Source: a virus | Length of the DNA: 64,000 bases | Strand: one strand, 5' to 3' | IMG/VR virus record: IMGVR_UViG_3300034356_001232 | Coordinates: 1 to 64,000 of that record | Shown here: positions 1-64,000 of the stretch, piece after piece | Numbering within the stretch: position 1 is the first letter of the stretch | Layout of the letters: the number at the start of each line of letters is the position of its first letter | Translations under genes and position numbers: made by a program | Notes under the pieces: model-generated | Databases searched by the model: none | The model's input: only the letters and a program-made list of their open reading frames with translations | What the model was told of the DNA's origin: nothing

Positions 1-209
1 GTATTGGTGGGGCTTACATTAATACAACATCAGTACAAGCAAGTGCAATTTTACAAGCGGATTCCACCACCAAAGGATTCCTCCCACCCCGAATGACCAC
101 AACCCAAAAGAACGCCATTGCAACACCCGCTGCGGGATTGGTAGTTTACGATTCTACAACTAACAAATTGTGTTGCTACAATGGTAGCACTTGGAACGAT
201 TTATTCTAA
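1..209 (+). CDS. Tail fibre protein, C-terminal fragment (5' end outside window)
   Basis: An open frame with codons starting at position 3 runs in from the left edge and stops at 207-209. It has no start here, so it is the tail end of a longer gene. The last 68 residues contain GFLPPRMTTTQKNAIATP followed by VVYDSTTNKLCCYNGSTW. This C-terminal signature is common in Bacteroidota phage fibre proteins, and a close variant recurs near the end of the 871-residue fibre at 1296-3911. The stretch looks richer in C and G than the genes after it. Fibre role is inferred from the motif and from neighbouring fibre genes. Confidence 0.75.
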   Translation, partial: IGGAYINTTSVQASAILQADSTTKGFLPPRMTTTQKNAIATPAAGLVVYDSTTNKLCCYNGSTWNDLF

Positions 210-221
210 TTTTGAAAATAT

Positions 222-563
222 ATGCAAGCAATAAAAATTCTTTCACCCGTTAACCTTACTTCGGGTTTGTCAATCCCTTCGGGTTCAGTATGTGTAATCG
301 CAGAAGGTTACGCAGATGTAAAAAGCCAAAAAGACGGAGTAATCCCCGCCCAAATTGCAACCTTTGTTTTTGCAAGTGTTGAAGCATTGGCACAAGGCAA
401 AGCACCGATTCAAGGCATTGAAGATTTTAACACCACTTTCAGCGGGTTAGAGTTGAGCGTTGTGTCTTATAAAACTTTGGCAGCAGAAACACTTTTAATC
501 AATGCGGTTGAGTCAGCATTGGAGGCAATCTATCCGAATAGCGTAGAGGTGATCACAGTTTAA
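222..563 (+). CDS. Small protein in tail-fibre module, unknown function
   Basis: Encodes 113 residues from an ATG 12 nt after the preceding fibre gene. I do not recognise a domain. The sequence is mostly Val, Ala, Ser and Thr, suggesting a beta-rich N-terminal half (ILSPVNLTSGLSIPSGSVCV) and a helical C-terminal half. No signal peptide or membrane segment is seen. Its codon choice resembles the fibre fragment before it more than the A/T-richer gene after it, so the two may have been acquired together. A fibre-associated or assembly role is guessed from position only. Confidence 0.6.
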   Translation: MQAIKILSPVNLTSGLSIPSGSVCVIAEGYADVKSQKDGVIPAQIATFVFASVEALAQGKAPIQGIEDFNTTFSGLELSVVSYKTLAAETLLINAVESALEAIYPNSVEVITV

Positions 564-573
564 GGTATTAGTC

Positions 574-936
574 ATGTCAGTTGCTGTTTATAGAATGCAG
601 AATGGTTACGCAGAACAATTAATCCAAAAGATTTTTGATGCGTATTCTGCACATGCCTATTTAAACATCTACGACATCCAATATCTAAAAAGAGAAGCAA
701 CATCTCTAACTAATGTTTACTCATTAGAAGATAACACTATCACCTTTAGAGGAATGCCCATAACAGTTTCTTTCAAGACAGCCTTAATAAAGGATAACAG
801 TTTACCTAACGGCACAATAAGATTCTCAGGTAAGCATCCTGACTATCAACTACTGTTTGCCGATAACCGGTTACCTACAGGTAGGATTGAAAAAATTGCA
901 TTAATAACTGAACAAGGAGAATACATCGCCATATGA
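574..936 (+). CDS. Hypothetical protein in tail-fibre module
   Basis: Encodes 120 residues. It starts 11 nt after the previous stop and overlaps the next start by 4 nt (ATGA), which suggests translational coupling. It is mixed alpha/beta and soluble, with no signal peptide and no motif I recognise. The N-terminal half looks helical (EQLIQKIFDAYSAHAYL) and the C-terminal half strand-rich. A connector or accessory role in fibre assembly is possible, but only from location between fibre genes. Confidence 0.6.
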   Translation: MSVAVYRMQNGYAEQLIQKIFDAYSAHAYLNIYDIQYLKREATSLTNVYSLEDNTITFRGMPITVSFKTALIKDNSLPNGTIRFSGKHPDYQLLFADNRLPTGRIEKIALITEQGEYIAI

Positions 937-1274
937 GCCAAACAACCCACATACCAGGAACTGTTGTTAGAACATCTGCTTTACCTGAAGAAGTACCTAC
1001 TCACGTAGTAGGAGTATCTTCAGTTACAGGAAGAACTGTAAAGTACTCCTTAGAAGATCTTAGGCAAGATGCCGTAGGTGTTTCTCAACTTGCTGCATTA
1101 AATGACGTAGCCTTAGCTGCTCCTACTAACGGACAAGTATTAGTTTATGACGGAGCGTTAGACCTTTGGATTAACACAACGACCAACGGTGTGGGTACTG
1201 GAGAATTAGATATTGATGGAGGTACTTTTTTAGTCCCTGGAGCAGGCTTTAATTTTGATGGTGGTAATTTTTAA
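933..1274 (+). CDS. Short tail-fibre-like protein
   Basis: Encodes 113 residues, start coupled to the previous stop. Residues around 50-85 contain a fibre linker motif (LAALNDVALAAPTNGQVLVY then W.N) that also occurs as a variant near the N-terminus of the next, much longer fibre. The C-terminus is Gly/Asp-rich and ends GFNFDGGNF. It is probably a short fibre or the adaptor segment of one. The shared linker suggests that this gene and the next assemble together or derive from one ancestral fibre. Confidence 0.6.
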   Translation: MSQTTHIPGTVVRTSALPEEVPTHVVGVSSVTGRTVKYSLEDLRQDAVGVSQLAALNDVALAAPTNGQVLVYDGALDLWINTTTNGVGTGELDIDGGTFLVPGAGFNFDGGNF

Positions 1275-1283
1275 TAAACAAAT

Positions 1284-1291
1284 TATATTTG
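1284..1291 (+). promoter_or_regulatory. Possible -7 box (TATATTTG) just upstream of the large fibre gene
   Basis: A perfect TATATTTG octamer ends 4 nt before the ATG of the fibre gene. At the 19-nt spacing used elsewhere in this window there is only TGG instead of TTG, so the -33 element is missing or weak. If used, the transcript would be nearly leaderless. Confidence 0.35.
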
Positions 1292-1295
1292 TATT

Positions 1296-3911
1296 ATGGC
1301 AATTAAACTAAGACGTGGATTAGAAATAGATAGGATGCCTATTGTGTTCGCACAGGGGGAGATTATCTATGTAATAGACACAAAGAAAGTTTATATTGGC
1401 GACGGTGTTACTTTTGGAGGAAATTTAGTTACAGGGGAGGAACTTTTAACTGCATTAGACGATGTTCAAATATCTTCCTTAGCTAATAATAATTTACTTA
1501 GTTATAACTCTTCTTTGTCTAAATGGCAAAATAAAGCAGTAACTACAACCGACATACCAGAAGGAACTAATCTTTACTTTACAAATGAACGAGTAGATGA
1601 TAGAGTAGCACAAATGTTATTAGCAGGAGCTAATGTTACTCTGACTTATAACGACAATGCAAATACTTTAACAATAGATGCTGCTGGTAATGTTCAATCG
1701 GTAAACACAAAGACGGGTGCAGTTGTATTGACAACAACCGATATTGCCGATAGTACAAACAAGCGATACATCACTGATGCTCAACTTGTAGTTGTTGGAA
1801 ACACAAGCGGAACAAACACGGGAGACCAAACATTGACAGGATTGGGCGGTGTGCCAACTACTCGCACATTAACAATCAACGGCACTACTCAAGATTTATC
1901 CGCAGATAGAGCATTCACAATTGCAACAGGAATCACAATTGGAACAACTCCAATCACATTGGGAGAAGTTGGGCGTGTGTTATTCGAGGGAACGGGTAAC
2001 GTAGTTCAGGAGAGTGCGAACTTGTTTTGGGATAATACGAATGGAAGGTTGGGGATTGGGACGAGTTCGCCTGCGTATAAGTTAGATATAAATGGTGGGA
2101 TAAGAGTAGCGACGGGAACTTCTTTTTTTAAGACGATAAATAATGGTCAAATAATTATGTCTGATTTGGGAGATTCCCAAGCGACTTTATTATTTGGAGA
2201 TAATAACGGAAACGCACAATTTGGAAATATTAAATTTTACGACTTATCTTTCAGAAATAGTGAGGCAACAGTTGCAAAAATATTCTCTACTGGCAACATA
2301 GGAATCGGAACAACCACTGACGCAGGTTACAAATTAGATGTAAATGGAACTACGAGGGTGAGTGGGGTATTTACAGTTAATACTACAACTTTTAGCCCAA
2401 GTGGGAACAATATAGTAATTCAAACGACAGGTAGTGGGGGTTATGTATCAATATCTGCAATCAACAATAGGTATTTTTTAATAACTGGAGTAACTAATAG
2501 TTCAAGTGATGGTAACGCATTAAAAATTGATACAACTTGGCAACAATCAAGTGGTACATATACATATACATCATTAAACTTAGTACCTACCATAAATACT
2601 GGAGGTACATATTCTGGAGTATATAGGGGTATATACTATAACCCAACGCTAACTTCCTTAACTGGAGTTACAGACCATATTGCTTTTCAGTCTACGTCGG
2701 GTAGAATGATTGTTTCTGGTGCAGTAATAACACAAAGTGGAATAGGACGGGGGGTCTATTTCAATAACACCCTTGTAGCATCTGCAAACAATGATGTATT
2801 GGTTGGATTAGATATACAACCGACATTTACAAATGGGGCATTTACTACACCACGGAATATTGGACTAAGAGTACAAAGCGGCAGAGTAGTTATTGGAACA
2901 GATACAGCAAGTGCATATCCTCCCACATTATTAGTTGCAAGTAATCAAACATTATTTGCTACAACACCTGCACACAGTGGCTTATGGGTTACAGAAGCGA
3001 ATAGTGGTAATTATGCTAAAATAGCATTTTTTTCTAATTCATATCCAACAAATTTTGCAGTAGGTCAAACAGGAACTACATATACAACAGGAATGCAAAA
3101 TAAATCATTTTTGCATTCAAATACTGACATTTGGTTTACGTTAAGTGGCTCAGGTTCTCCTGATGCGGCTAACCCTGCAATGATTTTATTCAATGCAACA
3201 AAAAACATTTCAATAAATAGTACTACAGACGCAGGATTTAAGCTTGATGTAAATGGTAGTGTAAGAGTAAATAGCACAACAATTCCTCAAGGTAATTCAT
3301 TTTTAGTATTATCAACTAGTAATAGAACATTATCTTTTAACCTGTCAGGTGTAGGTGGCACATATAGCAGCTTGTCTACCGGGTTAAATTCCGCAACAGG
3401 ATCAGGTTCATTTGGTGTTACATTAGACGGATATGGAACTGCATTTATAATTGGGTCATCTAATAACTCAACATCAAATGCGAGATTTTCTGTAAATTTA
3501 AACAGTGGCAATGCAGCACAAACGGAAGTAATTATTGGAACTCAAACTTCCTCTGCTTCATCATTACTTACATTAAATTCTACGGTAAGAGGATTTTTAC
3601 TTCCTAGAATGACGACAATTGAAAAGAACGCTATAGCATCGCCAGCAACAGCGCTTCAAGTGTACGATACAACCCTTAACGTAATCTCCCTATATAATGG
3701 AACAAACTGGGTTAATGGAACAGGTGCCCCTAATGTAAGACATGACTACGTTGAGCCTTACTCTTATGTTGGAACAGCCACTCAATCAAGTTTAGAGGGA
3801 AGTAATGTTTGGAAAATTACAAGAATTCAAAACCTAACAGATGCTAATGTTTTAATTACTACGGCATTAAATGTATCTTGGTCTAATCGTTTAACACATA
3901 CATACTCATAA
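1296..3911 (+). CDS. Large tail fibre protein (871 aa)
   Basis: A long, Ser/Thr/Asn/Gly-rich fibre. The first 40 residues (AIKLRRGLEIDRMPIVFAQGE, then VYIGDG) resemble N-terminal attachment regions of phage fibres. A linker with LDDV...W.N and TDIPEGTNLYFTNERVDDRV follows. At least three copies of a short repeat of the type GIGTTTDAGYKLDVNGTTRV lie near nt 2050, 2299 and 3216. Near nt 3577-3727 is the GFLLPRMTTIEKNAI...VYD...YNGTNW signature shared with the fibre fragment at the left edge; here it is followed by about 60 further residues. It probably recognises the host surface. A TATATTTG box ends 4 nt before the ATG, so a near-leaderless transcript is possible. Confidence 0.8.
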   Translation: MAIKLRRGLEIDRMPIVFAQGEIIYVIDTKKVYIGDGVTFGGNLVTGEELLTALDDVQISSLANNNLLSYNSSLSKWQNKAVTTTDIPEGTNLYFTNERVDDRVAQMLLAGANVTLTYNDNANTLTIDAAGNVQSVNTKTGAVVLTTTDIADSTNKRYITDAQLVVVGNTSGTNTGDQTLTGLGGVPTTRTLTINGTTQDLSADRAFTIATGITIGTTPITLGEVGRVLFEGTGNVVQESANLFWDNTNGRLGIGTSSPAYKLDINGGIRVATGTSFFKTINNGQIIMSDLGDSQATLLFGDNNGNAQFGNIKFYDLSFRNSEATVAKIFSTGNIGIGTTTDAGYKLDVNGTTRVSGVFTVNTTTFSPSGNNIVIQTTGSGGYVSISAINNRYFLITGVTNSSSDGNALKIDTTWQQSSGTYTYTSLNLVPTINTGGTYSGVYRGIYYNPTLTSLTGVTDHIAFQSTSGRMIVSGAVITQSGIGRGVYFNNTLVASANNDVLVGLDIQPTFTNGAFTTPRNIGLRVQSGRVVIGTDTASAYPPTLLVASNQTLFATTPAHSGLWVTEANSGNYAKIAFFSNSYPTNFAVGQTGTTYTTGMQNKSFLHSNTDIWFTLSGSGSPDAANPAMILFNATKNISINSTTDAGFKLDVNGSVRVNSTTIPQGNSFLVLSTSNRTLSFNLSGVGGTYSSLSTGLNSATGSGSFGVTLDGYGTAFIIGSSNNSTSNARFSVNLNSGNAAQTEVIIGTQTSSASSLLTLNSTVRGFLLPRMTTIEKNAIASPATALQVYDTTLNVISLYNGTNWVNGTGAPNVRHDYVEPYSYVGTATQSSLEGSNVWKITRIQNLTDANVLITTALNVSWSNRLTHTYS

Positions 3912-3913
3912 TT

Positions 3914-4207
3914 ATGAAACTAACATCAACCAAACCAACAATAATCGATGGGGTTGAATACCCTTTTCTTGCAGTAACTTTTGCTATGTCTCCTCTTTGG
4001 AAACCAGGTTTAGGTGCCTCAGTTGCTATTCGTTTTACTCCTTTTAGAGAGTTAGAAGATGGAACTTTTGAGAGTCTATCTGACCAACCAAAAGCTATTT
4101 CTCTTTTAGATATATTTGAAAGTGCTCAAGGTGATCCTGCATTTGAGGATACTATTCAAGGAGTTATGAGTACTCTTCAAACTTTAATTAATAATAAAGA
4201 ACTATAA
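3914..4207 (+). CDS. Small tail-fibre-associated protein, unknown
   Basis: Encodes 97 residues, starting 2 nt after the large fibre stop and overlapping the next start by one base (TAATG). The N-terminal half is strand-rich with TIIDGVEYPFLAVTFAMSPLW; the C-terminal half is acidic and helical. No signal peptide or recognised domain. Small proteins placed directly after a fibre gene are often chaperones or attachment proteins, and the architecture is reminiscent of the 113-residue protein at 222-563, but I see no clear homology. Confidence 0.6.
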   Translation: MKLTSTKPTIIDGVEYPFLAVTFAMSPLWKPGLGASVAIRFTPFRELEDGTFESLSDQPKAISLLDIFESAQGDPAFEDTIQGVMSTLQTLINNKEL

Positions 4208-6072
4208 TGCCACTACCAAGATTCAGAGCAGCAGTAGCAAACGGCAATTGGAGCAATCCTGCAACTTGGAATAATGGAGAAATACCAGGACCAAATGATG
4301 TAGTTGCTCTAAATGATTATACTGTAGATATTGATCAGGACATTAATGTTTATGAACTGTCTAATTTCGACAGATCTTATACTAGTTATAACTCATTTAA
4401 ACTAATGACTTATGATGTTTTTCCAGAAGGTGTAACATCTGCTTCTTTTAATAATTATCTTAGCTATTATCCTTTTTCTGTTGCAGGATTTAGTTTAGAT
4501 GTTAATGTTTCCATTGCTAATCCTCTTTGGTATGCTTACGAATACCCTGCGCAACAACCAATAGTAATTGATAGATATACTTTTAATGTTCTTGGAGGTC
4601 ACCCGTATGATCCTAGAGATTGGAAATTTCAAGGATGGAACGCTACTACAAGTACTTGGGTAGACCTAGATACTGTAGCAGCTCAAACATCATTTCCTAA
4701 CTCAATCTATATAAGTAATGTATTATCCCACACTACTGCTTATTATAAATACAGAATTATTGTTACTCAAGGAAGAAACGGAGATGGAACTTGTCGTCTT
4801 TGGAATATACGTTTTTATGAAAAAAACACATACTACACAACTACAATACCAAGAGGTACAACAAATGTTACAACATCAAGAATCTTAACTGTAGGAGCTG
4901 GAGGACTCACTTGTGCAAGTTTTAATAGTTTAATGACTATGAGTTCTGGAGCAGGAACTACTGTTAATTTCAATGGTAATTTTAGAGGACCTTATACAAA
5001 TTCAACTTCTATTTTTTGTATTAATATAACAGGATTAGGAACATATAACTTTACAGGAAACATATTAAAAGTTCTTGACTACAACAGTGGCTCTACAGCT
5101 ATTAACGTCAATTCCGCTTGCACTGTAAACGTATATGGTAATGTGTTTGGGCCTGGAGGTAACAATCTGGGGCATATTAATATGTCTGCTAATGGATCAA
5201 CTGTTAATGTATTTGGGAATTTAGAAGGCGCAGCAGGATTATATGAGACAGGAGTAGTTCGTATAACAGGAGCTAGTAATTTAAATGTATATGGTAATGT
5301 TATTGGAACACCAGATCCTAATATACCATACGGACACACTGGTATATTTTGTAGTAATAGTGGAGCTAATATAGTCGTAGTAGGTAACGTAGCAGGATCT
5401 CCGTCATCAGGACCTTATGGAAGTCAAGGAACTCGTAGCGGTATGACTATTTATGCTGCTAATAGTGTACATATAACAGGAAATGTAACAGCAGGAAGTT
5501 TTTGGTTGGGTACTGACACTAGATTTTATGGTATTTATGTTGGAAGCGTACCTACATTAACGATAGTAGGAACTCTTCAAGCCTCTTTAAGAACACACGC
5601 TTTAATAACAGCTGCAAGTATTTATACGAGAGAGATATATGGATATAATTACCAACTTTCAGGTCCATTTGTTTCAGGTCCTAGCGGAGAGATGCCTTAT
5701 CAGATGGCTTTTTTTAAATTAATTTCAAACATTAGTAATTACTATCAGTTCAGAGATTTAAATTTAAATACCACGTCTATGCTTTCTCCAAACACTATTT
5801 TAGACTTGCCTTTACCTAATAATGTACGATTAGGTACATCTTATGGAAGTGGAAACTATATAGGAACACTTGCTGTTCCTGCCGCAAACAGAGTTTCTTC
5901 TGGAATAGCCGTAGACAATACTGTTGGTACAGCTATTTTAACACCAGGAGATGTGTGGAATATTCAAACATCTGCTTTGACAGCAGCTGGAAGCGTAGGA
6001 ATACGTCTAAAAAATATTGCAACTGTTGAAATGGTAGGAGCACAGTTAGAAGCTTTCTTGAAGAGAGACTAG
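4207..6072 (+). CDS. Beta-helix-type tail adhesin / spike (621 aa)
   Basis: The N-terminus (NGNWSNPATWNNGEIPGPND, then VVALNDYTVDID) is typical of secreted and phage-borne parallel beta-helix or G8-type adhesins. Residues about 75-210 contain WKFQGWNATTSTWVDLD and a later strand-rich part resembling a discoidin (F5/8 type C) carbohydrate-binding fold. Residues about 225-450 are repetitive, with NVYGN and NVFGN-like rungs spaced along a predicted beta-helix. No enzymatic motif is evident. A role in binding host surface glycans is inferred from fold and from its place at the end of the fibre module. It is the last gene before a promoter, so it probably ends the fibre transcription unit. Confidence 0.7.
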   Translation: MPLPRFRAAVANGNWSNPATWNNGEIPGPNDVVALNDYTVDIDQDINVYELSNFDRSYTSYNSFKLMTYDVFPEGVTSASFNNYLSYYPFSVAGFSLDVNVSIANPLWYAYEYPAQQPIVIDRYTFNVLGGHPYDPRDWKFQGWNATTSTWVDLDTVAAQTSFPNSIYISNVLSHTTAYYKYRIIVTQGRNGDGTCRLWNIRFYEKNTYYTTTIPRGTTNVTTSRILTVGAGGLTCASFNSLMTMSSGAGTTVNFNGNFRGPYTNSTSIFCINITGLGTYNFTGNILKVLDYNSGSTAINVNSACTVNVYGNVFGPGGNNLGHINMSANGSTVNVFGNLEGAAGLYETGVVRITGASNLNVYGNVIGTPDPNIPYGHTGIFCSNSGANIVVVGNVAGSPSSGPYGSQGTRSGMTIYAANSVHITGNVTAGSFWLGTDTRFYGIYVGSVPTLTIVGTLQASLRTHALITAASIYTREIYGYNYQLSGPFVSGPSGEMPYQMAFFKLISNISNYYQFRDLNLNTTSMLSPNTILDLPLPNNVRLGTSYGSGNYIGTLAVPAANRVSSGIAVDNTVGTAILTPGDVWNIQTSALTAAGSVGIRLKNIATVEMVGAQLEAFLKRD

Positions 6073-6084
6073 ATTAAATAGTAC

Positions 6085-6114
6085 TTGACTTATTTTTTCA
6101 AAAGTTTATTTTTG
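6085..6114 (+). promoter_or_regulatory. Bacteroidota-type promoter (TTG-N19-TATTTTTG)
   Basis: TTG at 6085-6087 and TATTTTTG at 6107-6114 are separated by exactly 19 nt. This fits the Bacteroidota -33/-7 consensus (TTTG, then TAnnTTTG). It lies in the 62-nt gap before the small membrane protein gene and is well placed to drive the lysis and exported-protein cluster. Confidence 0.8.
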
Positions 6115-6134
6115 TTGGCAAACAAACTATACCT

Positions 6135-6398
6135 ATGAAATTTGTAAACTTTATTGGAGGTCTTTTCAAAGATGAAAAAGGCTCTGTCTCCATGAAACGT
6201 CTATGCGGTTTGGTATGCACTATTACTCTTTGTGCTACTTTATACGCTAATTCTTTTACCGAAGCTCACTTTGCTCCATCTGTTCCTTTGGTAGATGCTG
6301 TAGCCTTACTTGCGTTCGGTTGTTTGGGTTTGACTTCGGTTGAAAAGATCATGAAAAAGCCTGAAGCCTCTAACTCTTCTGAAACCACTGAATCTTAA
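6135..6398 (+). CDS. Small two-helix membrane protein, candidate holin
   Basis: Encodes 87 residues with two hydrophobic stretches, about residues 22-40 (LCGLVCTITLCATLYANSF) and 52-70 (LVDAVALLAFGCLGL), and charged tails. Size, topology and position directly before a peptidoglycan-cleaving-type enzyme fit a holin that permeabilises the inner membrane at lysis. It is the first gene after a strong promoter. I do not recognise a named holin family, so function rests on topology and context. Confidence 0.6.
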   Translation: MKFVNFIGGLFKDEKGSVSMKRLCGLVCTITLCATLYANSFTEAHFAPSVPLVDAVALLAFGCLGLTSVEKIMKKPEASNSSETTES

Positions 6399-6403
6399 TA
6401 ATC

Positions 6404-7042
6404 ATGAACTACACTAGAGAACAAATCGAAGCCGCAGTAAAAGCAAAAGGCTACGTTTACTTTGATGGCGCCAAAGACTACGATATCAATATTATCGGAG
6501 TACGTAACTCTTCTACTGGTAACGATGTTACCAACTTGTTTGACGACACTTTGACTGTGTCTTTCAAAGTAGGAGGTGTTTGGCAGTTTCACCAATGGCA
6601 AGCAACTACCGATCCCGGAACAAAGGGAGTAAAGGAATTTCACAACGCAGCAGGTGTTGCTCGCTTAGTACCTGGACAATATCGTGGTTCTCACCAATTG
6701 GGTTTGCACCAAGGTAAATACCAAGCCCTTAAGCAAAAAGCAAACGTAAAGGTTTACCGTGATGCTAACAAGGATATGACTTATGATGAGTCTAAAATCC
6801 AAGAAGGTATCTTCGGTATCAACATCCACAAAGCTGGAGCAGATTCTACATTCGTAGAAAATTGGAGCGAAGGATGTCAAGTGTTTAAACGTGAGAAAGA
6901 CTTTAACCAGTTTCTTGAGTTTTGCAAATTGGCAAGCGGTATCCATGGTAATTCTTTTACTTACACTTTGATTGAGTCTGGCGACTTTATTGCTGCCGAC
7001 AAAGCAACAGGTGAAGCTAAGAAGGCTGCCAAGAAAAAATAA
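6404..7042 (+). CDS. YkuD-like (L,D-transpeptidase-fold) endolysin candidate
   Basis: Encodes 212 residues without signal peptide. The core holds GINIHKAG (His142) and, 13 residues on, SEGCQVF (Ser155, Cys158). This matches the His...(S/T)xGC catalytic signature of L,D-transpeptidase/YkuD-fold enzymes, a fold also used by phage cell-wall hydrolases. The part around QYRGSHQLGLHQGKYQAL and VYRDANKD resembles the substrate-binding region of related phage lysins. Residues about 190-212 are Ala/Lys-rich. Together with the membrane protein 5 nt upstream it forms a likely lysis pair. Whether it cleaves or cross-links peptide stems cannot be told from sequence. Confidence 0.65.
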   Translation: MNYTREQIEAAVKAKGYVYFDGAKDYDINIIGVRNSSTGNDVTNLFDDTLTVSFKVGGVWQFHQWQATTDPGTKGVKEFHNAAGVARLVPGQYRGSHQLGLHQGKYQALKQKANVKVYRDANKDMTYDESKIQEGIFGINIHKAGADSTFVENWSEGCQVFKREKDFNQFLEFCKLASGIHGNSFTYTLIESGDFIAADKATGEAKKAAKKK

Positions 7043-7044
7043 TA

Positions 7045-7500
7045 ATGAGAAGACTGTTTATCAGTCTTTTAACAATCTTAACTATCTCCTGCCAAGCACA
7101 GACTGTTGCTAAAGCAGGGGATGGTTGGGATTTAAAGATTGACTCAGCCATACAACTTATCAAGGCTACAGACTCAGCAAAGTATGTAGTTTTTAGGGAT
7201 GTGTGTCAGAGAGTTGATTTTTGGAAAAGTTCTTTTTCTTCCACCGGTATAGTTGAAGGAGACTATACCATACTAATAGCAGATAGAGACATCAAGTTAA
7301 ATTCAATTAATAACTTGGCGGCTGTATTAGTTCACGAGAGTCTACATCTAATGTTTATAATGGAGGATGCAGTCTTTACGGAAAAGGAAGAAGAATATAG
7401 ATGCTACTTGTACGAATTATCCTTCATCAAAAAACTACCAACCCCAGAGCCATGGTTAACGGCAAATGCTTATGAAAAAATGCAATTATACAAACCATGA
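7045..7500 (+). CDS. Exported zincin-type metalloprotease (HExxH)
   Basis: Encodes 151 residues. The N-terminus MRRLFISLLTILTISCQAQ is a signal sequence; the Cys at residue 16 could be a lipoprotein site, although the lipobox (TIS-C) is weak, so type I cleavage is equally possible. The centre has VLVHESLH (His97, Glu98, His101), the zinc-binding and catalytic HExxH motif, followed by several glutamates (EKEEEYRCY) that could supply a third ligand. Substrate unknown. It overlaps the next gene by 4 nt (ATGA), so it is translated with the T9SS-type protein. It begins the run of exported proteins. Confidence 0.7.
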   Translation: MRRLFISLLTILTISCQAQTVAKAGDGWDLKIDSAIQLIKATDSAKYVVFRDVCQRVDFWKSSFSSTGIVEGDYTILIADRDIKLNSINNLAAVLVHESLHLMFIMEDAVFTEKEEEYRCYLYELSFIKKLPTPEPWLTANAYEKMQLYKP

Positions 7501-9386
7501 AAAAATCATACTCGCTTCTAGTAGGGTTATTCCTACTGACAGCTAGCCTCTTCGGACAGAGTGCTAGTTCTTCTCCTGGCACCGGGCATTGGGTCGTAAT
7601 CGACTCAGGTTATCAAGTAGCAACAACCACTGTTGGACAGACTGTTGCTCCTCTACACTTCTACAATACTTCTACATCTGAAAAGATTACAGGTATGCAG
7701 TACCGTGTATTCTATGACAACACTGCATTTACTGGTGTAGTTCCTTCCTTAAAGATTTCTACTTCAGACCAATACCTTCAGTACGTAGACAGTAACACAC
7801 AAGGATTCTTAACTGTAACTTTAGCTTACACTGGATCTAGTGCTAGTTTTAACTACTCTAACGGAGCTACATTTGATTTAACCTTTACTCACGCTGCCGA
7901 AGCTGTATGGAACAACTTAGATTCTATCAAGACTTTGAAAGTAGCCGGTGTTAAATCATTCTCTAACAGGGCTGCCACTAACTGGGGTAATGATACTACT
8001 TTGGTAGTTTACTCTTATGGTGGTCGCTTCAATCAGAAAGTATTACGTTTTGCTGCTAAGTTTAAAAACATTACTGGTTCTGATGCTAAGAACTTGTGGG
8101 TGTCTTTGGAAAAGAAATCCCCAACTGGTTCTTGGACTCATGTAGAAGCTAAATCAACTAACTCTTTAGGACATGTTGTATTCCGTAAATTCTTAGATAC
8201 TACTTATTGGGATGTACGTATGGTAGTTAAAGGCGATACAATGATTCCAGGTAACGTATTTTCTACTGCAGATGCACAGAAGATCAACCAAGCTATCTTA
8301 GCGCAATACACCCCATCAGGATTTGATTACTACACAATGGATGTAAACGGAACTACTGGAGATATTTCTATCGCTGACGTATACTCTGTGTATGGACGTT
8401 TGGCAGGTAGATTCTCTAGCTGGCCTAACTCTAAGAAGGATGTAATGTTCTTCACAGTTGCTGAATACAATGCAATTAATGGAGCCGCTACTAACTTGAC
8501 TTCTACTTACTCTACAGTAAACAACTTTAACTACACTATTGACGGTAAAGATTCTATCACTTACTACGTGGCTGTTAAGGGAGATGCAAACTCTACTGGA
8601 TTTAAGATGGCTCGTTTGACTCCAATCAAAATTATCAATCCAGCTAACGCTAAAAACTACATCATTGACAAAACTGTAAGTTATGATGATCCTACTTTAG
8701 AAACAGTAGAAATCAACATGCCTAAAGTAAAAGTAGAAGACGGCAACTTGGTAAACGTACCAGTTAAAGTTTTGACTAACGGCAAAGACTTGGGTGCTCT
8801 TCAATTAGACCTTAAATACGATACTGCTTACTTAGAGTTTAAGAACGTAGAAGTAACCGAGAAAATTATGAAGTGGACTGCTTACACCAATCCTTCTAAC
8901 GGGATTGTTTCTTGGGGAGGTGCAGACCTAACCAATGCTAATTTGCTGAAAGATGGTGAGGCTGTGTTTACGCTTCAATTCATTGCTAAGAAACCTCAAG
9001 ACTCTTGGGCTACTGCAGCAATCTGGACATCAGAAAAGTACGTAGGAGATGCTAAGGCTAAAGACATGAATATTACTCCTACTATGGGCATTATTGAGGT
9101 TCGTAGAAAAGGTGTAGTAAACCTTAACCAAGTAAGTGACTTGATTGCTTTTCCAAATCCTTCTGAAGGAGCTATTCAAGTTCAATTCAAGATAGCAGAA
9201 GAATCAGACGTTAACCTATCTCTTTACAACGAAGTAGGACAGATGGTTCAGAATATCTTAGACAAGCACATGCCTGTAGGAAACTACAAGTACAGTGTAG
9301 ACTTGGAAAGACTTCCTGATGGAGTTTATATCTTAACCTTAAAGACTGAAAAACAAGTCTTAGACTCTAAACTATTAATCATATGA
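7497..9386 (+). CDS. Exported cohesin/dockerin-like protein with T9SS C-terminal sorting domain
   Basis: Encodes 629 residues. A signal peptide covers about residues 1-21. Residues about 35-150 and 403-500 look like cohesin-type beta sandwiches (GMQYRVFYDNTAF; GALQLDLKYDTAYLEF). Residues about 250-330 form a dockerin-like module with a calcium-loop sequence MDVNGTTGDISIAD, then GRFSSW and TVAEYNAI. The last 80 residues (AFPNPSEGAIQVQF, LYNEVGQMV, LPDGVYILTLKTE) match the type A C-terminal sorting domain that sends Bacteroidota proteins through the type IX secretion system to the cell surface. A phage gene of this kind would depend on the host T9SS. It overlaps both neighbours by 4 nt. Surface display is inferred; purpose unknown. 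Confidence 0.8.
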   Translation: MKKSYSLLVGLFLLTASLFGQSASSSPGTGHWVVIDSGYQVATTTVGQTVAPLHFYNTSTSEKITGMQYRVFYDNTAFTGVVPSLKISTSDQYLQYVDSNTQGFLTVTLAYTGSSASFNYSNGATFDLTFTHAAEAVWNNLDSIKTLKVAGVKSFSNRAATNWGNDTTLVVYSYGGRFNQKVLRFAAKFKNITGSDAKNLWVSLEKKSPTGSWTHVEAKSTNSLGHVVFRKFLDTTYWDVRMVVKGDTMIPGNVFSTADAQKINQAILAQYTPSGFDYYTMDVNGTTGDISIADVYSVYGRLAGRFSSWPNSKKDVMFFTVAEYNAINGAATNLTSTYSTVNNFNYTIDGKDSITYYVAVKGDANSTGFKMARLTPIKIINPANAKNYIIDKTVSYDDPTLETVEINMPKVKVEDGNLVNVPVKVLTNGKDLGALQLDLKYDTAYLEFKNVEVTEKIMKWTAYTNPSNGIVSWGGADLTNANLLKDGEAVFTLQFIAKKPQDSWATAAIWTSEKYVGDAKAKDMNITPTMGIIEVRRKGVVNLNQVSDLIAFPNPSEGAIQVQFKIAEESDVNLSLYNEVGQMVQNILDKHMPVGNYKYSVDLERLPDGVYILTLKTEKQVLDSKLLII

Positions 9387-9733
9387 AACTAAAAAACAAA
9401 CTTGGCTTTGGCCAAGCAGAACCCGTAGCAGTACCAGATAACAATCGTTTCTACTACATGCTACAACAGATGCAAGCTAACCGCTGGAGAATTACTGCCA
9501 TTGTATTAGGTCTGTTTACTTTAATCATCGTAGGTATTAACTCTGCCGTGTTCTTTGGAGCATCTATCGGAGAAGACTGGAAAGAACTATTACTTATCCT
9601 TTTGGGTGCCTTTGTAGGTAACTTGAACAAAGTAGTTGACTACTGGTTTAACTCTGAAGACCGTGACAAAATGTTAATTCAGAAGGTCGATGAGGAGGAT
9701 GGCGTATCTTTGTCTAACACAACTAACCCATAA
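9383..9733 (+). CDS. Membrane protein with holin-like C-terminal segment
   Basis: Encodes 116 residues with two hydrophobic helices, about 38-60 (ITAIVLGLFTLIIVGINSAV) and 70-85 (ELLLILLGAFVGNL). The second is followed by NKVVDYWFNSEDRDKM. The pattern LLGAFVG...VVDYWFNS resembles the end of three-helix phage holins, where a Gly-rich helix runs into a YYFGSS-like segment. It may be a second holin or an inner-membrane partner for the exported proteins around it. Its start overlaps the T9SS-type gene by 4 nt (ATGA). Confidence 0.55.
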   Translation: MKLKNKLGFGQAEPVAVPDNNRFYYMLQQMQANRWRITAIVLGLFTLIIVGINSAVFFGASIGEDWKELLLILLGAFVGNLNKVVDYWFNSEDRDKMLIQKVDEEDGVSLSNTTNP

Positions 9734-9737
9734 TATC

Positions 9738-10055
9738 ATGTCAGAAGAACAAGAAGAAGGCGGAATGTCTGGAGTTAAAAAGGCAATTATCGGAGCCATC
9801 ACTACCGCAGTAACTGCTGGTGGTGCTTGGTTTGCTACTACCTTAGGTGGTGGCGAAGATAAAGCCGAAGCTCCTGCAGCTGTGTCTGCACCCGCACCGG
9901 TGATTAACATCACTACGAACAACGAACAGAAGCAACAAGCAAACACTGGTGGCGGTGGCAACACTGTCATCATTAAAGAGAAAGCTGCACCAGCGGCTGC
10001 ACCTGCTCCTGCTCCTGCCGCTAAACCTCAAGCAGATGAAGAAGATCCTTGGTAG
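9738..10055 (+). CDS. Single-span membrane protein with Ala/Pro-rich tail
   Basis: Encodes 105 residues from the ATG at 9738; an in-frame upstream ATG at 9690 lies inside the previous gene and is less likely. A hydrophobic segment (VKKAIIGAITTAVTAGGAWF) lies at about residues 12-31. Then comes an Ala/Pro/Gln-rich tail with APAPAAKP-type repeats and an acidic end (DEEDPW). The shape is that of an N-terminally anchored protein with an extended periplasmic arm, as in inner-membrane spanin subunits or energy-coupling proteins. Its 3' end overlaps the CsgG-like lipoprotein gene by 20 nt, so the two may be translated and act together. Confidence 0.55.
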   Translation: MSEEQEEGGMSGVKKAIIGAITTAVTAGGAWFATTLGGGEDKAEAPAAVSAPAPVINITTNNEQKQQANTGGGGNTVIIKEKAAPAAAPAPAPAAKPQADEEDPW

Positions 10056-10725
10056 TCTATTATTGGTAATTCTTGTCTATGGTTGTGGCTCTATGAAGAC
10101 CACAACCGAGGACGAGGTTATTGAGAAGGCAGACATCTCTACTGTATCTGGTTACTCTGATTCTATCAAAAGAACAGTACAGGTAATCAGCATGGACATG
10201 ACCAAAGTATTGGCTATGTATCCTGCATTACAGGAGAAGAATGTCGGACTTGGTTTTGCAGAATCCGTACTAGATTACTTAGATGAAACAAATCGTTTTG
10301 TATTTACTGAAGAGAAGGGTGAAATCAAGGAAAGGATGGTAACCCAATTCAAAGCTTCTAAAAAAGGAGTCTTTGAAGAACCCATCGACGGTAAGGGAAA
10401 GATCAAAGCAGCACAGTACTTTGTATACGTGACTGTAGCAGACTTTGCTGTAGATGAAGATGAAACTGTAGAAGGAGCTAAAGCTAAAGTAGTAGTAACT
10501 ACTTTTATCCGTTTGCAGGTTCGTTTTGTAGATGCAAAAACTGGTCAAATCTTTATTGGCTCAGGAGAAGGGGAATCCACTAAAACCGGTGAATCTTTCT
10601 TGAAGTCTCTAGACGGAATGAAATTCTCGCAAAGCACAGTAGGTAAGGCTACCCGTAAATCACTTGAGACTGCATGTACCAAAGTGATTGAAAACCTTAT
10701 CAAGAACGGTGTCTTTAAGAGTTAA
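10036..10725 (+). CDS. CsgG-family outer-membrane lipoprotein
   Basis: Encodes 229 residues from the ATG at 10036, which begins a lipoprotein signal (MKKILGSLLLVILVYGCGS, Cys17). An upstream in-frame start at 9949 would bury this signal. The body follows the layout of CsgG-type proteins: a helix then RFVFTEEKGEIKERM, a strand block AAQYFVYVTVADF, then TTFIRLQVRFVDAKTGQIF and GSGEGES, and a final Ala-rich helix (VGKATRKSLETACTKVIENL). CsgG forms the outer-membrane curli secretion channel; relatives include other periplasmic lipoproteins. Whether this one makes a pore is unknown. No curli subunit gene is recognised, but a Gly/Ser-rich exported protein follows directly. Confidence 0.6.
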   Translation: MKKILGSLLLVILVYGCGSMKTTTEDEVIEKADISTVSGYSDSIKRTVQVISMDMTKVLAMYPALQEKNVGLGFAESVLDYLDETNRFVFTEEKGEIKERMVTQFKASKKGVFEEPIDGKGKIKAAQYFVYVTVADFAVDEDETVEGAKAKVVVTTFIRLQVRFVDAKTGQIFIGSGEGESTKTGESFLKSLDGMKFSQSTVGKATRKSLETACTKVIENLIKNGVFKS

Positions 10726-12166
10726 AATATTGCTCTTGTTTTGTACGATAGGACTGAGTTTAAAAGCTCAGTCCTTTACGTATAGCTACTTAGATCCGTG
10801 TACTAAGGAATTAAAGTTCATTAGTGCGGATATGAATACCCCAATAATGATTTCTTACTATGGACAGGTGAAAGCCTTTTCATACACAGAATTGCAAGAT
10901 GGTACGTTTGACGCTTGGTTAAATTCTACCTACACAAATTTTCGTACAACCAAACCTTGCGAAGGTGTACTAACAACCACGACTACTACGACTTCTACCA
11001 ACACGGTAATGGGTTTAGTAAATAGTGTAATGACCTTGAACTCTTTGACGAGTTTAGACTTATCTTCGACATCTCTGGGATCAGGGACTTCTGTCGGAGG
11101 TACAACTACTTCCGGGACATCGGGAGTTAATGTAAAAACTAAAAATGAAAAACCGAACGACAAACCTAGTGGTGATGGAAGTAATAACACTACTAGTGGC
11201 TCTGGGAATACTTCTAGTTCAGGTGACCAATCATCTGGACAAGGATCCGTGGGGTCGTCGGAAGGACAAGTAGGAAACAATGGAAACGGAAACAATGGTG
11301 GAAATACTGAAGGCAGCGGGTCTTCTAACTCTGGGAGTAGTTCTGGGAGTGGTTCTAGTTCTTCTTCTGGTAGTAGTGGCAATGGTTCTGGCGGAGGGAG
11401 TGGTAACGGTGGTGGAGTGGATAAGAAGCCTGAAGAAAAAACTCCTGAAAAAGTAGAGGAGCAAAAAACTGAAACTCAAAAAGCTGGAGGAAATAGTACA
11501 GCAAAAGCTGCTGCTAAGGGTAAAGTAGAAACTCAAAAACCGGCTATTCTAGTTACCGGTGATATAGTAGGAATCCAAACTGCTAGAAGTGACAAACAAG
11601 ATGCAAGAGGTACAATGTCATTCACTCGTGTTCGAGGAGACGGTACAGCTTCCATTGGTTTGTCTGCCGATTACATGGTTAACGCCAGGATAGGAAATAT
11701 CGGAGGCATCAAATCTTGGATTGGCACCAATCAAAAAGGCTACAAACACATTAACGTATTATCTGCTGGCTTAGGGTTAATGCCTAAGTCATATACCTCA
11801 TCTTTACTTTTTGTAAGGGTGAACTCAATGAAGAACTTTACAGCCCTTTATGGAGCTGCCGGTTCTTATGGTAAGTTGTTTGAGGAAGAACTTATCTCCA
11901 CCATGCTAATAGGTGGTTTCATGTACAAGGGTCAGATCTCTAAGCATATCGATGCAACTATCATTGCTGCGGCAGTCTATGCCCCGTACACAAAATATTA
12001 CACAGAGAGTTTGTTTAAAAGCAGACCTATCATAGTTCCCTTCTTAAACATTAACTACTCAATCACAAAGACATTTAAGTTTGGTTTGACTGGGGGAGGA
12101 ACTTACATAGCGAACCAAGACGTAGTCAACTATCAGATCTTAATGGGAGGTAAGCTTAAGATATGA
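10709..12166 (+). CDS. Exported Gly/Ser-rich protein with outer-membrane-type C-terminal domain
   Basis: The start is uncertain: there is no ATG, and GTG at 10709 or TTG at 10688 both overlap the previous gene; GTG gives a compact signal peptide (KILLLFCTIGLSLKAQS). The first 100 residues after it are a small domain with two Cys. A Thr/Ser/Gly/Asn-rich linker follows at about nt 11060-11420, then a Lys/Glu/Ala-rich segment. The last 210 residues are strand-rich and end in MGGKLKI, like a small outer-membrane beta barrel. Neighbour overlaps (16 nt before, 4 nt after) tie it to the CsgG-like lipoprotein. It may be a passenger or partner of that lipoprotein; this is inference. Confidence 0.6.
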   Translation: MSLRVKILLLFCTIGLSLKAQSFTYSYLDPCTKELKFISADMNTPIMISYYGQVKAFSYTELQDGTFDAWLNSTYTNFRTTKPCEGVLTTTTTTTSTNTVMGLVNSVMTLNSLTSLDLSSTSLGSGTSVGGTTTSGTSGVNVKTKNEKPNDKPSGDGSNNTTSGSGNTSSSGDQSSGQGSVGSSEGQVGNNGNGNNGGNTEGSGSSNSGSSSGSGSSSSSGSSGNGSGGGSGNGGGVDKKPEEKTPEKVEEQKTETQKAGGNSTAKAAAKGKVETQKPAILVTGDIVGIQTARSDKQDARGTMSFTRVRGDGTASIGLSADYMVNARIGNIGGIKSWIGTNQKGYKHINVLSAGLGLMPKSYTSSLLFVRVNSMKNFTALYGAAGSYGKLFEEELISTMLIGGFMYKGQISKHIDATIIAAAVYAPYTKYYTESLFKSRPIIVPFLNINYSITKTFKFGLTGGGTYIANQDVVNYQILMGGKLKI

Positions 12167-13356
12167 GGTGGATTATTCTTCTATTCTTGTTTGCAAGCCC
12201 TCTGGTGGCACAATTTACTTATTCTGGATACTTGTATAACGCAAATGGTTCTGGTGCCTCTAACGTGGCTGTGAAACTTTTTAAAAGTACAGCAGGGGCA
12301 ACTACAAAGACAGGGACGCTAACTAAGATAACATCAGGTATTCCTTCTGATAGAGGGAGAGGAACTTCTGTTCTGCATTCAACAGCCAACACAGATGAAA
12401 AGTCAATTGCCATAACTATTCCTTTTACAGTAAGTTATGCAGGTACAAACTACACAAGTGGACATGTTAACGCTAACTCTTGGTTTTCTTTTGGAACAAC
12501 GTCTAGTTCGGGTTATAACGGAAACGCAACAAGTCCCAATCAACCCACTATCCATATCGGATCGGTAGATAACAGTTCTACAGATAACAACGTTTCTTAT
12601 GTTTCAACTGAACGATATACAGACGGGACTTATGGAGATGTGTTTAGAGTTAGGTATGAGGGAAACTGTAAGTACAATCAAACAGGAATCAATTATGTTT
12701 GGGATTTGTATCTTATCAAAGACTCATCAAAACAAATAGTGGTTTGGAGAACATTCACAGCTGATGGCTCAAATCAAGAACAAATGGGTATATCTACAGG
12801 CAGTGCTTGGATGGCAAGTACGTTAGTTACTGCTGGAACCTTTGCTAGTACTAGCTGGAAAATAACCTCTACGTCAACTACAACAACTTCGTCTAGTTCT
12901 TTAGATGCTACAGCGTATACTAACTCGTCAGGGTATTATTCTTTCTCAAGAACTACAGTTGCAGGGAATCAATTTACAATCCAAGTAGATGCCCCTACTA
13001 GAATCCAAGCCTACTTAACGACAGATGTCCAAGCCGTAGCAAATATCATCTTAAACAAAGACGCTAGGAATGGGTTATCCTTTCACATGTTTGACGTAAA
13101 TGACGACAAGATAATTTCTGTTGCCGATAAGTATTATGTGGCAGCAAGAAAAGCTGGGAGATTTTCTAAATGGAGAACGGCACCAGATGTTCGTATCTTT
13201 ACAACCACAGAGTACAATGCTATTAAAGCTGCCACAACAAACGTAAGAACAACCTACCCAGGAGTCACTAATCATACAACCTCAACCTTAACTAGTGGCG
13301 GGACTTTAAATTTATACATCATAGCTCCCGGCTATGCAGGACAAGTAACTTACTAA
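12163..13356 (+). CDS. Exported protein with split carboxypeptidase-regulatory-like fold and dockerin-like domain
   Basis: Encodes 397 residues with a signal peptide (IILLFLFASPLVAQ). Residues 18-41 (YSGYLYNANGSGASNVAVKL) look like the first half of a carboxypeptidase-regulatory-like beta sandwich. The second half (YTNSSGYYSFSRTTVAGNQF) appears about 215 residues later, so another domain seems inserted. The insert (VNANSWFSFGTT..., DVFRVRYEG, VWDLYLIK) resembles a NIDO-type extracellular domain. The C-terminal 110 residues (MFDVNDDKIISVADKYYV, AGRFSKW, TTTEYNAI) are clearly related to the dockerin-like module of the protein at 7497-9386. It lacks a T9SS sorting domain, so it may be retained by binding another protein. 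Confidence 0.7.
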   Translation: MRWIILLFLFASPLVAQFTYSGYLYNANGSGASNVAVKLFKSTAGATTKTGTLTKITSGIPSDRGRGTSVLHSTANTDEKSIAITIPFTVSYAGTNYTSGHVNANSWFSFGTTSSSGYNGNATSPNQPTIHIGSVDNSSTDNNVSYVSTERYTDGTYGDVFRVRYEGNCKYNQTGINYVWDLYLIKDSSKQIVVWRTFTADGSNQEQMGISTGSAWMASTLVTAGTFASTSWKITSTSTTTTSSSSLDATAYTNSSGYYSFSRTTVAGNQFTIQVDAPTRIQAYLTTDVQAVANIILNKDARNGLSFHMFDVNDDKIISVADKYYVAARKAGRFSKWRTAPDVRIFTTTEYNAIKAATTNVRTTYPGVTNHTTSTLTSGGTLNLYIIAPGYAGQVTY

Positions 13357-13357
13357 A

Positions 13358-13801
13358 ATGAAAACTATACTATTCACCCTCGTATCCTTAATGGCTCTTA
13401 ACCTTCAAGGACAATCCTACAAAGTAGACTCAGTAACATCTACAGCTAGTGTAACTGATATTGCTGGTAGACCAATTACATTCGGTGCACAAACAACCCT
13501 TGAGCAGTTGATTGCAGACAAATTTAGTTTGTCCGACACAGGTCAAATTGTAAAAGTGCAGATTTACTCTATTGCAATGCCAGAAGAATTGGTCAACATT
13601 ATTGGCATCCAATTACTGAAGAGAGATTACATTGTTTCTGTTAGACTGTCAGTAGGAGATAAAGTTTACGAAGCCCAAGCCAAGAAACGAGTGTTTGTCA
13701 ATGCAATGTTCTTGACAGTCGAGCAAATCCCCCACAACAAAAAGGCCTATTCAAAAGCGTTGGAGAAGTCTTTAGCTGTAGCTGTTGCTCAGATGAAATA
13801 A
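13358..13801 (+). CDS. Small exported protein, last gene of the exported cluster
   Basis: Encodes 147 residues with a signal peptide (MKTILFTLVSLMALNLQGQS). The rest is a compact alpha/beta protein ending in an Ala-rich helix (SKALEKSLAVAVAQMK). That ending and the strand ISVRL/VSVRLSVGDKVYEA resemble small periplasmic proteins of the CsgG/LpoB kind, but the match is weak and I do not assign a family. It starts 1 nt after the previous stop and is followed by a palindrome at 13822-13838 that could end the transcript. Confidence 0.65.
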   Translation: MKTILFTLVSLMALNLQGQSYKVDSVTSTASVTDIAGRPITFGAQTTLEQLIADKFSLSDTGQIVKVQIYSIAMPEELVNIIGIQLLKRDYIVSVRLSVGDKVYEAQAKKRVFVNAMFLTVEQIPHNKKAYSKALEKSLAVAVAQMK

Positions 13802-13821
13802 TATACTCCTTCCAGAAACGA

Positions 13822-13838
13822 AAAATCTATTAGATTTT
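13822..13838. terminator. Bidirectional terminator-like palindrome
   Basis: AAAATCTATTAGATTTT forms a short A/T stem flanked by A- and T-runs. It lies between the end of the exported cluster (plus strand) and the 3' end of the minus-strand RNA, and could terminate both. The stem is weak, so this is tentative. Confidence 0.45.
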
Positions 13839-13840
13839 GT

Positions 13841-14066
13841 ACCGTTTGTAACTTATAGTGCAGCAGTTTTGACCAAATGGATTTCTCCAAGTCTCTGTTG
13901 TGTCCACTTATTGCCTGGGGTCGCCAGGTCAGAGCACTGCACATTTCGTTAATAACGTTTTGACACTATCGGAGAAACCTCTTTTCATCTCTAGGATTAC
14001 TCATACATCCGACTTCTGACCTGCTACCTACCATAAGCCCTCACAGGTGATCGTATTGAAACGGTG
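13841..14066 (-). ncRNA. Candidate structured non-coding RNA (about 225 nt)
   Basis: A 305-nt gap with no open frame sits downstream of a perfect minus-strand promoter. The presumed transcript closes on itself: 14059-14065 pairs with 13841-13847 over 7 bp. Inside are 14021-14025 with 13862-13866, 13971-13979 with 13879-13888 (one bulge), 13962-13966 with 13900-13904, and hairpins at 13947-13957 and 13914-13928. 13930-13934 can also pair with 13893-13897, crossing the previous helix, so a pseudoknot is possible. A palindrome with a T-run follows. It lacks the signatures of tmRNA, tRNA and RNase P RNA. Function unknown; regulation, packaging or host-factor titration are all open. Confidence 0.6.
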
Positions 14067-14072
14067 TCGCTG

Positions 14073-14103
14073 CAAATATAGAAAGAAAATTGAATGGAGC
14101 AAA
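14073..14103 (-). promoter_or_regulatory. Minus-strand promoter (TTTG-N19-TATATTTG) for the candidate RNA
   Basis: On the minus strand TTTG at 14103-14100 and TATATTTG at 14080-14073 are separated by exactly 19 nt, matching the other promoters of the window and the Bacteroidota consensus. It lies just downstream of the minus-strand gene and points into the gene-free structured stretch. Confidence 0.75.
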
Positions 14104-14106
14104 GAA

Positions 14107-14373
14107 TTAATCTCCGGCAGCTACCTGAGCAGTGCTACTGTCAGTTCTCTGTGAGGGCATAGTGTCATACAAAAGCGTGTCAACGGTAAGGAAGACAAAC
14201 TCATACAGTAGCTTGTCCTTGTACTCCATACCTCGAATGTATCTTTTGAATGACTTGTAGAGATTTTTACTAAACACTTCCAGTTCTCCTGCTAGTCCTA
14301 TCTCGTATTCTTTTAACTCATCAACGAGAAGTTCTACCAATTGTTTTTCTGTAGGGATCTTAGTTTTTTTCAT
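14107..14373 (-). CDS. Small acidic helical protein on the minus strand, unknown
   Basis: Encodes 88 residues, the only credible minus-strand protein gene in the window. It is helical and charged (EKQLVELLVDELKEYEIGLA, SKNLYKSFKRYI) with no known motif. A TATATTTG box lies at 14395-14388, 15 nt before its ATG, though a -33 element at the usual spacing is not seen. It faces away from the packaging operon, so it may be expressed at a different time and could be regulatory. That is speculation. Confidence 0.6.
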   Translation of the reverse strand: MKKTKIPTEKQLVELLVDELKEYEIGLAGELEVFSKNLYKSFKRYIRGMEYKDKLLYEFVFLTVDTLLYDTMPSQRTDSSTAQVAAGD

Positions 14374-14387
14374 GCAAGTCTCCTGTA

Positions 14388-14395
14388 CAAATATA
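14388..14395 (-). promoter_or_regulatory. Possible -7 box for the minus-strand gene
   Basis: TATATTTG on the minus strand 15 nt before the start codon. No TTG is found 19 nt upstream, so the promoter is incomplete or depends on an activator. It is back to back with the plus-strand promoter at 14469-14498. Confidence 0.4.
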
Positions 14396-14468
14396 CTTTT
14401 ATTTCAAAATTTGTCTATTAATCTTTTAAGTTAAGATAGAATTAATCTACAAGATTATAACTTTAAAC

Positions 14469-14498
14469 TTGACTTTTTTTATTAGAATAGTATATTTG
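14469..14498 (+). promoter_or_regulatory. Promoter of the packaging unit (TTG-N19-TATATTTG)
   Basis: TTG at 14469-14471 and TATATTTG at 14491-14498 with exactly 19 nt between them. The leader AAAACCAACCGAA precedes the ATG at 14515. It should drive the winged-helix-like gene through portal, ending at the hairpin at 20809-20850. Confidence 0.85.
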
Positions 14499-14514
14499 TC
14501 TAAAACCAACCGAA

Positions 14515-14856
14515 ATGAAAGTCGCAAGAAAATACGAAGAAGGAGTCCAACTACACCAGTCATACATTGATATCTTGACTAGATTAGCTGGATACAGGTT
14601 GTCAGATTTACATACTAGTATCTTAGGTTACAGTTCTTACTTTGGAACTATTAACAAAGAAATCAAGGATGAGCTGGCTTCCAAGAACAACACTTCTTCA
14701 CAAGTTATTGCTAACGCAATTACCAAGTTAAGAAAGTTAGGATTACTGGAAAAGAATGTGATTAACAAAAAACTATCCCCGAACCAAAAAGAGACAGCTT
14801 CAATTACATTGTTACTAAGTACCGCCAAGAATAAAGAAAATGCCACGATCTCTTGA
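14515..14856 (+). CDS. Winged-helix-like DNA-binding protein, putative regulator
   Basis: Encodes 113 residues. The central part reads SSQVIANAITKLRKLGLLEK followed by NKKLSPNQ. This is the pattern of a recognition helix and wing in MarR-like or replication-type winged-helix domains. No ligand domain is present. It is first in the packaging operon and overlaps the IHF-like gene by 17 nt, so it could regulate late genes or act in DNA packaging. Family assignment is by pattern only. Confidence 0.55.
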   Translation: MKVARKYEEGVQLHQSYIDILTRLAGYRLSDLHTSILGYSSYFGTINKEIKDELASKNNTSSQVIANAITKLRKLGLLEKNVINKKLSPNQKETASITLLLSTAKNKENATIS

Positions 14857-15400
14857 AAAAAGTAGAAAGGAAGTAGAGTTTAAATCCTATGGGTTATACT
14901 CGGAAGTTGCTAGGCAAGTTGATTGCACAGCATCAGATGTGGATACTATTTACTCTTGGTACATCAATAAGACCTTAGACCAGATGAACAACGAACCTTC
15001 CGTTAAAGTTTTCTTCAAAGGACTAGGTACTATTAAACTTGACTTTGCTAGGGGCTTGAGATACTTTCAAGGATACATCACTAGTTTAGATCAGCAAGTT
15101 ACTTTTTACTTAGATAAGAACAGACCGAGTTATTTACGTTTAAGTTTTTTGCTTGCCCGGCACAAAGCACTTTCCGAAACAATTACTACTACAAAACAAA
15201 GACTTGAGAAGTATAAAGAAATCGGAGCAATCAAAGAAGCCGGCTACATGAACAAACTAACCCGACTCGACCAACTTCAAAACCGACTTAATTTAATATA
15301 TGAATCCATTCAAAGAATACCTGAATTTGAGCAAAAAAGGACTGCAGAATGCGGACAAAGTGCTTCACGGAGTAACGAACAAGATTGCCAACCAATTTAG
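14840..15400 (+). CDS. IHF/HU-like DNA-binding protein with C-terminal extension
   Basis: Encodes 186 residues. The first 90 follow the HU/IHF plan: helix (LYSEVARQV), turn, helix (TASDVDTIYSWYINKTLDQM), then strand VKVFFKGLGTIKLDF, corresponding to the conserved glycine turn of HU. The DNA-bending arm seems short or altered. The second half is a charged helical extension. An IHF-like gene near terminase and portal is usual in crAss-like phages. Its last 101 nt overlap the next gene in another frame, an unusually long overlap. Confidence 0.65.
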   Translation: MPRSLEKSRKEVEFKSYGLYSEVARQVDCTASDVDTIYSWYINKTLDQMNNEPSVKVFFKGLGTIKLDFARGLRYFQGYITSLDQQVTFYLDKNRPSYLRLSFLLARHKALSETITTTKQRLEKYKEIGAIKEAGYMNKLTRLDQLQNRLNLIYESIQRIPEFEQKRTAECGQSASRSNEQDCQPI

Positions 15401-15680
15401 ACTGTTGAGTAATGAGAAACAAGAAGTTATCGCAGAGAGGATGGAGATATGTCTCAACTGTCCTTACAACTCCAGAAACGCTAGAGAATCTGTGGAGTAT
15501 GCAGAACTTACAGGCAAGCAGTACGACACATCCAGGATTGAAGATCACTGTTCGTTTTGTGGCTGCATCCTCGATTTCAAAACCGCATCTCTTTCTTCGG
15601 ATTGCGGTATAGCAGATTGGAATGAGGAAAATCCTGAAAAACAATTACCTTTAAAGTGGACAAAATATAACCCATCATAA
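15300..15680 (+). CDS. Zinc-ribbon-like protein with CxxC pairs
   Basis: Encodes 126 residues. The N-terminal 47 are helical; then come CLNCPYNS at residue 51 and CSFCGCIL about residue 84, with a further Cys in SSDCGIADW. Two CxxC pairs spaced this way fit a zinc-binding ribbon. It could bind nucleic acid or be structural. Start at 15300 is chosen because the helical lead-in (ANQFRLLSNEKQEVIAERME) looks coding; it overlaps the IHF-like gene by 101 nt. The next in-frame Met would remove all of that lead-in. Confidence 0.65.
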   Translation: MNPFKEYLNLSKKGLQNADKVLHGVTNKIANQFRLLSNEKQEVIAERMEICLNCPYNSRNARESVEYAELTGKQYDTSRIEDHCSFCGCILDFKTASLSSDCGIADWNEENPEKQLPLKWTKYNPS

Positions 15681-15681
15681 A

Positions 15682-15819
15682 ATGAAAACACAAGCACAAC
15701 CCAAACCAAAGACCATCACTAACCAGTGTGGTGGAAACAAAGGCACTAAATGCGCAGTAGAACTGTACATCATGCCTAACGATGGAAACATCAATGTAGC
15801 GAAAGCTATTAAGAAATAA
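15682..15819 (+). CDS. Very small protein (45 aa), unknown
   Basis: ATG at 15682 starts 1 nt after the previous stop region and gives MKTQAQPKPKTITNQ..., ending in NVAKAIKK. It is basic with two Cys (QCGGNKGTKCAVEL), perhaps a minimal metal- or nucleic-acid-binding peptide. Tight packing between neighbours (6 nt to the next start) supports it being a gene. No function assigned. Confidence 0.5.
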   Translation: MKTQAQPKPKTITNQCGGNKGTKCAVELYIMPNDGNINVAKAIKK

Positions 15820-15825
15820 TAGACA

Positions 15826-16038
15826 ATGGAAACCAACCAACCTATCAAGTCTAACCGTAAGGAGCTACCTGAGCCGCCAAGTACTTTTCAAGATGATTTA
15901 TTTTCAACTATGAAAATATTTTGGAAAGCCGGGTACTCTTACGGGAAGACTGGTAATAATGAAGACTTCTATGCAAGGACGCTAGAAGACTTTATGAATT
16001 TATCTTACCAAGACTTTTTGAAAAAATATGGCAGTTAA
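15826..16038 (+). CDS. Small hypothetical protein in packaging operon
   Basis: Encodes 70 residues, acidic and helical (FQDDLFSTMKIFWKAGYSYG), overlapping the next start by 11 nt. No recognised motif. Its position two genes before TerL makes a packaging or assembly role possible. Confidence 0.55.
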   Translation: METNQPIKSNRKELPEPPSTFQDDLFSTMKIFWKAGYSYGKTGNNEDFYARTLEDFMNLSYQDFLKKYGS

Positions 16039-16345
16039 AAAACAAACATACGTATCAGCCGAATTAGAGTGGGCAGAGTCCAAGCTAAAGGAGTGGCGTG
16101 ACTACGTAGATAAGAATCCAATTGCGGAACTAAAAGACCGCATAGAATGGAAGCCAACTTCTAAGGGAGGAGCAATACCTATGGTCATTGCTTCCATAGA
16201 ATCACAGATTAAGTCTCTCCGTGATACTATGAAAGAATATCTTTCCCTACTCGAGACTGTAGATAAACTCCGTGAGAAAGAAGAGCAAAAGACAGTTGCT
16301 CGTGGATCACAGGAGGTAAATGGACTAATGAAAAAATTCATGTAA
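16028..16345 (+). CDS. Coiled-coil protein before TerL, candidate small terminase
   Basis: Encodes 105 residues, mostly helix: ELEWAESKLKEWRDYVD and a long C-terminal coil (SQIKSLRDTMKEYLSLLE, VDKLREKEEQK). It overlaps the TerL start by one base (ATGTAATG arrangement). Size, helical content and position fit a small terminase subunit, but no helix-turn-helix is obvious, so the assignment is by context. It could instead be a TerL or procapsid accessory. Confidence 0.5.
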   Translation: MAVKKQTYVSAELEWAESKLKEWRDYVDKNPIAELKDRIEWKPTSKGGAIPMVIASIESQIKSLRDTMKEYLSLLETVDKLREKEEQKTVARGSQEVNGLMKKFM

Positions 16346-18354
16346 TGTATAATCTAGATAGTGCTGAATTCCTAATCAACATGAAGAGCATCCCGGAGGA
16401 CGAAACCTCTGAGGAGTTTGAGGCGTTTTGGGAAAACGAGTATAAGAAGATTACGGAGGGAGTCACTATCAATGGATTCTATTTTTCCCCGTTTATTTAC
16501 TGGCATCTAAATTACGGCACGTTATACAAAGATGAGTTAGTTGGTGCCCGCAAAGTCCGTAGACTAGGCAAACCCCAACTGTGGGATAGTTATCTTCAGA
16601 TAGATGAGTCAATAGGGAGAGCGGAAAGTCATGAGGATGGTATGAAAGGGCTGGTCATAGTAGGATCCCGTCGTATCTCCAAGACTATTATCACCTCTTC
16701 CTATATGGCTCACAAAGCCGTAACACAGTTTGGTAGTGACAATCTTATTTCAGCTCTAAACCAACCGGATTTAAGCAACACTACCCAAGCTGTAGATTTG
16801 GTTCTACAGAACTTACCGAAGTACTTTAGATTCCTGCGTATTGAGGATGACTGGAAGCGTCAGGTTACTTTAGGTTTCAAGGATAAAACCTCGAATAAGC
16901 GTAACGCTTTCTCACGCATACACGTGCGGAACTTCGATGAAGGAAACAATACGGAGGCAGCGGCAGGTCTTACCCTTTCTTCTTTTATGTTAGAAGAAGC
17001 CGGTAAGGGAAACATGCTTAACTGTCTGTCGGCTACTATTCCTTGTTTTGACTCAGAGTATGGATGGCGCTGTTCTCCGATTGTAATTGGAACATCAGGA
17101 GATATGACCAAGGCTTCTGACTTAGAAGAACTTTTCAATAACCCAGAAGCATACAACTTCCTTTCTGTAGAGGCAAATGAATCAGGAAAATCCTATGGTT
17201 TGTTTATTCCCGGCACCAAGTCGCTAAAAGTACCTAGAGAGAATAAACCTTTAGGCTTATACCTAGGCAAGGAGGAATCTTCCGAACTAGATAATATTAC
17301 CATCTGGGTAAGTGACGAGGTTAAAGGTAAAGAGATGATTCTTAAGAATCGTGAAAACGTTAAGAAAGCATCCGGCCTTGAAGCATACTTGAAGGAGATA
17401 ATGTACTATCCTCTAACTCACGAGGAGTGCTTTATGGAAATGTCGCAAAACATCTTCCCGGTAGATCTTCTCCAAGAACAATTACAGAAGTTAACCAACC
17501 AAGACATCAAGGGTGACAATGTAGAACTTTACCTAAAGCAAGACGGTAAGGTTGCCCACAAGTTCACCGACAAAAAACCCGTAGTCAACTTCCCAATAAA
17601 ACCAGCAGATGACATAGAAGGATGTGTAGTGATTTGGGAATACCCAATCTCTGATGCTCCTTACGGTCTTTATACAGCAGGAACGGATCCTTACAAACAG
17701 TCACAGGCACATTACTCTACTTCTTTGGGATCGACTTATATCTACAAGCGAGTTCATAACCTTTCAGGTGAAGGTTGGCAGAATATAGTAGTAGCTTGTT
17801 ATACAGGTCGTCCTAAGAAAATCGAACAGTGGTATGAGACTACCAAACTCTTGCTTATGTATTACAATGCCAAGACCCTATGTGAAAACATGGATTATGG
17901 TTTTATCCAGCATTGTGTAGAGAAAAACATAAGTCCTAAAGTCCTAGAAAGAACGCCTTCTTTCCTAACAGATATCCACCCTAACTCAATGGTTAATCGT
18001 GACTATGGAATTCACATGACCAAAGAAATTAAATCTTACTTACTAGGATTAATTATTGAATACCTAACTGAAGAGATAGATGTAGAGCGAGATAAAGATG
18101 GAAATATCAGTAAAACTAGGTTAGGTGTATCTAGAATTTTAGACCCATTACTGTTAAAAGAATTGCTCAAATTTACACCAAAATTGAATGTTGACCGTAT
18201 TATTGCATTTGGATTGACACTAGCAATGTCCCGAACTCTTTATAATAAAATTACTATCCATAGTAATACTGAAGATGGTCGGATGAAAGAATACTTTCAA
18301 TCCAGAAAACCTTTCTCACCATTTAAACAATCCTCAAGCTCACTATTTAGATAA
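16345..18354 (+). CDS. terL: Terminase large subunit
   Basis: Encodes 669 residues. The ATPase domain has a Walker A variant GSRRISKT at residues 107-114 and a Walker B-like strand ending in LEEA at 216-219. The nuclease domain begins near YTAGTDPYKQ, with Asp448 a likely metal ligand; ENMDYGF and a C-terminal NVDRIIAFGLTLA follow, as in phage TerL RNase H-like nucleases. Length and gene order (IHF-like, TerL, portal) match crAss-like phages. It docks on the portal and drives ATP-dependent DNA packaging. Leader and spacing suggest translational coupling to the gene before. Confidence 0.9.
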   Translation: MYNLDSAEFLINMKSIPEDETSEEFEAFWENEYKKITEGVTINGFYFSPFIYWHLNYGTLYKDELVGARKVRRLGKPQLWDSYLQIDESIGRAESHEDGMKGLVIVGSRRISKTIITSSYMAHKAVTQFGSDNLISALNQPDLSNTTQAVDLVLQNLPKYFRFLRIEDDWKRQVTLGFKDKTSNKRNAFSRIHVRNFDEGNNTEAAAGLTLSSFMLEEAGKGNMLNCLSATIPCFDSEYGWRCSPIVIGTSGDMTKASDLEELFNNPEAYNFLSVEANESGKSYGLFIPGTKSLKVPRENKPLGLYLGKEESSELDNITIWVSDEVKGKEMILKNRENVKKASGLEAYLKEIMYYPLTHEECFMEMSQNIFPVDLLQEQLQKLTNQDIKGDNVELYLKQDGKVAHKFTDKKPVVNFPIKPADDIEGCVVIWEYPISDAPYGLYTAGTDPYKQSQAHYSTSLGSTYIYKRVHNLSGEGWQNIVVACYTGRPKKIEQWYETTKLLLMYYNAKTLCENMDYGFIQHCVEKNISPKVLERTPSFLTDIHPNSMVNRDYGIHMTKEIKSYLLGLIIEYLTEEIDVERDKDGNISKTRLGVSRILDPLLLKELLKFTPKLNVDRIIAFGLTLAMSRTLYNKITIHSNTEDGRMKEYFQSRKPFSPFKQSSSSLFR

Positions 18355-18362
18355 TAATAACC

Positions 18363-20807
18363 ATGATTATAGAAGTTTTAAAGGGGTATAATGACCCTCT
18401 CAATCATTCCTATTTCTACCCGAAACAATTTGTAACTAAGGAAGAAAAAGCCACAGAGACTTTTATCAAGTCTAATATGGACTATTTTGCAAATATTGCA
18501 TTTGCTCAGTACAAACAGAATGTTAAGTTCCGTAAGAACTACCGACTGTATAATGGTGAGTTTAACTTTCAGGATTATGTAAACCAACCTGAGTATAAGG
18601 AAATGATCGATTACTTGTCAGACGTACCTGATCAAGAGCCAGATGTTCCGCAATACCTCAAACACTATTCAATAGTAAATCCTCCTATCAATCAGTTGAA
18701 GGGAGAACTCATTAACCGTCCTCATCGTTACAAGGTAAAAGCTGTAGATGATGACGCTATCAACGAGACTATTGACTTTAGAACTCAACTTCTAAAGGAT
18801 CACTTCATGGAACAGCTTCGTGCCAACCTTGAAGGTAAGGACGTTGACCCTGAGATGTTAGCTCAGCAAGAACAGGAAATCCAAGATAAAATTTTGGATT
18901 ACACCTCAACTGCTGAAGAGTGGGGTAACAAAACCCTTAACGCTCTGAAGTATCATTTTAACTTTAAAGAGAAGTCTCAGCAATCTTTCTTGGATTTCTT
19001 GATTACCGGGCAAGAGTTTCACCACTTCTACCCTACCAATTCTCGCATAGGATTTAACTACAAAGTAGAGAACCCTTCTAACGTATGGTACTTGGGTAAT
19101 CGTAATGCAATCTACACAGACGATTGTTGGGCATTGGGAACTATCGAGGTTCTTTCTATGTCTGAAATCGTTGAGAGATATACTTTGACAGCAGAAGAAG
19201 TTGAGCATTTGAATACTCGTGCCGTACAAAACTTACGCAACAACGAGTACTCGCCATTATCTCCTGCTCTTCCTAATCCTAATGATCCTTTGTGGCAGTT
19301 GACATTTGAGAACGTAGGTGACTTTGCCAATGGAGGTATTGACCACAACGTATTCTCGTTTAACTCTCAGCATGCATTCACCGTAGTTACTGCTTACTGG
19401 CAGTCTAAGAAAAGAATCTACAAACGTACTTACTTGGATGAAGAAGGATTCCAGCAAGAGATGTTCGTAAATGAAGATTATAAGTTTGACAAAAGGATGG
19501 GCGACGTAAGCCTAGAAGAACTTTGGATTAATGAATGGTGGAGAGGTATTAAGATTGGTGCCGACATCTACATTAACATTGAACCTCTTGAGTACATCCA
19601 GACTCCTCCTATTGTTGGGATTGTAAATACTGCCCGTAATACTCAAAGCAAATCATTCCTCGATCTAATCAAGCCTTATCAGATTCTCTATAACATCTGT
19701 ATGAACCAGTTGTGGGAGATTCTAGAAAAGGAAATTGGTGTTGTGTTCTTAGGCGACTTGAAAGTTGTGCCTAAGAAAGACTCCCAGGATCCAATTGAGA
19801 TGATGTTGTGGAATGCTAAGAACCGTGGTGCCCTTTTCATTGATACGTCAATAGAGAACACCGGGGGTGCTGTACAGTTCAACCAAATGTCACGAGTTGA
19901 CTTGAGTCGTAGTACAGAGATTCAAACCCGTATTCAATTGGCTCAGTTAATCAGGTCAGAAGCTTACGAGTTGATTGGGGTAAGTCGTCAACGTCTTGGA
20001 AGCACTACACCATCAGAAACTGCAACTGCTGCTAACAATTCTCTCCAGCAATCATTTGCCCAAACAGAAACTTGGTTTGCTTGGCATGACGTAGTATTGC
20101 AACGTACCTACCAGACCATTCTAGATATTGCCCAGTACTTTGAATTGCAAAAACCTACCTCTACTCTAAACTATCTTAACTCTGAGTTAGAGAATGTATT
20201 CTTACAAGTAAGCAAGAACGAACTTCTTCACGAGCTGTTTGTGTTTGTTTCTTCTTACGCAGAAGATAAAGTTACTCTTGATCAGTTAAAACAATTGGCT
20301 CAACCTGCTATGCAGAATGGTGCCGAGTTGATTGAGATGCTTGATTTGTTTACTGCCTCCTCTGAACGTAGTCTTCGTAAGACCTTGACTGATGTTCAGA
20401 AACGTAAGGAAGCCATGCAACAACAACAACAGCAATTGAAGCAACAGGAGTTGGATCAACAGCAACAACAGTTCCAACAGAAGATGCAAGCTGATATGGC
20501 TGCTGCTGCAGAACAGGCTCGTCGTGATGACAATAACAAAGAACTTGATCGTCAGAATCGCCTTGAGGTTGAGAAGCTTAGAGGTATTGCTAACGAAGGT
20601 TCTTTCAACCCAGAGGTAGATACCACAGAACTTCTTATCAAGCAAACTTCTTTGTCTCAGCAAATCTCTAAAGACAACTACGAAAAAGTAGCCAAGAGTA
20701 GAGAAGCCAGTCTCAAAGAAAGAGAGCTTGACCTGAAAGAGAAGGACATCGATACTAAACTTAAAATAGCCCAAACCAACAAAAACAAATACGACAGGAA
20801 GAAATAA
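18363..20807 (+). CDS. Portal protein
   Basis: Encodes 814 residues, the size expected for crAss-like portals. The N-terminal third has RFRKNYRLYNGEFNF-like residues and a helix-rich wing; a stem/clip-like middle has WWRGIKIGADIYINIEPLEY and VGIVNTARNTQSKSFLDL; then LGSTTPSETATAANNSLQQS is typical of portal crown/stem junctions. The C-terminal 130 residues are a Gln-rich coiled coil (EAMQQQQQQLKQQELDQQQ) and a charged tail, probably the barrel or an assembly arm. It forms the dodecameric vertex for DNA entry. A strong terminator follows. Confidence 0.85.
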   Translation: MIIEVLKGYNDPLNHSYFYPKQFVTKEEKATETFIKSNMDYFANIAFAQYKQNVKFRKNYRLYNGEFNFQDYVNQPEYKEMIDYLSDVPDQEPDVPQYLKHYSIVNPPINQLKGELINRPHRYKVKAVDDDAINETIDFRTQLLKDHFMEQLRANLEGKDVDPEMLAQQEQEIQDKILDYTSTAEEWGNKTLNALKYHFNFKEKSQQSFLDFLITGQEFHHFYPTNSRIGFNYKVENPSNVWYLGNRNAIYTDDCWALGTIEVLSMSEIVERYTLTAEEVEHLNTRAVQNLRNNEYSPLSPALPNPNDPLWQLTFENVGDFANGGIDHNVFSFNSQHAFTVVTAYWQSKKRIYKRTYLDEEGFQQEMFVNEDYKFDKRMGDVSLEELWINEWWRGIKIGADIYINIEPLEYIQTPPIVGIVNTARNTQSKSFLDLIKPYQILYNICMNQLWEILEKEIGVVFLGDLKVVPKKDSQDPIEMMLWNAKNRGALFIDTSIENTGGAVQFNQMSRVDLSRSTEIQTRIQLAQLIRSEAYELIGVSRQRLGSTTPSETATAANNSLQQSFAQTETWFAWHDVVLQRTYQTILDIAQYFELQKPTSTLNYLNSELENVFLQVSKNELLHELFVFVSSYAEDKVTLDQLKQLAQPAMQNGAELIEMLDLFTASSERSLRKTLTDVQKRKEAMQQQQQQLKQQELDQQQQQFQQKMQADMAAAAEQARRDDNNKELDRQNRLEVEKLRGIANEGSFNPEVDTTELLIKQTSLSQQISKDNYEKVAKSREASLKERELDLKEKDIDTKLKIAQTNKNKYDRKK

Positions 20808-20808
20808 T

Positions 20809-20850
20809 AAAAGGCCGTGACAGTTTTAACTATAATAATCACGGCCTTTT
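20809..20850 (+). terminator. Strong intrinsic terminator after portal
   Basis: A 12-bp perfect stem (AAAAGGCCGTGA / TCACGGCCTTTT) with an 18-nt loop, continuing into T-residues. It starts right after the portal stop and ends 9 nt before the next promoter, separating the packaging and capsid units. Confidence 0.85.
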
Positions 20851-20858
20851 TTAACCTG

Positions 20859-20888
20859 TTGCGTTAATTTTTTATTATATTATTTTTG
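20859..20888 (+). promoter_or_regulatory. Promoter of the capsid unit (TTG-N19-TATTTTTG)
   Basis: TTG at 20859-20861 and TATTTTTG at 20881-20888 with 19 nt between them. The transcript leader would be CCTAACCAAACCAACCAAC, leading straight into the ATG at 20910. Confidence 0.8.
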
Positions 20889-20909
20889 AACCTAACCAAA
20901 CCAACCAAC

Positions 20910-22088
20910 ATGAATACTAATGAAAATCCATTAGAGAATTTAGAGTTCTTTGAATCATTCTCCAGTGACGATCCAATTGATGTAAACCCTCAATACGATC
21001 CCAACAAGAACATTGCTCCAGATATTCTGGGTCCAGACGGTACTATTAAAGATCCAATTCTTGACCCTGAATTTGAAGACGAAGAAGAGGAAGACGAAGA
21101 TGCGGATGATAACAATCCTCCTGCCCCTGCGAAAAAGCCTACTCCTGCGCCTGCTCCTTTAGACGATAATGACGATGAAGATGAGCCAATCGATGACAAT
21201 GACGAAGAAGCCGATGACATCAATTATTTTGAAGTCTTTGGAAAGGGATTAGTTAAAGCCGGATTACTTGATGCGGAAGACGTTGAAAACCAAGAGTGGA
21301 CTGAACAGAGTTTCTTAGACAAGATGAGTGAAACCATCGAGAAGAGAGCCTGGGATACCCTTGAAGAGTTGGCAACTGAAACATACGGAGATGCCGGAGT
21401 AAAACTAGTTGAAGATATCTTCATCAACAAAGTTCCTATTCAGCAATACTTGCAGATGTTCAACAACGAACAGATTGTAGATAATGTTGATTTATCTAAT
21501 GAAGTGAACCAAGAAAGAGTGGTTCGTCTTTATTTAGCTAAGACAGGAATGGACGAAGATGAGATTGAAGACCAACTTACTTTTGCTAAAGATAACGATA
21601 GACTTGGTTCTTATGCTAAGAAATACCATGGCAAACTAGTAGAACGTATGCAACAAGAGAGAGCAACACTTGCTCAGGACAATGCACAACGAGTACAGGA
21701 AATCCAACAGAAAGAACAGCAACGTCAACAACAGTACGCTTCTGTTCTAGAAGAGTCTATCAAGAAGGGTGAGATTGAAGGTTACCCAATCAATGAAACC
21801 ACTGCAAGTGACTTATTTGATTTTGTACTTTCAAAACCACACGTTCTTCCAAATGGTCAACGTATTACCGACTTTGAATTTAAGTTGGCTACTATGAGAC
21901 AGGAAGATCCTTCTAAGTTTTTGGCAATAGCAAGACTTGTTCAAAATGATCTAGATTTGACTCCAATGAAAAGAAAGGGTGTGACTGAAGAGACAAACTC
22001 AATCTTTAATGACTTGAAGGTTAAAACTAAAAAATCTACCAAGGGAACAAAATCCAACCAGGATTTATTCACAAGGTACTTTAAATAA
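20910..22088 (+). CDS. Acidic scaffold-like head protein
   Basis: Encodes 392 residues from the ATG at 20910; a TTG 24 nt upstream lies in the promoter and is unlikely. The N-terminal 110 residues are extremely acidic (EDEEEEDEDADD) with Pro/Ala stretches. A helical middle follows, then a coiled coil (QRVQEIQQKEQQRQQQY), and a short basic C-terminus (KVKTKKSTKGTKSNQ). A disordered acidic and helical protein with a basic tail between portal and capsid protein is typical of scaffolding proteins. No protease was identified, so processing is unknown. Confidence 0.65.
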   Translation: MNTNENPLENLEFFESFSSDDPIDVNPQYDPNKNIAPDILGPDGTIKDPILDPEFEDEEEEDEDADDNNPPAPAKKPTPAPAPLDDNDDEDEPIDDNDEEADDINYFEVFGKGLVKAGLLDAEDVENQEWTEQSFLDKMSETIEKRAWDTLEELATETYGDAGVKLVEDIFINKVPIQQYLQMFNNEQIVDNVDLSNEVNQERVVRLYLAKTGMDEDEIEDQLTFAKDNDRLGSYAKKYHGKLVERMQQERATLAQDNAQRVQEIQQKEQQRQQQYASVLEESIKKGEIEGYPINETTASDLFDFVLSKPHVLPNGQRITDFEFKLATMRQEDPSKFLAIARLVQNDLDLTPMKRKGVTEETNSIFNDLKVKTKKSTKGTKSNQDLFTRYFK

Positions 22089-22114
22089 ACAAAAACAAAT
22101 AACATAATACTACT

Positions 22115-23659
22115 ATGCCAAATTTAAGTATGCCTAGGGTTAATGGTAAAGTTATAGCTAACTCCCATATGACCAGTTCCTACTATTCTAAGAATGGTTT
22201 GAACAAACTTACAGAAAAAAACTTCGTGGAAACGATGTTGAAGACTAAGCCTGACCAGTATGACAAGATGATGATTCGTTTGTTTACAGACACTCGTTTG
22301 TATTCTAACGATTTGATCGACCTTGTTATGAAGTCTGGTAAGCCTTTCATGGTTAACGACCCTAACGGTGTCTTTACCTACAAGATTAAAAAACGTGCTG
22401 AATTGCCAAAAATCATCGCTACTTATGCAGTAGGTTCTACTTCTGCTATTAGTGCTAGACCTGGTATTGACGGACAAGAGTTTGACGTTGTATTTGACAA
22501 GCAAGCTTTCACTGTAAATGACATTATCACTGCTCACCGTTATGAGCAAGAAACTCAAATCCAAATCGTAGCTGAGCCTGAGCGTTTCCAAAACGGTTTC
22601 CGTTATCGTTGTCGTGCTGCCGGTTCAACTTCTGCTGATTTTGTTAACTTGCGTTTCCTCGTTGTAGGGGTTGAGTATTTCAAAGTTGGTAACGTGTTGG
22701 GTGAATACACTACTAGTTTCTCTGGTCTTGGTTTGTTCGACGGTCACTTGGAAGTTATGGCTGATGTTCTTAACCAATATGGTGTAGAGCACACTATCAC
22801 TGACTGGGCTGATGCTACTAAGTTGGGTGCACAAACTGATGCTACTGGTAATCCTTTGGATATCACTTACTACTCTGTAACTGATCCTAACGCTGAAGGT
22901 GAAAAAACCAAAATCGTTGGTTGGGAGCCTACAGTATCTCGTCTTCTTCGTATGGAAATGTTGCGCATGCGTGCAAACATGTTGATGTGGGGTCGTCAAG
23001 GTAACACTAAAGATGAAAAAGGTCGTCCAACTCGTTTGAAGCCAGGTTTGTGGCAGCAATTGCACTTGGGTAACGTTCTTTACTATGATCGTGGTCAATT
23101 CTCTTTGAACCTTTTGCGTTCTGCTATTGGAGATTTGTTCTACAACCGTGTGAAGATTGCTGACCGTTATGTAAAAGTATACACTAACCGTGCTGGTATG
23201 GAATTGGCTTCTTTGTCAATCCGTAAAGACTTCAACAACCAAAACATGACTTTGAATGCTGATAAGTTCATGGATGGTAAAGATCGTTTGAAGCAAGGTT
23301 ATGCATTGCAGTTTGACCACTTCATGACTACTGAGACAGGTCCAGTAGAATTCATCGAATTGGAACAGTTGAACGAGCATGCTACTTTCTTGGAATTGGG
23401 TCCTAACAAAAAGACTCCTCCAATCTTCATCATTATGGACGTAAGCAACGAAGGTGGTGCTAACATCCGTGAGGTGAAATTGTCTACTCGTCCTAACATG
23501 TACTATCAGTACATTGCAGGTTCAGTAGGATTTGGTCAGTCACAAACTGTGATTGCCAACAAAGATCCATACAGTACCTACATCATGAAGGACTTCTGTG
23601 GTATCTTCTTGGAAGATCCTACTCGTACCGTAATCATTAAAGAATACCCACGCTTGTAA
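22115..23659 (+). CDS. Major capsid protein
   Basis: Encodes 514 residues, the usual size for crAss-like HK97-fold capsid proteins, and sits directly after the scaffold-like gene. The N-terminal arm (MPRVNGKVIANSHMTSS) is followed by alternating helix/strand, with a long backbone-type helix (VSRLLRMEMLRMRANMLMWG) and a C-terminal domain ending in IIKEYPRL. Codon choice looks biased (many CGT, GGT and TTG), as expected for very high expression. A G/C hairpin follows the stop. Assignment rests on order, size and composition. Confidence 0.8.
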   Translation: MPNLSMPRVNGKVIANSHMTSSYYSKNGLNKLTEKNFVETMLKTKPDQYDKMMIRLFTDTRLYSNDLIDLVMKSGKPFMVNDPNGVFTYKIKKRAELPKIIATYAVGSTSAISARPGIDGQEFDVVFDKQAFTVNDIITAHRYEQETQIQIVAEPERFQNGFRYRCRAAGSTSADFVNLRFLVVGVEYFKVGNVLGEYTTSFSGLGLFDGHLEVMADVLNQYGVEHTITDWADATKLGAQTDATGNPLDITYYSVTDPNAEGEKTKIVGWEPTVSRLLRMEMLRMRANMLMWGRQGNTKDEKGRPTRLKPGLWQQLHLGNVLYYDRGQFSLNLLRSAIGDLFYNRVKIADRYVKVYTNRAGMELASLSIRKDFNNQNMTLNADKFMDGKDRLKQGYALQFDHFMTTETGPVEFIELEQLNEHATFLELGPNKKTPPIFIIMDVSNEGGANIREVKLSTRPNMYYQYIAGSVGFGQSQTVIANKDPYSTYIMKDFCGIFLEDPTRTVIIKEYPRL

Positions 23660-23676
23660 TTTTAGCGGTCTATGAT

Positions 23677-23696
23677 GGGGGAGGTAACACTCCCCC
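23677..23696 (+). terminator. Hairpin after major capsid gene
   Basis: A 7-bp stem GGGGGAG/CTCCCCC with loop GTAACA follows the capsid stop by 17 nt. No T-run follows, so it may be a partial terminator or protect the 3' end of the capsid mRNA. Its sequence is close to the hairpins at 26792 and 27298. Confidence 0.65.
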
Positions 23697-23739
23697 CTAA
23701 TAGATATAAAATTAACCAAAACCAAAACCAACCAAAATA

Positions 23740-24681
23740 ATGACAAAAGCAATTGCAAGAGGGGTGCGTATTATCAGACCCTTTAGAAAAGATCCCGGAA
23801 CTAATCTACGTACATTAGAAGGATCGTTGTACCAAAATGGTTACAATTTCATTCCAGGAACAGCTCGTAAGTTTTACCCACGGGTAGATTCACGAGGAGT
23901 AATCAGAACAGGATTAGACGAAAACTCGCAAAAGTTAAAAGCTATTCTTGATCTAAAAGCTAGGGAACAGGAAGTTCAAAGAGTTAGGTTGTTGAAAGAC
24001 TACTATGAAGCTTTACTTGATGAATCTCTTGAACCAACTAGTACGTTCTATGACGAAATAAAAGAAAATGGTATTGGCCTGGAAGATGGCGATAACATTT
24101 TTAACTTGGATAACCCAAGAGATGCTGTTAACTTTTACTGGCTCATGGAGACAGAAATGGTTGCAGAGAATCTTGATGCTATCGAATCTGGAAGTGTAGA
24201 TACATCATTAGTAAAGTTCTACGTATTTGATGGATCCGTTGAATCTAAAGTTACTTTTGATCGTAAGAAAAAGATCAACAGTGCAATTGCTTCTTTGGAT
24301 AAAATGTCTTCATCTAAGCGTAAGAAGATTCAGAAGCTAATTGGTTTAGGATTATCTGGAGATGCCTCCGAAGAAGATGTTTACATTGCTTTGGATGAGT
24401 ACTTGAGGATTCCTACAGTAGCTTTGGGTATGGACCCAATTGAAAACTTTGCTAAGATCACCGCATACAGCGATGATTTGCTTGATGTAAAAGCACTCGT
24501 TAAGGATTTAGTAGATACTAACGTAGTGAGAGTTAAAGGTTCTATAGTTTACGAAGGTGATAACGTATGGGCTGCATCTGTTGAGGAGTTTGAACTCTTC
24601 TTGACCGACCCTAAGAACACCGTAGAGTATGAATCTTTTAAAGAAAAATTGAAAAACAAACTTAGAATAAGTACCCTATAA
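23740..24681 (+). CDS. Virion protein downstream of capsid, probable head structural protein
   Basis: Encodes 313 residues, soluble and helical. The N-terminus is basic (RGVRIIRPFRKDPGTNLR), and coiled segments follow (QKLKAILDLKAREQEVQRVR). No enzymatic motif. The leader before its ATG is an AACCAAAACC-type repeat. Position between capsid and connector proteins fits a head or head-completion protein found at this point in crAss-like genomes, but I cannot name a family. Confidence 0.6.
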   Translation: MTKAIARGVRIIRPFRKDPGTNLRTLEGSLYQNGYNFIPGTARKFYPRVDSRGVIRTGLDENSQKLKAILDLKAREQEVQRVRLLKDYYEALLDESLEPTSTFYDEIKENGIGLEDGDNIFNLDNPRDAVNFYWLMETEMVAENLDAIESGSVDTSLVKFYVFDGSVESKVTFDRKKKINSAIASLDKMSSSKRKKIQKLIGLGLSGDASEEDVYIALDEYLRIPTVALGMDPIENFAKITAYSDDLLDVKALVKDLVDTNVVRVKGSIVYEGDNVWAASVEEFELFLTDPKNTVEYESFKEKLKNKLRISTL

Positions 24682-24684
24682 TAA

Positions 24685-25401
24685 ATGATAAACGTCGAGG
24701 AACTGATATACGAGTTTAAGTTGATGATCAATAAAGTCAACAGACAGGATAACGTTGATATCCCTGTTGAAGATATTATTGTATACCTTAACCGTGCCCA
24801 GCTATCTTGGATTAAAACCAAGATTAACCCGAATAACGTTTACAAAGTAGGATATGAATCTATTGAAAAGCGTATAGATGATTTACAAATATTGAAAAAA
24901 TCATCTGTACGACTTTCACCCATCAAAACTAACGACCTCTTTTATACAGGATTTTCCTGTTCCTTAGAAGATGTTGCGGATTATATGTTTTACGTGAATA
25001 GTTATTGTGTAGCTAAAAAGCAGGACTGTAGAAAGAACCTAACAATTGATCTCGTAAGACAAGGCGATCTTCACAACATGTATGTGGACGCAAACTTTAG
25101 CCCTTCATTTGAATGGAGAAGCACACTAGCTACCCTAGGCGATAATAAGTTGTACGTATACAATAATGAAGAGTTTACAATAGAGAATGTTTATCTCACG
25201 TATTTAAGGTATCCCCAAAATATTGATATTGAGGGTTACACTAAATTAGACGGTACATTGTCTAATAATGTAAACTGCGAATTGCCGGAATATGCTAAGG
25301 GAGACATAGTTGACCTAGCAGTTAAATTTGCAGCACAGTCTAATGACAACCAAATCCAAGCGGTATTTGCAGAGGATCGTTTAGTTAAAAACTCAGAATA
25401 A
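24685..25401 (+). CDS. Putative head-tail connector / ring protein
   Basis: Encodes 238 residues. Helical N-terminus (YEFKLMINKVNRQDN, VPVEDIIVYLNRAQLSWIKT), strand-rich centre with VYLTYLRYPQNIDIEGY, and a C-terminal segment (LPEYAKGDIVDLAVKFAAQS). This architecture, with a beta insert between N- and C-terminal helices, is common in tail-tube adaptor or ring proteins that stack on the portal. Related in layout to the protein at 31703-32539. It starts 3 nt after the previous gene. Confidence 0.6.
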   Translation: MINVEELIYEFKLMINKVNRQDNVDIPVEDIIVYLNRAQLSWIKTKINPNNVYKVGYESIEKRIDDLQILKKSSVRLSPIKTNDLFYTGFSCSLEDVADYMFYVNSYCVAKKQDCRKNLTIDLVRQGDLHNMYVDANFSPSFEWRSTLATLGDNKLYVYNNEEFTIENVYLTYLRYPQNIDIEGYTKLDGTLSNNVNCELPEYAKGDIVDLAVKFAAQSNDNQIQAVFAEDRLVKNSE

Positions 25402-25414
25402 AATATAAAAAACC

Positions 25415-26785
25415 ATGAATCACAAAATCACACAAGTGTTCGTAGTAGGAGGATCCGCTGCGACTGTTGACACTAGCGCAGAAGCATTCCCAGGTACAGG
25501 TACTACCGATACCTTGGTTGCCCGTCAGTTAAACTTTTACAAATCAGATTTTTCTGTTTTGGCTCGTACTGCCAATAGTGCAACTATTGGTAATGAAATC
25601 ATTGTTGCTGTAGGAACAGGTTCTAGCAAATATGGTAGTTTCAAGTCTTCTGTAATCAAGAAAAACAACTTGACTAAAGTAACTAGAAGTACCTATGCTA
25701 ACACTACCAAGCAACAAATCACTTTCATCGGTTATGATGAAATTACAACTAGCAAGACTCCCGTATTTGGTTGTGACGAAGAGTACTTCGTAACTTTCAA
25801 AATCGACGAGTACTGGTCTAAAGGTATCTACCAACCTTTGATTCAAGAGTCAGTTCGTGTTAAAACTACTTCTTGCACAGAGTGTGGCGGTGGTTGCGAT
25901 GCTTTGAACTGTTGGGCTTTCATGCAAGAGTTGACTGACAAGATCAATGCTAACCCAATCTTGAGTAAGTACTTGGCTGCTACCCACTCTATTGTAGGTA
26001 CTGCTCCTTCTTACCGTTATGTATTGAACTTGCCTGATTCAGGTGATTCAACTGCAGAAGCCGCTACATTGACTGCTTTGCAAGCGTTCTACCCATCTGG
26101 AACGTATGGTACCATCACTGAGACCAACACTGAAGATGCTGATGCTTTGGGTCAAATCTTCTTCATCATTGCCACTCCTTTGGTTGCTATCGATGCAATG
26201 CCTGTGTACAATGGTGTTGCTTGGGAAAAACAATTAGTATCTGCAGGTTCAGTTACTTCTTGCGGTATCAAAGTAACTGGTAAAGCTGTTGACGCTTTTG
26301 GTAATGCTTGTGTTCCTGATGCAGTTCCTTACGTATTCAACTTGGTTAAATTCCAAGCTAAAGTACACAGAGGTCCTTTCACCACTATGGACTTTGACGT
26401 AGAAGACTTTGCTAACCCATGGTCAGTTACTACCGTTCAAAGTATCCAGTACCCAATCGGTGCTGTAAGTGCTTTGGCTGAGATGGAGCGTAACTTCTTC
26501 ACTAACAACTTGCCTGCTACTGCAGAAGCTCGTTACTACTGGAATCCTATTTACAACGAAGATGCAAACCAATTCTTCTTTGTAGATCAGTCTCGTACTG
26601 CAAGTGGATACACAATGTATGAAATCTGCTACACTGATCCTTCTCCAGTAGGATTCGAGAAGAAAGACACCAACGAGCATGCGGTAGTTCTTTTGGTTGA
26701 TGCTGCTGTATCTTCTTTGGATGCAGACATCAAAACCTTTATTAACGCATTCTTAACTGGTTCTTTCTTGCCTCAGTTGGCGTAA
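25415..26785 (+). CDS. Abundant virion protein, candidate capsid auxiliary or decoration protein
   Basis: Encodes 456 residues, beta-rich and with the same high-expression codon bias as the capsid gene. A Cys cluster (TTSCTECGGGCDALNCW) occurs near residue 155. No signal or membrane segment. A G/C hairpin terminator lies 6 nt after the stop, as after the capsid gene. I do not recognise a family. Abundance and position favour a capsid-surface, spike or tail-shaft protein. Confidence 0.6.
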   Translation: MNHKITQVFVVGGSAATVDTSAEAFPGTGTTDTLVARQLNFYKSDFSVLARTANSATIGNEIIVAVGTGSSKYGSFKSSVIKKNNLTKVTRSTYANTTKQQITFIGYDEITTSKTPVFGCDEEYFVTFKIDEYWSKGIYQPLIQESVRVKTTSCTECGGGCDALNCWAFMQELTDKINANPILSKYLAATHSIVGTAPSYRYVLNLPDSGDSTAEAATLTALQAFYPSGTYGTITETNTEDADALGQIFFIIATPLVAIDAMPVYNGVAWEKQLVSAGSVTSCGIKVTGKAVDAFGNACVPDAVPYVFNLVKFQAKVHRGPFTTMDFDVEDFANPWSVTTVQSIQYPIGAVSALAEMERNFFTNNLPATAEARYYWNPIYNEDANQFFFVDQSRTASGYTMYEICYTDPSPVGFEKKDTNEHAVVLLVDAAVSSLDADIKTFINAFLTGSFLPQLA

Positions 26786-26791
26786 TTTAAT

Positions 26792-26815
26792 AGGGGGATT
26801 AACCTCCCCCTTTTT
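26792..26815 (+). terminator. Intrinsic terminator after auxiliary capsid gene
   Basis: A 7-bp stem AGGGGGA/TCCCCCT with loop TTAACC, followed by a T-run. Same design as the hairpin at 27298-27317. Confidence 0.8.
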
Positions 26816-26838
26816 ATAACCTTTTAATTTAAAAAAAA

Positions 26839-27285
26839 ATGAAAGATATCATTCTAAAAACAGGTACATACACAAACGCTGTAACTAACAAGCAAATCCA
26901 ATCTGGCGCCATCCCAGGTGCTTCTTTGGAAAAGTTTGTTACTACTCTACTGAAGAACCCTACATGTTGCGCTAAATACGTAACTTTAACTAAAGGAACA
27001 GTAACGCAATCAGGCAGTATTACTAGTGCAGTTACATTGAACCAGCCTGCTGGTGAGATTACTACTGTAAGTGCTACTATCAGTGCAGGCGCAATGTCTT
27101 CTTTTACTCTTAACAATACTTATATCAAAGCTGATTCTGTTATTGTAGCTACAGTTAACGATACTACTGGTACTGGTCTATTGGCCGTACAAGTTGATGG
27201 TATTGTTGCTGGTTCTTGCACAGTATCTCTTGGAGGTGTTGTTGCAAATACCGGAGTTGTAATCGTTGGATTTGCAATTTTCTAA
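26839..27285 (+). CDS. Small beta-rich structural protein
   Basis: Encodes 148 residues: a helical start (KDIILKTGTYTNAV, then LEKFVTTLLKNPTCC) and a Gly/Ala/Val/Thr-rich beta domain (TVNDTTGTGLLAVQVDGIVA). High-expression codon bias and flanking hairpins on both sides suggest an abundant virion component, such as a decoration or head-fibre base protein. Family not recognised. Confidence 0.6.
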   Translation: MKDIILKTGTYTNAVTNKQIQSGAIPGASLEKFVTTLLKNPTCCAKYVTLTKGTVTQSGSITSAVTLNQPAGEITTVSATISAGAMSSFTLNNTYIKADSVIVATVNDTTGTGLLAVQVDGIVAGSCTVSLGGVVANTGVVIVGFAIF

Positions 27286-27297
27286 TTAATTCTTTAT

Positions 27298-27325
27298 GGG
27301 GAGGATAACTCCTCCCCTTATTTTT
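27298..27325 (+). terminator. Intrinsic terminator
   Basis: An 8-bp stem GGGGAGGA/TCCTCCCC with loop TAAC, followed by TTATTTTT. It lies 12 nt after the 148-residue protein and just before the next start, so downstream genes depend on read-through. Confidence 0.8.
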
Positions 27326-27330
27326 AAATT

Positions 27331-27837
27331 ATGCCAAACGTAAAATTAAACCTCGAAATATACAAAGCCAAAGACTGTGCTTTTATCTCAGTCTTAGATA
27401 CATCTTTCTATCCAGTAGCCCCGGATAGTGCTGAACTAACCGTTAGTGTTCCTGGCTATGATACTGGATTTGTATTCGTTTTTAATTTAGGAGAAATCAA
27501 TATCTTGAATGGTTACACATTTGGATTTGTATCTTCTGAAGTAGATGCTGGAGATTTGCCTGATGGGGTTTATAATTTTGAGTTGGCTACATGCCCTGAT
27601 CTAGGCATTAATAGCAGGTTTCATTTGAGAACTTGTAAAATAGATTGCCGTCTTGCAGCACAGTGGGTTAAGTACCTAGATTGCTGTGACGATGATAAGA
27701 TGTTATACTACTTAGACAGAGTAGATTTTTTACTCAGAGGAGCAGAAGCCCAGGCGGATTTGTGTCATCCTGAGAAAGCTGCTGAACTTTACATAAAAGC
27801 CGATGACCTACTCAGAAGAATTGAACTTGACTGTTAA
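27331..27837 (+). CDS. Structural protein of head/neck region, unknown
   Basis: Encodes 168 residues. A strand-rich first 110 (VSVPGYDTGFVFVFNLGE, DLPDGVYNFELATC) resembles small beta-sandwich virion proteins. A helical C-terminus (CCDDDKMLYYLDRVDFLLRG) follows, with paired Cys. No family name given. It overlaps the next small gene by 35 nt. Confidence 0.6.
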   Translation: MPNVKLNLEIYKAKDCAFISVLDTSFYPVAPDSAELTVSVPGYDTGFVFVFNLGEINILNGYTFGFVSSEVDAGDLPDGVYNFELATCPDLGINSRFHLRTCKIDCRLAAQWVKYLDCCDDDKMLYYLDRVDFLLRGAEAQADLCHPEKAAELYIKADDLLRRIELDC

Positions 27838-27991
27838 GAAAAAACTTGCACATGCTGCTTACAAAGAGTTGCAGCATATCAAGTACTTAACAAAACCATA
27901 CCATAAAAAATCAAGGAAGTATGCTAGCTTCTTAAAGTACCAACACTGCCTTGATTGCTACAATACATTAACTTTTAAAAACAAACACTAA
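27803..27991 (+). CDS. Small basic protein (62 aa) in structural operon
   Basis: Encodes 62 Lys/His-rich residues, overlapping the previous gene by 35 nt and ending 1 nt before the next start. The tight fit suggests a real gene. Helical, two Cys near the C-terminus (QHCLDCYN). Function unknown. Confidence 0.5.
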   Translation: MTYSEELNLTVKKKLAHAAYKELQHIKYLTKPYHKKSRKYASFLKYQHCLDCYNTLTFKNKH

Positions 27992-27992
27992 A

Positions 27993-28541
27993 ATGGCTAA
28001 ATGTTGTCAAACTAATAATTGTGTGGAGATAGAACCTTCTGGTTGTGTCAAATACACTGGTACGCCTACAGCTAACGGGCTTATCGATAAGCAGGATTAT
28101 TGCGATCCTTACCTAAACGATATTATTAAGTTGTTTGATGACAACTTGACTTTATTGGATACAAGGGTCGGACTTACTAAAACAACTTTGGATAACGCCA
28201 ACACAGCATGTGGTACAGTTCCTTTGATGGACTTGACCTCTGTGACTGTTAAGGATGAAAAGTATTATTCAGCAGAAGTTGTTCTTAAGTTGGTTGGCGT
28301 TATTTGCGAATTGCGTTCTCGTTTGAACTTCCTTGTAAACGGAAACGTTAACACTAACCAAGGAAATTTACAGTGGGAAGATCTTCCTTTAAGCCAAGAA
28401 TTTAAAGACTGGATTAGAGAGAACGGCTACTACACTTGCATTGGTATGGATCCTTGTGATGGTACTAAGGAAGTAGATACTTTGGGTAAATTGCTTCAGG
28501 CAATTATTGCTAAACTTTGTGATTGTTGCACTATTCAATAA
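27993..28541 (+). CDS. Cys-rich structural protein
   Basis: Encodes 182 residues. The N-terminus MAKCCQTNNCVEIEPSGCV is followed by a YTG signature, also seen as CITYSG in the next gene, so the two share an N-terminal module. The middle is helical (NDIIKLFDDNLTLLDTRV) and the C-terminus ends in KLCDCCTIQ. Probably a virion protein that assembles with the following fibre. Disulfide or metal binding by the Cys cluster is possible. Confidence 0.6.
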   Translation: MAKCCQTNNCVEIEPSGCVKYTGTPTANGLIDKQDYCDPYLNDIIKLFDDNLTLLDTRVGLTKTTLDNANTACGTVPLMDLTSVTVKDEKYYSAEVVLKLVGVICELRSRLNFLVNGNVNTNQGNLQWEDLPLSQEFKDWIRENGYYTCIGMDPCDGTKEVDTLGKLLQAIIAKLCDCCTIQ

Positions 28542-28549
28542 ACTAAGAA

Positions 28550-30478
28550 ATGGGACATTGCGTTGATTGTTACGGAACCAGTACTATAGCACCGTGTGCT
28601 GAGGTTGGTTGTTTATCTACAAACTATGGTAAGTGTATTACTTACTCTGGTTTAGATTTATATTGCTCTTTAGGAGCTGTTGGGACTCTTACTTCTGCGG
28701 GTACTGCGGTTGTACCAGGAACTACTACTGTGTATACTCTAGGAGGAACTAACTTAAGTGGTACTGGAACAGGTGCTACTTTCGAAGTAACTCGTACAGT
28801 AGGGTCAGATGTTTACACAGTAAAAATTGCTAACAGAGGTTCTGGATATGCTGTAGGAAACCAAGTAAAAATTCTTGGTACTTCTTTAGGTGGAGCTACT
28901 ACGGCAAATGACTTGGTAATTACTATTGCTACTTTGAATGCAGTAATTCCTACAGGAGCTACTCTAGATTCAATTATAGGCACTTTTCACAATGCTTTGT
29001 GTTCTGCTGTACTTACCGGTGGTATTGACTATTCGTCTTTAAACTATTCTCTCCTTCGTCAAGGAGGCATAATGACTGGAATTGGTCCAGTAATTACTAC
29101 AGAGTCTCAGTTTGTAACTTCTGCCGCTGCTGCGTTATCTAGCTTAAATACTACTTTAACTGCATACGATACTACAGTTAACATCAGTGCATTTACAAAC
29201 GTAGGTTCTTTGCCTGGTGTAACTTCTCCGTATAACCTTAACGAAGTATTGGGTGGAGTTGCTACAAACCTTGTTAACCTAGCTGCACAACAAAACTATG
29301 CATCAATTACTGCTAACCCTTGTATAGCTTACGCATTCACAACTAAGCCATCTACTAGTGTAATTTCAGATTATTTCAACTGGATCACTACTAACATGTG
29401 TGGCATGTTTGGAAGCTTAACTACAAGTATTGGTACTGTAACTACAAATGCAAATAACTTAAAGACTTACATCTCTGGTGGTAGTGCAGTTCCTGCAAAT
29501 GTAAATACATCTACTCTTCCTGGAGGTTCTGGATCAAGTACAGCATCTGTAGCAATTAACTTATTAGTTTCTCAGGTTGCTGCTTTGAATGCAACTACAG
29601 CTACAATCCCAGCATCTACTTACGCAGTTACATGGGCATCTTGTTTTGGAGGTAGTTACCCAAGTAACTCTGTGTTCAAAACACAAAGTTGGAACTACAC
29701 CAACACCGCTGCCTCTATCCAAGTTCAGTTTGATAGAATTGTATCTGTACTTTCTACCTTAAATATTAAGTTTGATGCAACTCACTTCACTGTTACTACA
29801 GGTTCTTGCGGACCAACTATTGCACTAGCTTCAGCTTTTGCTTTCAGTCCTGCAAGTTTGAATGCTGCTACTCTAAATGATTTAGGAGACGTTAACTCTG
29901 CAACTCCAACTACTAACCATTTCTTAGTAAGAGATACTAGTGGTCAGTGGGTAAACAAATCAGTAAGTGTGACTATCAACGGTTCTGCTACAGGTGTTAC
30001 TAAGACAGACGGAGCTGGCGTAGGCGGTGCAGTAAACTTTGATTTAACTATTGAAAACACTGCTCCAGTAACTTATGCTCTTACTGGTAACAGTACTGCC
30101 GAGTACTCTGTATCAAATGCAGTACGATTCCCTCTTGGAAGTCAACCTGTTCCTTACGGAGTTAAGCATGGTAGTATGGTAACTTTGCACGGAGTATTCC
30201 AACTTACTATGTTGGGTGCATTCAGCTGGACTCACCTAGGTACTAAGGTTATTGCTTCTTTACCAGCAGCAATTCGTCCTACAAACCCAACTTACTTTAC
30301 AGCAGAATTATACATCAAAGCTGCAGGAACATATTCAATGACCAATACAAGAGCTACTGGTCAGATTGATTCTGCCGGAAACTTAACTTTAATTCTAATG
30401 AACAGTGCAGGTAGTATCTCCCTTACTGCTACAGATTTAATTGAGGTAGTAATTGGAGGATTTACCTACGTGATATAA
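28550..30478 (+). CDS. Fibre protein, probably head or neck fibre (642 aa)
   Basis: The N-terminus shows two CxxC-like pairs (GHCVDCYG, APCAEVGC) then CITYSGLDLYC, shared with the gene before. A long Thr/Ser/Ala/Gly-rich shaft with regularly spaced helices follows. Near residue 455 is LNDLGDVNSATPTTNHFLV with a W.N, the linker motif found in phage fibres. The last 130 residues are a compact beta domain with YGVKHGSMVTLHGVFQLT. In crAss-like virions fibres also decorate the head. Here the place among capsid and neck genes, far from the tail-fibre module, favours a head or neck fibre. Confidence 0.65.
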   Translation: MGHCVDCYGTSTIAPCAEVGCLSTNYGKCITYSGLDLYCSLGAVGTLTSAGTAVVPGTTTVYTLGGTNLSGTGTGATFEVTRTVGSDVYTVKIANRGSGYAVGNQVKILGTSLGGATTANDLVITIATLNAVIPTGATLDSIIGTFHNALCSAVLTGGIDYSSLNYSLLRQGGIMTGIGPVITTESQFVTSAAAALSSLNTTLTAYDTTVNISAFTNVGSLPGVTSPYNLNEVLGGVATNLVNLAAQQNYASITANPCIAYAFTTKPSTSVISDYFNWITTNMCGMFGSLTTSIGTVTTNANNLKTYISGGSAVPANVNTSTLPGGSGSSTASVAINLLVSQVAALNATTATIPASTYAVTWASCFGGSYPSNSVFKTQSWNYTNTAASIQVQFDRIVSVLSTLNIKFDATHFTVTTGSCGPTIALASAFAFSPASLNAATLNDLGDVNSATPTTNHFLVRDTSGQWVNKSVSVTINGSATGVTKTDGAGVGGAVNFDLTIENTAPVTYALTGNSTAEYSVSNAVRFPLGSQPVPYGVKHGSMVTLHGVFQLTMLGAFSWTHLGTKVIASLPAAIRPTNPTYFTAELYIKAAGTYSMTNTRATGQIDSAGNLTLILMNSAGSISLTATDLIEVVIGGFTYVI

Positions 30479-30524
30479 GATATTGGCAGGATTTTTTGGT
30501 TGGTTACCCCTGTCTATTACTGGA

Positions 30525-30548
30525 AAGAGCCTAGGAAACTAGGCTCTT
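30525..30548 (+). terminator. GAAA-loop hairpin terminator between capsid and tail units
   Basis: A 10-bp stem AAGAGCCTAG/CTAGGCTCTT closed by a GAAA tetraloop, with CTGGTTT after it. It is 18 nt upstream of the next promoter. Confidence 0.75.
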
Positions 30549-30565
30549 CTGGTTTAAAGTAAAAC

Positions 30566-30595
30566 TTGATTAAAAATGAAATTTAATTATATTTG
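30566..30595 (+). promoter_or_regulatory. Promoter of the neck/tail unit (TTG-N19-TATATTTG)
   Basis: TTG at 30566-30568 and TATATTTG at 30588-30595 with 19 nt between them. The short leader contains AAGGAG 4 nt before the ATG at 30610, a rare Shine-Dalgarno-like sequence in this window. Confidence 0.85.
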
Positions 30596-30609
30596 TAATA
30601 AGGAGTGTT

Positions 30610-31251
30610 ATGTTGACAAATAATGATTTAATCGCTAGAGTTAAAAACGCTAACAAGTTTGTTAATAGCGATGACTTGATTAGTGATCGTTTTATTTACA
30701 ATATGCTCAAAAGCAAAGCTTCTGTCTTGATTAAGCGGGAGATAAACTTAAAGAAGTTATTGTTCTCTGACAACCTCTACCAAGCATACGAGTGTATTTG
30801 TTTAATACCAGCACCTGGTGCTGAGTGTGACTTAGGATGCCCTATCCGTAGAACTAAGAAAAAACTTCCTCAAATTGAAGAAGGACTTTACTCTTACTTT
30901 ATCCAAGGTGTATTCAATACCTCTAACTCTGAAGAACTATTCCCAACAACTATACGTGACTTTATTAACCACACACGTTTGAGGATTAAGACTAACCGTA
31001 AGTATTATACCATTCGTAATGGTTATCTCTATGTTCTAGATCCTGATGTTGAGTCTGTAAACATGTACGCTTACTTTACTGAGTCTATTGAAGACGCAGA
31101 TGGTTCTCAGTGTATGAGTATGTATGATAAGCAATTCAAGATTGCTCCTTACCTAGTGGATTCTTTAATCCAAATGGTTAATCAGGACTTAATTAATTAT
31201 CATAAAATACCTGTAGAGCAAGAAAGTAATAATAGAGATGAGCAGACTTAA
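30610..31251 (+). CDS. Neck / ring protein candidate
   Basis: Encodes 213 residues. The first 65 are helical (LTNNDLIARVKNANKF); a central segment holds a Cys cluster (CLIPAPGAECDLGCPIRR) and strands (NRKYYTIRNGYLYVLDPD). Then comes a helix with QFKIAPYLVDSLIQMVNQDL. Mixed helices around a beta domain and the first place in the neck/tail operon fit a ring protein of the portal-tail junction. Family not confirmed. AAGGAG upstream may support strong translation. Confidence 0.55.
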   Translation: MLTNNDLIARVKNANKFVNSDDLISDRFIYNMLKSKASVLIKREINLKKLLFSDNLYQAYECICLIPAPGAECDLGCPIRRTKKKLPQIEEGLYSYFIQGVFNTSNSEELFPTTIRDFINHTRLRIKTNRKYYTIRNGYLYVLDPDVESVNMYAYFTESIEDADGSQCMSMYDKQFKIAPYLVDSLIQMVNQDLINYHKIPVEQESNNRDEQT

Positions 31252-31253
31252 TT

Positions 31254-31703
31254 ATGGAAGTTAAGGAAGTAAAGAAAAGAAACACAATATCCTCTGATGT
31301 AAACAATTCTACTAGGGCAGCCCATAGAAAGTTTATTAAGGAAACCGGACGTTCTGACATTAGCTATGAAATTTTTAGTGATGTGATTGAAGTAATGCAT
31401 GAAAAGATGTTTGAGAAAATTCAACAAGGCATTTACTCCATCAAGATTCCTAAGATGGGAGTAATAAAATTACTCAGAGTGCATGGATTAGGCGGATTAC
31501 ACACAAAGATTGATTGGGGTAGATACAATGCTCAGAAAATTTGGGCACCACATAGAAATAACCATTCCGATGGTTTAATCTATAAAGTGCATACTTATTT
31601 CTACGAAAAAAAATATCCAACGCTAAGTTTCTTCAAGTTTAAATTATCCCAGAAACACAGAAGGCACCTAGCTCAACTTATAAAAAATAACGAACTACAA
31701 TAA
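31254..31703 (+). CDS. Small neck protein with HU-like N-terminal pattern
   Basis: Encodes 149 residues. The segment ISYEIFSDVIEVMHEKMFEK, followed by a Gln-Gly turn and YSIKIPKMGVIKLLRV, matches the helix plus strand plan of IHF/HU-type proteins found in crAss-like phages. The basic C-terminal half (RNNHSDGLIYKVHTYFYEKK, KLSQKHRRH) could contact DNA or portal. It lies between two putative ring proteins and overlaps the next gene by one base. Confidence 0.5.
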   Translation: MEVKEVKKRNTISSDVNNSTRAAHRKFIKETGRSDISYEIFSDVIEVMHEKMFEKIQQGIYSIKIPKMGVIKLLRVHGLGGLHTKIDWGRYNAQKIWAPHRNNHSDGLIYKVHTYFYEKKYPTLSFFKFKLSQKHRRHLAQLIKNNELQ

Positions 31704-32539
31704 TGAAGTACGAAAATATAAACTTCATATCATCGGAACCTTTGGTTGCCGAGGTAAAGCAGGAACTGAAGCATTATTTTGAGGCAGGTGCTATTAGTGA
31801 GGTTTTGATTCCTACTTTCATAGACCAGTCTTTGCGTAAGCTTAAGGTTATGGTTCTCCAACCGGAGGATATCATCTGCCACTTTGTTAACTACAAGTCA
31901 GAGCTTCCGTGCGATTTTGCACTTTTGGATAGGGCTGCATTGTACGACTCTCACATAGAGTTTAACTCAGGTATCACTACTATGAAAGGCTACTACTACC
32001 AGTCAAGTGATTGCACTTTTAGTGGCGAGTGTTGCAGTGGTAAGACCGAATACTTTGAGCAGATATTCACAAGTGCTCCCGGCTTTAGGATTAGCATGAA
32101 ACTTCCAAAACCTGTTCGTATTTATCACGGGTCAAAAGCTTTATGCACTGAAGAGTGTACAGGTCTGTATGCTCCAGGGCCAGACATTATTCAAATCCAC
32201 GACAACAGAACTCTTTCTGCTTCTTTTGAAACAGGCTGTATTTATGTAAGATACTTTTCTAGACCTAGTGATGATGACGGTATTCCAAAAGTACCTGAAA
32301 TCCTAGAGGTGGAAGAATACATCAAGTCTTATCTTAAGTTTAAATTCTTTGAAATGCTATGGCATTCTCAGTTAGACGAGTCTGCTGCACAGATTGAACG
32401 TAAGTTTCAATACTATAAGCAAGATCAATTGGGTAAGTTACAGGCAGCGTTTAGCTACTTGTTGACCAAGACCAAACAGCAGAGTGCAGATAGCGTTGTT
32501 AAGGCACGTAATAAGTTTAGCAAATTTCACATCATTTAA
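31703..32539 (+). CDS. Ring / tail tubular-type protein
   Basis: Encodes 278 residues. Helical N-terminus (EPLVAEVKQELKHYFEAGAI), a beta centre with two Cys clusters (DCTFSGECCSGK, LCTEECTG), and a C-terminal helical part (VEEYIKSYLKFKFFEMLWHS). Helix-beta-helix layout and place just before the giant tail protein fit a tail tubular or ring protein. Overlaps the next start by one base. Confidence 0.6.
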   Translation: MKYENINFISSEPLVAEVKQELKHYFEAGAISEVLIPTFIDQSLRKLKVMVLQPEDIICHFVNYKSELPCDFALLDRAALYDSHIEFNSGITTMKGYYYQSSDCTFSGECCSGKTEYFEQIFTSAPGFRISMKLPKPVRIYHGSKALCTEECTGLYAPGPDIIQIHDNRTLSASFETGCIYVRYFSRPSDDDGIPKVPEILEVEEYIKSYLKFKFFEMLWHSQLDESAAQIERKFQYYKQDQLGKLQAAFSYLLTKTKQQSADSVVKARNKFSKFHII

Positions 32540-35500
32540 TGGAAAACAAAGTAAATCAGAATATCATTGGGCTTAATCTAGACTCTATTAACTGGCAGGT
32601 TAAGGAGAATCAGATTACGTGGGCGTTGAATGCTAACGTCCAGTCTCATGATGGCAATTCTATTACTTATACAAATGAACCTGGTAATACCGAGTGTTAT
32701 ACTTTTGACACAGGAAACTTAGCAGGATTTGTAGTTGTTGGATTTTTAAATATTGTTGAGCAATCTAAGGTTGTTTTGTTCCTAAGTCATCCTGACGGAA
32801 GATCTCGTATAGGTTCAATTACTTCTATCAATGATTCTTGCTTAGACATAGAAATAACTGAGAAAGATTGTGGCTGTAAAGAAGGTACAATTATTCAAGA
32901 AGCAACTGTTGTAGAAAGTTTACCTGAGCCGGTAACTACATTAGTTTGTCCAGAGGGATTTACATTTAACCCAGACACACTTCAGTGCGAACAACTATCT
33001 TACACAGTAATTAATGAGAATGGAATTACCTACAATGCCATAGAAAGTTGTGTAAACGGTAGTCCTTGTGGAGTAGTATCTACTCATGGTTGTCTATTAC
33101 CTAAAGTGTATGCAAGCAACTGGACTACATTAACACCTCCTGACTATGCTTCAATAGCAACTGAACTTACACAACAGTTTTGGATTCCTAACGATACTTT
33201 GCCTCCAGATCCTATCTTCAATAACAGTACATATGTTAAGACCATTGCTGTACAGGCTGATTTAGATCCTACAAACGTTTCTTGCAGAACTTGTCACACA
33301 ATACCTACTACTAGCGTAATACCTTCTGGTTGGATTGGATTTGCAGAAACTGTCTGTATCACACAAACAAAAGAATATTTCTTAGCGGTTAGTGCGGACG
33401 ATTCTCTTCGAGTTTTTATCGATGGAGTAATTGTCTTGGACATTGACGCTAACGACCCTACTAAAAGATTATACAATGCTGCACCACCACTTGGAGGAGA
33501 CAACGGGTCTACTATGTGGTCAAGGCTTAATATCTTCCCGATTACCATTACTTCAGGAAGTCACGTATTTAGATTTGAGTACAAGAATACCGCAGGTATA
33601 GGAATGTTTGCCTACGAGCTGTATGACATGACTCTTGCTGAGTTGTTGTCAGTTAGTAGTGAAGTAAACCTAAGATCTAAGATAGTATTAAGTAACGGCA
33701 AACAAATCAGTTCAAAACCTAAACGCCCTATAAGTGCTGGAGGAGAAGGAGCTGCTTTCATAGAACTAACTAATGCTTGTCCTGATGGTTATGAACTTGT
33801 AGTAGATGAGAACTGTGCGCCTATCTGTAGAGCTATTCTGGAAACAGAAAGAATAGCAGTATCAGGTATTGCTACTTGTTGTAAGTACGAAGACATTATT
33901 GTTGACGATTGTTTAGACGAATGTCCTAATAGTTGTGTTGAGTACGTACTCGATTATGTTGCTGATGCGGTTTATTCTAATCCAGCAATTACGGACCCAC
34001 AGGCTAGCATTCCTAAATACTTCAGATACATTGACTGTGACGGTAACCCAGTTACAGATAGTATCTTAACTACCTCTAAGAGATTTACAGCGAGAAGAGG
34101 TACTTTGGAACTAGACAGTATCTACTTGGCAATTGTACAAGAGAGTTCAGTTCCAGATTCTACAACTGGAACTTTTGCTAAAACCAACTGCTGTTTAAAT
34201 TTTGATCCTGCTTTCCCAGTAAATGCAGAGTATCGCATAGATGACTGTGAAACCAAAGTTTATTATATTAGTCGGAATAATCCACCTCGCTATTTTTCTA
34301 CACTGTATCCTTATGGAAAAGACTCCTGTGGGAACAATCGTTCTTGCATTAAAGAAAGCTGCGAAGATTCTAAGTTGTTTCCTGATTTCTGCATTCCAGA
34401 AACTCACATAACAGCTGTTACAAGCGGAGGTCAGTTGGCTGCCGGTATGTATTCTTTTGCCGTAGCATACGCTGACGAGGGAGGAATCGAGCTAACAGAC
34501 TACTCAGACTTAACTAATGGTATTCCAATCTTTGAAAGAGCAATTAGTGAGCAGACAGAATACGTTACTGCTAAGTCTATCAACGTACAGATTAATCACA
34601 AGACTCGTATATTTGAGTACTTCAATCTGATTGTAGCTGAGAACATCAATACTACAACTACCTACCACTTAGTAGGTACTTTCCGAGTTAATCAATACAC
34701 AGACCAAGATAGCGTTATCTACACAGGAGATTACAAGTCAACCTTCTCGTCTATTGTTCCTTTGATTCGTAGTCCTCATTATGAAACTGCAAATATTATC
34801 GAGAAGCAGAATGATATCTTGATGCTTGCAGACCTTGAGGAGTATCCTAAGTTTAACTTCCAACCGTTTGCCTCTAGGATTAAATTACTTTGGGAAACTG
34901 TTGAGATGCCTGCCGATGGACAATTTGATTACAGTAATCCTGAGATATCTTACTTCTTCCGCACATACCAACGTGATGAGGTTTATCCTTTTGGAATCAA
35001 GTTCCGTCTAAAGAATGGTAAGTACACAGATGTATTCCATATCCCCGGACGACTTGTTACCGGCAATGACCTAGATGTAGAATACTCAGCAACTAACAAA
35101 GATGTTTTTGTTGGAGAAACTGATTGTACTATCCCTACTGAATTACCTAGGTGGAAAGTATACAACACAGCCGGCATCGGGTCTAGCGTACCTTTAGATC
35201 CAGCACAAGCTACTGATGTTGAAAAACAATACAGTTGTGCTATCACAGTAAAGCATCGTGGAGAATTTGCATATTGGGAATCTACCGAGACCTATCCTTG
35301 TTACGATGAGGTATGGGGACAGTCAAAGAATCCTAACGCACCCTACTACGATCCAGAGGCTTTGGGTGGTAAACCTATTCGTCACCACAAGTTCCCTGAC
35401 TCTGCCGTTACCCACATCCACGATAATAAGATTGCTAGTGGAGGACAGTTCTCAGCAGCAGTAACAAACGACTCTAAAACTTACCTCTATCCTATCGGGG

Positions 35501-38500
35501 TACGAGTAGATGAAGCTGTCATAGTTTCTTTGCTTAACCAGAAAAATCCAGATGGTACTTACGCTTACACAGTGTATGATCCAATCCGTCGTATCGATGT
35601 TCCTGTTAAGGACGTTGTCTGTGGTTTTGAATTGGTACGTGGCAATCGTGTAGGCAATAAGTCAGTTATCGCAAAGGGTTTAATGTATGATGTTGGAACC
35701 TACGAGGATAACTCAGGAGACGGTCCAATCAAAAAATACTACTACTCAAACTATCCTTACAATGATTTAAGGACAGATCCTTATTTGATGAATGACAATC
35801 GTTGGTATAATGAACCAATGAAGACTTTGTTGTTCGAAGATCCTACAACTGTAGGTGCCGTAGGAGGATTCTCTACTGTGCCTATCATAGGAAACAATAG
35901 ATTTACTTTCTACTCGCCTGACACTTCTTTCCAGTATCCTAAGATTGGTACAGAGTTGAAAGTAGAAACCGTAGAGTTTGGTCGTGTGCTTGGACACTTT
36001 GTTCCTGTAGCCGAACATCCTCGTTATAGATTACTACAAGACTCTGCTTACTTTGATGCAGGTGCCGTAGCTGGTTTACTTTCTTTTGAGTATGAAGGTA
36101 AGTCAGGTGTGGATGCTACAGTTACCGGTGGAGTTAAATCTGAGGGAGGTATTAAGATTCGCTACGACCAATTACTCATCAATGAGCAATTGATTCTTGA
36201 CATTCTTGAGAAGGTAATTCCTTTTGTAAATTTTGCTTACCAGTACAATTCTATCGCTACTTATAACCAATACGTTGCTGTAGGTTCTACAACCCACAAA
36301 GGAAATACCCGTAGATACATTGACCTTGGCTACTATGCTAATGAAAGAATTGTTCAAGTATTTGACGATGCTCCATTGCATAACCGTCTGAGAGAAACTT
36401 CTGTTTACCTTAAGTTACGTGATTACATTCAAAACCTTGAGTCTCAGTTAATAGATGACTCTCGTTACATCGGTAGTGATCACGGTGATGCTGTAGAGGT
36501 TTTGCATGATAAGAGATTTACTCGTGCCTACTACACTTCTATCAAGCGTCAGTTTCCTAACCAATACGGAATAGTAGACAATCTTAAGTATGTGTCTATC
36601 GGACAAACGAAAGATATTATCCTAAGAACAGACGGTACTGCAGAGCTAAGCTTTAATTACTACCCTGCATTCGGAGGTGATACTTTCATAACTCCTTTTG
36701 CTCTGAAGCGTAAGCATGCTTTCTTTACTCGTAACCTAGTTAACCTTCCTGCCAAACAAGATGGTATGCCTTTTGACTACTGGTTGTCTCCTAACATGGG
36801 ATATCCTAAATACTTCTTAGGTACATCTAGTAATATTAATAACCTTACGGGAATGGATATTGTGTTTGGAGTAGCGGGAGTAGTTGCAGGTATAGCTGCA
36901 TCTGCACTAGGTTCATCTGCTGCCGGCATAGTTTTGGTAGCATCTAGTATTGTTGCTAACCAACTTACCATGTTTGGAATTAACTCTGTATGGTCTAAGT
37001 TCAGCAGTAAGACTGCATTGGACGGTGCATCTACTAGTTTTGCAAACCGTTACTTCAAGGATGGTAGATTCTACACAGCCTCTTATGGTATTCCTATTTT
37101 CTACGTAGAGTCTGATATTAATACTCACTTTAGATTTGGTAGAGACACAGACAAAGAAAACTTCTACCCTAACGTAGGTGGAGGAGTTCCTGACGAATGG
37201 TTGCAAGAGACTACGGTTCCTATTAGATTTGATAACTTCTATCACTACAACGGAACTTATTCTGCTCAAAACTTGAGTCCTAACTTCCCTTACAGATTAA
37301 AGTATCCTAACCTTGAGTGTTTAGTAAATCACCAAAACCGTGTAATCTATTCAGACCAAGCAAGTAAGTCTAATCTTCTTTCTGATAAGTGGTTGTCTTA
37401 TAGACCAGGCAACTATTATGATTTCCCGAAACAAGGTGGTCGCTTAATTGACTTGAATGCTGGAGAGAGTGAAAAGGTTTATGCTCGCTTCGAGAATACC
37501 ACTAAGGTTTACAATGCACGTATCGTGCTTAGTTCTACTTCTCCTTACCAGTTAGAGATTGGTAATGCGGATATGTTTAAACAGAAGCCTGTTGACTTAT
37601 CTACTACGGATCTTGGTTACATTGGATCTCAACACAAAGCTTACGTGAGAACTGAGTACGGAACATTCTGGGTAGATGCCAAGCGTGGTCACGTATATCA
37701 AATCACCGGAGCAGGATTCAACGAAATTAAGTCTGAGCTTAACTTTAACTGGTTCAAAGAAAACCTACCATTCCAGATTCTTAAAGATTTCCCTGAAGCA
37801 GATACAGACGTACCTTCTTTGGGACTAGGAATTGTAATGGGATGGGACGAAAGATTTGAAAGAGTATTTATTACTAAGTTGGATTACCGTGTTCTTCCTG
37901 CATACAGGACCGGCACAACAACCATAGAATACATTACAGACAGACTTGATATTAACTACAGGTATTATGTCTTGAAGACTCCTACCGCAGTAACCAGAGT
38001 AAGACTCGGCAATCCTGTTTACTTTGAGAATAAATCTTGGACAGTAGCTTATGCTCCTAAACTTAAGAACTTTATCTCTTTCTACTCCTTCTTACCGAAC
38101 TTCTTTATCTCGCAGTTAGGACACTTTCAAACTATTGTAAATACTCCTGCAGGTGCATCACTTTGGAATCATAACCTTAACCCATACATCTACCAAACTT
38201 ACTACGGCAAGTTGTATCCGTACATTATTGAGTACGTGGTTAATAGTCTTCCTATGCAATCAACAGTTACCTCTGTTACTATTCTTTCTGACATCCTAGA
38301 ATACTATTCTAAATACGAGTACTATTCACTTGGAACAAGTAACAATACTAACTTAGCTAACTTTAACAAGGCTATCATCTACAACCGTGAGCAGTCTTCT
38401 GGATTAATTAATTTGATTCCTGAAACTTTTGGTAACACTAAGCAAAAAATAATGTATCCAAGAATGACCACTAGCGGTATTGAATCACTACTATCTCGTA

Positions 38501-38772
38501 GGGAAGGTAGATCTACCTTTAATGGTTTCTGGAACATAGCTGCTCAGGGAAATGGCCAGTCATTGTGGACTAATCAGTGGACAGACTTATCAGCAAATTA
38601 TCCTATTGATAAGTTGCCAAACATGAAAGCCATCCGAAACGTAGGATTATCTTATCAGAAGAATAAAATAAAATCTGACTTCACTAGGGTAAGATTAATT
38701 CAAGATAAGTACAATAGATATAAATTTGTGAATAACATTCAGATTAATCAAACAAATCAAACTGCCTTATAA
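32539..38772 (+). CDS. Giant tail protein, crAss-like muzzle/stabilisation type, with PA14-like insert
   Basis: Encodes 2,077 residues. The N-terminus (NQNIIGLNLDSINWQVKENQ, NDGNSITYTNEPGNTE-like) matches the start of large tail-stabilisation/muzzle proteins of crAss-like phages. Residues about 195-370 look like a PA14 domain (YFLAVSADDSLRVFIDG, FRFEYKNTAGIGMFAYELYD), a carbohydrate-binding fold, inserted near the N-terminus. Cys-rich segments follow (CPDGYELVVDENCAPICR; DDCLDECPNSC). Most of the rest is beta-rich with many Tyr. Residues about 1437-1478 are hydrophobic and could insert in a membrane. It probably forms the tail nozzle below the ring proteins. Confidence 0.75.
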   Translation: MENKVNQNIIGLNLDSINWQVKENQITWALNANVQSHDGNSITYTNEPGNTECYTFDTGNLAGFVVVGFLNIVEQSKVVLFLSHPDGRSRIGSITSINDSCLDIEITEKDCGCKEGTIIQEATVVESLPEPVTTLVCPEGFTFNPDTLQCEQLSYTVINENGITYNAIESCVNGSPCGVVSTHGCLLPKVYASNWTTLTPPDYASIATELTQQFWIPNDTLPPDPIFNNSTYVKTIAVQADLDPTNVSCRTCHTIPTTSVIPSGWIGFAETVCITQTKEYFLAVSADDSLRVFIDGVIVLDIDANDPTKRLYNAAPPLGGDNGSTMWSRLNIFPITITSGSHVFRFEYKNTAGIGMFAYELYDMTLAELLSVSSEVNLRSKIVLSNGKQISSKPKRPISAGGEGAAFIELTNACPDGYELVVDENCAPICRAILETERIAVSGIATCCKYEDIIVDDCLDECPNSCVEYVLDYVADAVYSNPAITDPQASIPKYFRYIDCDGNPVTDSILTTSKRFTARRGTLELDSIYLAIVQESSVPDSTTGTFAKTNCCLNFDPAFPVNAEYRIDDCETKVYYISRNNPPRYFSTLYPYGKDSCGNNRSCIKESCEDSKLFPDFCIPETHITAVTSGGQLAAGMYSFAVAYADEGGIELTDYSDLTNGIPIFERAISEQTEYVTAKSINVQINHKTRIFEYFNLIVAENINTTTTYHLVGTFRVNQYTDQDSVIYTGDYKSTFSSIVPLIRSPHYETANIIEKQNDILMLADLEEYPKFNFQPFASRIKLLWETVEMPADGQFDYSNPEISYFFRTYQRDEVYPFGIKFRLKNGKYTDVFHIPGRLVTGNDLDVEYSATNKDVFVGETDCTIPTELPRWKVYNTAGIGSSVPLDPAQATDVEKQYSCAITVKHRGEFAYWESTETYPCYDEVWGQSKNPNAPYYDPEALGGKPIRHHKFPDSAVTHIHDNKIASGGQFSAAVTNDSKTYLYPIGVRVDEAVIVSLLNQKNPDGTYAYTVYDPIRRIDVPVKDVVCGFELVRGNRVGNKSVIAKGLMYDVGTYEDNSGDGPIKKYYYSNYPYNDLRTDPYLMNDNRWYNEPMKTLLFEDPTTVGAVGGFSTVPIIGNNRFTFYSPDTSFQYPKIGTELKVETVEFGRVLGHFVPVAEHPRYRLLQDSAYFDAGAVAGLLSFEYEGKSGVDATVTGGVKSEGGIKIRYDQLLINEQLILDILEKVIPFVNFAYQYNSIATYNQYVAVGSTTHKGNTRRYIDLGYYANERIVQVFDDAPLHNRLRETSVYLKLRDYIQNLESQLIDDSRYIGSDHGDAVEVLHDKRFTRAYYTSIKRQFPNQYGIVDNLKYVSIGQTKDIILRTDGTAELSFNYYPAFGGDTFITPFALKRKHAFFTRNLVNLPAKQDGMPFDYWLSPNMGYPKYFLGTSSNINNLTGMDIVFGVAGVVAGIAASALGSSAAGIVLVASSIVANQLTMFGINSVWSKFSSKTALDGASTSFANRYFKDGRFYTASYGIPIFYVESDINTHFRFGRDTDKENFYPNVGGGVPDEWLQETTVPIRFDNFYHYNGTYSAQNLSPNFPYRLKYPNLECLVNHQNRVIYSDQASKSNLLSDKWLSYRPGNYYDFPKQGGRLIDLNAGESEKVYARFENTTKVYNARIVLSSTSPYQLEIGNADMFKQKPVDLSTTDLGYIGSQHKAYVRTEYGTFWVDAKRGHVYQITGAGFNEIKSELNFNWFKENLPFQILKDFPEADTDVPSLGLGIVMGWDERFERVFITKLDYRVLPAYRTGTTTIEYITDRLDINYRYYVLKTPTAVTRVRLGNPVYFENKSWTVAYAPKLKNFISFYSFLPNFFISQLGHFQTIVNTPAGASLWNHNLNPYIYQTYYGKLYPYIIEYVVNSLPMQSTVTSVTILSDILEYYSKYEYYSLGTSNNTNLANFNKAIIYNREQSSGLINLIPETFGNTKQKIMYPRMTTSGIESLLSRREGRSTFNGFWNIAAQGNGQSLWTNQWTDLSANYPIDKLPNMKAIRNVGLSYQKNKIKSDFTRVRLIQDKYNRYKFVNNIQINQTNQTAL

Positions 38773-38780
38773 TAAGTACC

Positions 38781-39164
38781 ATGATAAAAGAAAAAGAAAT
38801 TTTCACAACAGTTAGACCAGAACTAGTAATTGGTCAACTGTTTCAGTCTCGAGATATGATGCACATAACTCACTTACAGACTCTTAATTTTGCTGAGCAC
38901 AAAGCACTCGGTGATTACTACGGAAGTATTTTAGATTTAACTGACTCTCTGACAGAGACCTATTTTGGTACTATTGGGAAAAGATTAAACTTTAAGATTC
39001 CTCAGTCAGAGTACATGAATGCAACACAGCATTTGACTCAACTTAAAGACTATGTGTTTAAACACAGAAGTGTCTTTGGTGGAGAAAATACTCATCTTCA
39101 AAACATCATCGATGAGATTATTGCTCTAATCACTAAAACATTATACCTTTTAACCCTTACATAA
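38781..39164 (+). CDS. Four-helix-type protein (DUF5856-like)
   Basis: Encodes 127 residues, nearly all helix: MMHITHLQTLNFAEHKALGD, YYGSILDLTDSLTETYFG, and two further helices. The spacing of His, Asp and Glu (H..HL...FAEHKAL...D..D...E) recalls ferritin/Dps-like DUF5856 proteins found in several phages. Metal binding or simply a virion-associated helical protein are both possible. It follows the giant tail gene after 8 nt. Confidence 0.5.
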   Translation: MIKEKEIFTTVRPELVIGQLFQSRDMMHITHLQTLNFAEHKALGDYYGSILDLTDSLTETYFGTIGKRLNFKIPQSEYMNATQHLTQLKDYVFKHRSVFGGENTHLQNIIDEIIALITKTLYLLTLT

Positions 39165-39165
39165 A

Positions 39166-40077
39166 ATGAATCGTTTGCGAAAGTCTTACTCAACTTGCAT
39201 GGAGTGCGGTGGTAAGAAAATGAAATCAGGAGGTAAGTGGATTCAGAAAGCAATTCAGAATCCTGGTTCCTTCACCAAACAAGCACAATCTGCCGGTATG
39301 TCTGTTGCAGGTTTTAAAAACAAAGTTCTTGCTAACAAAGAAGACTATTCTTCTACTACAGTAAAGAGAGCTAACCTAGCTAACACACTATCTAAAATGC
39401 GTAAGGGTCAAGGTGGTATGGACTTTAAAGATCCTATGGGACCTGACCGCATGATGGGAGAGATGACACCTCAAATGCCTAAAGAAAGTCCAGTAGATCA
39501 GAATCTTATGATGGATCAGTTGGAACCTGCAGAGCGTATCCAGCCTCTAGATCCTAAGATGGCTCAAGCTAAGAGCATGGTTAGTGATCTTGAGAAACAA
39601 GCAGAGCGTGATAATGTTCGTGAGTACCAAAGAATGTTGAACCGTAAATACAATGCCGGTTTGTCAGAAGATGGTGCTTGGGGTAAAAACACTCAAGCCG
39701 CTTACGAGAAATACATCTTGGCTAAGAAAGCAACTCCTGCAGCTAAGCCTGGATTTACTGATGGTACAGAACAGAATCCTGTTAGAATGGGAGAGGTAAA
39801 GATTGTTGCTAAGAAGCCTATGGCTCCTGAAAGAGTTTTACCTGTTCGTCCTATCCCTCAGAAACAACCTAGACTAAGCGATTTCATTACTCCTACTTAT
39901 GTTCCTCCTATGGGTGGTCGTAATTTCCAGGACAATACTCGCTTGGCTACTCCCGTTAGACCTATTACTCCTACTAAGAAACCAGTAGTTAATCCTAAGC
40001 AAACTTACTTGAGTCAAACTCCTGTAGGTAGGGTAAGTCTTTCCTATGCAAATTCTCCTTTGTATAAAAAGAAATAA
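39166..40077 (+). CDS. Virion-associated protein with peptidoglycan-binding-like domain
   Basis: Encodes 303 residues. The N-terminus has CMECGGKKMKSGGKW and a short helical domain. Residues about 150-185 (YQRMLNRKYNAGLSEDGAWG followed by KNTQAAYEKY) match the PG_binding_1 pattern of a helical peptidoglycan-binding domain with its DGxxGxxT core. The C-terminal third is Pro/Lys-rich and unstructured. It may ride in the virion and help cross the cell wall at entry. It is next to a zinc protease gene, supporting an entry role. Confidence 0.6.
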   Translation: MNRLRKSYSTCMECGGKKMKSGGKWIQKAIQNPGSFTKQAQSAGMSVAGFKNKVLANKEDYSSTTVKRANLANTLSKMRKGQGGMDFKDPMGPDRMMGEMTPQMPKESPVDQNLMMDQLEPAERIQPLDPKMAQAKSMVSDLEKQAERDNVREYQRMLNRKYNAGLSEDGAWGKNTQAAYEKYILAKKATPAAKPGFTDGTEQNPVRMGEVKIVAKKPMAPERVLPVRPIPQKQPRLSDFITPTYVPPMGGRNFQDNTRLATPVRPITPTKKPVVNPKQTYLSQTPVGRVSLSYANSPLYKKK

Positions 40078-40085
40078 ACTTTAGA

Positions 40086-41828
40086 ATGCAAATCAAAGAG
40101 CTTTATAAAAAATTCTTGAAAGCCAAGGGTTCTAGTATTAACTACAGAAACCTTGCAGCTGGCAAAAAGATTGATGTCAGCAAGAAGGGTTTGTGGGACA
40201 AAAAGAAGAAACAAGTAATTGTTCCTTCCAACCGTATCACAATGAAAGGACCCAACGGTGAACAAGATTTTTTTAAAAAGCCCGTAGTTGCCACTGGGTT
40301 GCAGTCAGGACAGCAAGTAATGATGCAACCTGGTGGTGAGTACTACTTCCCCAATGATAAGGCCGTACACGAAGTACGTATGCAAAGTGGAGGAAGTGTT
40401 TTTTCTAGAAAAAAGATTGGCGTTCCTGACGAGGATCCACAGTTAGTTAGACCTCCTGACTTACCTACATTGCCTAGTGATGCTGGTACTGTTAATAAAT
40501 GGCTTTACCAAAAAGCAGATAAAAGACAGAAAAAACTTCAATCTCAGTTTGATGCAGAAAGATCATTAGAGAAAGAAGCTAAGTACACAGGAAGTGGTGA
40601 TTATGCTGATTTACTCACTGCTGAGTTCTATGGACCCAACAAAACGTTTGATGATTTAAATGATGAGGACAGAAGTAAAATCTCTAACATTATTCAGAAT
40701 CGCCAAAAGAATCTAGATACTATTAGTTTGGTATCCGCAGATTTAACTAATCAAAATATTAAGGCAGGTTACGATCCTAACTACCACAGGATGTATTTAC
40801 CTCCTGTTCCTACAGAACGAGGCGTACATTCGCATGAGTTTTCTCACGTAGGAGATCAAGCTGGTTTTCAGGATGGTGTTAATCCTGGAGTAGGTACATA
40901 CTTTACAGAGCAACTCAATAAATCTGTTTACCCAAAAGAAAGTCCTGACTACTTGAATCAACCTTCTAGTCTTAAAAAGAACAAGACCATTGGGCAAAAC
41001 GTAGAAGAGGGATACAGCGAGGCTGAATACCTGCAAGATCCTTCTGAGGTAAAGGCAAGACTCCGGGCTTTAAGAGATTCTTCTATTCAACAAGGGTACA
41101 AGTTACTTGAACCTGGTTATGACATTAATAAGTACAAGGAAGGATTTAACCAAGAGGAAAAGAAGCAGTACGAGCAACTTAAGAAGTCTGGTTTATCTGA
41201 TGATAAGATAAATCAGATGATGTACTTGTTTGCTAAAAATAATCAAGCACAACCTGCAGTAGCAAAGAATGGTGCAGTAATGGTAGAACTTAATCCTAAC
41301 ACACTAGGATTCCAAGATGGTGGTTCAGTCCAAACAGACATTACTACTTCTATAAAACAAAAACCATCTCCAACACAAGATGCGTTTGATGCTATGCTAG
41401 CTAAGTATGAAGCTAGTAAAACAACTCCTGAAGAGGATGCTAGTGTTCCAGAAGATATGGGATTCCAATCAGGAGGAGAGTTACCGGTAGTTATTGATTC
41501 TTTGTTCTCCAACTTTCGAAGTGGCATCGGTAGAAAATATGCTCAAAACGGAATGGCTATTCCTGGTGTGAATGGTACTGTAGTAGCTAACACCAATGCT
41601 CCTGTTGCTGAGAAGTTTAAGAAAGCTATGGAAGAGGGAGGAGAGTTAGAGGAGGAAGAAGACGATGACGATAAAGAAATGGTAGACGGAGTAGCAAGTA
41701 TTCTGCGCAGAGTAAAAGATAAAAACAATCGACAAGATTTGGCTAAGCAATTGGCTAAGCAGTTTGACCAAGAAGAGGTTAAATATAATCTAGCTGACTT
41801 CCTAAAGAAATCCAAAGTAAAGAAATGA
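40086..41828 (+). CDS. Virion-associated zincin-type metalloprotease
   Basis: Encodes 580 residues. The N-terminus is basic with Gly-rich turns (QSGGSVFSRKK). The centre has ERGVHSHEFSHVGDQ, an HExxH motif with His250, Glu251 and His254; downstream glutamates (EEGYSEAEYLQDPSEVKARL) supply a likely third ligand and resemble phage proteins of this class. The C-terminal 190 residues contain short repeats of the type GFQDGGSVQ/GFQSGGELP and acidic tracts. Probably packaged cargo. The next start overlaps its stop (ATGA). Role in capsid maturation or in the infected cell is open. Confidence 0.65.
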   Translation: MQIKELYKKFLKAKGSSINYRNLAAGKKIDVSKKGLWDKKKKQVIVPSNRITMKGPNGEQDFFKKPVVATGLQSGQQVMMQPGGEYYFPNDKAVHEVRMQSGGSVFSRKKIGVPDEDPQLVRPPDLPTLPSDAGTVNKWLYQKADKRQKKLQSQFDAERSLEKEAKYTGSGDYADLLTAEFYGPNKTFDDLNDEDRSKISNIIQNRQKNLDTISLVSADLTNQNIKAGYDPNYHRMYLPPVPTERGVHSHEFSHVGDQAGFQDGVNPGVGTYFTEQLNKSVYPKESPDYLNQPSSLKKNKTIGQNVEEGYSEAEYLQDPSEVKARLRALRDSSIQQGYKLLEPGYDINKYKEGFNQEEKKQYEQLKKSGLSDDKINQMMYLFAKNNQAQPAVAKNGAVMVELNPNTLGFQDGGSVQTDITTSIKQKPSPTQDAFDAMLAKYEASKTTPEEDASVPEDMGFQSGGELPVVIDSLFSNFRSGIGRKYAQNGMAIPGVNGTVVANTNAPVAEKFKKAMEEGGELEEEEDDDDKEMVDGVASILRRVKDKNNRQDLAKQLAKQFDQEEVKYNLADFLKKSKVKK

Positions 41829-42289
41829 AACAGATGATTAAACGTAAAGACGGTTCGTATTCTCAAAGAGGTCTTTGGGATAACATCCGTGCCAATAGAG
41901 GCAGTGGTAAAAAGCCTACTTCTGAGATGCTTAAACAAGAAAAAAAGATTAAAGCCAAGTCTATGGCTAGCGGAGGCAGTCTTTATAATAGCTATATGGC
42001 AAAAGGCGGAACAATACGCCACACAACCAAAGGTCCTGGCGCCAACTACCGTCCTACAAAGTCAGGTGCAGGTATGACTGCCAAAGGTGTTGCTGCATAT
42101 CGTAGAGCCAACCCAGGTTCTAAATTACAGACAGCAGTAACAGGTAATGTTAAACCCGGCAGTAAAGCTGCTGGTCGTAGAAAATCTTACTGTGCTCGTT
42201 CACTTGGGCAGTTACAGAGAGCTTCTCAAAAAACCAAGAATGATCCTAACTCAAGAATACGTCAAGCACGTAGACGTTGGAAATGCTAA
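41825..42289 (+). CDS. Basic DUF5872-type protein
   Basis: Encodes 154 Lys/Arg-rich residues. The part from residue 68 (GANYRPTKSGAGMTAKGVAA, YRRANPGSKLQTAVTG, RRKSYCARS, SRIRQARRRWKC) is a well-conserved signature of DUF5872 as I remember it, found in large DNA viruses and phages. The first 65 residues (KRKDGSYSQRGLWDNIRANR) are a Lys-rich lead. Likely a virion DNA-binding or internal protein. Its start overlaps the protease stop. Confidence 0.7.
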   Translation: MKQMIKRKDGSYSQRGLWDNIRANRGSGKKPTSEMLKQEKKIKAKSMASGGSLYNSYMAKGGTIRHTTKGPGANYRPTKSGAGMTAKGVAAYRRANPGSKLQTAVTGNVKPGSKAAGRRKSYCARSLGQLQRASQKTKNDPNSRIRQARRRWKC

Positions 42290-42313
42290 CCACTAAACTA
42301 AACTAACTATAAA

Positions 42314-42475
42314 ATGGCAACCGCAGCAAAATCAACCAAATCAAAATCAACTTCAACCGCACTAAAGTTTAAAACTAGACCTAAAGTAAGAAGGAAGGGA
42401 GTTGTAGCAAAGACTAAAGCATCTAAGCTAAAGTCTAGTAAGAATTATCTAAAGAAAAGCAGAGGTCAGGGGTAA
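42314..42475 (+). CDS. Tiny very basic protein (53 aa)
   Basis: ATG at 42314 gives MATAAKSTKSKSTST..., nearly half Lys/Arg/Ser/Thr, ending KSRGQG at 42475. The composition resembles histone H1-tail-like or protamine-like peptides. Immediately after the DUF5872 gene, it could help neutralise packaged DNA. Its stop codon lies inside the terminator hairpin. Confidence 0.65.
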   Translation: MATAAKSTKSKSTSTALKFKTRPKVRRKGVVAKTKASKLKSSKNYLKKSRGQG

Positions 42476-42496
42476 GCAATTACCCCTTGCTTTTTT
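42468..42496 (+). terminator. Terminator overlapping stop codon and next promoter
   Basis: An 8-bp stem AGGGGTAA/TTACCCCT with a GCAA tetraloop at 42468-42487, then TTGCTTTTTT. The stem contains the stop codon of the small basic gene. Its last T, with the following TG, is the -33 element of the next promoter. Confidence 0.8.
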
Positions 42497-42516
42497 ATGT
42501 TAATCTTGTATATTTG
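42487..42516 (+). promoter_or_regulatory. Promoter of the cargo/RNA polymerase unit (TTG-N19-TATATTTG)
   Basis: TTG at 42487-42489 and TATATTTG at 42509-42516, 19 nt apart. A 60-nt A/T-rich leader follows before the ATG at 42580. It should transcribe the cargo and giant genes, perhaps with further starts at 53767 and 62448. Confidence 0.85.
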
Positions 42517-42579
42517 TATTATAAGTATAACTTATTGAGTTATTAATATTTAATATTATAACTTTAAAAATTAAAATCA

Positions 42580-45546
42580 ATGCTTAGACATTCTCTATAT
42601 AAAAAGTTTGCAAAGACTAGTTTTCAACCAGGTGGTGAAAAGAAGTCTGAAGATGTTACAGGAAACCCAATGGGTATCCCTACTGTACAGGCCCCTAAAA
42701 CCCCAACGCCTGCCCCTAATTTTAGCGTAACCACTCCTGACTTCCTAAGTACATTTGGTCAAGGGAATAACATCATTACTGGTGCACCCTTAGGAACTCG
42801 TGAAACAACCGATGAGAATGGAAATGCTATATCTGCTGCACCTGGGTATGTTGCGCCTTCTAAAGAAACTAAAAAAGAGGACAACGTCTTTGATAAGTTA
42901 AAAGAGCAAGGTAAAAGCAATTGGCAAGACTATGCTACTCTAGGATTAGCTGGTGCTTCTAGTGTCCTAAATTACCAAGACGACATACGCAGGGAGCAAG
43001 AATTACAGACCTCTATCCAAAACAGAGGCGTAGATGCAAAACCAATAAATGACTACAACTGGATGTATGGACGTACTACCAGTGGCGGCACAGAATATCA
43101 ACCTACAATCATGGCTAAAGACGGAGCAAAGATTAATACTCGTTATGGGTTAAATGATCGCACAATATCTAACGTAGAGATTGAGGGAGGAGAGTTTTTG
43201 ATTCTTCCCGATGGAACTACAGAGATTGCTAAAGGACCTTCACACAAAAAAGGAGGTATCGATACTATCCTTCCAGAAGGAACTAAAGTATTCTCAAACC
43301 ACCTCAAACCAAAAGACTTGCATAAAATGCCTGCTGAGCAGAAGTTTATGCTTATGAATAAGTACATGGAAGATGGTGGGGATATGTCTATGGGATTAGG
43401 CCTAGACTACCTTGAAGATATGAAAGAACTTATCAAGGGTAGCAAAGACAAGAAAGAGTCTGACGAGGGAGTAGGTCCAAAGAAGTCTGGATATAAAGAC
43501 AATACTAGAACCTTTGCTGAGTTAGCAAAGCGTTACGATTTGAAACAGTATCAAGAATTGCTTGACAATCCTTTTACTAACCAAGTAGATAGACAGACTG
43601 CTGAATTACTTCTTAAGCGTAATCAACAGATACTTGATCAGTTGTTCCGTGACCAACAGATTTTAAATAATAATTCTACAGGGGAACCCATGCCTGAGCA
43701 AACTCAGATGGCTAATGGAGGAATTAACAATCCTGGCTTTGAAGCTCTTCCAGGTTATGTACAAGCAAAGATTACTGCCAACATGGAAGATGGAGGTAAG
43801 AAGTATAAACTTCCTGACAATGCTGTTATCTTAGACGAGAAGGATCAAACAAAAGCAAACGTAGGTGACTATGTTAGAAGTGCTGATGGTACTATCAAAA
43901 AGGTAACTAAGAAAGACATGAAGACCATTGACAAAGGCTTTAATAAAGACTTTGGAGTTATGCGTGATCGTTTCATGGACCCTAAGTTAGAGGGAGCACG
44001 TGATGCTATGTACCAAAAGTACTTGAACGACCCTAAACATAAAGGTACTACAGTATCAAAAGAACAGTTCTTCAACAACTATCTAAAGACTCAACAACAA
44101 TTATATCAAATTGACGAGGCGGTAGCGAAAGATCCTAAGTTAGCAGCTTCTATCTCAAGTGAAGATTACGATAGAACGGCAGGTGGTATGAAGAATAAAA
44201 AATACCAAGAGTTAAGTAAACAACTAGGACTAGAACCACTGAAGGAAGAAGAGATTTCTATGTTCCAAGCAGGTTACCATGACTTGGCTGATATTCAACA
44301 AGATCCTAAGTATGCAGAACAACTAAAAGACTTTGACTTGACACCTAAGGGTATGATGGATGATAGTTACTTAGGTAAACCTATTTCTGGCGAAGATGCT
44401 ATTATGGGTAACACCACAATAAGACAGCTTCAACGTCTTAGGAATACAGAGCAAGTTCCTGAGTTAGGTTTTGAGAATGTTCCTGAAGAAACTCCTCCGG
44501 GAGGTGAGTTTAATGTACAGACAGTTGAGAAAGGTAAGTATGAAAGGGAGCCATTCCCTACTAACCAGTATATCCCCGGTGCTTACGGACTTGCTCAATC
44601 TCAAGAAGTATTCACTCCTGCAATTCCTGAAGTAGCTGCACCTTATGTTAGACCTCAAACGCTTAACATCCAAAGTCAGTTACAAGACGCAGATAACAAC
44701 GCTATTGCTGCTATGCGTTATGGAGCAGATCCTAACATGGCATACATAGCAGGACTTGATTCTAAACAGAAAGCATTCCAAACCAAACAAAACTATGATG
44801 CTGAAGGTAGGTGGAAGGCTGACTTGTATAACGCAGATGCCAAGTTCAAAGCAGACGTTTACAATGCCGATGCTTTCAACACAGGGTACAATGACATGTA
44901 CGCTACTGCATTAGGTAATCAAAGTGAAGCTAAACAGGCTTCTGTTGCTAACCTTGTAAATCTCCGAAATAAGTATAATCAAGACGAAAACCTTAAAGAG
45001 TTTTACCTTAATACTTACGGTCCAAGTCTAAATAAAAAACAAGGAGAAAATAAAGTAACGCCAACACCCGGTGCTGCATCTTTTAGTTGGAGTAGTTCTT
45101 CAAGCAGTTCAGGTAAGACTAGTCCTGCAGCATCTAGTACTACAGGAACTCCTTCTGTAACTACAGGCCCAGCTCCAAGCACAACACCTGCTACCCAACC
45201 AAACGCACAAACACCTCCAACTACTGCTACTGCCCCAGGTACTCCTATGGTTAATCGCAGAAGTTTAGATCCTAGCTTGCCACTGTCTATGCAATATGGA
45301 CCTACCTTTAACCAAGATAACGGAGTTAACTTGTTAACCTTGCCTGAGTCTATGGGTGGTGCAATGAAGACTGAAGGTACTGTTCCTCCTCCGTCCACTC
45401 CTTCTACGCCAGTAACAAAACGTAGTTTAAATACTAACCTACCTTTGTCTATGCAGTATGGTCCTAGTTTTAAGATGGGTGGAGAACTAGATAATTATCT
45501 CAATCCATTTAAAAAGAACAAAGCTAGAGGCTTTAGAAAGAAATAA
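42580..45546 (+). CDS. Large internal virion / cargo protein (988 aa)
   Basis: Residues about 197-235 have a repeated Gly motif (SNVEIEGGEFLILPDG, GPSHKKGGIDTILPEGT, VFSNHLKPKD) often seen in Bacteroidota phage proteins. The middle is helical and charged. The C-terminal 150 residues are Thr/Pro/Ser-rich, with two copies of RSL..(D/N)..LPLSMQYGP.F at about residues 892 and 946. The protein ends KKNKARGFRKK. No catalytic motif. In crAss-like phages this location holds cargo proteins stored in the capsid/tail and ejected with DNA. Confidence 0.6.
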   Translation: MLRHSLYKKFAKTSFQPGGEKKSEDVTGNPMGIPTVQAPKTPTPAPNFSVTTPDFLSTFGQGNNIITGAPLGTRETTDENGNAISAAPGYVAPSKETKKEDNVFDKLKEQGKSNWQDYATLGLAGASSVLNYQDDIRREQELQTSIQNRGVDAKPINDYNWMYGRTTSGGTEYQPTIMAKDGAKINTRYGLNDRTISNVEIEGGEFLILPDGTTEIAKGPSHKKGGIDTILPEGTKVFSNHLKPKDLHKMPAEQKFMLMNKYMEDGGDMSMGLGLDYLEDMKELIKGSKDKKESDEGVGPKKSGYKDNTRTFAELAKRYDLKQYQELLDNPFTNQVDRQTAELLLKRNQQILDQLFRDQQILNNNSTGEPMPEQTQMANGGINNPGFEALPGYVQAKITANMEDGGKKYKLPDNAVILDEKDQTKANVGDYVRSADGTIKKVTKKDMKTIDKGFNKDFGVMRDRFMDPKLEGARDAMYQKYLNDPKHKGTTVSKEQFFNNYLKTQQQLYQIDEAVAKDPKLAASISSEDYDRTAGGMKNKKYQELSKQLGLEPLKEEEISMFQAGYHDLADIQQDPKYAEQLKDFDLTPKGMMDDSYLGKPISGEDAIMGNTTIRQLQRLRNTEQVPELGFENVPEETPPGGEFNVQTVEKGKYEREPFPTNQYIPGAYGLAQSQEVFTPAIPEVAAPYVRPQTLNIQSQLQDADNNAIAAMRYGADPNMAYIAGLDSKQKAFQTKQNYDAEGRWKADLYNADAKFKADVYNADAFNTGYNDMYATALGNQSEAKQASVANLVNLRNKYNQDENLKEFYLNTYGPSLNKKQGENKVTPTPGAASFSWSSSSSSSGKTSPAASSTTGTPSVTTGPAPSTTPATQPNAQTPPTTATAPGTPMVNRRSLDPSLPLSMQYGPTFNQDNGVNLLTLPESMGGAMKTEGTVPPPSTPSTPVTKRSLNTNLPLSMQYGPSFKMGGELDNYLNPFKKNKARGFRKK

Positions 45547-45552
45547 CCTACC

Positions 45553-47172
45553 ATGATTACACATCGTTCCAAAGGTTTTGTATACCCTGATTATGTATCT
45601 CCGCTACCTGCGGATGAGTTTCTTAAGGGTGTACAATACAAGCAAAAAATGTTTGATGAGGGAGTTTCATTAGTAAACTCTCAACTAGATACATATAGAG
45701 AAATTCGTAACTCTTTACTAAAGGATCAAGATAAAAAGTACTTTGACCAAGAAGCAACTAAACTTGTCAATGCCTTGAACAAAACAGCAGGGCTTGATTT
45801 CTCAGTTAAAGGAAATGTTACAGCTGCCTTGAATACCGGCAAACAACTTATCAATGATCAATACATCAAGTCAGCAGCAGAGTCTAGTGCTACTTACAAG
45901 AAGATGATGGAGGAGTATAGTAAGTTAGATGCTTCTAAGAAGAGTAACGTAAATGACTTTTTCTTCTTCAACGAAATTAAGAATTGGCAAAACGATGGTA
46001 AGGTTGGCAGTAAGTTAAACTACAATCCTTATACAGTCTACACAGATGAGCATGTTAAACTCTGGGGCGAGCTATCTAAGACTCTTAAACCTGAAGAGGT
46101 TGAGTACCCTGAGTTTGACGAAAGAAGTGGTCAGTGGATTATGAAGAAATCATTCTCTGGTGTATCTGCTGAAAGATTTAGAAATGCTTACTTAAACGGT
46201 TTGAGTGCTCAAGGTAAGAATCAGTTAGACATGGAGGCTAGATACCGTGTGATGAACTCTGATAAAGATGCATTGGTTAAATCCTTCTATCAGAATCATC
46301 AGACTATCCTTACAGATATTGGTGCAAAGATAGCTAAGAATGAAGCAGACAAGAATGAGTTAACTAAAAGATACGGACCAAACTCTCCTGAAGTTATGAG
46401 GGTTAACGAAAGTATCAACCAACTTAACCTAACTAGGCAGTATTACACTGAGCAAACTAGTAAGTCTCCTGATCAAATTTCTGACAATGACTTAGTAAGT
46501 TTTATCAAAGACAGCATAATTAATGATGCTTCTGGCTCTTTTGCATACGAGAATAAGAAGACTGAACTAGAAGCTAACCCTTATGCACTAGATCGTGCTA
46601 AGATGGCAAACAACATCACAGAGGCACAAGCTAAAGCACGTATCGACATTGCTAAAGAGCAAGAATTGGATAGACTTGGTTTGAGTGCTAGAAAAGCTTC
46701 AGGAGAACAATCTCTTGCTCCCGGTGCCTACATGCCTACTGCCGCTTATGATAAACAACCAGGTGTTCAGTCTTTTGTAGATTGGTACGGTCAAGTAGAA
46801 AGCTTAGCTCAAGGTAAACAAAACCAAACTGCTATTCAAAGGTTTGCAGGAGATAAGACAGTCGAAGAAACTCTAGAAAGAGCAAGTCAAGAAAATTCTT
46901 GGAATCCTGTAGACCGTCGTATGATTAATGAAACCTTTTCATCTCCTCAAATAGCTGAACAGTTTTTTTACAAGTTGATGGGAATTAAAAATATATTGAA
47001 TGGTACTAGCAAGGCTAAGAACTCTTCTGGAACCGATGTAACTATCAACCCAAGTACTATTCTTTCTGTTAAAGAAGTAACTGGACAAGTAAGAGATATT
47101 CCTTATAGTGCTTTCTTGAAAAAACCAGGTTCCTACCTAGCCGCTATACAAGAGATTAAGATTAAAGAATAA
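45553..47172 (+). CDS. Internal virion / cargo protein (539 aa)
   Basis: Helical and charged throughout. The N-terminus (RSKGFVYPDYVSPLPADEFL, KQKMFDEGVSLVNSQLDTYR) is a recognisable opening of internal virion proteins in Bacteroidota phages. No membrane segment, no enzyme motif. It precedes the giant genes and probably belongs to the same ejected set. Exact function unknown. Confidence 0.6.
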   Translation: MITHRSKGFVYPDYVSPLPADEFLKGVQYKQKMFDEGVSLVNSQLDTYREIRNSLLKDQDKKYFDQEATKLVNALNKTAGLDFSVKGNVTAALNTGKQLINDQYIKSAAESSATYKKMMEEYSKLDASKKSNVNDFFFFNEIKNWQNDGKVGSKLNYNPYTVYTDEHVKLWGELSKTLKPEEVEYPEFDERSGQWIMKKSFSGVSAERFRNAYLNGLSAQGKNQLDMEARYRVMNSDKDALVKSFYQNHQTILTDIGAKIAKNEADKNELTKRYGPNSPEVMRVNESINQLNLTRQYYTEQTSKSPDQISDNDLVSFIKDSIINDASGSFAYENKKTELEANPYALDRAKMANNITEAQAKARIDIAKEQELDRLGLSARKASGEQSLAPGAYMPTAAYDKQPGVQSFVDWYGQVESLAQGKQNQTAIQRFAGDKTVEETLERASQENSWNPVDRRMINETFSSPQIAEQFFYKLMGIKNILNGTSKAKNSSGTDVTINPSTILSVKEVTGQVRDIPYSAFLKKPGSYLAAIQEIKIKE

Positions 47173-47176
47173 GAGA

Positions 47177-50100
47177 ATGGCAAAAAAACTTCAAGGAAAT
47201 TTTAATTTCTTAGGACTAGATCCTTCGCAGAGTGCTTTAGATTCTAATGTAATTAAATCTGCAGTAGATAATGTTTTAGGCCAAGACCCTAATATATTTA
47301 AGAGTTACCACTCTGAGGAATTTTTAAGACCTCAAGTAGAGTATGCTAGATATAAAAATGAAATTGATCGTCAACGAAACCTAAGTGTAAACTCACTTAA
47401 CTTTTTGGCTAAGGAAGCTGGATACGATGACGCACATGCTTCTAATCTCTACAATCGAATTACTAGTATCTCTGATTTAGATTTTGATAAAGGTTCAGAA
47501 GAACTTAAAAATCTGACAAAAGAGTTAGACGACTTGCAGGAACAAGCTACTACAAATCAACATAGTGGGGTTGATTACTGGGCTGACTTTGCTGGTACTG
47601 TAGAATCATTATCTAGAGGTACTGCTAAGTTATTTCAATCAGATGATACTAATAAAAAATACGATTTAGAAAAATACTTAGGCAGTAATAAACCTGATTA
47701 CGCTTCCTTGAAGGAGTATAGTACTCCCGAGGATGTGACTAAATATGTTTCTAAACTAGTAAACCAACAACGTCAGTTGCTTGAGTCACGTAAGGTTGTA
47801 AGTGATTTAGGTATAGACAAGATGGTTAATCTACTTGAGCAAAGTAGTAAGGTCTCTAATAAACCTAATGCTCTTGACGATATAATGATGCCATTGTTAG
47901 AGACCAAGTTTAAAACACCTGGCTCAGACTTTTTCAGAGATCCAAACAGCGACTTAGCTTTGACTACTTTTGACAAGTGGGCATCTTATTGGAATCCTGA
48001 GATGGTTGGATCTAACATGCAGAAGAACGCTGAGTATGTTAAAGACTTCCAAGATAAAATGCGTAGGACTGTTAAGAGTGATCCTACAAAATCTGTCTTT
48101 GACGAATCTGCTTTCTTGAAACATGATTTAGCATCAGAAGCTTTAGGTACTTATAAGTTAGCAATTCAAAACGAATTGAATAAAACTCTGGAAGCCGCAA
48201 GACTCCAAGAAGAAAAAGCACCAACAGGAGTTAGTCCTAAGAACAATCCTCTTTACAAGTCAAAGATTGAGAAGCTTAACAATGCTTTGAACATCGCAGT
48301 TCAGCATGAAAAAGAAATAGATAGTATCTATGGAGTACAGAAAGGAGATAGAAGCGGTGCATTGAATGCTTTGTATCATTCAGGTAAGGAAGCTATGGTA
48401 GCCGGAACTAATTTCTTGTTTAACCTAGCATTGTTAGGCAATTTACCTAAGACAGGTACTTATGATGCGAACACTACCTTAGCTTTAAATGCTGGTTATA
48501 AACCTGAAGTAATTGACTACGATAAATACGGGAATCCTGTTTTATCAAGTCAAGTATTCTACGAAACAAAAGCCGGTTCTAAAAAGAACTGGGGAGGTTT
48601 TTTTGAATCAGGTCTTCAGATTGTAGGAGATATGATACCTACTATTCTTCTGACTAGAGGAGTAGGAGGCGCTGTACGTTCTGCTGCTTCTGCTGAAGCC
48701 GCTGCTTTATCGGAAGGAGCTTCTACTGCTGGTCTTGCTACTAAGACTCTTAATGTTTATGACAAGATAAATAAAGTTGCAGTTCTTCCTAAGAAAGTTC
48801 CTTTAGTTGGAGGCCCTCTAAGAATAGCTGATAGGGTAGCAACTACTGCTTCTGTTTATACAACTGTGTACCCTCGTGTATACCAAGAAGAACTTAAGTG
48901 GGGAGGCAATGCATCTGAAAGAGCTAGACTAATGGCTTTCAATGAAGCTCTTACGGAAGGATTAGGATTTCCCGAAGTCGGAGGTTTAAAGGTTACTGGA
49001 TACCGAAGAGGTCTTGGTGCCGCAGCAAGAACAGCTACAGATGTTCCTTTGACAAGAACTCAACGTTTTACAAATTTTGCAAACGGAGCCGGATACTTTA
49101 CCAAGACTGCTTTAAAGGTTAATCTTTTGGAAACTATGGAAGAGGAAATGGCCTTGTTTGGTGAGTACATGATTTCCAAAGGTTACGAAGAAGAGTACGA
49201 TAGAGTAGGCAGACAGAAGACAGAACTTAATGACAGTACTATCATTGATACTTTTGTAGAGTCTTTCAAGGGAGGTTTGCTTTACAGTGGTCTGAATACA
49301 GGCATGCGTCACTATCAGATTACTCGTCCTGATGCATTGCGTGATTACGCTCGTTATGAGGCTGCGCAAAACCCTGAACTATTTAAAGCTAAGCTAGTAG
49401 CTGACTTTAGAAAGAATCCAGGAAGTATGACTCAGAAAGATCTACAGAATGGAATTATTGAGATTGACAACCTAGCAAGTACATTTAAGTCATTGAGTTC
49501 TTTAGATAACCTAAAGGACTTGAATACTTTCTTAGACGACGAAGATGCTCGATTCAACTTGTTTACTAGGGCCGACCAAAGAAATACTTTGAGCATGATT
49601 GACTTTGAATCTCTAACAGACGAACAGAGAGAAGAGTTGACCAGTTACAAATTGATGAGTGAAATCTCTGATAAAGGACTTAAAAGAGCAGACGAGTTAA
49701 AGCTTAGAGTGGCTGAGTTGGCTGAAAGAGCTAGAGAAGAAACATTAACTCCAGAAGAACAGGCGGAGTACATGAAGTCTCAGCAAGATTACTTTGCGTT
49801 GAAGCAGTTAAGTCGTTATAAGTATTTCAATAGAAGAGATTTATCTACAGAACAAGTTAAGTTCTTGACTGAGAATGGTATAATGACTGATAACTCATTC
49901 AACTTTACTCAGGAAGATTTGAATAAAATGATTTCTGATGTAGATACAGATATTCTTAAGACTGAGAAAAGAGCTTTTCAGTACGCTAGTATGACTGAGT
50001 CTCAGAAAAAACAGAGAATCAACCAAGCGTATGATGATAGGATTAGTTTGATATCTCAGATGCAGAGTCCTGCCGAACTTAATAATTCATATAGTGCTAT

Positions 50101-53100
50101 TAAGAGAGACTACGAGTATCTAGACCAAAACGTTGCGAATGTTAGCCAAGAAATGATGGATAACAAGAAACGTTTAATGGAAGCTTACGGTGCTCGTTTT
50201 GATGAATTGACTGCTACACAAGAGAATGGTAGGAATGCTTTTGAAAACTCTATAGCTGAAGTTAGCTTAGAAGAACTCATCAATAGTAATGACTTGACTG
50301 GTTTGCATGACTTGGTTAGAGCACTTAGTAAAAACCAAGACCATGTTGATAGTGGATTCTTTAACATCATGCAGGAGAGCATTGGTATAGCTCACGCCAC
50401 TATTATAGATAATCTTAGCAAGTTAAGTCCAGAAGCTAAGATGAATGCTTTGCTTCCTATCTTCGATAAGTTGGTTAAGGAAAACGTTAAGTCTTTCTAC
50501 GAACCAGATGCACTTCGTGAAACTTTTACCCACGATGAAGGATTAAAACTAGATATCTCTAATGAAGAGTTTGAAGCACTTCGAAATAATTTGATGGAAC
50601 TCCGTGGCAAAAGAAGAAGTGATTCTTTGGCTGCTACAGGTAGATTGGATAACGTAGATACTCCAGTAGTAGATCCTGCTAATCCTCCTTCAGACGAATT
50701 GTCTGAATTGGCTAATGCAGCTAGTGTTGCAAGTACTGAGGTAGATGAGGCAGGAGATTCTGAAAAGAAACTTAAAGAGAATGACTACTACAATCGTATC
50801 ACGGCAAATAAAACTCCTCAACAAATTGTAGAGGTTATTAAGAACCGAATTAATTCTCGATTCAACGCTCAAAGTAAAAGAGCAAAATCACTCATTAAGA
50901 TTATTGATAATTATCTGGCTGATAAAGACCGGGTTAAATTTGATACCGAGTGGAAAGCAGTTGTAGAGGATATCCAGAATGAGATTGATAACCTACTTAC
51001 AAGTAATGCTAAAAGCAAAAGAGCAGAAACCTTAACAGAAACTTTGAATGAAGCGGCTTTGTGGAATCGTTCCATGAAGAAGATGTTACTTCAGAATCCT
51101 ACTACTACGTTTACTCCTAGTCCTACAGTTGTAGAGGAGGCTCCTGAAGGCCTTAACCCTAATGCACCTATAGAAGATGCTCCCGTAGTACTTTTAGAGT
51201 CTCAGGAGAAAGAACTAGAGCAACTAGACAGCGTACAACAAGCACGTAGGTCTAGATTGATGCAGTTAACCAGTTCTTTGAAGACAGCCGCTATTGAGTA
51301 TGACGGTAAGAATGTAAGAAACTCTGACATAGCTGTAGCTCGTAGAGTAGCTCAATTAGATTCTCTATCAGAAGACGGTGAGATTCAAACTAAGATTGTT
51401 AACCGTAGACAGTACTTAAGAGAAACTCTTGGTAAATTGTACCCTAACAAGTCTAATCAAGAAATTGAGGAAGACCTTCAAGCAATTAACCAATTCTTCA
51501 CACAGACAGATATGACTGTAGATGTGTGGGATAGTTTGAATGATTCTCAGAAGGATGAGTTCTTACAGCCTATCAATGATTTGCTTGGCAAACACTTCTT
51601 CAGTAACAACGAGTTTTCCTACTTCATTAAAAATAAAGGTAAGGGTCTTATAACCCAACCTTCTGTTATTGTTACTGTTGCTGATGAGAAAGGCAAGGTA
51701 GCTTTGATTGATGGTTATCCTTTAGAGTTACAGTTTACTATTTCTGAAAAGAACGCAAACAAAGCATGGCCTAATATTCCTTGGAGAAACTCTCAAAGAG
51801 TTGTAAAAGATGCTCAAGACTTTAGTATCAAAGAGGGAGATGTAATGAATGCTCATAAGAAAGGTTACGAGGCTCGTGAGGCTTTGGTAAAGTATCTTTC
51901 TGAGAATGACGATGCAGATGTTATTGTGCCAGCAGAACTAACAGCAGGTGTACTTATTGGTCCCGAAGCATTCCAATTCATTGGTGAGACTACCGTAGGA
52001 CAGTCTGTAAAACTAGAGGACTTTCAGTTGGCTGAGAATGCTGCCACAGCAATCTTTGGAAAACGATTTAAGTTTGACTTGGGTCGTCTGTACTATAACA
52101 ACAACGGAAATCCATTGATCATTATGAACACTCAAATCAGTAAAGAAGATGCTGATGTGTTGGCTGACTTGGTTTTCTCTAACGATGCTTCTGTAGTAAA
52201 TCCTGTTGTTCTTAAAGAGTATCTAATGTCTATCATGAACCAGATAGATCCTCAGAGTCGTATTCTTTTATTTGACGGAGATACTTATGCCTTTACTAAC
52301 GCTGAAGGTCAGATGGTTTATCAACTTGACCAACTCTTGAAACCAACATTAACTACTGGTAAGAAGGGAAGTTACAAGCACAGAACTTTGGGTAAGGAAG
52401 AATTTTCTCAACTACTCCAAAAGATGTACTACAAAGTAGACAAAAAGTATCTACAAGACGGAGAGCGTGAGGGAGATAGATTGCCTAGATTCAAAAGAGT
52501 ACAGGATGCAGAAGGTAACATGACTATCACTATGTCAAATGAAAGTTACTTAGACTATCTTAAAAGGACTCATCAGTTCCCAGTAGACAAGGAAGACAAC
52601 TTACTTACTTTGGGTAACAAGAATCTTTACTTAGACTCTGCTGCCGTAGAACAGAAGGCTACTACAAAGAAGACTAGTGCTCCTGCTCCCGCAAAGAAAA
52701 CTCCTACTAGTACTAGGAGTGGAAAAGCTGATATAGAAAGAAGAAGACAAGAAGAGTTAAAACCTTATGATGAGAGAGATACAAAAAGCTTAGAAGCTAT
52801 TATGCCTAACAATCCTAATCATCCCACTTTTAAAGTAGGTATGAAGTTTAGTCTGGGTATGAATATTTTGGTAGAAGATACATTATTTGCTGATAATTAT
52901 GATGGTAGAGAAGATTCCTATGAAGCAATCACGGTTATTATGTCACCCGCTGAATTTGGAGAAGATGGTAAAATGACCAAAGCAGCAAAAGTAAAAGTAA
53001 CTGTATTTAATACAAAGGAAGATGCTGATAAAGCAATACAAGAAAAGTATGAAACAGTAAAATCTAAAGTTGGACAAAAACAACAAGCAATTAATGCTAA

Positions 53101-53743
53101 ATATGATGCAGAACTAGCTGCTTTAGAAACTCCTACTAGACCAACTCTTACACCTAAAGTAAATGATGAGTTGCAGATTATACCTACAGACCAAGTAGAA
53201 AGTGCATTAGGTCTTACTCAGCCTATCAATGCTGATAAGTACAATGCTGCCGTGGCTGCTATGCGGATTAATCCTGCAAACATTGTAAACATTGAAGTGA
53301 TTACTAAAGACCCACAGACCGGTCAACTTGCAACCTCTGATTATGAAGTAGGTAGTGTATTTGCAAATACTTTCTTCTACCGTATTACAGTTAAAGTAGG
53401 TAATACAAACGCTGCAGTATTTGCCTTTAAGGGTGGTCTAAGAGATAATCCTATGTCAATACAGGTAACAGGAACAGGATCTAATACTAAGTTTAATGTA
53501 GTGTCTAACGAAACTACTGCACCTGAAGTAGAAGAGAATGTCCCAAGGGGTAAGATGTCCCTAGAAGACTTGAGTGCAGCTGTAGAGGAAACTCCTCAGA
53601 CTCCTGCCAACTCTGTTGTATATGATTCTATGGATAACTCTCAGCAAGAGGAGGGTAAGAAGAACCAAGAAGATTGTAAACCTTCTGCAGGTAATCGATT
53701 CAAAACTTTCGGTAAGAACAAACCCAACAGGTTTAACTTTTAA
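47177..53743 (+). CDS. Giant cargo protein (2,188 aa), partner of the virion RNA polymerase
   Basis: Long and mostly helical. Two hydrophobic stretches lie at about residues 404-425 (AGTNFLFNLALLGNL) and 478-515 (VGDMIPTILLTRGVGG), which could penetrate membranes during ejection. After them LETMEEEMALFGEYMI and many charged helices follow. A Pro/Lys linker (APAPAKKTPTSTRSGKA) near residue 1835 separates a C-terminal region. I see no DxDxD or other polymerase motif. Position next to the RNA polymerase gene suggests ejected cargo acting with it. Confidence 0.6.
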   Translation: MAKKLQGNFNFLGLDPSQSALDSNVIKSAVDNVLGQDPNIFKSYHSEEFLRPQVEYARYKNEIDRQRNLSVNSLNFLAKEAGYDDAHASNLYNRITSISDLDFDKGSEELKNLTKELDDLQEQATTNQHSGVDYWADFAGTVESLSRGTAKLFQSDDTNKKYDLEKYLGSNKPDYASLKEYSTPEDVTKYVSKLVNQQRQLLESRKVVSDLGIDKMVNLLEQSSKVSNKPNALDDIMMPLLETKFKTPGSDFFRDPNSDLALTTFDKWASYWNPEMVGSNMQKNAEYVKDFQDKMRRTVKSDPTKSVFDESAFLKHDLASEALGTYKLAIQNELNKTLEAARLQEEKAPTGVSPKNNPLYKSKIEKLNNALNIAVQHEKEIDSIYGVQKGDRSGALNALYHSGKEAMVAGTNFLFNLALLGNLPKTGTYDANTTLALNAGYKPEVIDYDKYGNPVLSSQVFYETKAGSKKNWGGFFESGLQIVGDMIPTILLTRGVGGAVRSAASAEAAALSEGASTAGLATKTLNVYDKINKVAVLPKKVPLVGGPLRIADRVATTASVYTTVYPRVYQEELKWGGNASERARLMAFNEALTEGLGFPEVGGLKVTGYRRGLGAAARTATDVPLTRTQRFTNFANGAGYFTKTALKVNLLETMEEEMALFGEYMISKGYEEEYDRVGRQKTELNDSTIIDTFVESFKGGLLYSGLNTGMRHYQITRPDALRDYARYEAAQNPELFKAKLVADFRKNPGSMTQKDLQNGIIEIDNLASTFKSLSSLDNLKDLNTFLDDEDARFNLFTRADQRNTLSMIDFESLTDEQREELTSYKLMSEISDKGLKRADELKLRVAELAERAREETLTPEEQAEYMKSQQDYFALKQLSRYKYFNRRDLSTEQVKFLTENGIMTDNSFNFTQEDLNKMISDVDTDILKTEKRAFQYASMTESQKKQRINQAYDDRISLISQMQSPAELNNSYSAIKRDYEYLDQNVANVSQEMMDNKKRLMEAYGARFDELTATQENGRNAFENSIAEVSLEELINSNDLTGLHDLVRALSKNQDHVDSGFFNIMQESIGIAHATIIDNLSKLSPEAKMNALLPIFDKLVKENVKSFYEPDALRETFTHDEGLKLDISNEEFEALRNNLMELRGKRRSDSLAATGRLDNVDTPVVDPANPPSDELSELANAASVASTEVDEAGDSEKKLKENDYYNRITANKTPQQIVEVIKNRINSRFNAQSKRAKSLIKIIDNYLADKDRVKFDTEWKAVVEDIQNEIDNLLTSNAKSKRAETLTETLNEAALWNRSMKKMLLQNPTTTFTPSPTVVEEAPEGLNPNAPIEDAPVVLLESQEKELEQLDSVQQARRSRLMQLTSSLKTAAIEYDGKNVRNSDIAVARRVAQLDSLSEDGEIQTKIVNRRQYLRETLGKLYPNKSNQEIEEDLQAINQFFTQTDMTVDVWDSLNDSQKDEFLQPINDLLGKHFFSNNEFSYFIKNKGKGLITQPSVIVTVADEKGKVALIDGYPLELQFTISEKNANKAWPNIPWRNSQRVVKDAQDFSIKEGDVMNAHKKGYEAREALVKYLSENDDADVIVPAELTAGVLIGPEAFQFIGETTVGQSVKLEDFQLAENAATAIFGKRFKFDLGRLYYNNNGNPLIIMNTQISKEDADVLADLVFSNDASVVNPVVLKEYLMSIMNQIDPQSRILLFDGDTYAFTNAEGQMVYQLDQLLKPTLTTGKKGSYKHRTLGKEEFSQLLQKMYYKVDKKYLQDGEREGDRLPRFKRVQDAEGNMTITMSNESYLDYLKRTHQFPVDKEDNLLTLGNKNLYLDSAAVEQKATTKKTSAPAPAKKTPTSTRSGKADIERRRQEELKPYDERDTKSLEAIMPNNPNHPTFKVGMKFSLGMNILVEDTLFADNYDGREDSYEAITVIMSPAEFGEDGKMTKAAKVKVTVFNTKEDADKAIQEKYETVKSKVGQKQQAINAKYDAELAALETPTRPTLTPKVNDELQIIPTDQVESALGLTQPINADKYNAAVAAMRINPANIVNIEVITKDPQTGQLATSDYEVGSVFANTFFYRITVKVGNTNAAVFAFKGGLRDNPMSIQVTGTGSNTKFNVVSNETTAPEVEENVPRGKMSLEDLSAAVEETPQTPANSVVYDSMDNSQQEEGKKNQEDCKPSAGNRFKTFGKNKPNRFNF

Positions 53744-53766
53744 CGAGCAAACTTTTATTAATAAAG

Positions 53767-53774
53767 TATATTTG
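53767..53774 (+). promoter_or_regulatory. Possible -7 box before the RNA polymerase gene
   Basis: TATATTTG ends 7 nt before the ATG at 53782. No TTG at 19-nt spacing. If active, it would give a near-leaderless transcript for the polymerase. Confidence 0.35.
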
Positions 53775-53781
53775 TAATACA

Positions 53782-56700
53782 ATGATTTGTCCTAATCTAA
53801 CTAATTCCACTATACGTAAACAATTCAACAGCCTTGTTGATGTTGTGGGTGAAGATTTTGCCTACTACCTATGGGATAAAAATAATGGTCTTCCATTATC
53901 ACAACAAACAACAGGTAAAGGTGCTACAGAAAGTGTTTCTGCAAACCCTCTATATGCTAACCTGGAAGGATTGTACGAAGGAGATAGTCGTAAGGCTACC
54001 TTAGCTGTAGCTATTACCTTTGGGAAAAACTTTCAAAAGAAGTATGCTGGATTTAATAAGATGTCTGTAGTCGACCAAGTAAAGTCAATTACAGATTATA
54101 TTTTTAATAGTGATAAATCTTTAGAAGAAATCGCTGCTGGATACATTCGTAGGGCTAACCAAATGAATGTACAAAAGGGTCGTGCTATTAGTGTGAACCA
54201 AGAGCAAGTATCCCGTGAAGATCTCCGCAAGGATCCAAACTCTGTAGTAAATAAGATAGAGGAGGTTACCGGCTTAGATAGACTAGAGGCTTACAATAAT
54301 TTCAAGAATAGTCCTATCAGTAGGTTTACAAGTTTTGCCAACATGCACAATGTGGTTAACAGCGGTGCCTATGCTACTTGGACAAAACACGCTTTGACTC
54401 TTTACAAAGGTTCTGACTACACTGATATCTACCACGAGTCTTGGCATGAATTCTCACAGAAGTATTTAACTCCTGCTGAGAGAGCTGCTTTGTATCAAAC
54501 CATCACAAGTCGTGAAGGTAGTTTCAAGATAGGTAATATGTCTATCCCCTACAATGCATTGACTCAACGACAAGCTGAAGAAGTATTGGCAGAGGAGTAC
54601 AGAGCATTTGCCTTGAAGAAATCAAAAGACGTTACTGAGGTTGCTAAGGTTGAGAAACCTGTTGCTAAACTGTTTGACCGTATTTACTACTTCTTGCAGT
54701 CACTCTTTAATGGTGTGACTAAAAGAGGCAACTTATCTCCAGAGGATTTAGCACAGAGTAAAGTTACTGAGGTATTTGAAAACCTTTACTCAGGTAAGAT
54801 CTACACCTACAGAAGGTCTGAGAAGAACATAGCAGAAACTATTCTTAACCGTACCAAGTCATTTACTTTGGTTACTGAGGATGAGAAGGGTAAACATACT
54901 ATGGACTACGCAGCCAATGATGGATTTGAGATTCTTAACTTCATAGATTATAGTTTGTACGCTAAGATGAAAGCTGATGGCCGTAAGATTAGTGATTTGC
55001 TCGATGAGAGTATCCGTAATCAGTACGTACCTGAATTGTATAATGCTGTACGTGAAAACTTCCGTCAAGCAATTGCTGAATACGAGGCTCAACTTCAAGT
55101 TGCTATTAATAAGAAGGACGCAGGTACTGCAGACATTCTTCAAGATAGAATAGATAAGCTAAAGCCAATCGTATACAACGATGAGACTTGGTTGGATACA
55201 GTAGATCACCACCAATCATTTGTACAAGGAGACTTGTTCAAAGTGCAATCTGAAATTACAACTAAAGACGACACTCAAGAAAGTGTACAGGAAGATACTA
55301 TTCCAGGAGAAGAAGGTAAGGACGTAGGTCAATATGCAGATAGATCTGCTGTTAACCCACTTCAGTACTACGACCCTTATGTAGTAGAGTTGATTCGCAG
55401 TCTTCCAAACAAACAAGTGGTTGCTGGTCAAGTTATAGTAGTTACCGGAGATTCTCTAGGTCTTCCTACCAATGGAGATTTCCTATACAACAAGAACTTA
55501 CTACAGGATAAACTTTCTGGTGTTACCAACTACGAAGAAGCTATCAAGATTATTGAAGGTTTGGTAGAGTACAATCCACAGATGCGTGATTTGCTTGACA
55601 TGCTTCCTAGTCCTAAGCAAACTGAGTTGACTCCTGAAGAATTACTCCTTAAGAGTCAGTTTATACAGTCTATGTCTATGCCTCAAGTTACTCCTTTCCG
55701 TCTGAAAGCAGAGAAGATAGCTCGTATCATAGAAACAACCAAGGGCAATAAAGAAGTATCTGGTCTTGGATTCAATACTTTCTTTGTGAGTACCTTAACA
55801 CAAGATGCTCTTTTAGAGTTCTTTGATAACGAGTTCCAGCAAAGTGCTTTGCGTGAACACCGTTCAGAGAATGCAGAAGAAGGTAGAAAGTTTGTAAAGA
55901 GTGCGCCTAATGGATTAGAGTTTGCTACATTCTCAATAGAGTCTGCACTTACTTCTTACAAGTTGAGTCCTCAGTCTAGCACTAAGCAACTGTTTGACTT
56001 TATGCGTGATGCTTTTGGCATTGACCTGTATCCTCAAAACATGGCTTCCTTCTTCGATAAGCAAGGAAACATTAGACAGACCTTATCTCCTTACTCAGCT
56101 ACAACTGAAGACGCTATGCGTAAATCTGCTTTGGCTGCTTACAATAAGATGGTCTTGTACAACATGATCAACAAACTTCCCGTTAAAGAATATAGGAACT
56201 TGTTGAACAAAGTTAACAAGGCTGTTGAAACCCCTGCACGTACTTTCTTATCTGATGTACGTAAAGACATTTCTAGTTTGTTGCAAGAAGGCATCAAAGA
56301 ACTAAAGGGTAATACCGCTATCACAGAAAAAGATACCGAGGCTACCATTGCTTACAAAAACGTACTTCAACACTTTAACGAGAACATAGGTAACCAGACT
56401 CTCGCTAACGAAAGACAATTACTATTTAAAGCTGCTGAGAACTTTTACTACGTAACTAAATCTGCTTCATTCATCAACGATGAAGGAAACATGGAGTGGT
56501 CTATCCGTGAGTGGCAACACCTAGTATCTGAAGTTAGTAACGTTAACAATGTTCAGAACGTAAAAGATCTTTCTGGTCACCTTAATTTAAACAGCAATGA
56601 CTTTGTAGGAAACTTTGATAAGTCAGGTTCATTTGTAACCAACTCTGCTCTACTGAATAAACTATTCAATCAATCAGGAACCCGTAGAAAGAATCTTAGT

Positions 56701-59700
56701 AAAGAGTTTAGAAAGATGGAGGTAGTTAACTTTACTGGATACACTCCTGGTGTAGATGGTAAAAAGACTATTAACCTTAACCCTGAAGATAAACTTATTC
56801 AAGATTTAGGTGCTTACCTTAAGGAAGGCGTGTTTGAGAATATGCGTCCCGGCTCTAAGGCATCTTCCTACGCTACTCGTATGAGTGGTTCCCGTGCCGA
56901 GAGATTGTACTACGATATTAATTCTTTCGGATTAGATTCTGAAAGTGGTGCTGTAATGCTTCCTGGAGAAGTAGTAGAGCAGTTCTACAAGTATCTTAAG
57001 TTTGAGTTGTCTCGTGCCTACACAGATACCAATGGGAAAGAAAAACTTACCGCTAAAGAAAAGCGTGGTGGTCAGTTTATCATATTCAACGGAATAATTC
57101 CTAAAGACATAGAGAAGCAAATGCTTGACACTATCAAGAGTAGTGAGTTGTCTAAAGAGGAAACTGTTGATCAGGTAATGAAACTTATGCCTTTGGCTTC
57201 GTTTAAAAGTTATCTAGAGCCTTTCTTTAATGCTGAGGTTCAGACGTTTAAACTAGAGTTGGCTGAGGCAATTAACTTAGGTCAGATCGAGAAGAATCCC
57301 AGAGATTCTAGCACTATGAGTTTGGAGGACAGGTTTAAAACTTTATTCCCTGATACTCCTAACCTTGATATAGTACTTGCTGACTACATCACAAACTACA
57401 GTACGCATCAGATTGAATACATGCACCTGTTTGTAGGGGATCCTTCTAACTTTAACATCAATACTGATGACTTAAAGCAAGATAACTGGCGTGAGGTATT
57501 CAAGCGTATCGGTGCATCTATATCTCCGGGCCGTCAGCCTAAGATAGATACCCAAGACTTAAATACTTTTAACGGCAATAAGAAGCTTAGTAGAGGTCTT
57601 GAGTCATTGGTAAGTCCAAACACAGTAAGAAACTACGGCACTACATTTAACTACGTTCAGTTCAAAGACATTAATACTTTTGAAACTCCTGAACAAAGAG
57701 TTGTTTTTGCTCGTCAGATAATTACAAACTATGCCTCTCATCTATCTACTGAAGATAAAGGTAAGTTGTCTATGGACGAATACATTGCTAAAGCCGAAGA
57801 CTTACTTGGAGATAATATTGCTGCAGTACTTAACCAAAAGAAAGAGTCTGATGCCCAGGCATATATGAACCTTGACTTTATGCGTTTCTACCTACACTCT
57901 ATTGGTGAGTGGGGACCAAAACTAGAAAAAGCATACAAGCATGAGGTTAAAGTTATGGAGAAGATACTTGCGTATCGTCAAACCAATGATCCTACAACCT
58001 ACCAAGAAATCAAAGACTTGATTGCTCAAACTGATATGGGTATCTTGACTTCTTTGAAATTAGGTTACTGGGGTTCTCCCACTAACAACACCAACTATGT
58101 AACACTTGGTAAGTACTCTGTGTTCCCTATGAGTCCGTCAGTTGTATTTGAAACAGACTTAGAGGAAAGAGCATTGGATATGTTTAAGAGTGGCGTTGAC
58201 TTTGCTACGTTTGATTCGGGTAGCAAGATGTCTTTACCTGTAGATTCTATTGACTTCTACAGAAAAGAAACTGTAGTTGATGCTTACGGTGTAGAGAAAG
58301 AAGTACGTGCTATCAACCCTATTACAAAAGAAAGCATAGTTGAGTTCCCGATAGAAGGTCTTAGAAGACAGCAGTACATCGCTCCTAAGTATAAGAACGA
58401 GGCTACTCTATCTACTCAGTTGGTTAAGATTCTATTCTCTAACTTCTATGAGGATGGTCAACTAGCCGGTGAGTATGCAGGTAATTCTGTTATTGGTCAA
58501 AAGATAGAGAGAGCAAGACAAGCATTCATCAATAACTTGAATGTGGTTGTTGAAGCAGAGAAAGCCAAAATCTATACTAGGATTGGTGCAGAGATGAAGG
58601 ACGGTAAACTTGTCAGCTTTGATACAGAGATGTTTGCTGATTGGATTACTTCTGAATTTGATAAGAAAGATATTCCACAGGCAGTTTATGACTATCTGTT
58701 GGTAGAGAATAACCGTTTTGTATTCTCATTGGACGTGGCGCCACAACGTGCTTTGTTTGAAAGTGTACTCTCTAGTGCATTGAGCAAACGTGTAGTTCGT
58801 CCTAAGATGTTTGGTGAGGCATACATTCAGTTGGCTTCTAGTGGTTTCAACAAGACCAATACTAGATATACTAAGCCAACAGATGCTGATGTAGCAAAAT
58901 ACGGTGTAGGTGGTTTGCGTGACTATGGTCGCATAGTTAACGGTAAACATCAACCGGCAGATATTAAGCTTGCCTTTAATCCTAAGAAGCATGCTCCTTT
59001 ACTTAACTTGTCTTACAACGGAGAAGTAATAGGAACTCTAGATAGATTGAATGAAGCCTTGATGGACGATAATTGGGTAGAGCAAAACTCTGCAAAGATT
59101 ACTATCGTAGGTGTTCGTATTCCTGTACAGGCTTTGAACTCTATGGAGTTTTTGCGTGTACGTGAGTTCTTACCTGAGAAGGCCGGTCCGATTATCATTG
59201 TGCCTCCCTCGATTGTAACCAAGTCAGGATCGGATTTTGATATAGATAAGTTGTTCATGTACGAGCCAGAGATGGACGACGAGGGCAATCTTATCCTAAC
59301 TAACAAAGAGTTCCAAGCTAATCCTGCTGCTGTTTATGAGTTTATTAAATTCAGACAAGAGAGCAAAGTAGAATTATCTAGAGCTATCAACGTACTCAAG
59401 AACAAGAAGAAAGAATTTATCGACAGGTTCTCTGCTGATAAAACCATTCAAGATGTAATGAGTTCGTTTATTGCGAATAACAACATGGTGTTTAAGGTTT
59501 CCAAGTCTAAGAAGACAGACAAGGAAGAGTCAGCCATCATGGACAATGCACTTACCCAAGCAATCGTATTGGAGCAAGCATTGGCAGCGCAAACGCAAGA
59601 CCCTGAAATCATTGAGTTAACTAAGACTATTAGTAATCTTAAGAAAATCTACCAGAAGTATGAGAAGTACTCACCTGGAAGAATTAAATCAGGTTCCTCT

Positions 59701-62442
59701 AACGAAGTAATTGCTGCTATCTCTGATGTTCTTTCTGAGCCATCTGTGATGAGTACTTTCTTGAAGCCTACTGACTCTCCTATTTTGAAAGGATTGGCTA
59801 AGTATTACGATGATAAGTATCGTATGGGTACCGGTAAGATTAAATCATCTAGGATGTTTACTCCTAGTGTATCTCTACAGATCTTTAGAGAGAATGCTAC
59901 CGGTAAAAAATCTTTGGGTATTGATGCTAAGACAAACGCTTTGCATAAACTCTACCAGCAAGTAGGTTTGCGTTACACTGAAGAGTTCTTCTTGAACAAC
60001 TTCTTGATGCGTACCAACAAAGATGCCAATGGTATTGTACTTGGTGGTTTATATGAGGCTAATAACCCATACAGGGAAGGCGAGAATAAATACTTAATCT
60101 CAGATATTATTAACGAGTTCATCAATGGACACGTTGACATCGAGAAAGAAGACTGGATTAACTACTTCAACGCAGACAAAGCAAGAACTGCTACTATTCT
60201 TCAGATGGTACTCAACGGTATGCCTATCGAGGATGCTATCTTGCTTGTTAACCAACCTATTGTTCACCACTACTTAAAGAACAGAAACCTCAATCAAACT
60301 GCTAGACAGTTAGGTTTTTCTGGTAAGCGTATGGGCGACTACCTTAAAGAAGGTTTGACTGCTGTTGGCTTAAAGAGTTATCTTCAGTACGATAATGGTA
60401 AACTCTCTATTCGTAAAACCATTAGAGAGATGATGTCTGATGACTTGTTCAATAAGCATATCAAAAATTTCAATGAAGAAAATTATACACCAACTACCGA
60501 TACCTCTAGAAATAGTTATGATCTATTGCTCAGTACTATTGACGAAGGTGACAACCGTGTTAAGGCTATTGCTCAGTTAGCATTCTTAACTCAGTATGCT
60601 TTGATTGAAGAGCAGAACGAAAACTTGCTTAACTTGACTTCAGTTATTGACTTTAACACAGCTTCTTACCGTAACTTGAATGACTTCCATAAAGTAGCAC
60701 CTGCATTGCGTGAGGCACAAAACTTCTTTAACAAAGAAGCATTAGATAAGATTGTTTCAAGTAGCGTAGTGTCTCCGTTTAACGTAACGGAAGATGCTAT
60801 TACTATCGGTACGCAAGTGTTTGATGTAATAGGAAGCAAAGAGTATCAAGAGTTCTTGAATCTTTACATTGATCAGTATGGTAAGTTCTGGGATCCGGAC
60901 ACTACTGTAACTGAAGTAAACAACTTGAATAGTGCTGTTATGCATGCATTCATTCAGAAGTTTACTGAACTGAGTGGCGTAGATTACTACCAAGAGTACG
61001 GACCTAAGTCTAAATACTTGACTAAGGGTGCTCAAGGTAACTTGGCAAGTCAATACAATAAACTGTTCAAGCAGTTTGCAAAGTACGATACTAACCTTGC
61101 TTCTTTTGCACGTAGGAATCTATTCTTAAAGAATTTTAGAAAGCAAGACGTAGAAGGAACTAACAAGTTCTATATAGCGATGCAGACTAACGAGCGTGAT
61201 CCTGTTACTGTCGATGCTATTCAGAAATCATTTGAAGATGGCTTAAACTATAACTACTCTCAATCTATTGAGGTTAACGGCCAAACAATTGACTTGAACG
61301 AATCTGTAAGACAGTTCTTCCAGGACGTAGCAAATGCTACAATACTCGGACAAGGTTTTGCCATTAAGTTCCGTAGTATCCAACCTTATCTTCCTGTAAA
61401 CTCCTTGGAGTCTTTGTGGGGAGCTGTAGAAGAACTTAGAGATATTAAAGGCAAGTTGTTTGCGGACGAGTCTGAATTTACCGACGAACAAAAGGCAGAG
61501 TCTAAACAAGGTCGTATTAACTTCTTGTCTTTCTTGAATCAGGTAATGAAGATACATGCTAAGCAAGCCTTCTCACCTGCCAGTAAATCACTTAACCGAT
61601 TAAAGTATTTCCCTGATTACTTGAGAGAGTCTGTAGCTAAAGGTATAGTTATAACTCCTAAAGCCAAAGGGATTGCTGCAATGCTTGTACCTAACACTAC
61701 TGAGGCTAAGCTTAAGTCTAAGTTTCCTGTCAAGTTCGAAGGTAAAGAGTACTCAGATGTTATGGCTGCGTTTAACGCCAACAAACTTCCTTTCATTATT
61801 GAGGGACGTAGGGAGAACGCTTCTATCTTGAGTGAGTTAATGACTAGCATTTTGACCGAGCGTTTCCGTCAGTATCCACGTATGTTTGGTCTTATCTCTG
61901 ACTTAGGCGGTGTTGCCCTGCTTGAGATGAGTATCTACAAAGGCATGGGTTACGAGTGGCGTACAAGCACAACTAGTCCCGGTAACTACATCAAGTCCCT
62001 AATCAATGCTTACAACAACGTAGAGGCTGAGTTGACTCCTATTTGGGAACAAATGCAGGCAGACAAAGCACAGGCTATGACAGAGGAAGATATGCCAGAC
62101 ACATCACTTGATGATCAAGCTTACCTAGACTACCTCAATAAACAAGGAGGAGAAGAGTTCTCAGGTCCATTCATTGCTATTGAAGATGATGGTTCTATGG
62201 ACTTGGAAGATACCGGTCTTAAGTTAAAGACACCTGCTGTTGTAGAAGAACCTATGTACGATACGGGTATGATAGATAAAAGTAATAACGAGATTAAGTT
62301 AAAGTATAGTGAGGTCACTCCAGCTAGGTTAAGAGAACTTATGCCACAAGCATCTGAGGAAAAATTAAACTTTATTGTTGCTAACATCCAACAACAGATG
62401 AGAGACCAGAACCCAGGATTTGACTTTACAAGTACTTGTTAA
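53782..62442 (+). CDS. crAss-like single-chain virion RNA polymerase with N-terminal zincin motif
   Basis: Encodes 2,886 residues. The catalytic signature KSGSDFDIDKLF puts Asp1818, 1820 and 1822 in a DxDxD metal site. Just before it come RIPVQALNSMEFLRVREFL and GPIIIVPPSIV, the double-psi barrel context of crAss-like RNA polymerases (phi14:2 gp66), which are related to eukaryotic RNA-silencing polymerases. At residues 218-222 there is HESWH within YHESWHEFSQKYL, a zincin-type motif, followed by AEEYRAF; this looks like an added protease-like domain. The protein is longer than gp66 (about 2,180 aa). It should enter the host with the DNA and transcribe early genes. Confidence 0.85.
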   Translation: MICPNLTNSTIRKQFNSLVDVVGEDFAYYLWDKNNGLPLSQQTTGKGATESVSANPLYANLEGLYEGDSRKATLAVAITFGKNFQKKYAGFNKMSVVDQVKSITDYIFNSDKSLEEIAAGYIRRANQMNVQKGRAISVNQEQVSREDLRKDPNSVVNKIEEVTGLDRLEAYNNFKNSPISRFTSFANMHNVVNSGAYATWTKHALTLYKGSDYTDIYHESWHEFSQKYLTPAERAALYQTITSREGSFKIGNMSIPYNALTQRQAEEVLAEEYRAFALKKSKDVTEVAKVEKPVAKLFDRIYYFLQSLFNGVTKRGNLSPEDLAQSKVTEVFENLYSGKIYTYRRSEKNIAETILNRTKSFTLVTEDEKGKHTMDYAANDGFEILNFIDYSLYAKMKADGRKISDLLDESIRNQYVPELYNAVRENFRQAIAEYEAQLQVAINKKDAGTADILQDRIDKLKPIVYNDETWLDTVDHHQSFVQGDLFKVQSEITTKDDTQESVQEDTIPGEEGKDVGQYADRSAVNPLQYYDPYVVELIRSLPNKQVVAGQVIVVTGDSLGLPTNGDFLYNKNLLQDKLSGVTNYEEAIKIIEGLVEYNPQMRDLLDMLPSPKQTELTPEELLLKSQFIQSMSMPQVTPFRLKAEKIARIIETTKGNKEVSGLGFNTFFVSTLTQDALLEFFDNEFQQSALREHRSENAEEGRKFVKSAPNGLEFATFSIESALTSYKLSPQSSTKQLFDFMRDAFGIDLYPQNMASFFDKQGNIRQTLSPYSATTEDAMRKSALAAYNKMVLYNMINKLPVKEYRNLLNKVNKAVETPARTFLSDVRKDISSLLQEGIKELKGNTAITEKDTEATIAYKNVLQHFNENIGNQTLANERQLLFKAAENFYYVTKSASFINDEGNMEWSIREWQHLVSEVSNVNNVQNVKDLSGHLNLNSNDFVGNFDKSGSFVTNSALLNKLFNQSGTRRKNLSKEFRKMEVVNFTGYTPGVDGKKTINLNPEDKLIQDLGAYLKEGVFENMRPGSKASSYATRMSGSRAERLYYDINSFGLDSESGAVMLPGEVVEQFYKYLKFELSRAYTDTNGKEKLTAKEKRGGQFIIFNGIIPKDIEKQMLDTIKSSELSKEETVDQVMKLMPLASFKSYLEPFFNAEVQTFKLELAEAINLGQIEKNPRDSSTMSLEDRFKTLFPDTPNLDIVLADYITNYSTHQIEYMHLFVGDPSNFNINTDDLKQDNWREVFKRIGASISPGRQPKIDTQDLNTFNGNKKLSRGLESLVSPNTVRNYGTTFNYVQFKDINTFETPEQRVVFARQIITNYASHLSTEDKGKLSMDEYIAKAEDLLGDNIAAVLNQKKESDAQAYMNLDFMRFYLHSIGEWGPKLEKAYKHEVKVMEKILAYRQTNDPTTYQEIKDLIAQTDMGILTSLKLGYWGSPTNNTNYVTLGKYSVFPMSPSVVFETDLEERALDMFKSGVDFATFDSGSKMSLPVDSIDFYRKETVVDAYGVEKEVRAINPITKESIVEFPIEGLRRQQYIAPKYKNEATLSTQLVKILFSNFYEDGQLAGEYAGNSVIGQKIERARQAFINNLNVVVEAEKAKIYTRIGAEMKDGKLVSFDTEMFADWITSEFDKKDIPQAVYDYLLVENNRFVFSLDVAPQRALFESVLSSALSKRVVRPKMFGEAYIQLASSGFNKTNTRYTKPTDADVAKYGVGGLRDYGRIVNGKHQPADIKLAFNPKKHAPLLNLSYNGEVIGTLDRLNEALMDDNWVEQNSAKITIVGVRIPVQALNSMEFLRVREFLPEKAGPIIIVPPSIVTKSGSDFDIDKLFMYEPEMDDEGNLILTNKEFQANPAAVYEFIKFRQESKVELSRAINVLKNKKKEFIDRFSADKTIQDVMSSFIANNNMVFKVSKSKKTDKEESAIMDNALTQAIVLEQALAAQTQDPEIIELTKTISNLKKIYQKYEKYSPGRIKSGSSNEVIAAISDVLSEPSVMSTFLKPTDSPILKGLAKYYDDKYRMGTGKIKSSRMFTPSVSLQIFRENATGKKSLGIDAKTNALHKLYQQVGLRYTEEFFLNNFLMRTNKDANGIVLGGLYEANNPYREGENKYLISDIINEFINGHVDIEKEDWINYFNADKARTATILQMVLNGMPIEDAILLVNQPIVHHYLKNRNLNQTARQLGFSGKRMGDYLKEGLTAVGLKSYLQYDNGKLSIRKTIREMMSDDLFNKHIKNFNEENYTPTTDTSRNSYDLLLSTIDEGDNRVKAIAQLAFLTQYALIEEQNENLLNLTSVIDFNTASYRNLNDFHKVAPALREAQNFFNKEALDKIVSSSVVSPFNVTEDAITIGTQVFDVIGSKEYQEFLNLYIDQYGKFWDPDTTVTEVNNLNSAVMHAFIQKFTELSGVDYYQEYGPKSKYLTKGAQGNLASQYNKLFKQFAKYDTNLASFARRNLFLKNFRKQDVEGTNKFYIAMQTNERDPVTVDAIQKSFEDGLNYNYSQSIEVNGQTIDLNESVRQFFQDVANATILGQGFAIKFRSIQPYLPVNSLESLWGAVEELRDIKGKLFADESEFTDEQKAESKQGRINFLSFLNQVMKIHAKQAFSPASKSLNRLKYFPDYLRESVAKGIVITPKAKGIAAMLVPNTTEAKLKSKFPVKFEGKEYSDVMAAFNANKLPFIIEGRRENASILSELMTSILTERFRQYPRMFGLISDLGGVALLEMSIYKGMGYEWRTSTTSPGNYIKSLINAYNNVEAELTPIWEQMQADKAQAMTEEDMPDTSLDDQAYLDYLNKQGGEEFSGPFIAIEDDGSMDLEDTGLKLKTPAVVEEPMYDTGMIDKSNNEIKLKYSEVTPARLRELMPQASEEKLNFIVANIQQQMRDQNPGFDFTSTC

Positions 62443-62447
62443 TAGAT

Positions 62448-62455
62448 TATATTTG
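62448..62455 (+). promoter_or_regulatory. Possible -7 box before the last gene
   Basis: TATATTTG ends 8 nt before the ATG at 62464. At 19-nt spacing the -33 position reads TTTA, one mismatch from TTTG, so this may be a weak promoter. Confidence 0.45.
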
Positions 62456-62463
62456 TAAATAAC

Positions 62464-64000
62464 ATGGCTAGACATTGCACATTAGATTTTCATAATCCTG
62501 TAACAGGGAAAGAGCATCACTCTCTTTTGGGTTATGTCTTGAACCAATACGGTGTACCTAAGGAACAGGTACAATCTATTCTTGATAAGGGCTTTTCTTA
62601 CATAGTAAGTAACGGAGTTAAGTCTTGGGGTAAAAATAGAACTGAGAGTCCTTTCATTGAACCAAGCATAGAAGAATTACTAGCTTTAACCAAAGCAAAT
62701 ACTTCTCCTGGATTAATTAGTTACGTATCCAAAGTACAGAATTTTTACGACAGTAAGAACTTATCAATAGATACTAAGCTAAACATTAATCAGTTACACA
62801 GAATTATTCAAGGTGCCAATGATTTGAACATTGCTCTTGAGTACGAGGTAACTAATCCTGATGCTCCAATAGAAGAACAGACTTACCGTGTGTATCCTAT
62901 GGAAGAGTCTGAAGAGAATATGTTAGTAACAAACAATGCTTTGTTCAAACAGATTGATTCTTACTACGCTGCCTTAGGAAAGACTCGCCTAGTGGATAAG
63001 ATGTCTAAGTATTTAGATTTAGGCAATCCTAGCATCTACAACACTATGCGTAAGATTCTTAACGATGATACAACTACGCAGTATGAAAGAGATTTGTTAA
63101 ACACTTTGCTTGGTGTACTTGACTTAAACCCGTCTATCAAATTAAACTTAAGTTACGACTTAGCTATATCTAAAGAAGCCGGAGAAGTTACTTTTCCTGC
63201 AGGTGTGTATGATCTGAAAACAAACACCATTAGTATTTATTTATACCCTGCTCACAATCTAAATGACGAGGACTTTAAGCGTTTGTTGATTCACGAAACA
63301 ATACACGCAGTTATTGCTTCTACCTTAGAAAACCCTCAGACCACTGCGGAGAAAGTATTTGTTTCTGAGATTGGTAGAATATGGGCGTACTACAAACAAA
63401 AGTACAGTGACGTAGAACCTATAGGTGATTTTTATGGTCTAAGAGATCAGCATGAGTTTGTTTCTGAGTTTCTGACTAATCCTACCTTTAGGGCTAGTTT
63501 AGAGGAAGCAGCTCCAGAAGTACACGGTAGTACGTTTCAATCTATAATTAACTTTTTCAAGAAGTTACTTGGAACCTACTTTGCTAAGTACAACAAACAA
63601 GTATCTGAGGATTACGTACAAGACTTGATTGAGAATATGTTTGAGACTATTCTTAACAATCAACAGTTAAACACCTCTTTGGTTTACACAGGTAACCAGG
63701 CTTTCAACTCTGAAGGTAACAGCAAGAACTACAAACAGTTTTTGGAAAGTATGCCGGGAGTATCAGGTCGTGAGGTAGAAATCTTTTACGAAAGACTACG
63801 TGAGTTCTTAGAGAGTGACTCAGTCAATTGGAATACCGTACTACAGAATGCTCGTCAAAACGGAATCAATGCGTTTAGCCTTGAAGAAGCCCGTGAGACT
63901 TTAAATAATATTGACCTTACTGACATCCCAGTAACTGATTTGCAGAAGTCATTTGAGAGTTTGGTTGCTCACCTATACGAAACTACTATGTTTCTTAGAG
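62464..64000 (+). CDS. Large zincin-containing cargo-type protein (3' end outside window)
   Basis: An open frame from ATG 62464 to the window edge, over 510 residues so far. It begins MARHCTLDFHNPVTGKEHHS. At residue 277 is LLIHETIHAVIAS, an HExxH zinc protease motif; a likely third ligand lies in DQHEFVSEFLTNP about 50 residues later. A membrane-like or amphipathic helix (FQSIINFFKKLLGTYF) follows. The same order, zincin then helix, occurs in the N-terminal part of the RNA polymerase protein. Probably ejected with it. The rest of the protein is unseen. Confidence 0.7.
   Translation, partial: MARHCTLDFHNPVTGKEHHSLLGYVLNQYGVPKEQVQSILDKGFSYIVSNGVKSWGKNRTESPFIEPSIEELLALTKANTSPGLISYVSKVQNFYDSKNLSIDTKLNINQLHRIIQGANDLNIALEYEVTNPDAPIEEQTYRVYPMEESEENMLVTNNALFKQIDSYYAALGKTRLVDKMSKYLDLGNPSIYNTMRKILNDDTTTQYERDLLNTLLGVLDLNPSIKLNLSYDLAISKEAGEVTFPAGVYDLKTNTISIYLYPAHNLNDEDFKRLLIHETIHAVIASTLENPQTTAEKVFVSEIGRIWAYYKQKYSDVEPIGDFYGLRDQHEFVSEFLTNPTFRASLEEAAPEVHGSTFQSIINFFKKLLGTYFAKYNKQVSEDYVQDLIENMFETILNNQQLNTSLVYTGNQAFNSEGNSKNYKQFLESMPGVSGREVEIFYERLREFLESDSVNWNTVLQNARQNGINAFSLEEARETLNNIDLTDIPVTDLQKSFESLVAHLYETTMFLR

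Follow-up and report, generated by a model that had tools for sequence, protein, structure and literature searches.

We describe a gene module of bacteriophages that moves horizontally between them and, to judge from its sequences and predicted structures, fairly likely serves to present a lectin-type protein at the surface of infected cells. Its parts have known folds and domains; what is new is their assembly and their phage-specific spread, and the function is a proposal. The telling feature, added to what the first-pass annotation of this DNA had recognised, appears to be the modularity: one protein joins a fixed dockerin-like domain to an adhesin domain that is swapped, and another is a cohesin scaffold carrying a T9SS tag. 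The module lies in the window, a stretch of 64,000 nucleotides from a 71,254-base IMG/VR virus record (IMGVR_UViG_3300034356_001232).

Gene layout and occurrence of the module

Eight collinear genes occupy positions 7045 to 13801 (Table 1; genes are named after their start positions). As initially described, all of them are present as open reading frames that overlap by 4 to 20 bases or are separated by 1 to 4. From 7045 onwards the junctions are two overlaps of 4 bases, a gap of 4, overlaps of 20, 17 and 4 bases, and a gap of 1. This spacing, together with the promoter upstream, suggests that the module genes form one operon. Six of them constitute a core in constant order, while 7045 and 9383 are accessory. 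None of the eight proteins is matched by the PADLOC models of known anti-phage defence.

Table 1. Positions of the module genes, their domains and the neighbouring upstream features in the window.
Feature	Position	Strand	Evidence or remark
Bacteroidetes-type promoter TTG-N19-TATTTTTG	6085..6114	+	upstream of the holin-like and endolysin genes and the module
Small membrane protein, holin-like by position	6135..6398	+	neighbour, not core; no family match
Endolysin	6404..7042	+	neighbour, not core; phrog_33083 endolysin 2.6e-11, phrog_3000 6e-37
Secreted protein with HExxH (HESLH) motif	7045..7500	+	accessory; displaced or absent in some relatives
Scaffold: signal peptide, cohesin 1, Ig-like, dockerin-like, cohesin 2, T9SS type A sorting domain	7497..9386	+	
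Dockerin-like domain of scaffold	8253..8603	+	home-made profile
Cohesin 2 domain of scaffold	8709..9098	+	PF00963, residues 405-534, 6.3e-12
T9SS type A C-terminal sorting domain of scaffold	9150..9380	+	PF18962 3.4e-11; TIGR04183
Small protein with hydrophobic stretches	9383..9733	+	accessory; missing or moved in some relatives; no confident family
Small core protein, candidate inner-membrane component	9738..10055	+	hydrophobic N-terminal stretch, C-terminal Trp
Predicted CsgG-fold lipoprotein, core	10036..10725	+	AF2, Foldseek; lipobox C17
Predicted outer-membrane protein, core: signal peptide, N-terminal domain, linker, barrel	10709..12166	+	AF2, Foldseek
Predicted 12-strand transmembrane beta-barrel part of 10709	11543..12160	+	strands 279-484 of the model
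Dockerin-like adhesin protein, core, swappable insert	12163..13356	+	
Insert of this phage's adhesin protein, unnamed type	12298..12867	+	no Pfam match
Dockerin-like domain of adhesin protein	13009..13353	+	
Small core protein, secreted or membrane-anchored	13358..13801	+	weakly CsgG-like by profile

The six-gene core, with its order kept, was found in some 200 IMG/VR loci, among them crAss-like phages, T4-like myoviruses and contigs of up to 308 kb; the three underlying viral scans comprise 80 loci each and have many contigs in common. A search for the same gene order in related phages had been proposed earlier as a check, and the order does recur. The order of the window is kept in 88 loci, the scaffold is split in approximately 25, and in some 40 the adhesin gene and 13358 are exchanged or 7045 is moved. 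Where genes are missing, this is mostly because the locus is cut at a contig end. Among 50,697 phage records, the module occurs only in isolates of the cultured Flavobacterium phage immuto, and thus it can be tested experimentally now. In 84,980 genomes of bacteria and archaea, a scan that reaches close relatives best and may therefore miss bacterial cousins returned a single record of 16.5 kb. Since this record includes the lysis genes of the window as well, it is probably a contig of phage origin within a MAG. The recurrence across viral loci and the genome scan rule out a one-off bacterial insertion, and the original view of a phage-borne set of exported proteins holds.

Export signals

Signal peptides were recognised by a home-made rule, i.e., a hydrophobic core followed by a small residue and Q at the cleavage site, or by a lipobox. 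Counts refer to distinct N-termini per family, and other open reading frames of more than 200 aa served as background. The rule is passed by 75/80 members of the 7045 family, 99/106 of 7497, 115/115 of 10709 and 105/109 of 12163, hence by 93-100% in these four families versus 2% (14/690) of the background. It is also passed by 90/114 N-termini (79%) of the 10036 family, many of whose members beyond the crAss-like group carry signal peptides that lack the lipobox cysteine. These counts support the signal and lipoprotein peptides assigned earlier, the weakest case being 13358 (50/95, 53%), where part of the family has a hydrophobic N-terminus without Q.

Q directly follows the cleavage site in all 65 diverse relatives of 12163, and Q after the signal peptide is invariant in 58 barrel sequences of the 10709 family. 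This position of Q is known as the Bacteroidetes Q-rule. Together with the T9SS tag, the signal peptides point to hosts among the Bacteroidetes; the laboratory host of immuto is Flavobacterium LMO8.

A cohesin scaffold with a sorting tag

The scaffold 7497 combines two cohesin stretches, a beta-sandwich, a dockerin-like domain and the type A sorting domain. Its cohesin scores 46.3 bits with the Pfam profile (curated cut-off 24.1) and its tag 37.4 bits with TIGR04183 (cut-off 23, E 1.9e-9). With a Sec signal peptide at one end and a sorting domain above the curated cut-off at the other, the protein fits a type A cargo of the T9SS. The T9SS substrate named in the first-pass annotation is thereby borne out, while the zincin named beside it stands as a motif assignment: HESxH is kept in 16/16 diverse relatives of 7045, and the family search returned no match above cut-off.

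In 34 long contigs, the scaffold always carries cohesin (34/34) and the only T9SS tag of the contig (34/34), and dockerin-like domains are confined to the scaffold and adhesin genes. In immuto and its relatives, the scaffold consists of two genes, one for cohesin 1 and the dockerin-like domain and one for cohesin 2 and the tag. Both are fused in the window, which provides a Rosetta-stone link between the halves.

An adhesin protein with a swapped insert

Protein 12163 starts with a signal peptide and ends in a dockerin-like domain, with the swapped insert between them; it has no T9SS tag. Throughout its family the ends are constant while the insert differs. Pfam types among 65 adhesin proteins are Lectin_C (42), GEVED (8), LamG (7) and PA14 (4); the insert of the window gave no match in Pfam or in isolated phages. 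When these insert types were sought in the other proteins of the loci analysed, they were found only in dockerin-like proteins, fragments aside.

A tree of 86 scaffolds requires at least 29 changes of insert type (38-48 with shuffled labels), and the type differs in 10 out of 49 scaffold pairs of more than 95% identity. Swaps between near-identical genomes show sharp DNA breakpoints. In one such pair of loci (L004 and L005), the flanks are 94-96% identical and the inserts cannot be aligned save for one match of 28 bases. These sequence comparisons suggest a binding domain that is replaced far more quickly than its scaffold. With the scaffold fixed, such turnover suggests that the ligand changes.

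For the dockerin-like domain named in the initial reading, the picture is mixed. Of the paired Ca-binding repeats of a dockerin, one keeps a clear, conserved DxNxD loop and the first is degenerate. PF00404 matches at E under 0.01 in only 5/65 adhesin proteins (2.8e-4 in the best relative).

Candidate outer-membrane components

Structure prediction, likewise proposed at the outset, assigns a CsgG fold to 10036 and a 12-strand barrel to 10709. For 10036, the AF2 model is of moderate confidence (mean pLDDT 70.6, TM about 0.47), and its first 23 Foldseek matches in the PDB are all CsgG, led by E. coli CsgG (E 2.4e-7). The sequence itself falls below the Pfam CsgG cut-off (14.4 bits vs 20.8, E 0.024), and at E 0.1 the CsgG profile matches 10 of 53 relatives (best 1.9e-4). 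The earlier CsgG-like assignment is thus clear by predicted fold, weak by HMM and not sustained at the Pfam cut-off. The model, a monomer of moderate quality, has a long hairpin with an acidic tip, and clear membrane-spanning hairpins are not evident.

In the AF2 model of 10709, a small N-terminal domain is followed by about 150 disordered Ser/Gly-rich residues and the C-terminal barrel. The remaining core proteins are small. In 9738, the N-terminal hydrophobic stretch precedes an Ala/Pro/Asn/Gln-rich tail with a conserved Trp as last residue. Protein 13358 shows weak similarity to the CsgG-like profile (hhalign probability 65%). PDB profile searches with the 13358, CsgG-like and barrel families yielded nothing useful, nor did Pfam for 13358.

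The Foldseek matches include two amyloid exporters, CsgG for 10036 and FapF for the 10709 barrel. This would fit a secreted matrix, in which both proteins export a curli- or Fap-like polymer and a cohesin-dockerin mesh holds cells or virions together; a scaffold bearing cohesin as well as dockerin-like domains could indeed polymerise. However, a gene for an amyloid subunit is absent from the core, and the barrel matches porins and autotransporters as well as FapF. We regard a matrix as quite unlikely.

Promoter and lysis genes

In the window, the holin-like gene and the endolysin lie directly upstream of the module, behind the promoter at 6085. This promoter, postulated earlier as the start of the operon, was found again as a TTG-N19-TAnnTTTG site in 15/38 distinct upstream regions, near -50 to -84. 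The next site of this type on the same strand is at 14469. A sigma-70 pattern was rejected, as its sites were rarer than chance in the scan and the Bacteroidetes-type pattern fits better.

The location next to holin-like and endolysin genes, behind one conserved promoter, recurs in crAss-like phages and recalls a module for outer-membrane lysis. Here, 9738 and 10036, which overlap as spanin genes often do, would form a spanin-like pair, and the HExxH protein and the barrel would weaken the envelope, expressed together with holin and endolysin. The gene context outside the crAss-like phages argues against such a role. In immuto, replication genes flank the module and the endolysin is about 6 kb away, and T4-like contigs with a window-type module do not have the holin and endolysin neighbours of the window, so that a constant place beside lysis genes was not found across the carriers. 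The tie to lysis drawn in the first-pass annotation thus finds no support in these two groups. Moreover, a CsgG fold, a T9SS tag, cohesins and swapped lectin domains are foreign to a spanin, and we consider a lysis module distinctly improbable.

Carriers with unrelated virions

Terminase, portal and capsid of the window match PHROG head genes. The terminase, which PF03237 did not match, has its closest relatives in crAss-like and Cellulophaga phages, and a Crassvirus muzzle gene is matched at 2.6e-39. The crAss muzzle was found in 11 of the 34 long contigs, and all 11 lack a sheath. A tail sheath occurs in 20/23 of the remaining contigs and a T4-like capsid match in 15/23, and the terminase of the window is confined to the crAss-like carriers. 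Judged by virion proteins, the module is thus not tied to a single virion architecture. In three T4-like carriers (L056, L078 and L136), the scaffold is 74-79% and the CsgG-like protein 81-88% identical to those of the window, implying that the module was transferred as a whole. Its presence in unrelated virion types argues for an autonomous surface function.

The same evidence bears on whether the exported proteins might instead decorate virions, giving the particles a sugar-binding coat as they leave the cell. In having adhesin domains that are exchanged, the module does recall the evolution of tail fibres. Yet the module proteins have signal peptides, unrelated virion types share the module, and partner domains are absent from virion proteins: in the 34 long contigs, no dockerin was found on virion or other non-module proteins and no convincing cohesin outside the scaffold, save one weak match (9e-4) in one contig. 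This sharing and the lack of partner domains disfavour a virion role, and we hold it to be very improbable.

Proposed mechanism and purpose

We propose that all secreted parts leave the cytoplasm via the host Sec pathway, as the signal peptides seen in their sequences suggest. The T9SS of the host would then carry 7497 across the outer membrane by means of its type A tag, after which the scaffold would be attached or released at the cell surface. From their predicted folds, 10036 and 10709, aided by 9738 and 13358, may form an outer-membrane device, and this device might export or hold the untagged adhesin protein 12163, a route that is our guess. The dockerin-like end of 12163 would dock onto a scaffold cohesin, in line with the domains and the always-paired genes, and the swapped adhesin domain would determine what is bound.

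As to the purpose of surface display, masking of surface receptors, either for superinfection exclusion or to keep progeny off debris, is the likeliest option, a tentative suggestion with somewhat less than an even chance. That the infected cell adheres to its neighbours or to particles is possible and somewhat unlikely. In a wider reading, which we judge as evenly balanced, unrelated lytic phages share a single mobile system for secretion and display that is specific to phages, joins the host T9SS to outer-membrane parts made by the phage and coats the infected cell with interchangeable lectins; it would be a cellulosome-like architecture by which viruses control the contacts of infected cells. 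Altogether, the earlier interpretation is partly supported.

If our reading is right, phages of aquatic Bacteroidetes-type hosts have a self-contained means to remodel the surface of their host late in infection, one that is common to crAss-like and T4-like phages. It would represent a phage use of cohesin-dockerin assembly together with a CsgG-fold exporter, for which we found no earlier description, and would allow a direct test of infected-cell surface behaviour in abundant, little-cultured phages.

Comparison with known systems

The module was not described in the openly licensed full texts on phage cohesin/dockerin systems, phage T9SS and phage CsgG. A precedent for phage-encoded T9SS cargo is the Cryophage of Bellas et al. 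2020, one phage of 76 kb, for which a role in host polysaccharide use was proposed (PMC7468147). Its cargo resembles the module in T9SS type A tags, a PA14 domain and high variability between variants; it is set apart, by its description, by separate cargo genes and by cohesin, dockerin and CsgG not being reported (PMC7468147). That our module is likewise cargo for host fitness, its surface binding helping the infected host to hold or use polysaccharides, would suit the lectin, PA14 and LamG domains and the glycoside hydrolases of Cryophage (PMC7468147), but is hardly probable at all, as the core has no enzyme (the HExxH protein apart), immuto was obtained from plaques and the parts of its genome that were read showed no genes for lysogeny.

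In marine phage genomes, csgG was annotated as a virulence gene (PMC7003362); it was handled there as a single gene, with no description of a module (PMC7003362). The likeness to the curli channel CsgG comprises the predicted fold and lipobox of 10036, and the likeness to FapF of the Fap system is the barrel match of 10709. Sequence similarity to the curli channel is very weak, and CsgE/CsgF and an amyloid subunit were not seen.

Surface-exclusion proteins of phages, e.g., Cor, Llp and Imm, are single lipoproteins or membrane proteins. By analogy, the module may serve a similar purpose, an altered surface of the infected cell; its function is proposed, and it is a multi-gene exported complex in contrast to one small protein. 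The cellulosome of anaerobic bacteria is comparable in its cohesin scaffold and its dockerin partner with an exchangeable domain, to which a dockerin-like protein corresponds here, and in the surface location proposed for the module. In contrast to it, the module is phage-borne, has a short scaffold that unites two cohesins with a dockerin-like domain, equips the partner with adhesin-type domains rather than enzymes, and has a T9SS tag in place of the S-layer or sortase anchor.

Conserved non-coding stretch and promoter-type sites

A non-coding stretch that follows the exported-protein module is mostly 80-94% conserved among the 16 crAss-like relatives compared, with flanks that are less so, and a Bacteroidetes-type promoter reads into it. 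It has no match in Rfam, its fold z-score is only -1.3, and it is missing from some sister loci. We regard it as a possible phage RNA. On the window plus strand, sites of the pattern TTG-N17-23-TAnnTTTG occur nine times, where shuffled sequences lead us to expect about three.

Features of the window
Feature	Position	Strand	Remarks
Tail-fibre-like protein	1296-3911		Mtd N-terminal domain, 8.5e-8
Non-coding stretch	13832-14070	minus	~240 bases; conserved among relatives
TTG-N17-23-TAnnTTTG sites	14469, 20859, 30566, 42487		each closely upstream of a gene
Two giant ORFs	47177-62442		2188 and 2886 aa

The two giant ORFs gave no confident Pfam family; such giant genes in crAss-like phages frequently encode the virion RNA polymerase.

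Module variants and related phages

In the relative locus L175 (5494-7767), a single module carries the dockerin-adhesin genes as a tandem pair. A secreted nuclease gene adjoins the module in a minority of the phages, e.g., at 9935-10513 of the relative locus L149, and that of the cultured Flavobacterium phage immuto is NUC1-like. The terminase closest to that of the window belongs to phage L150 (PP438436.1), whose host entry names a cyanobacterium (Leptolyngbya), whereas its relatives infect Bacteroidetes; this recorded host may be worth checking.
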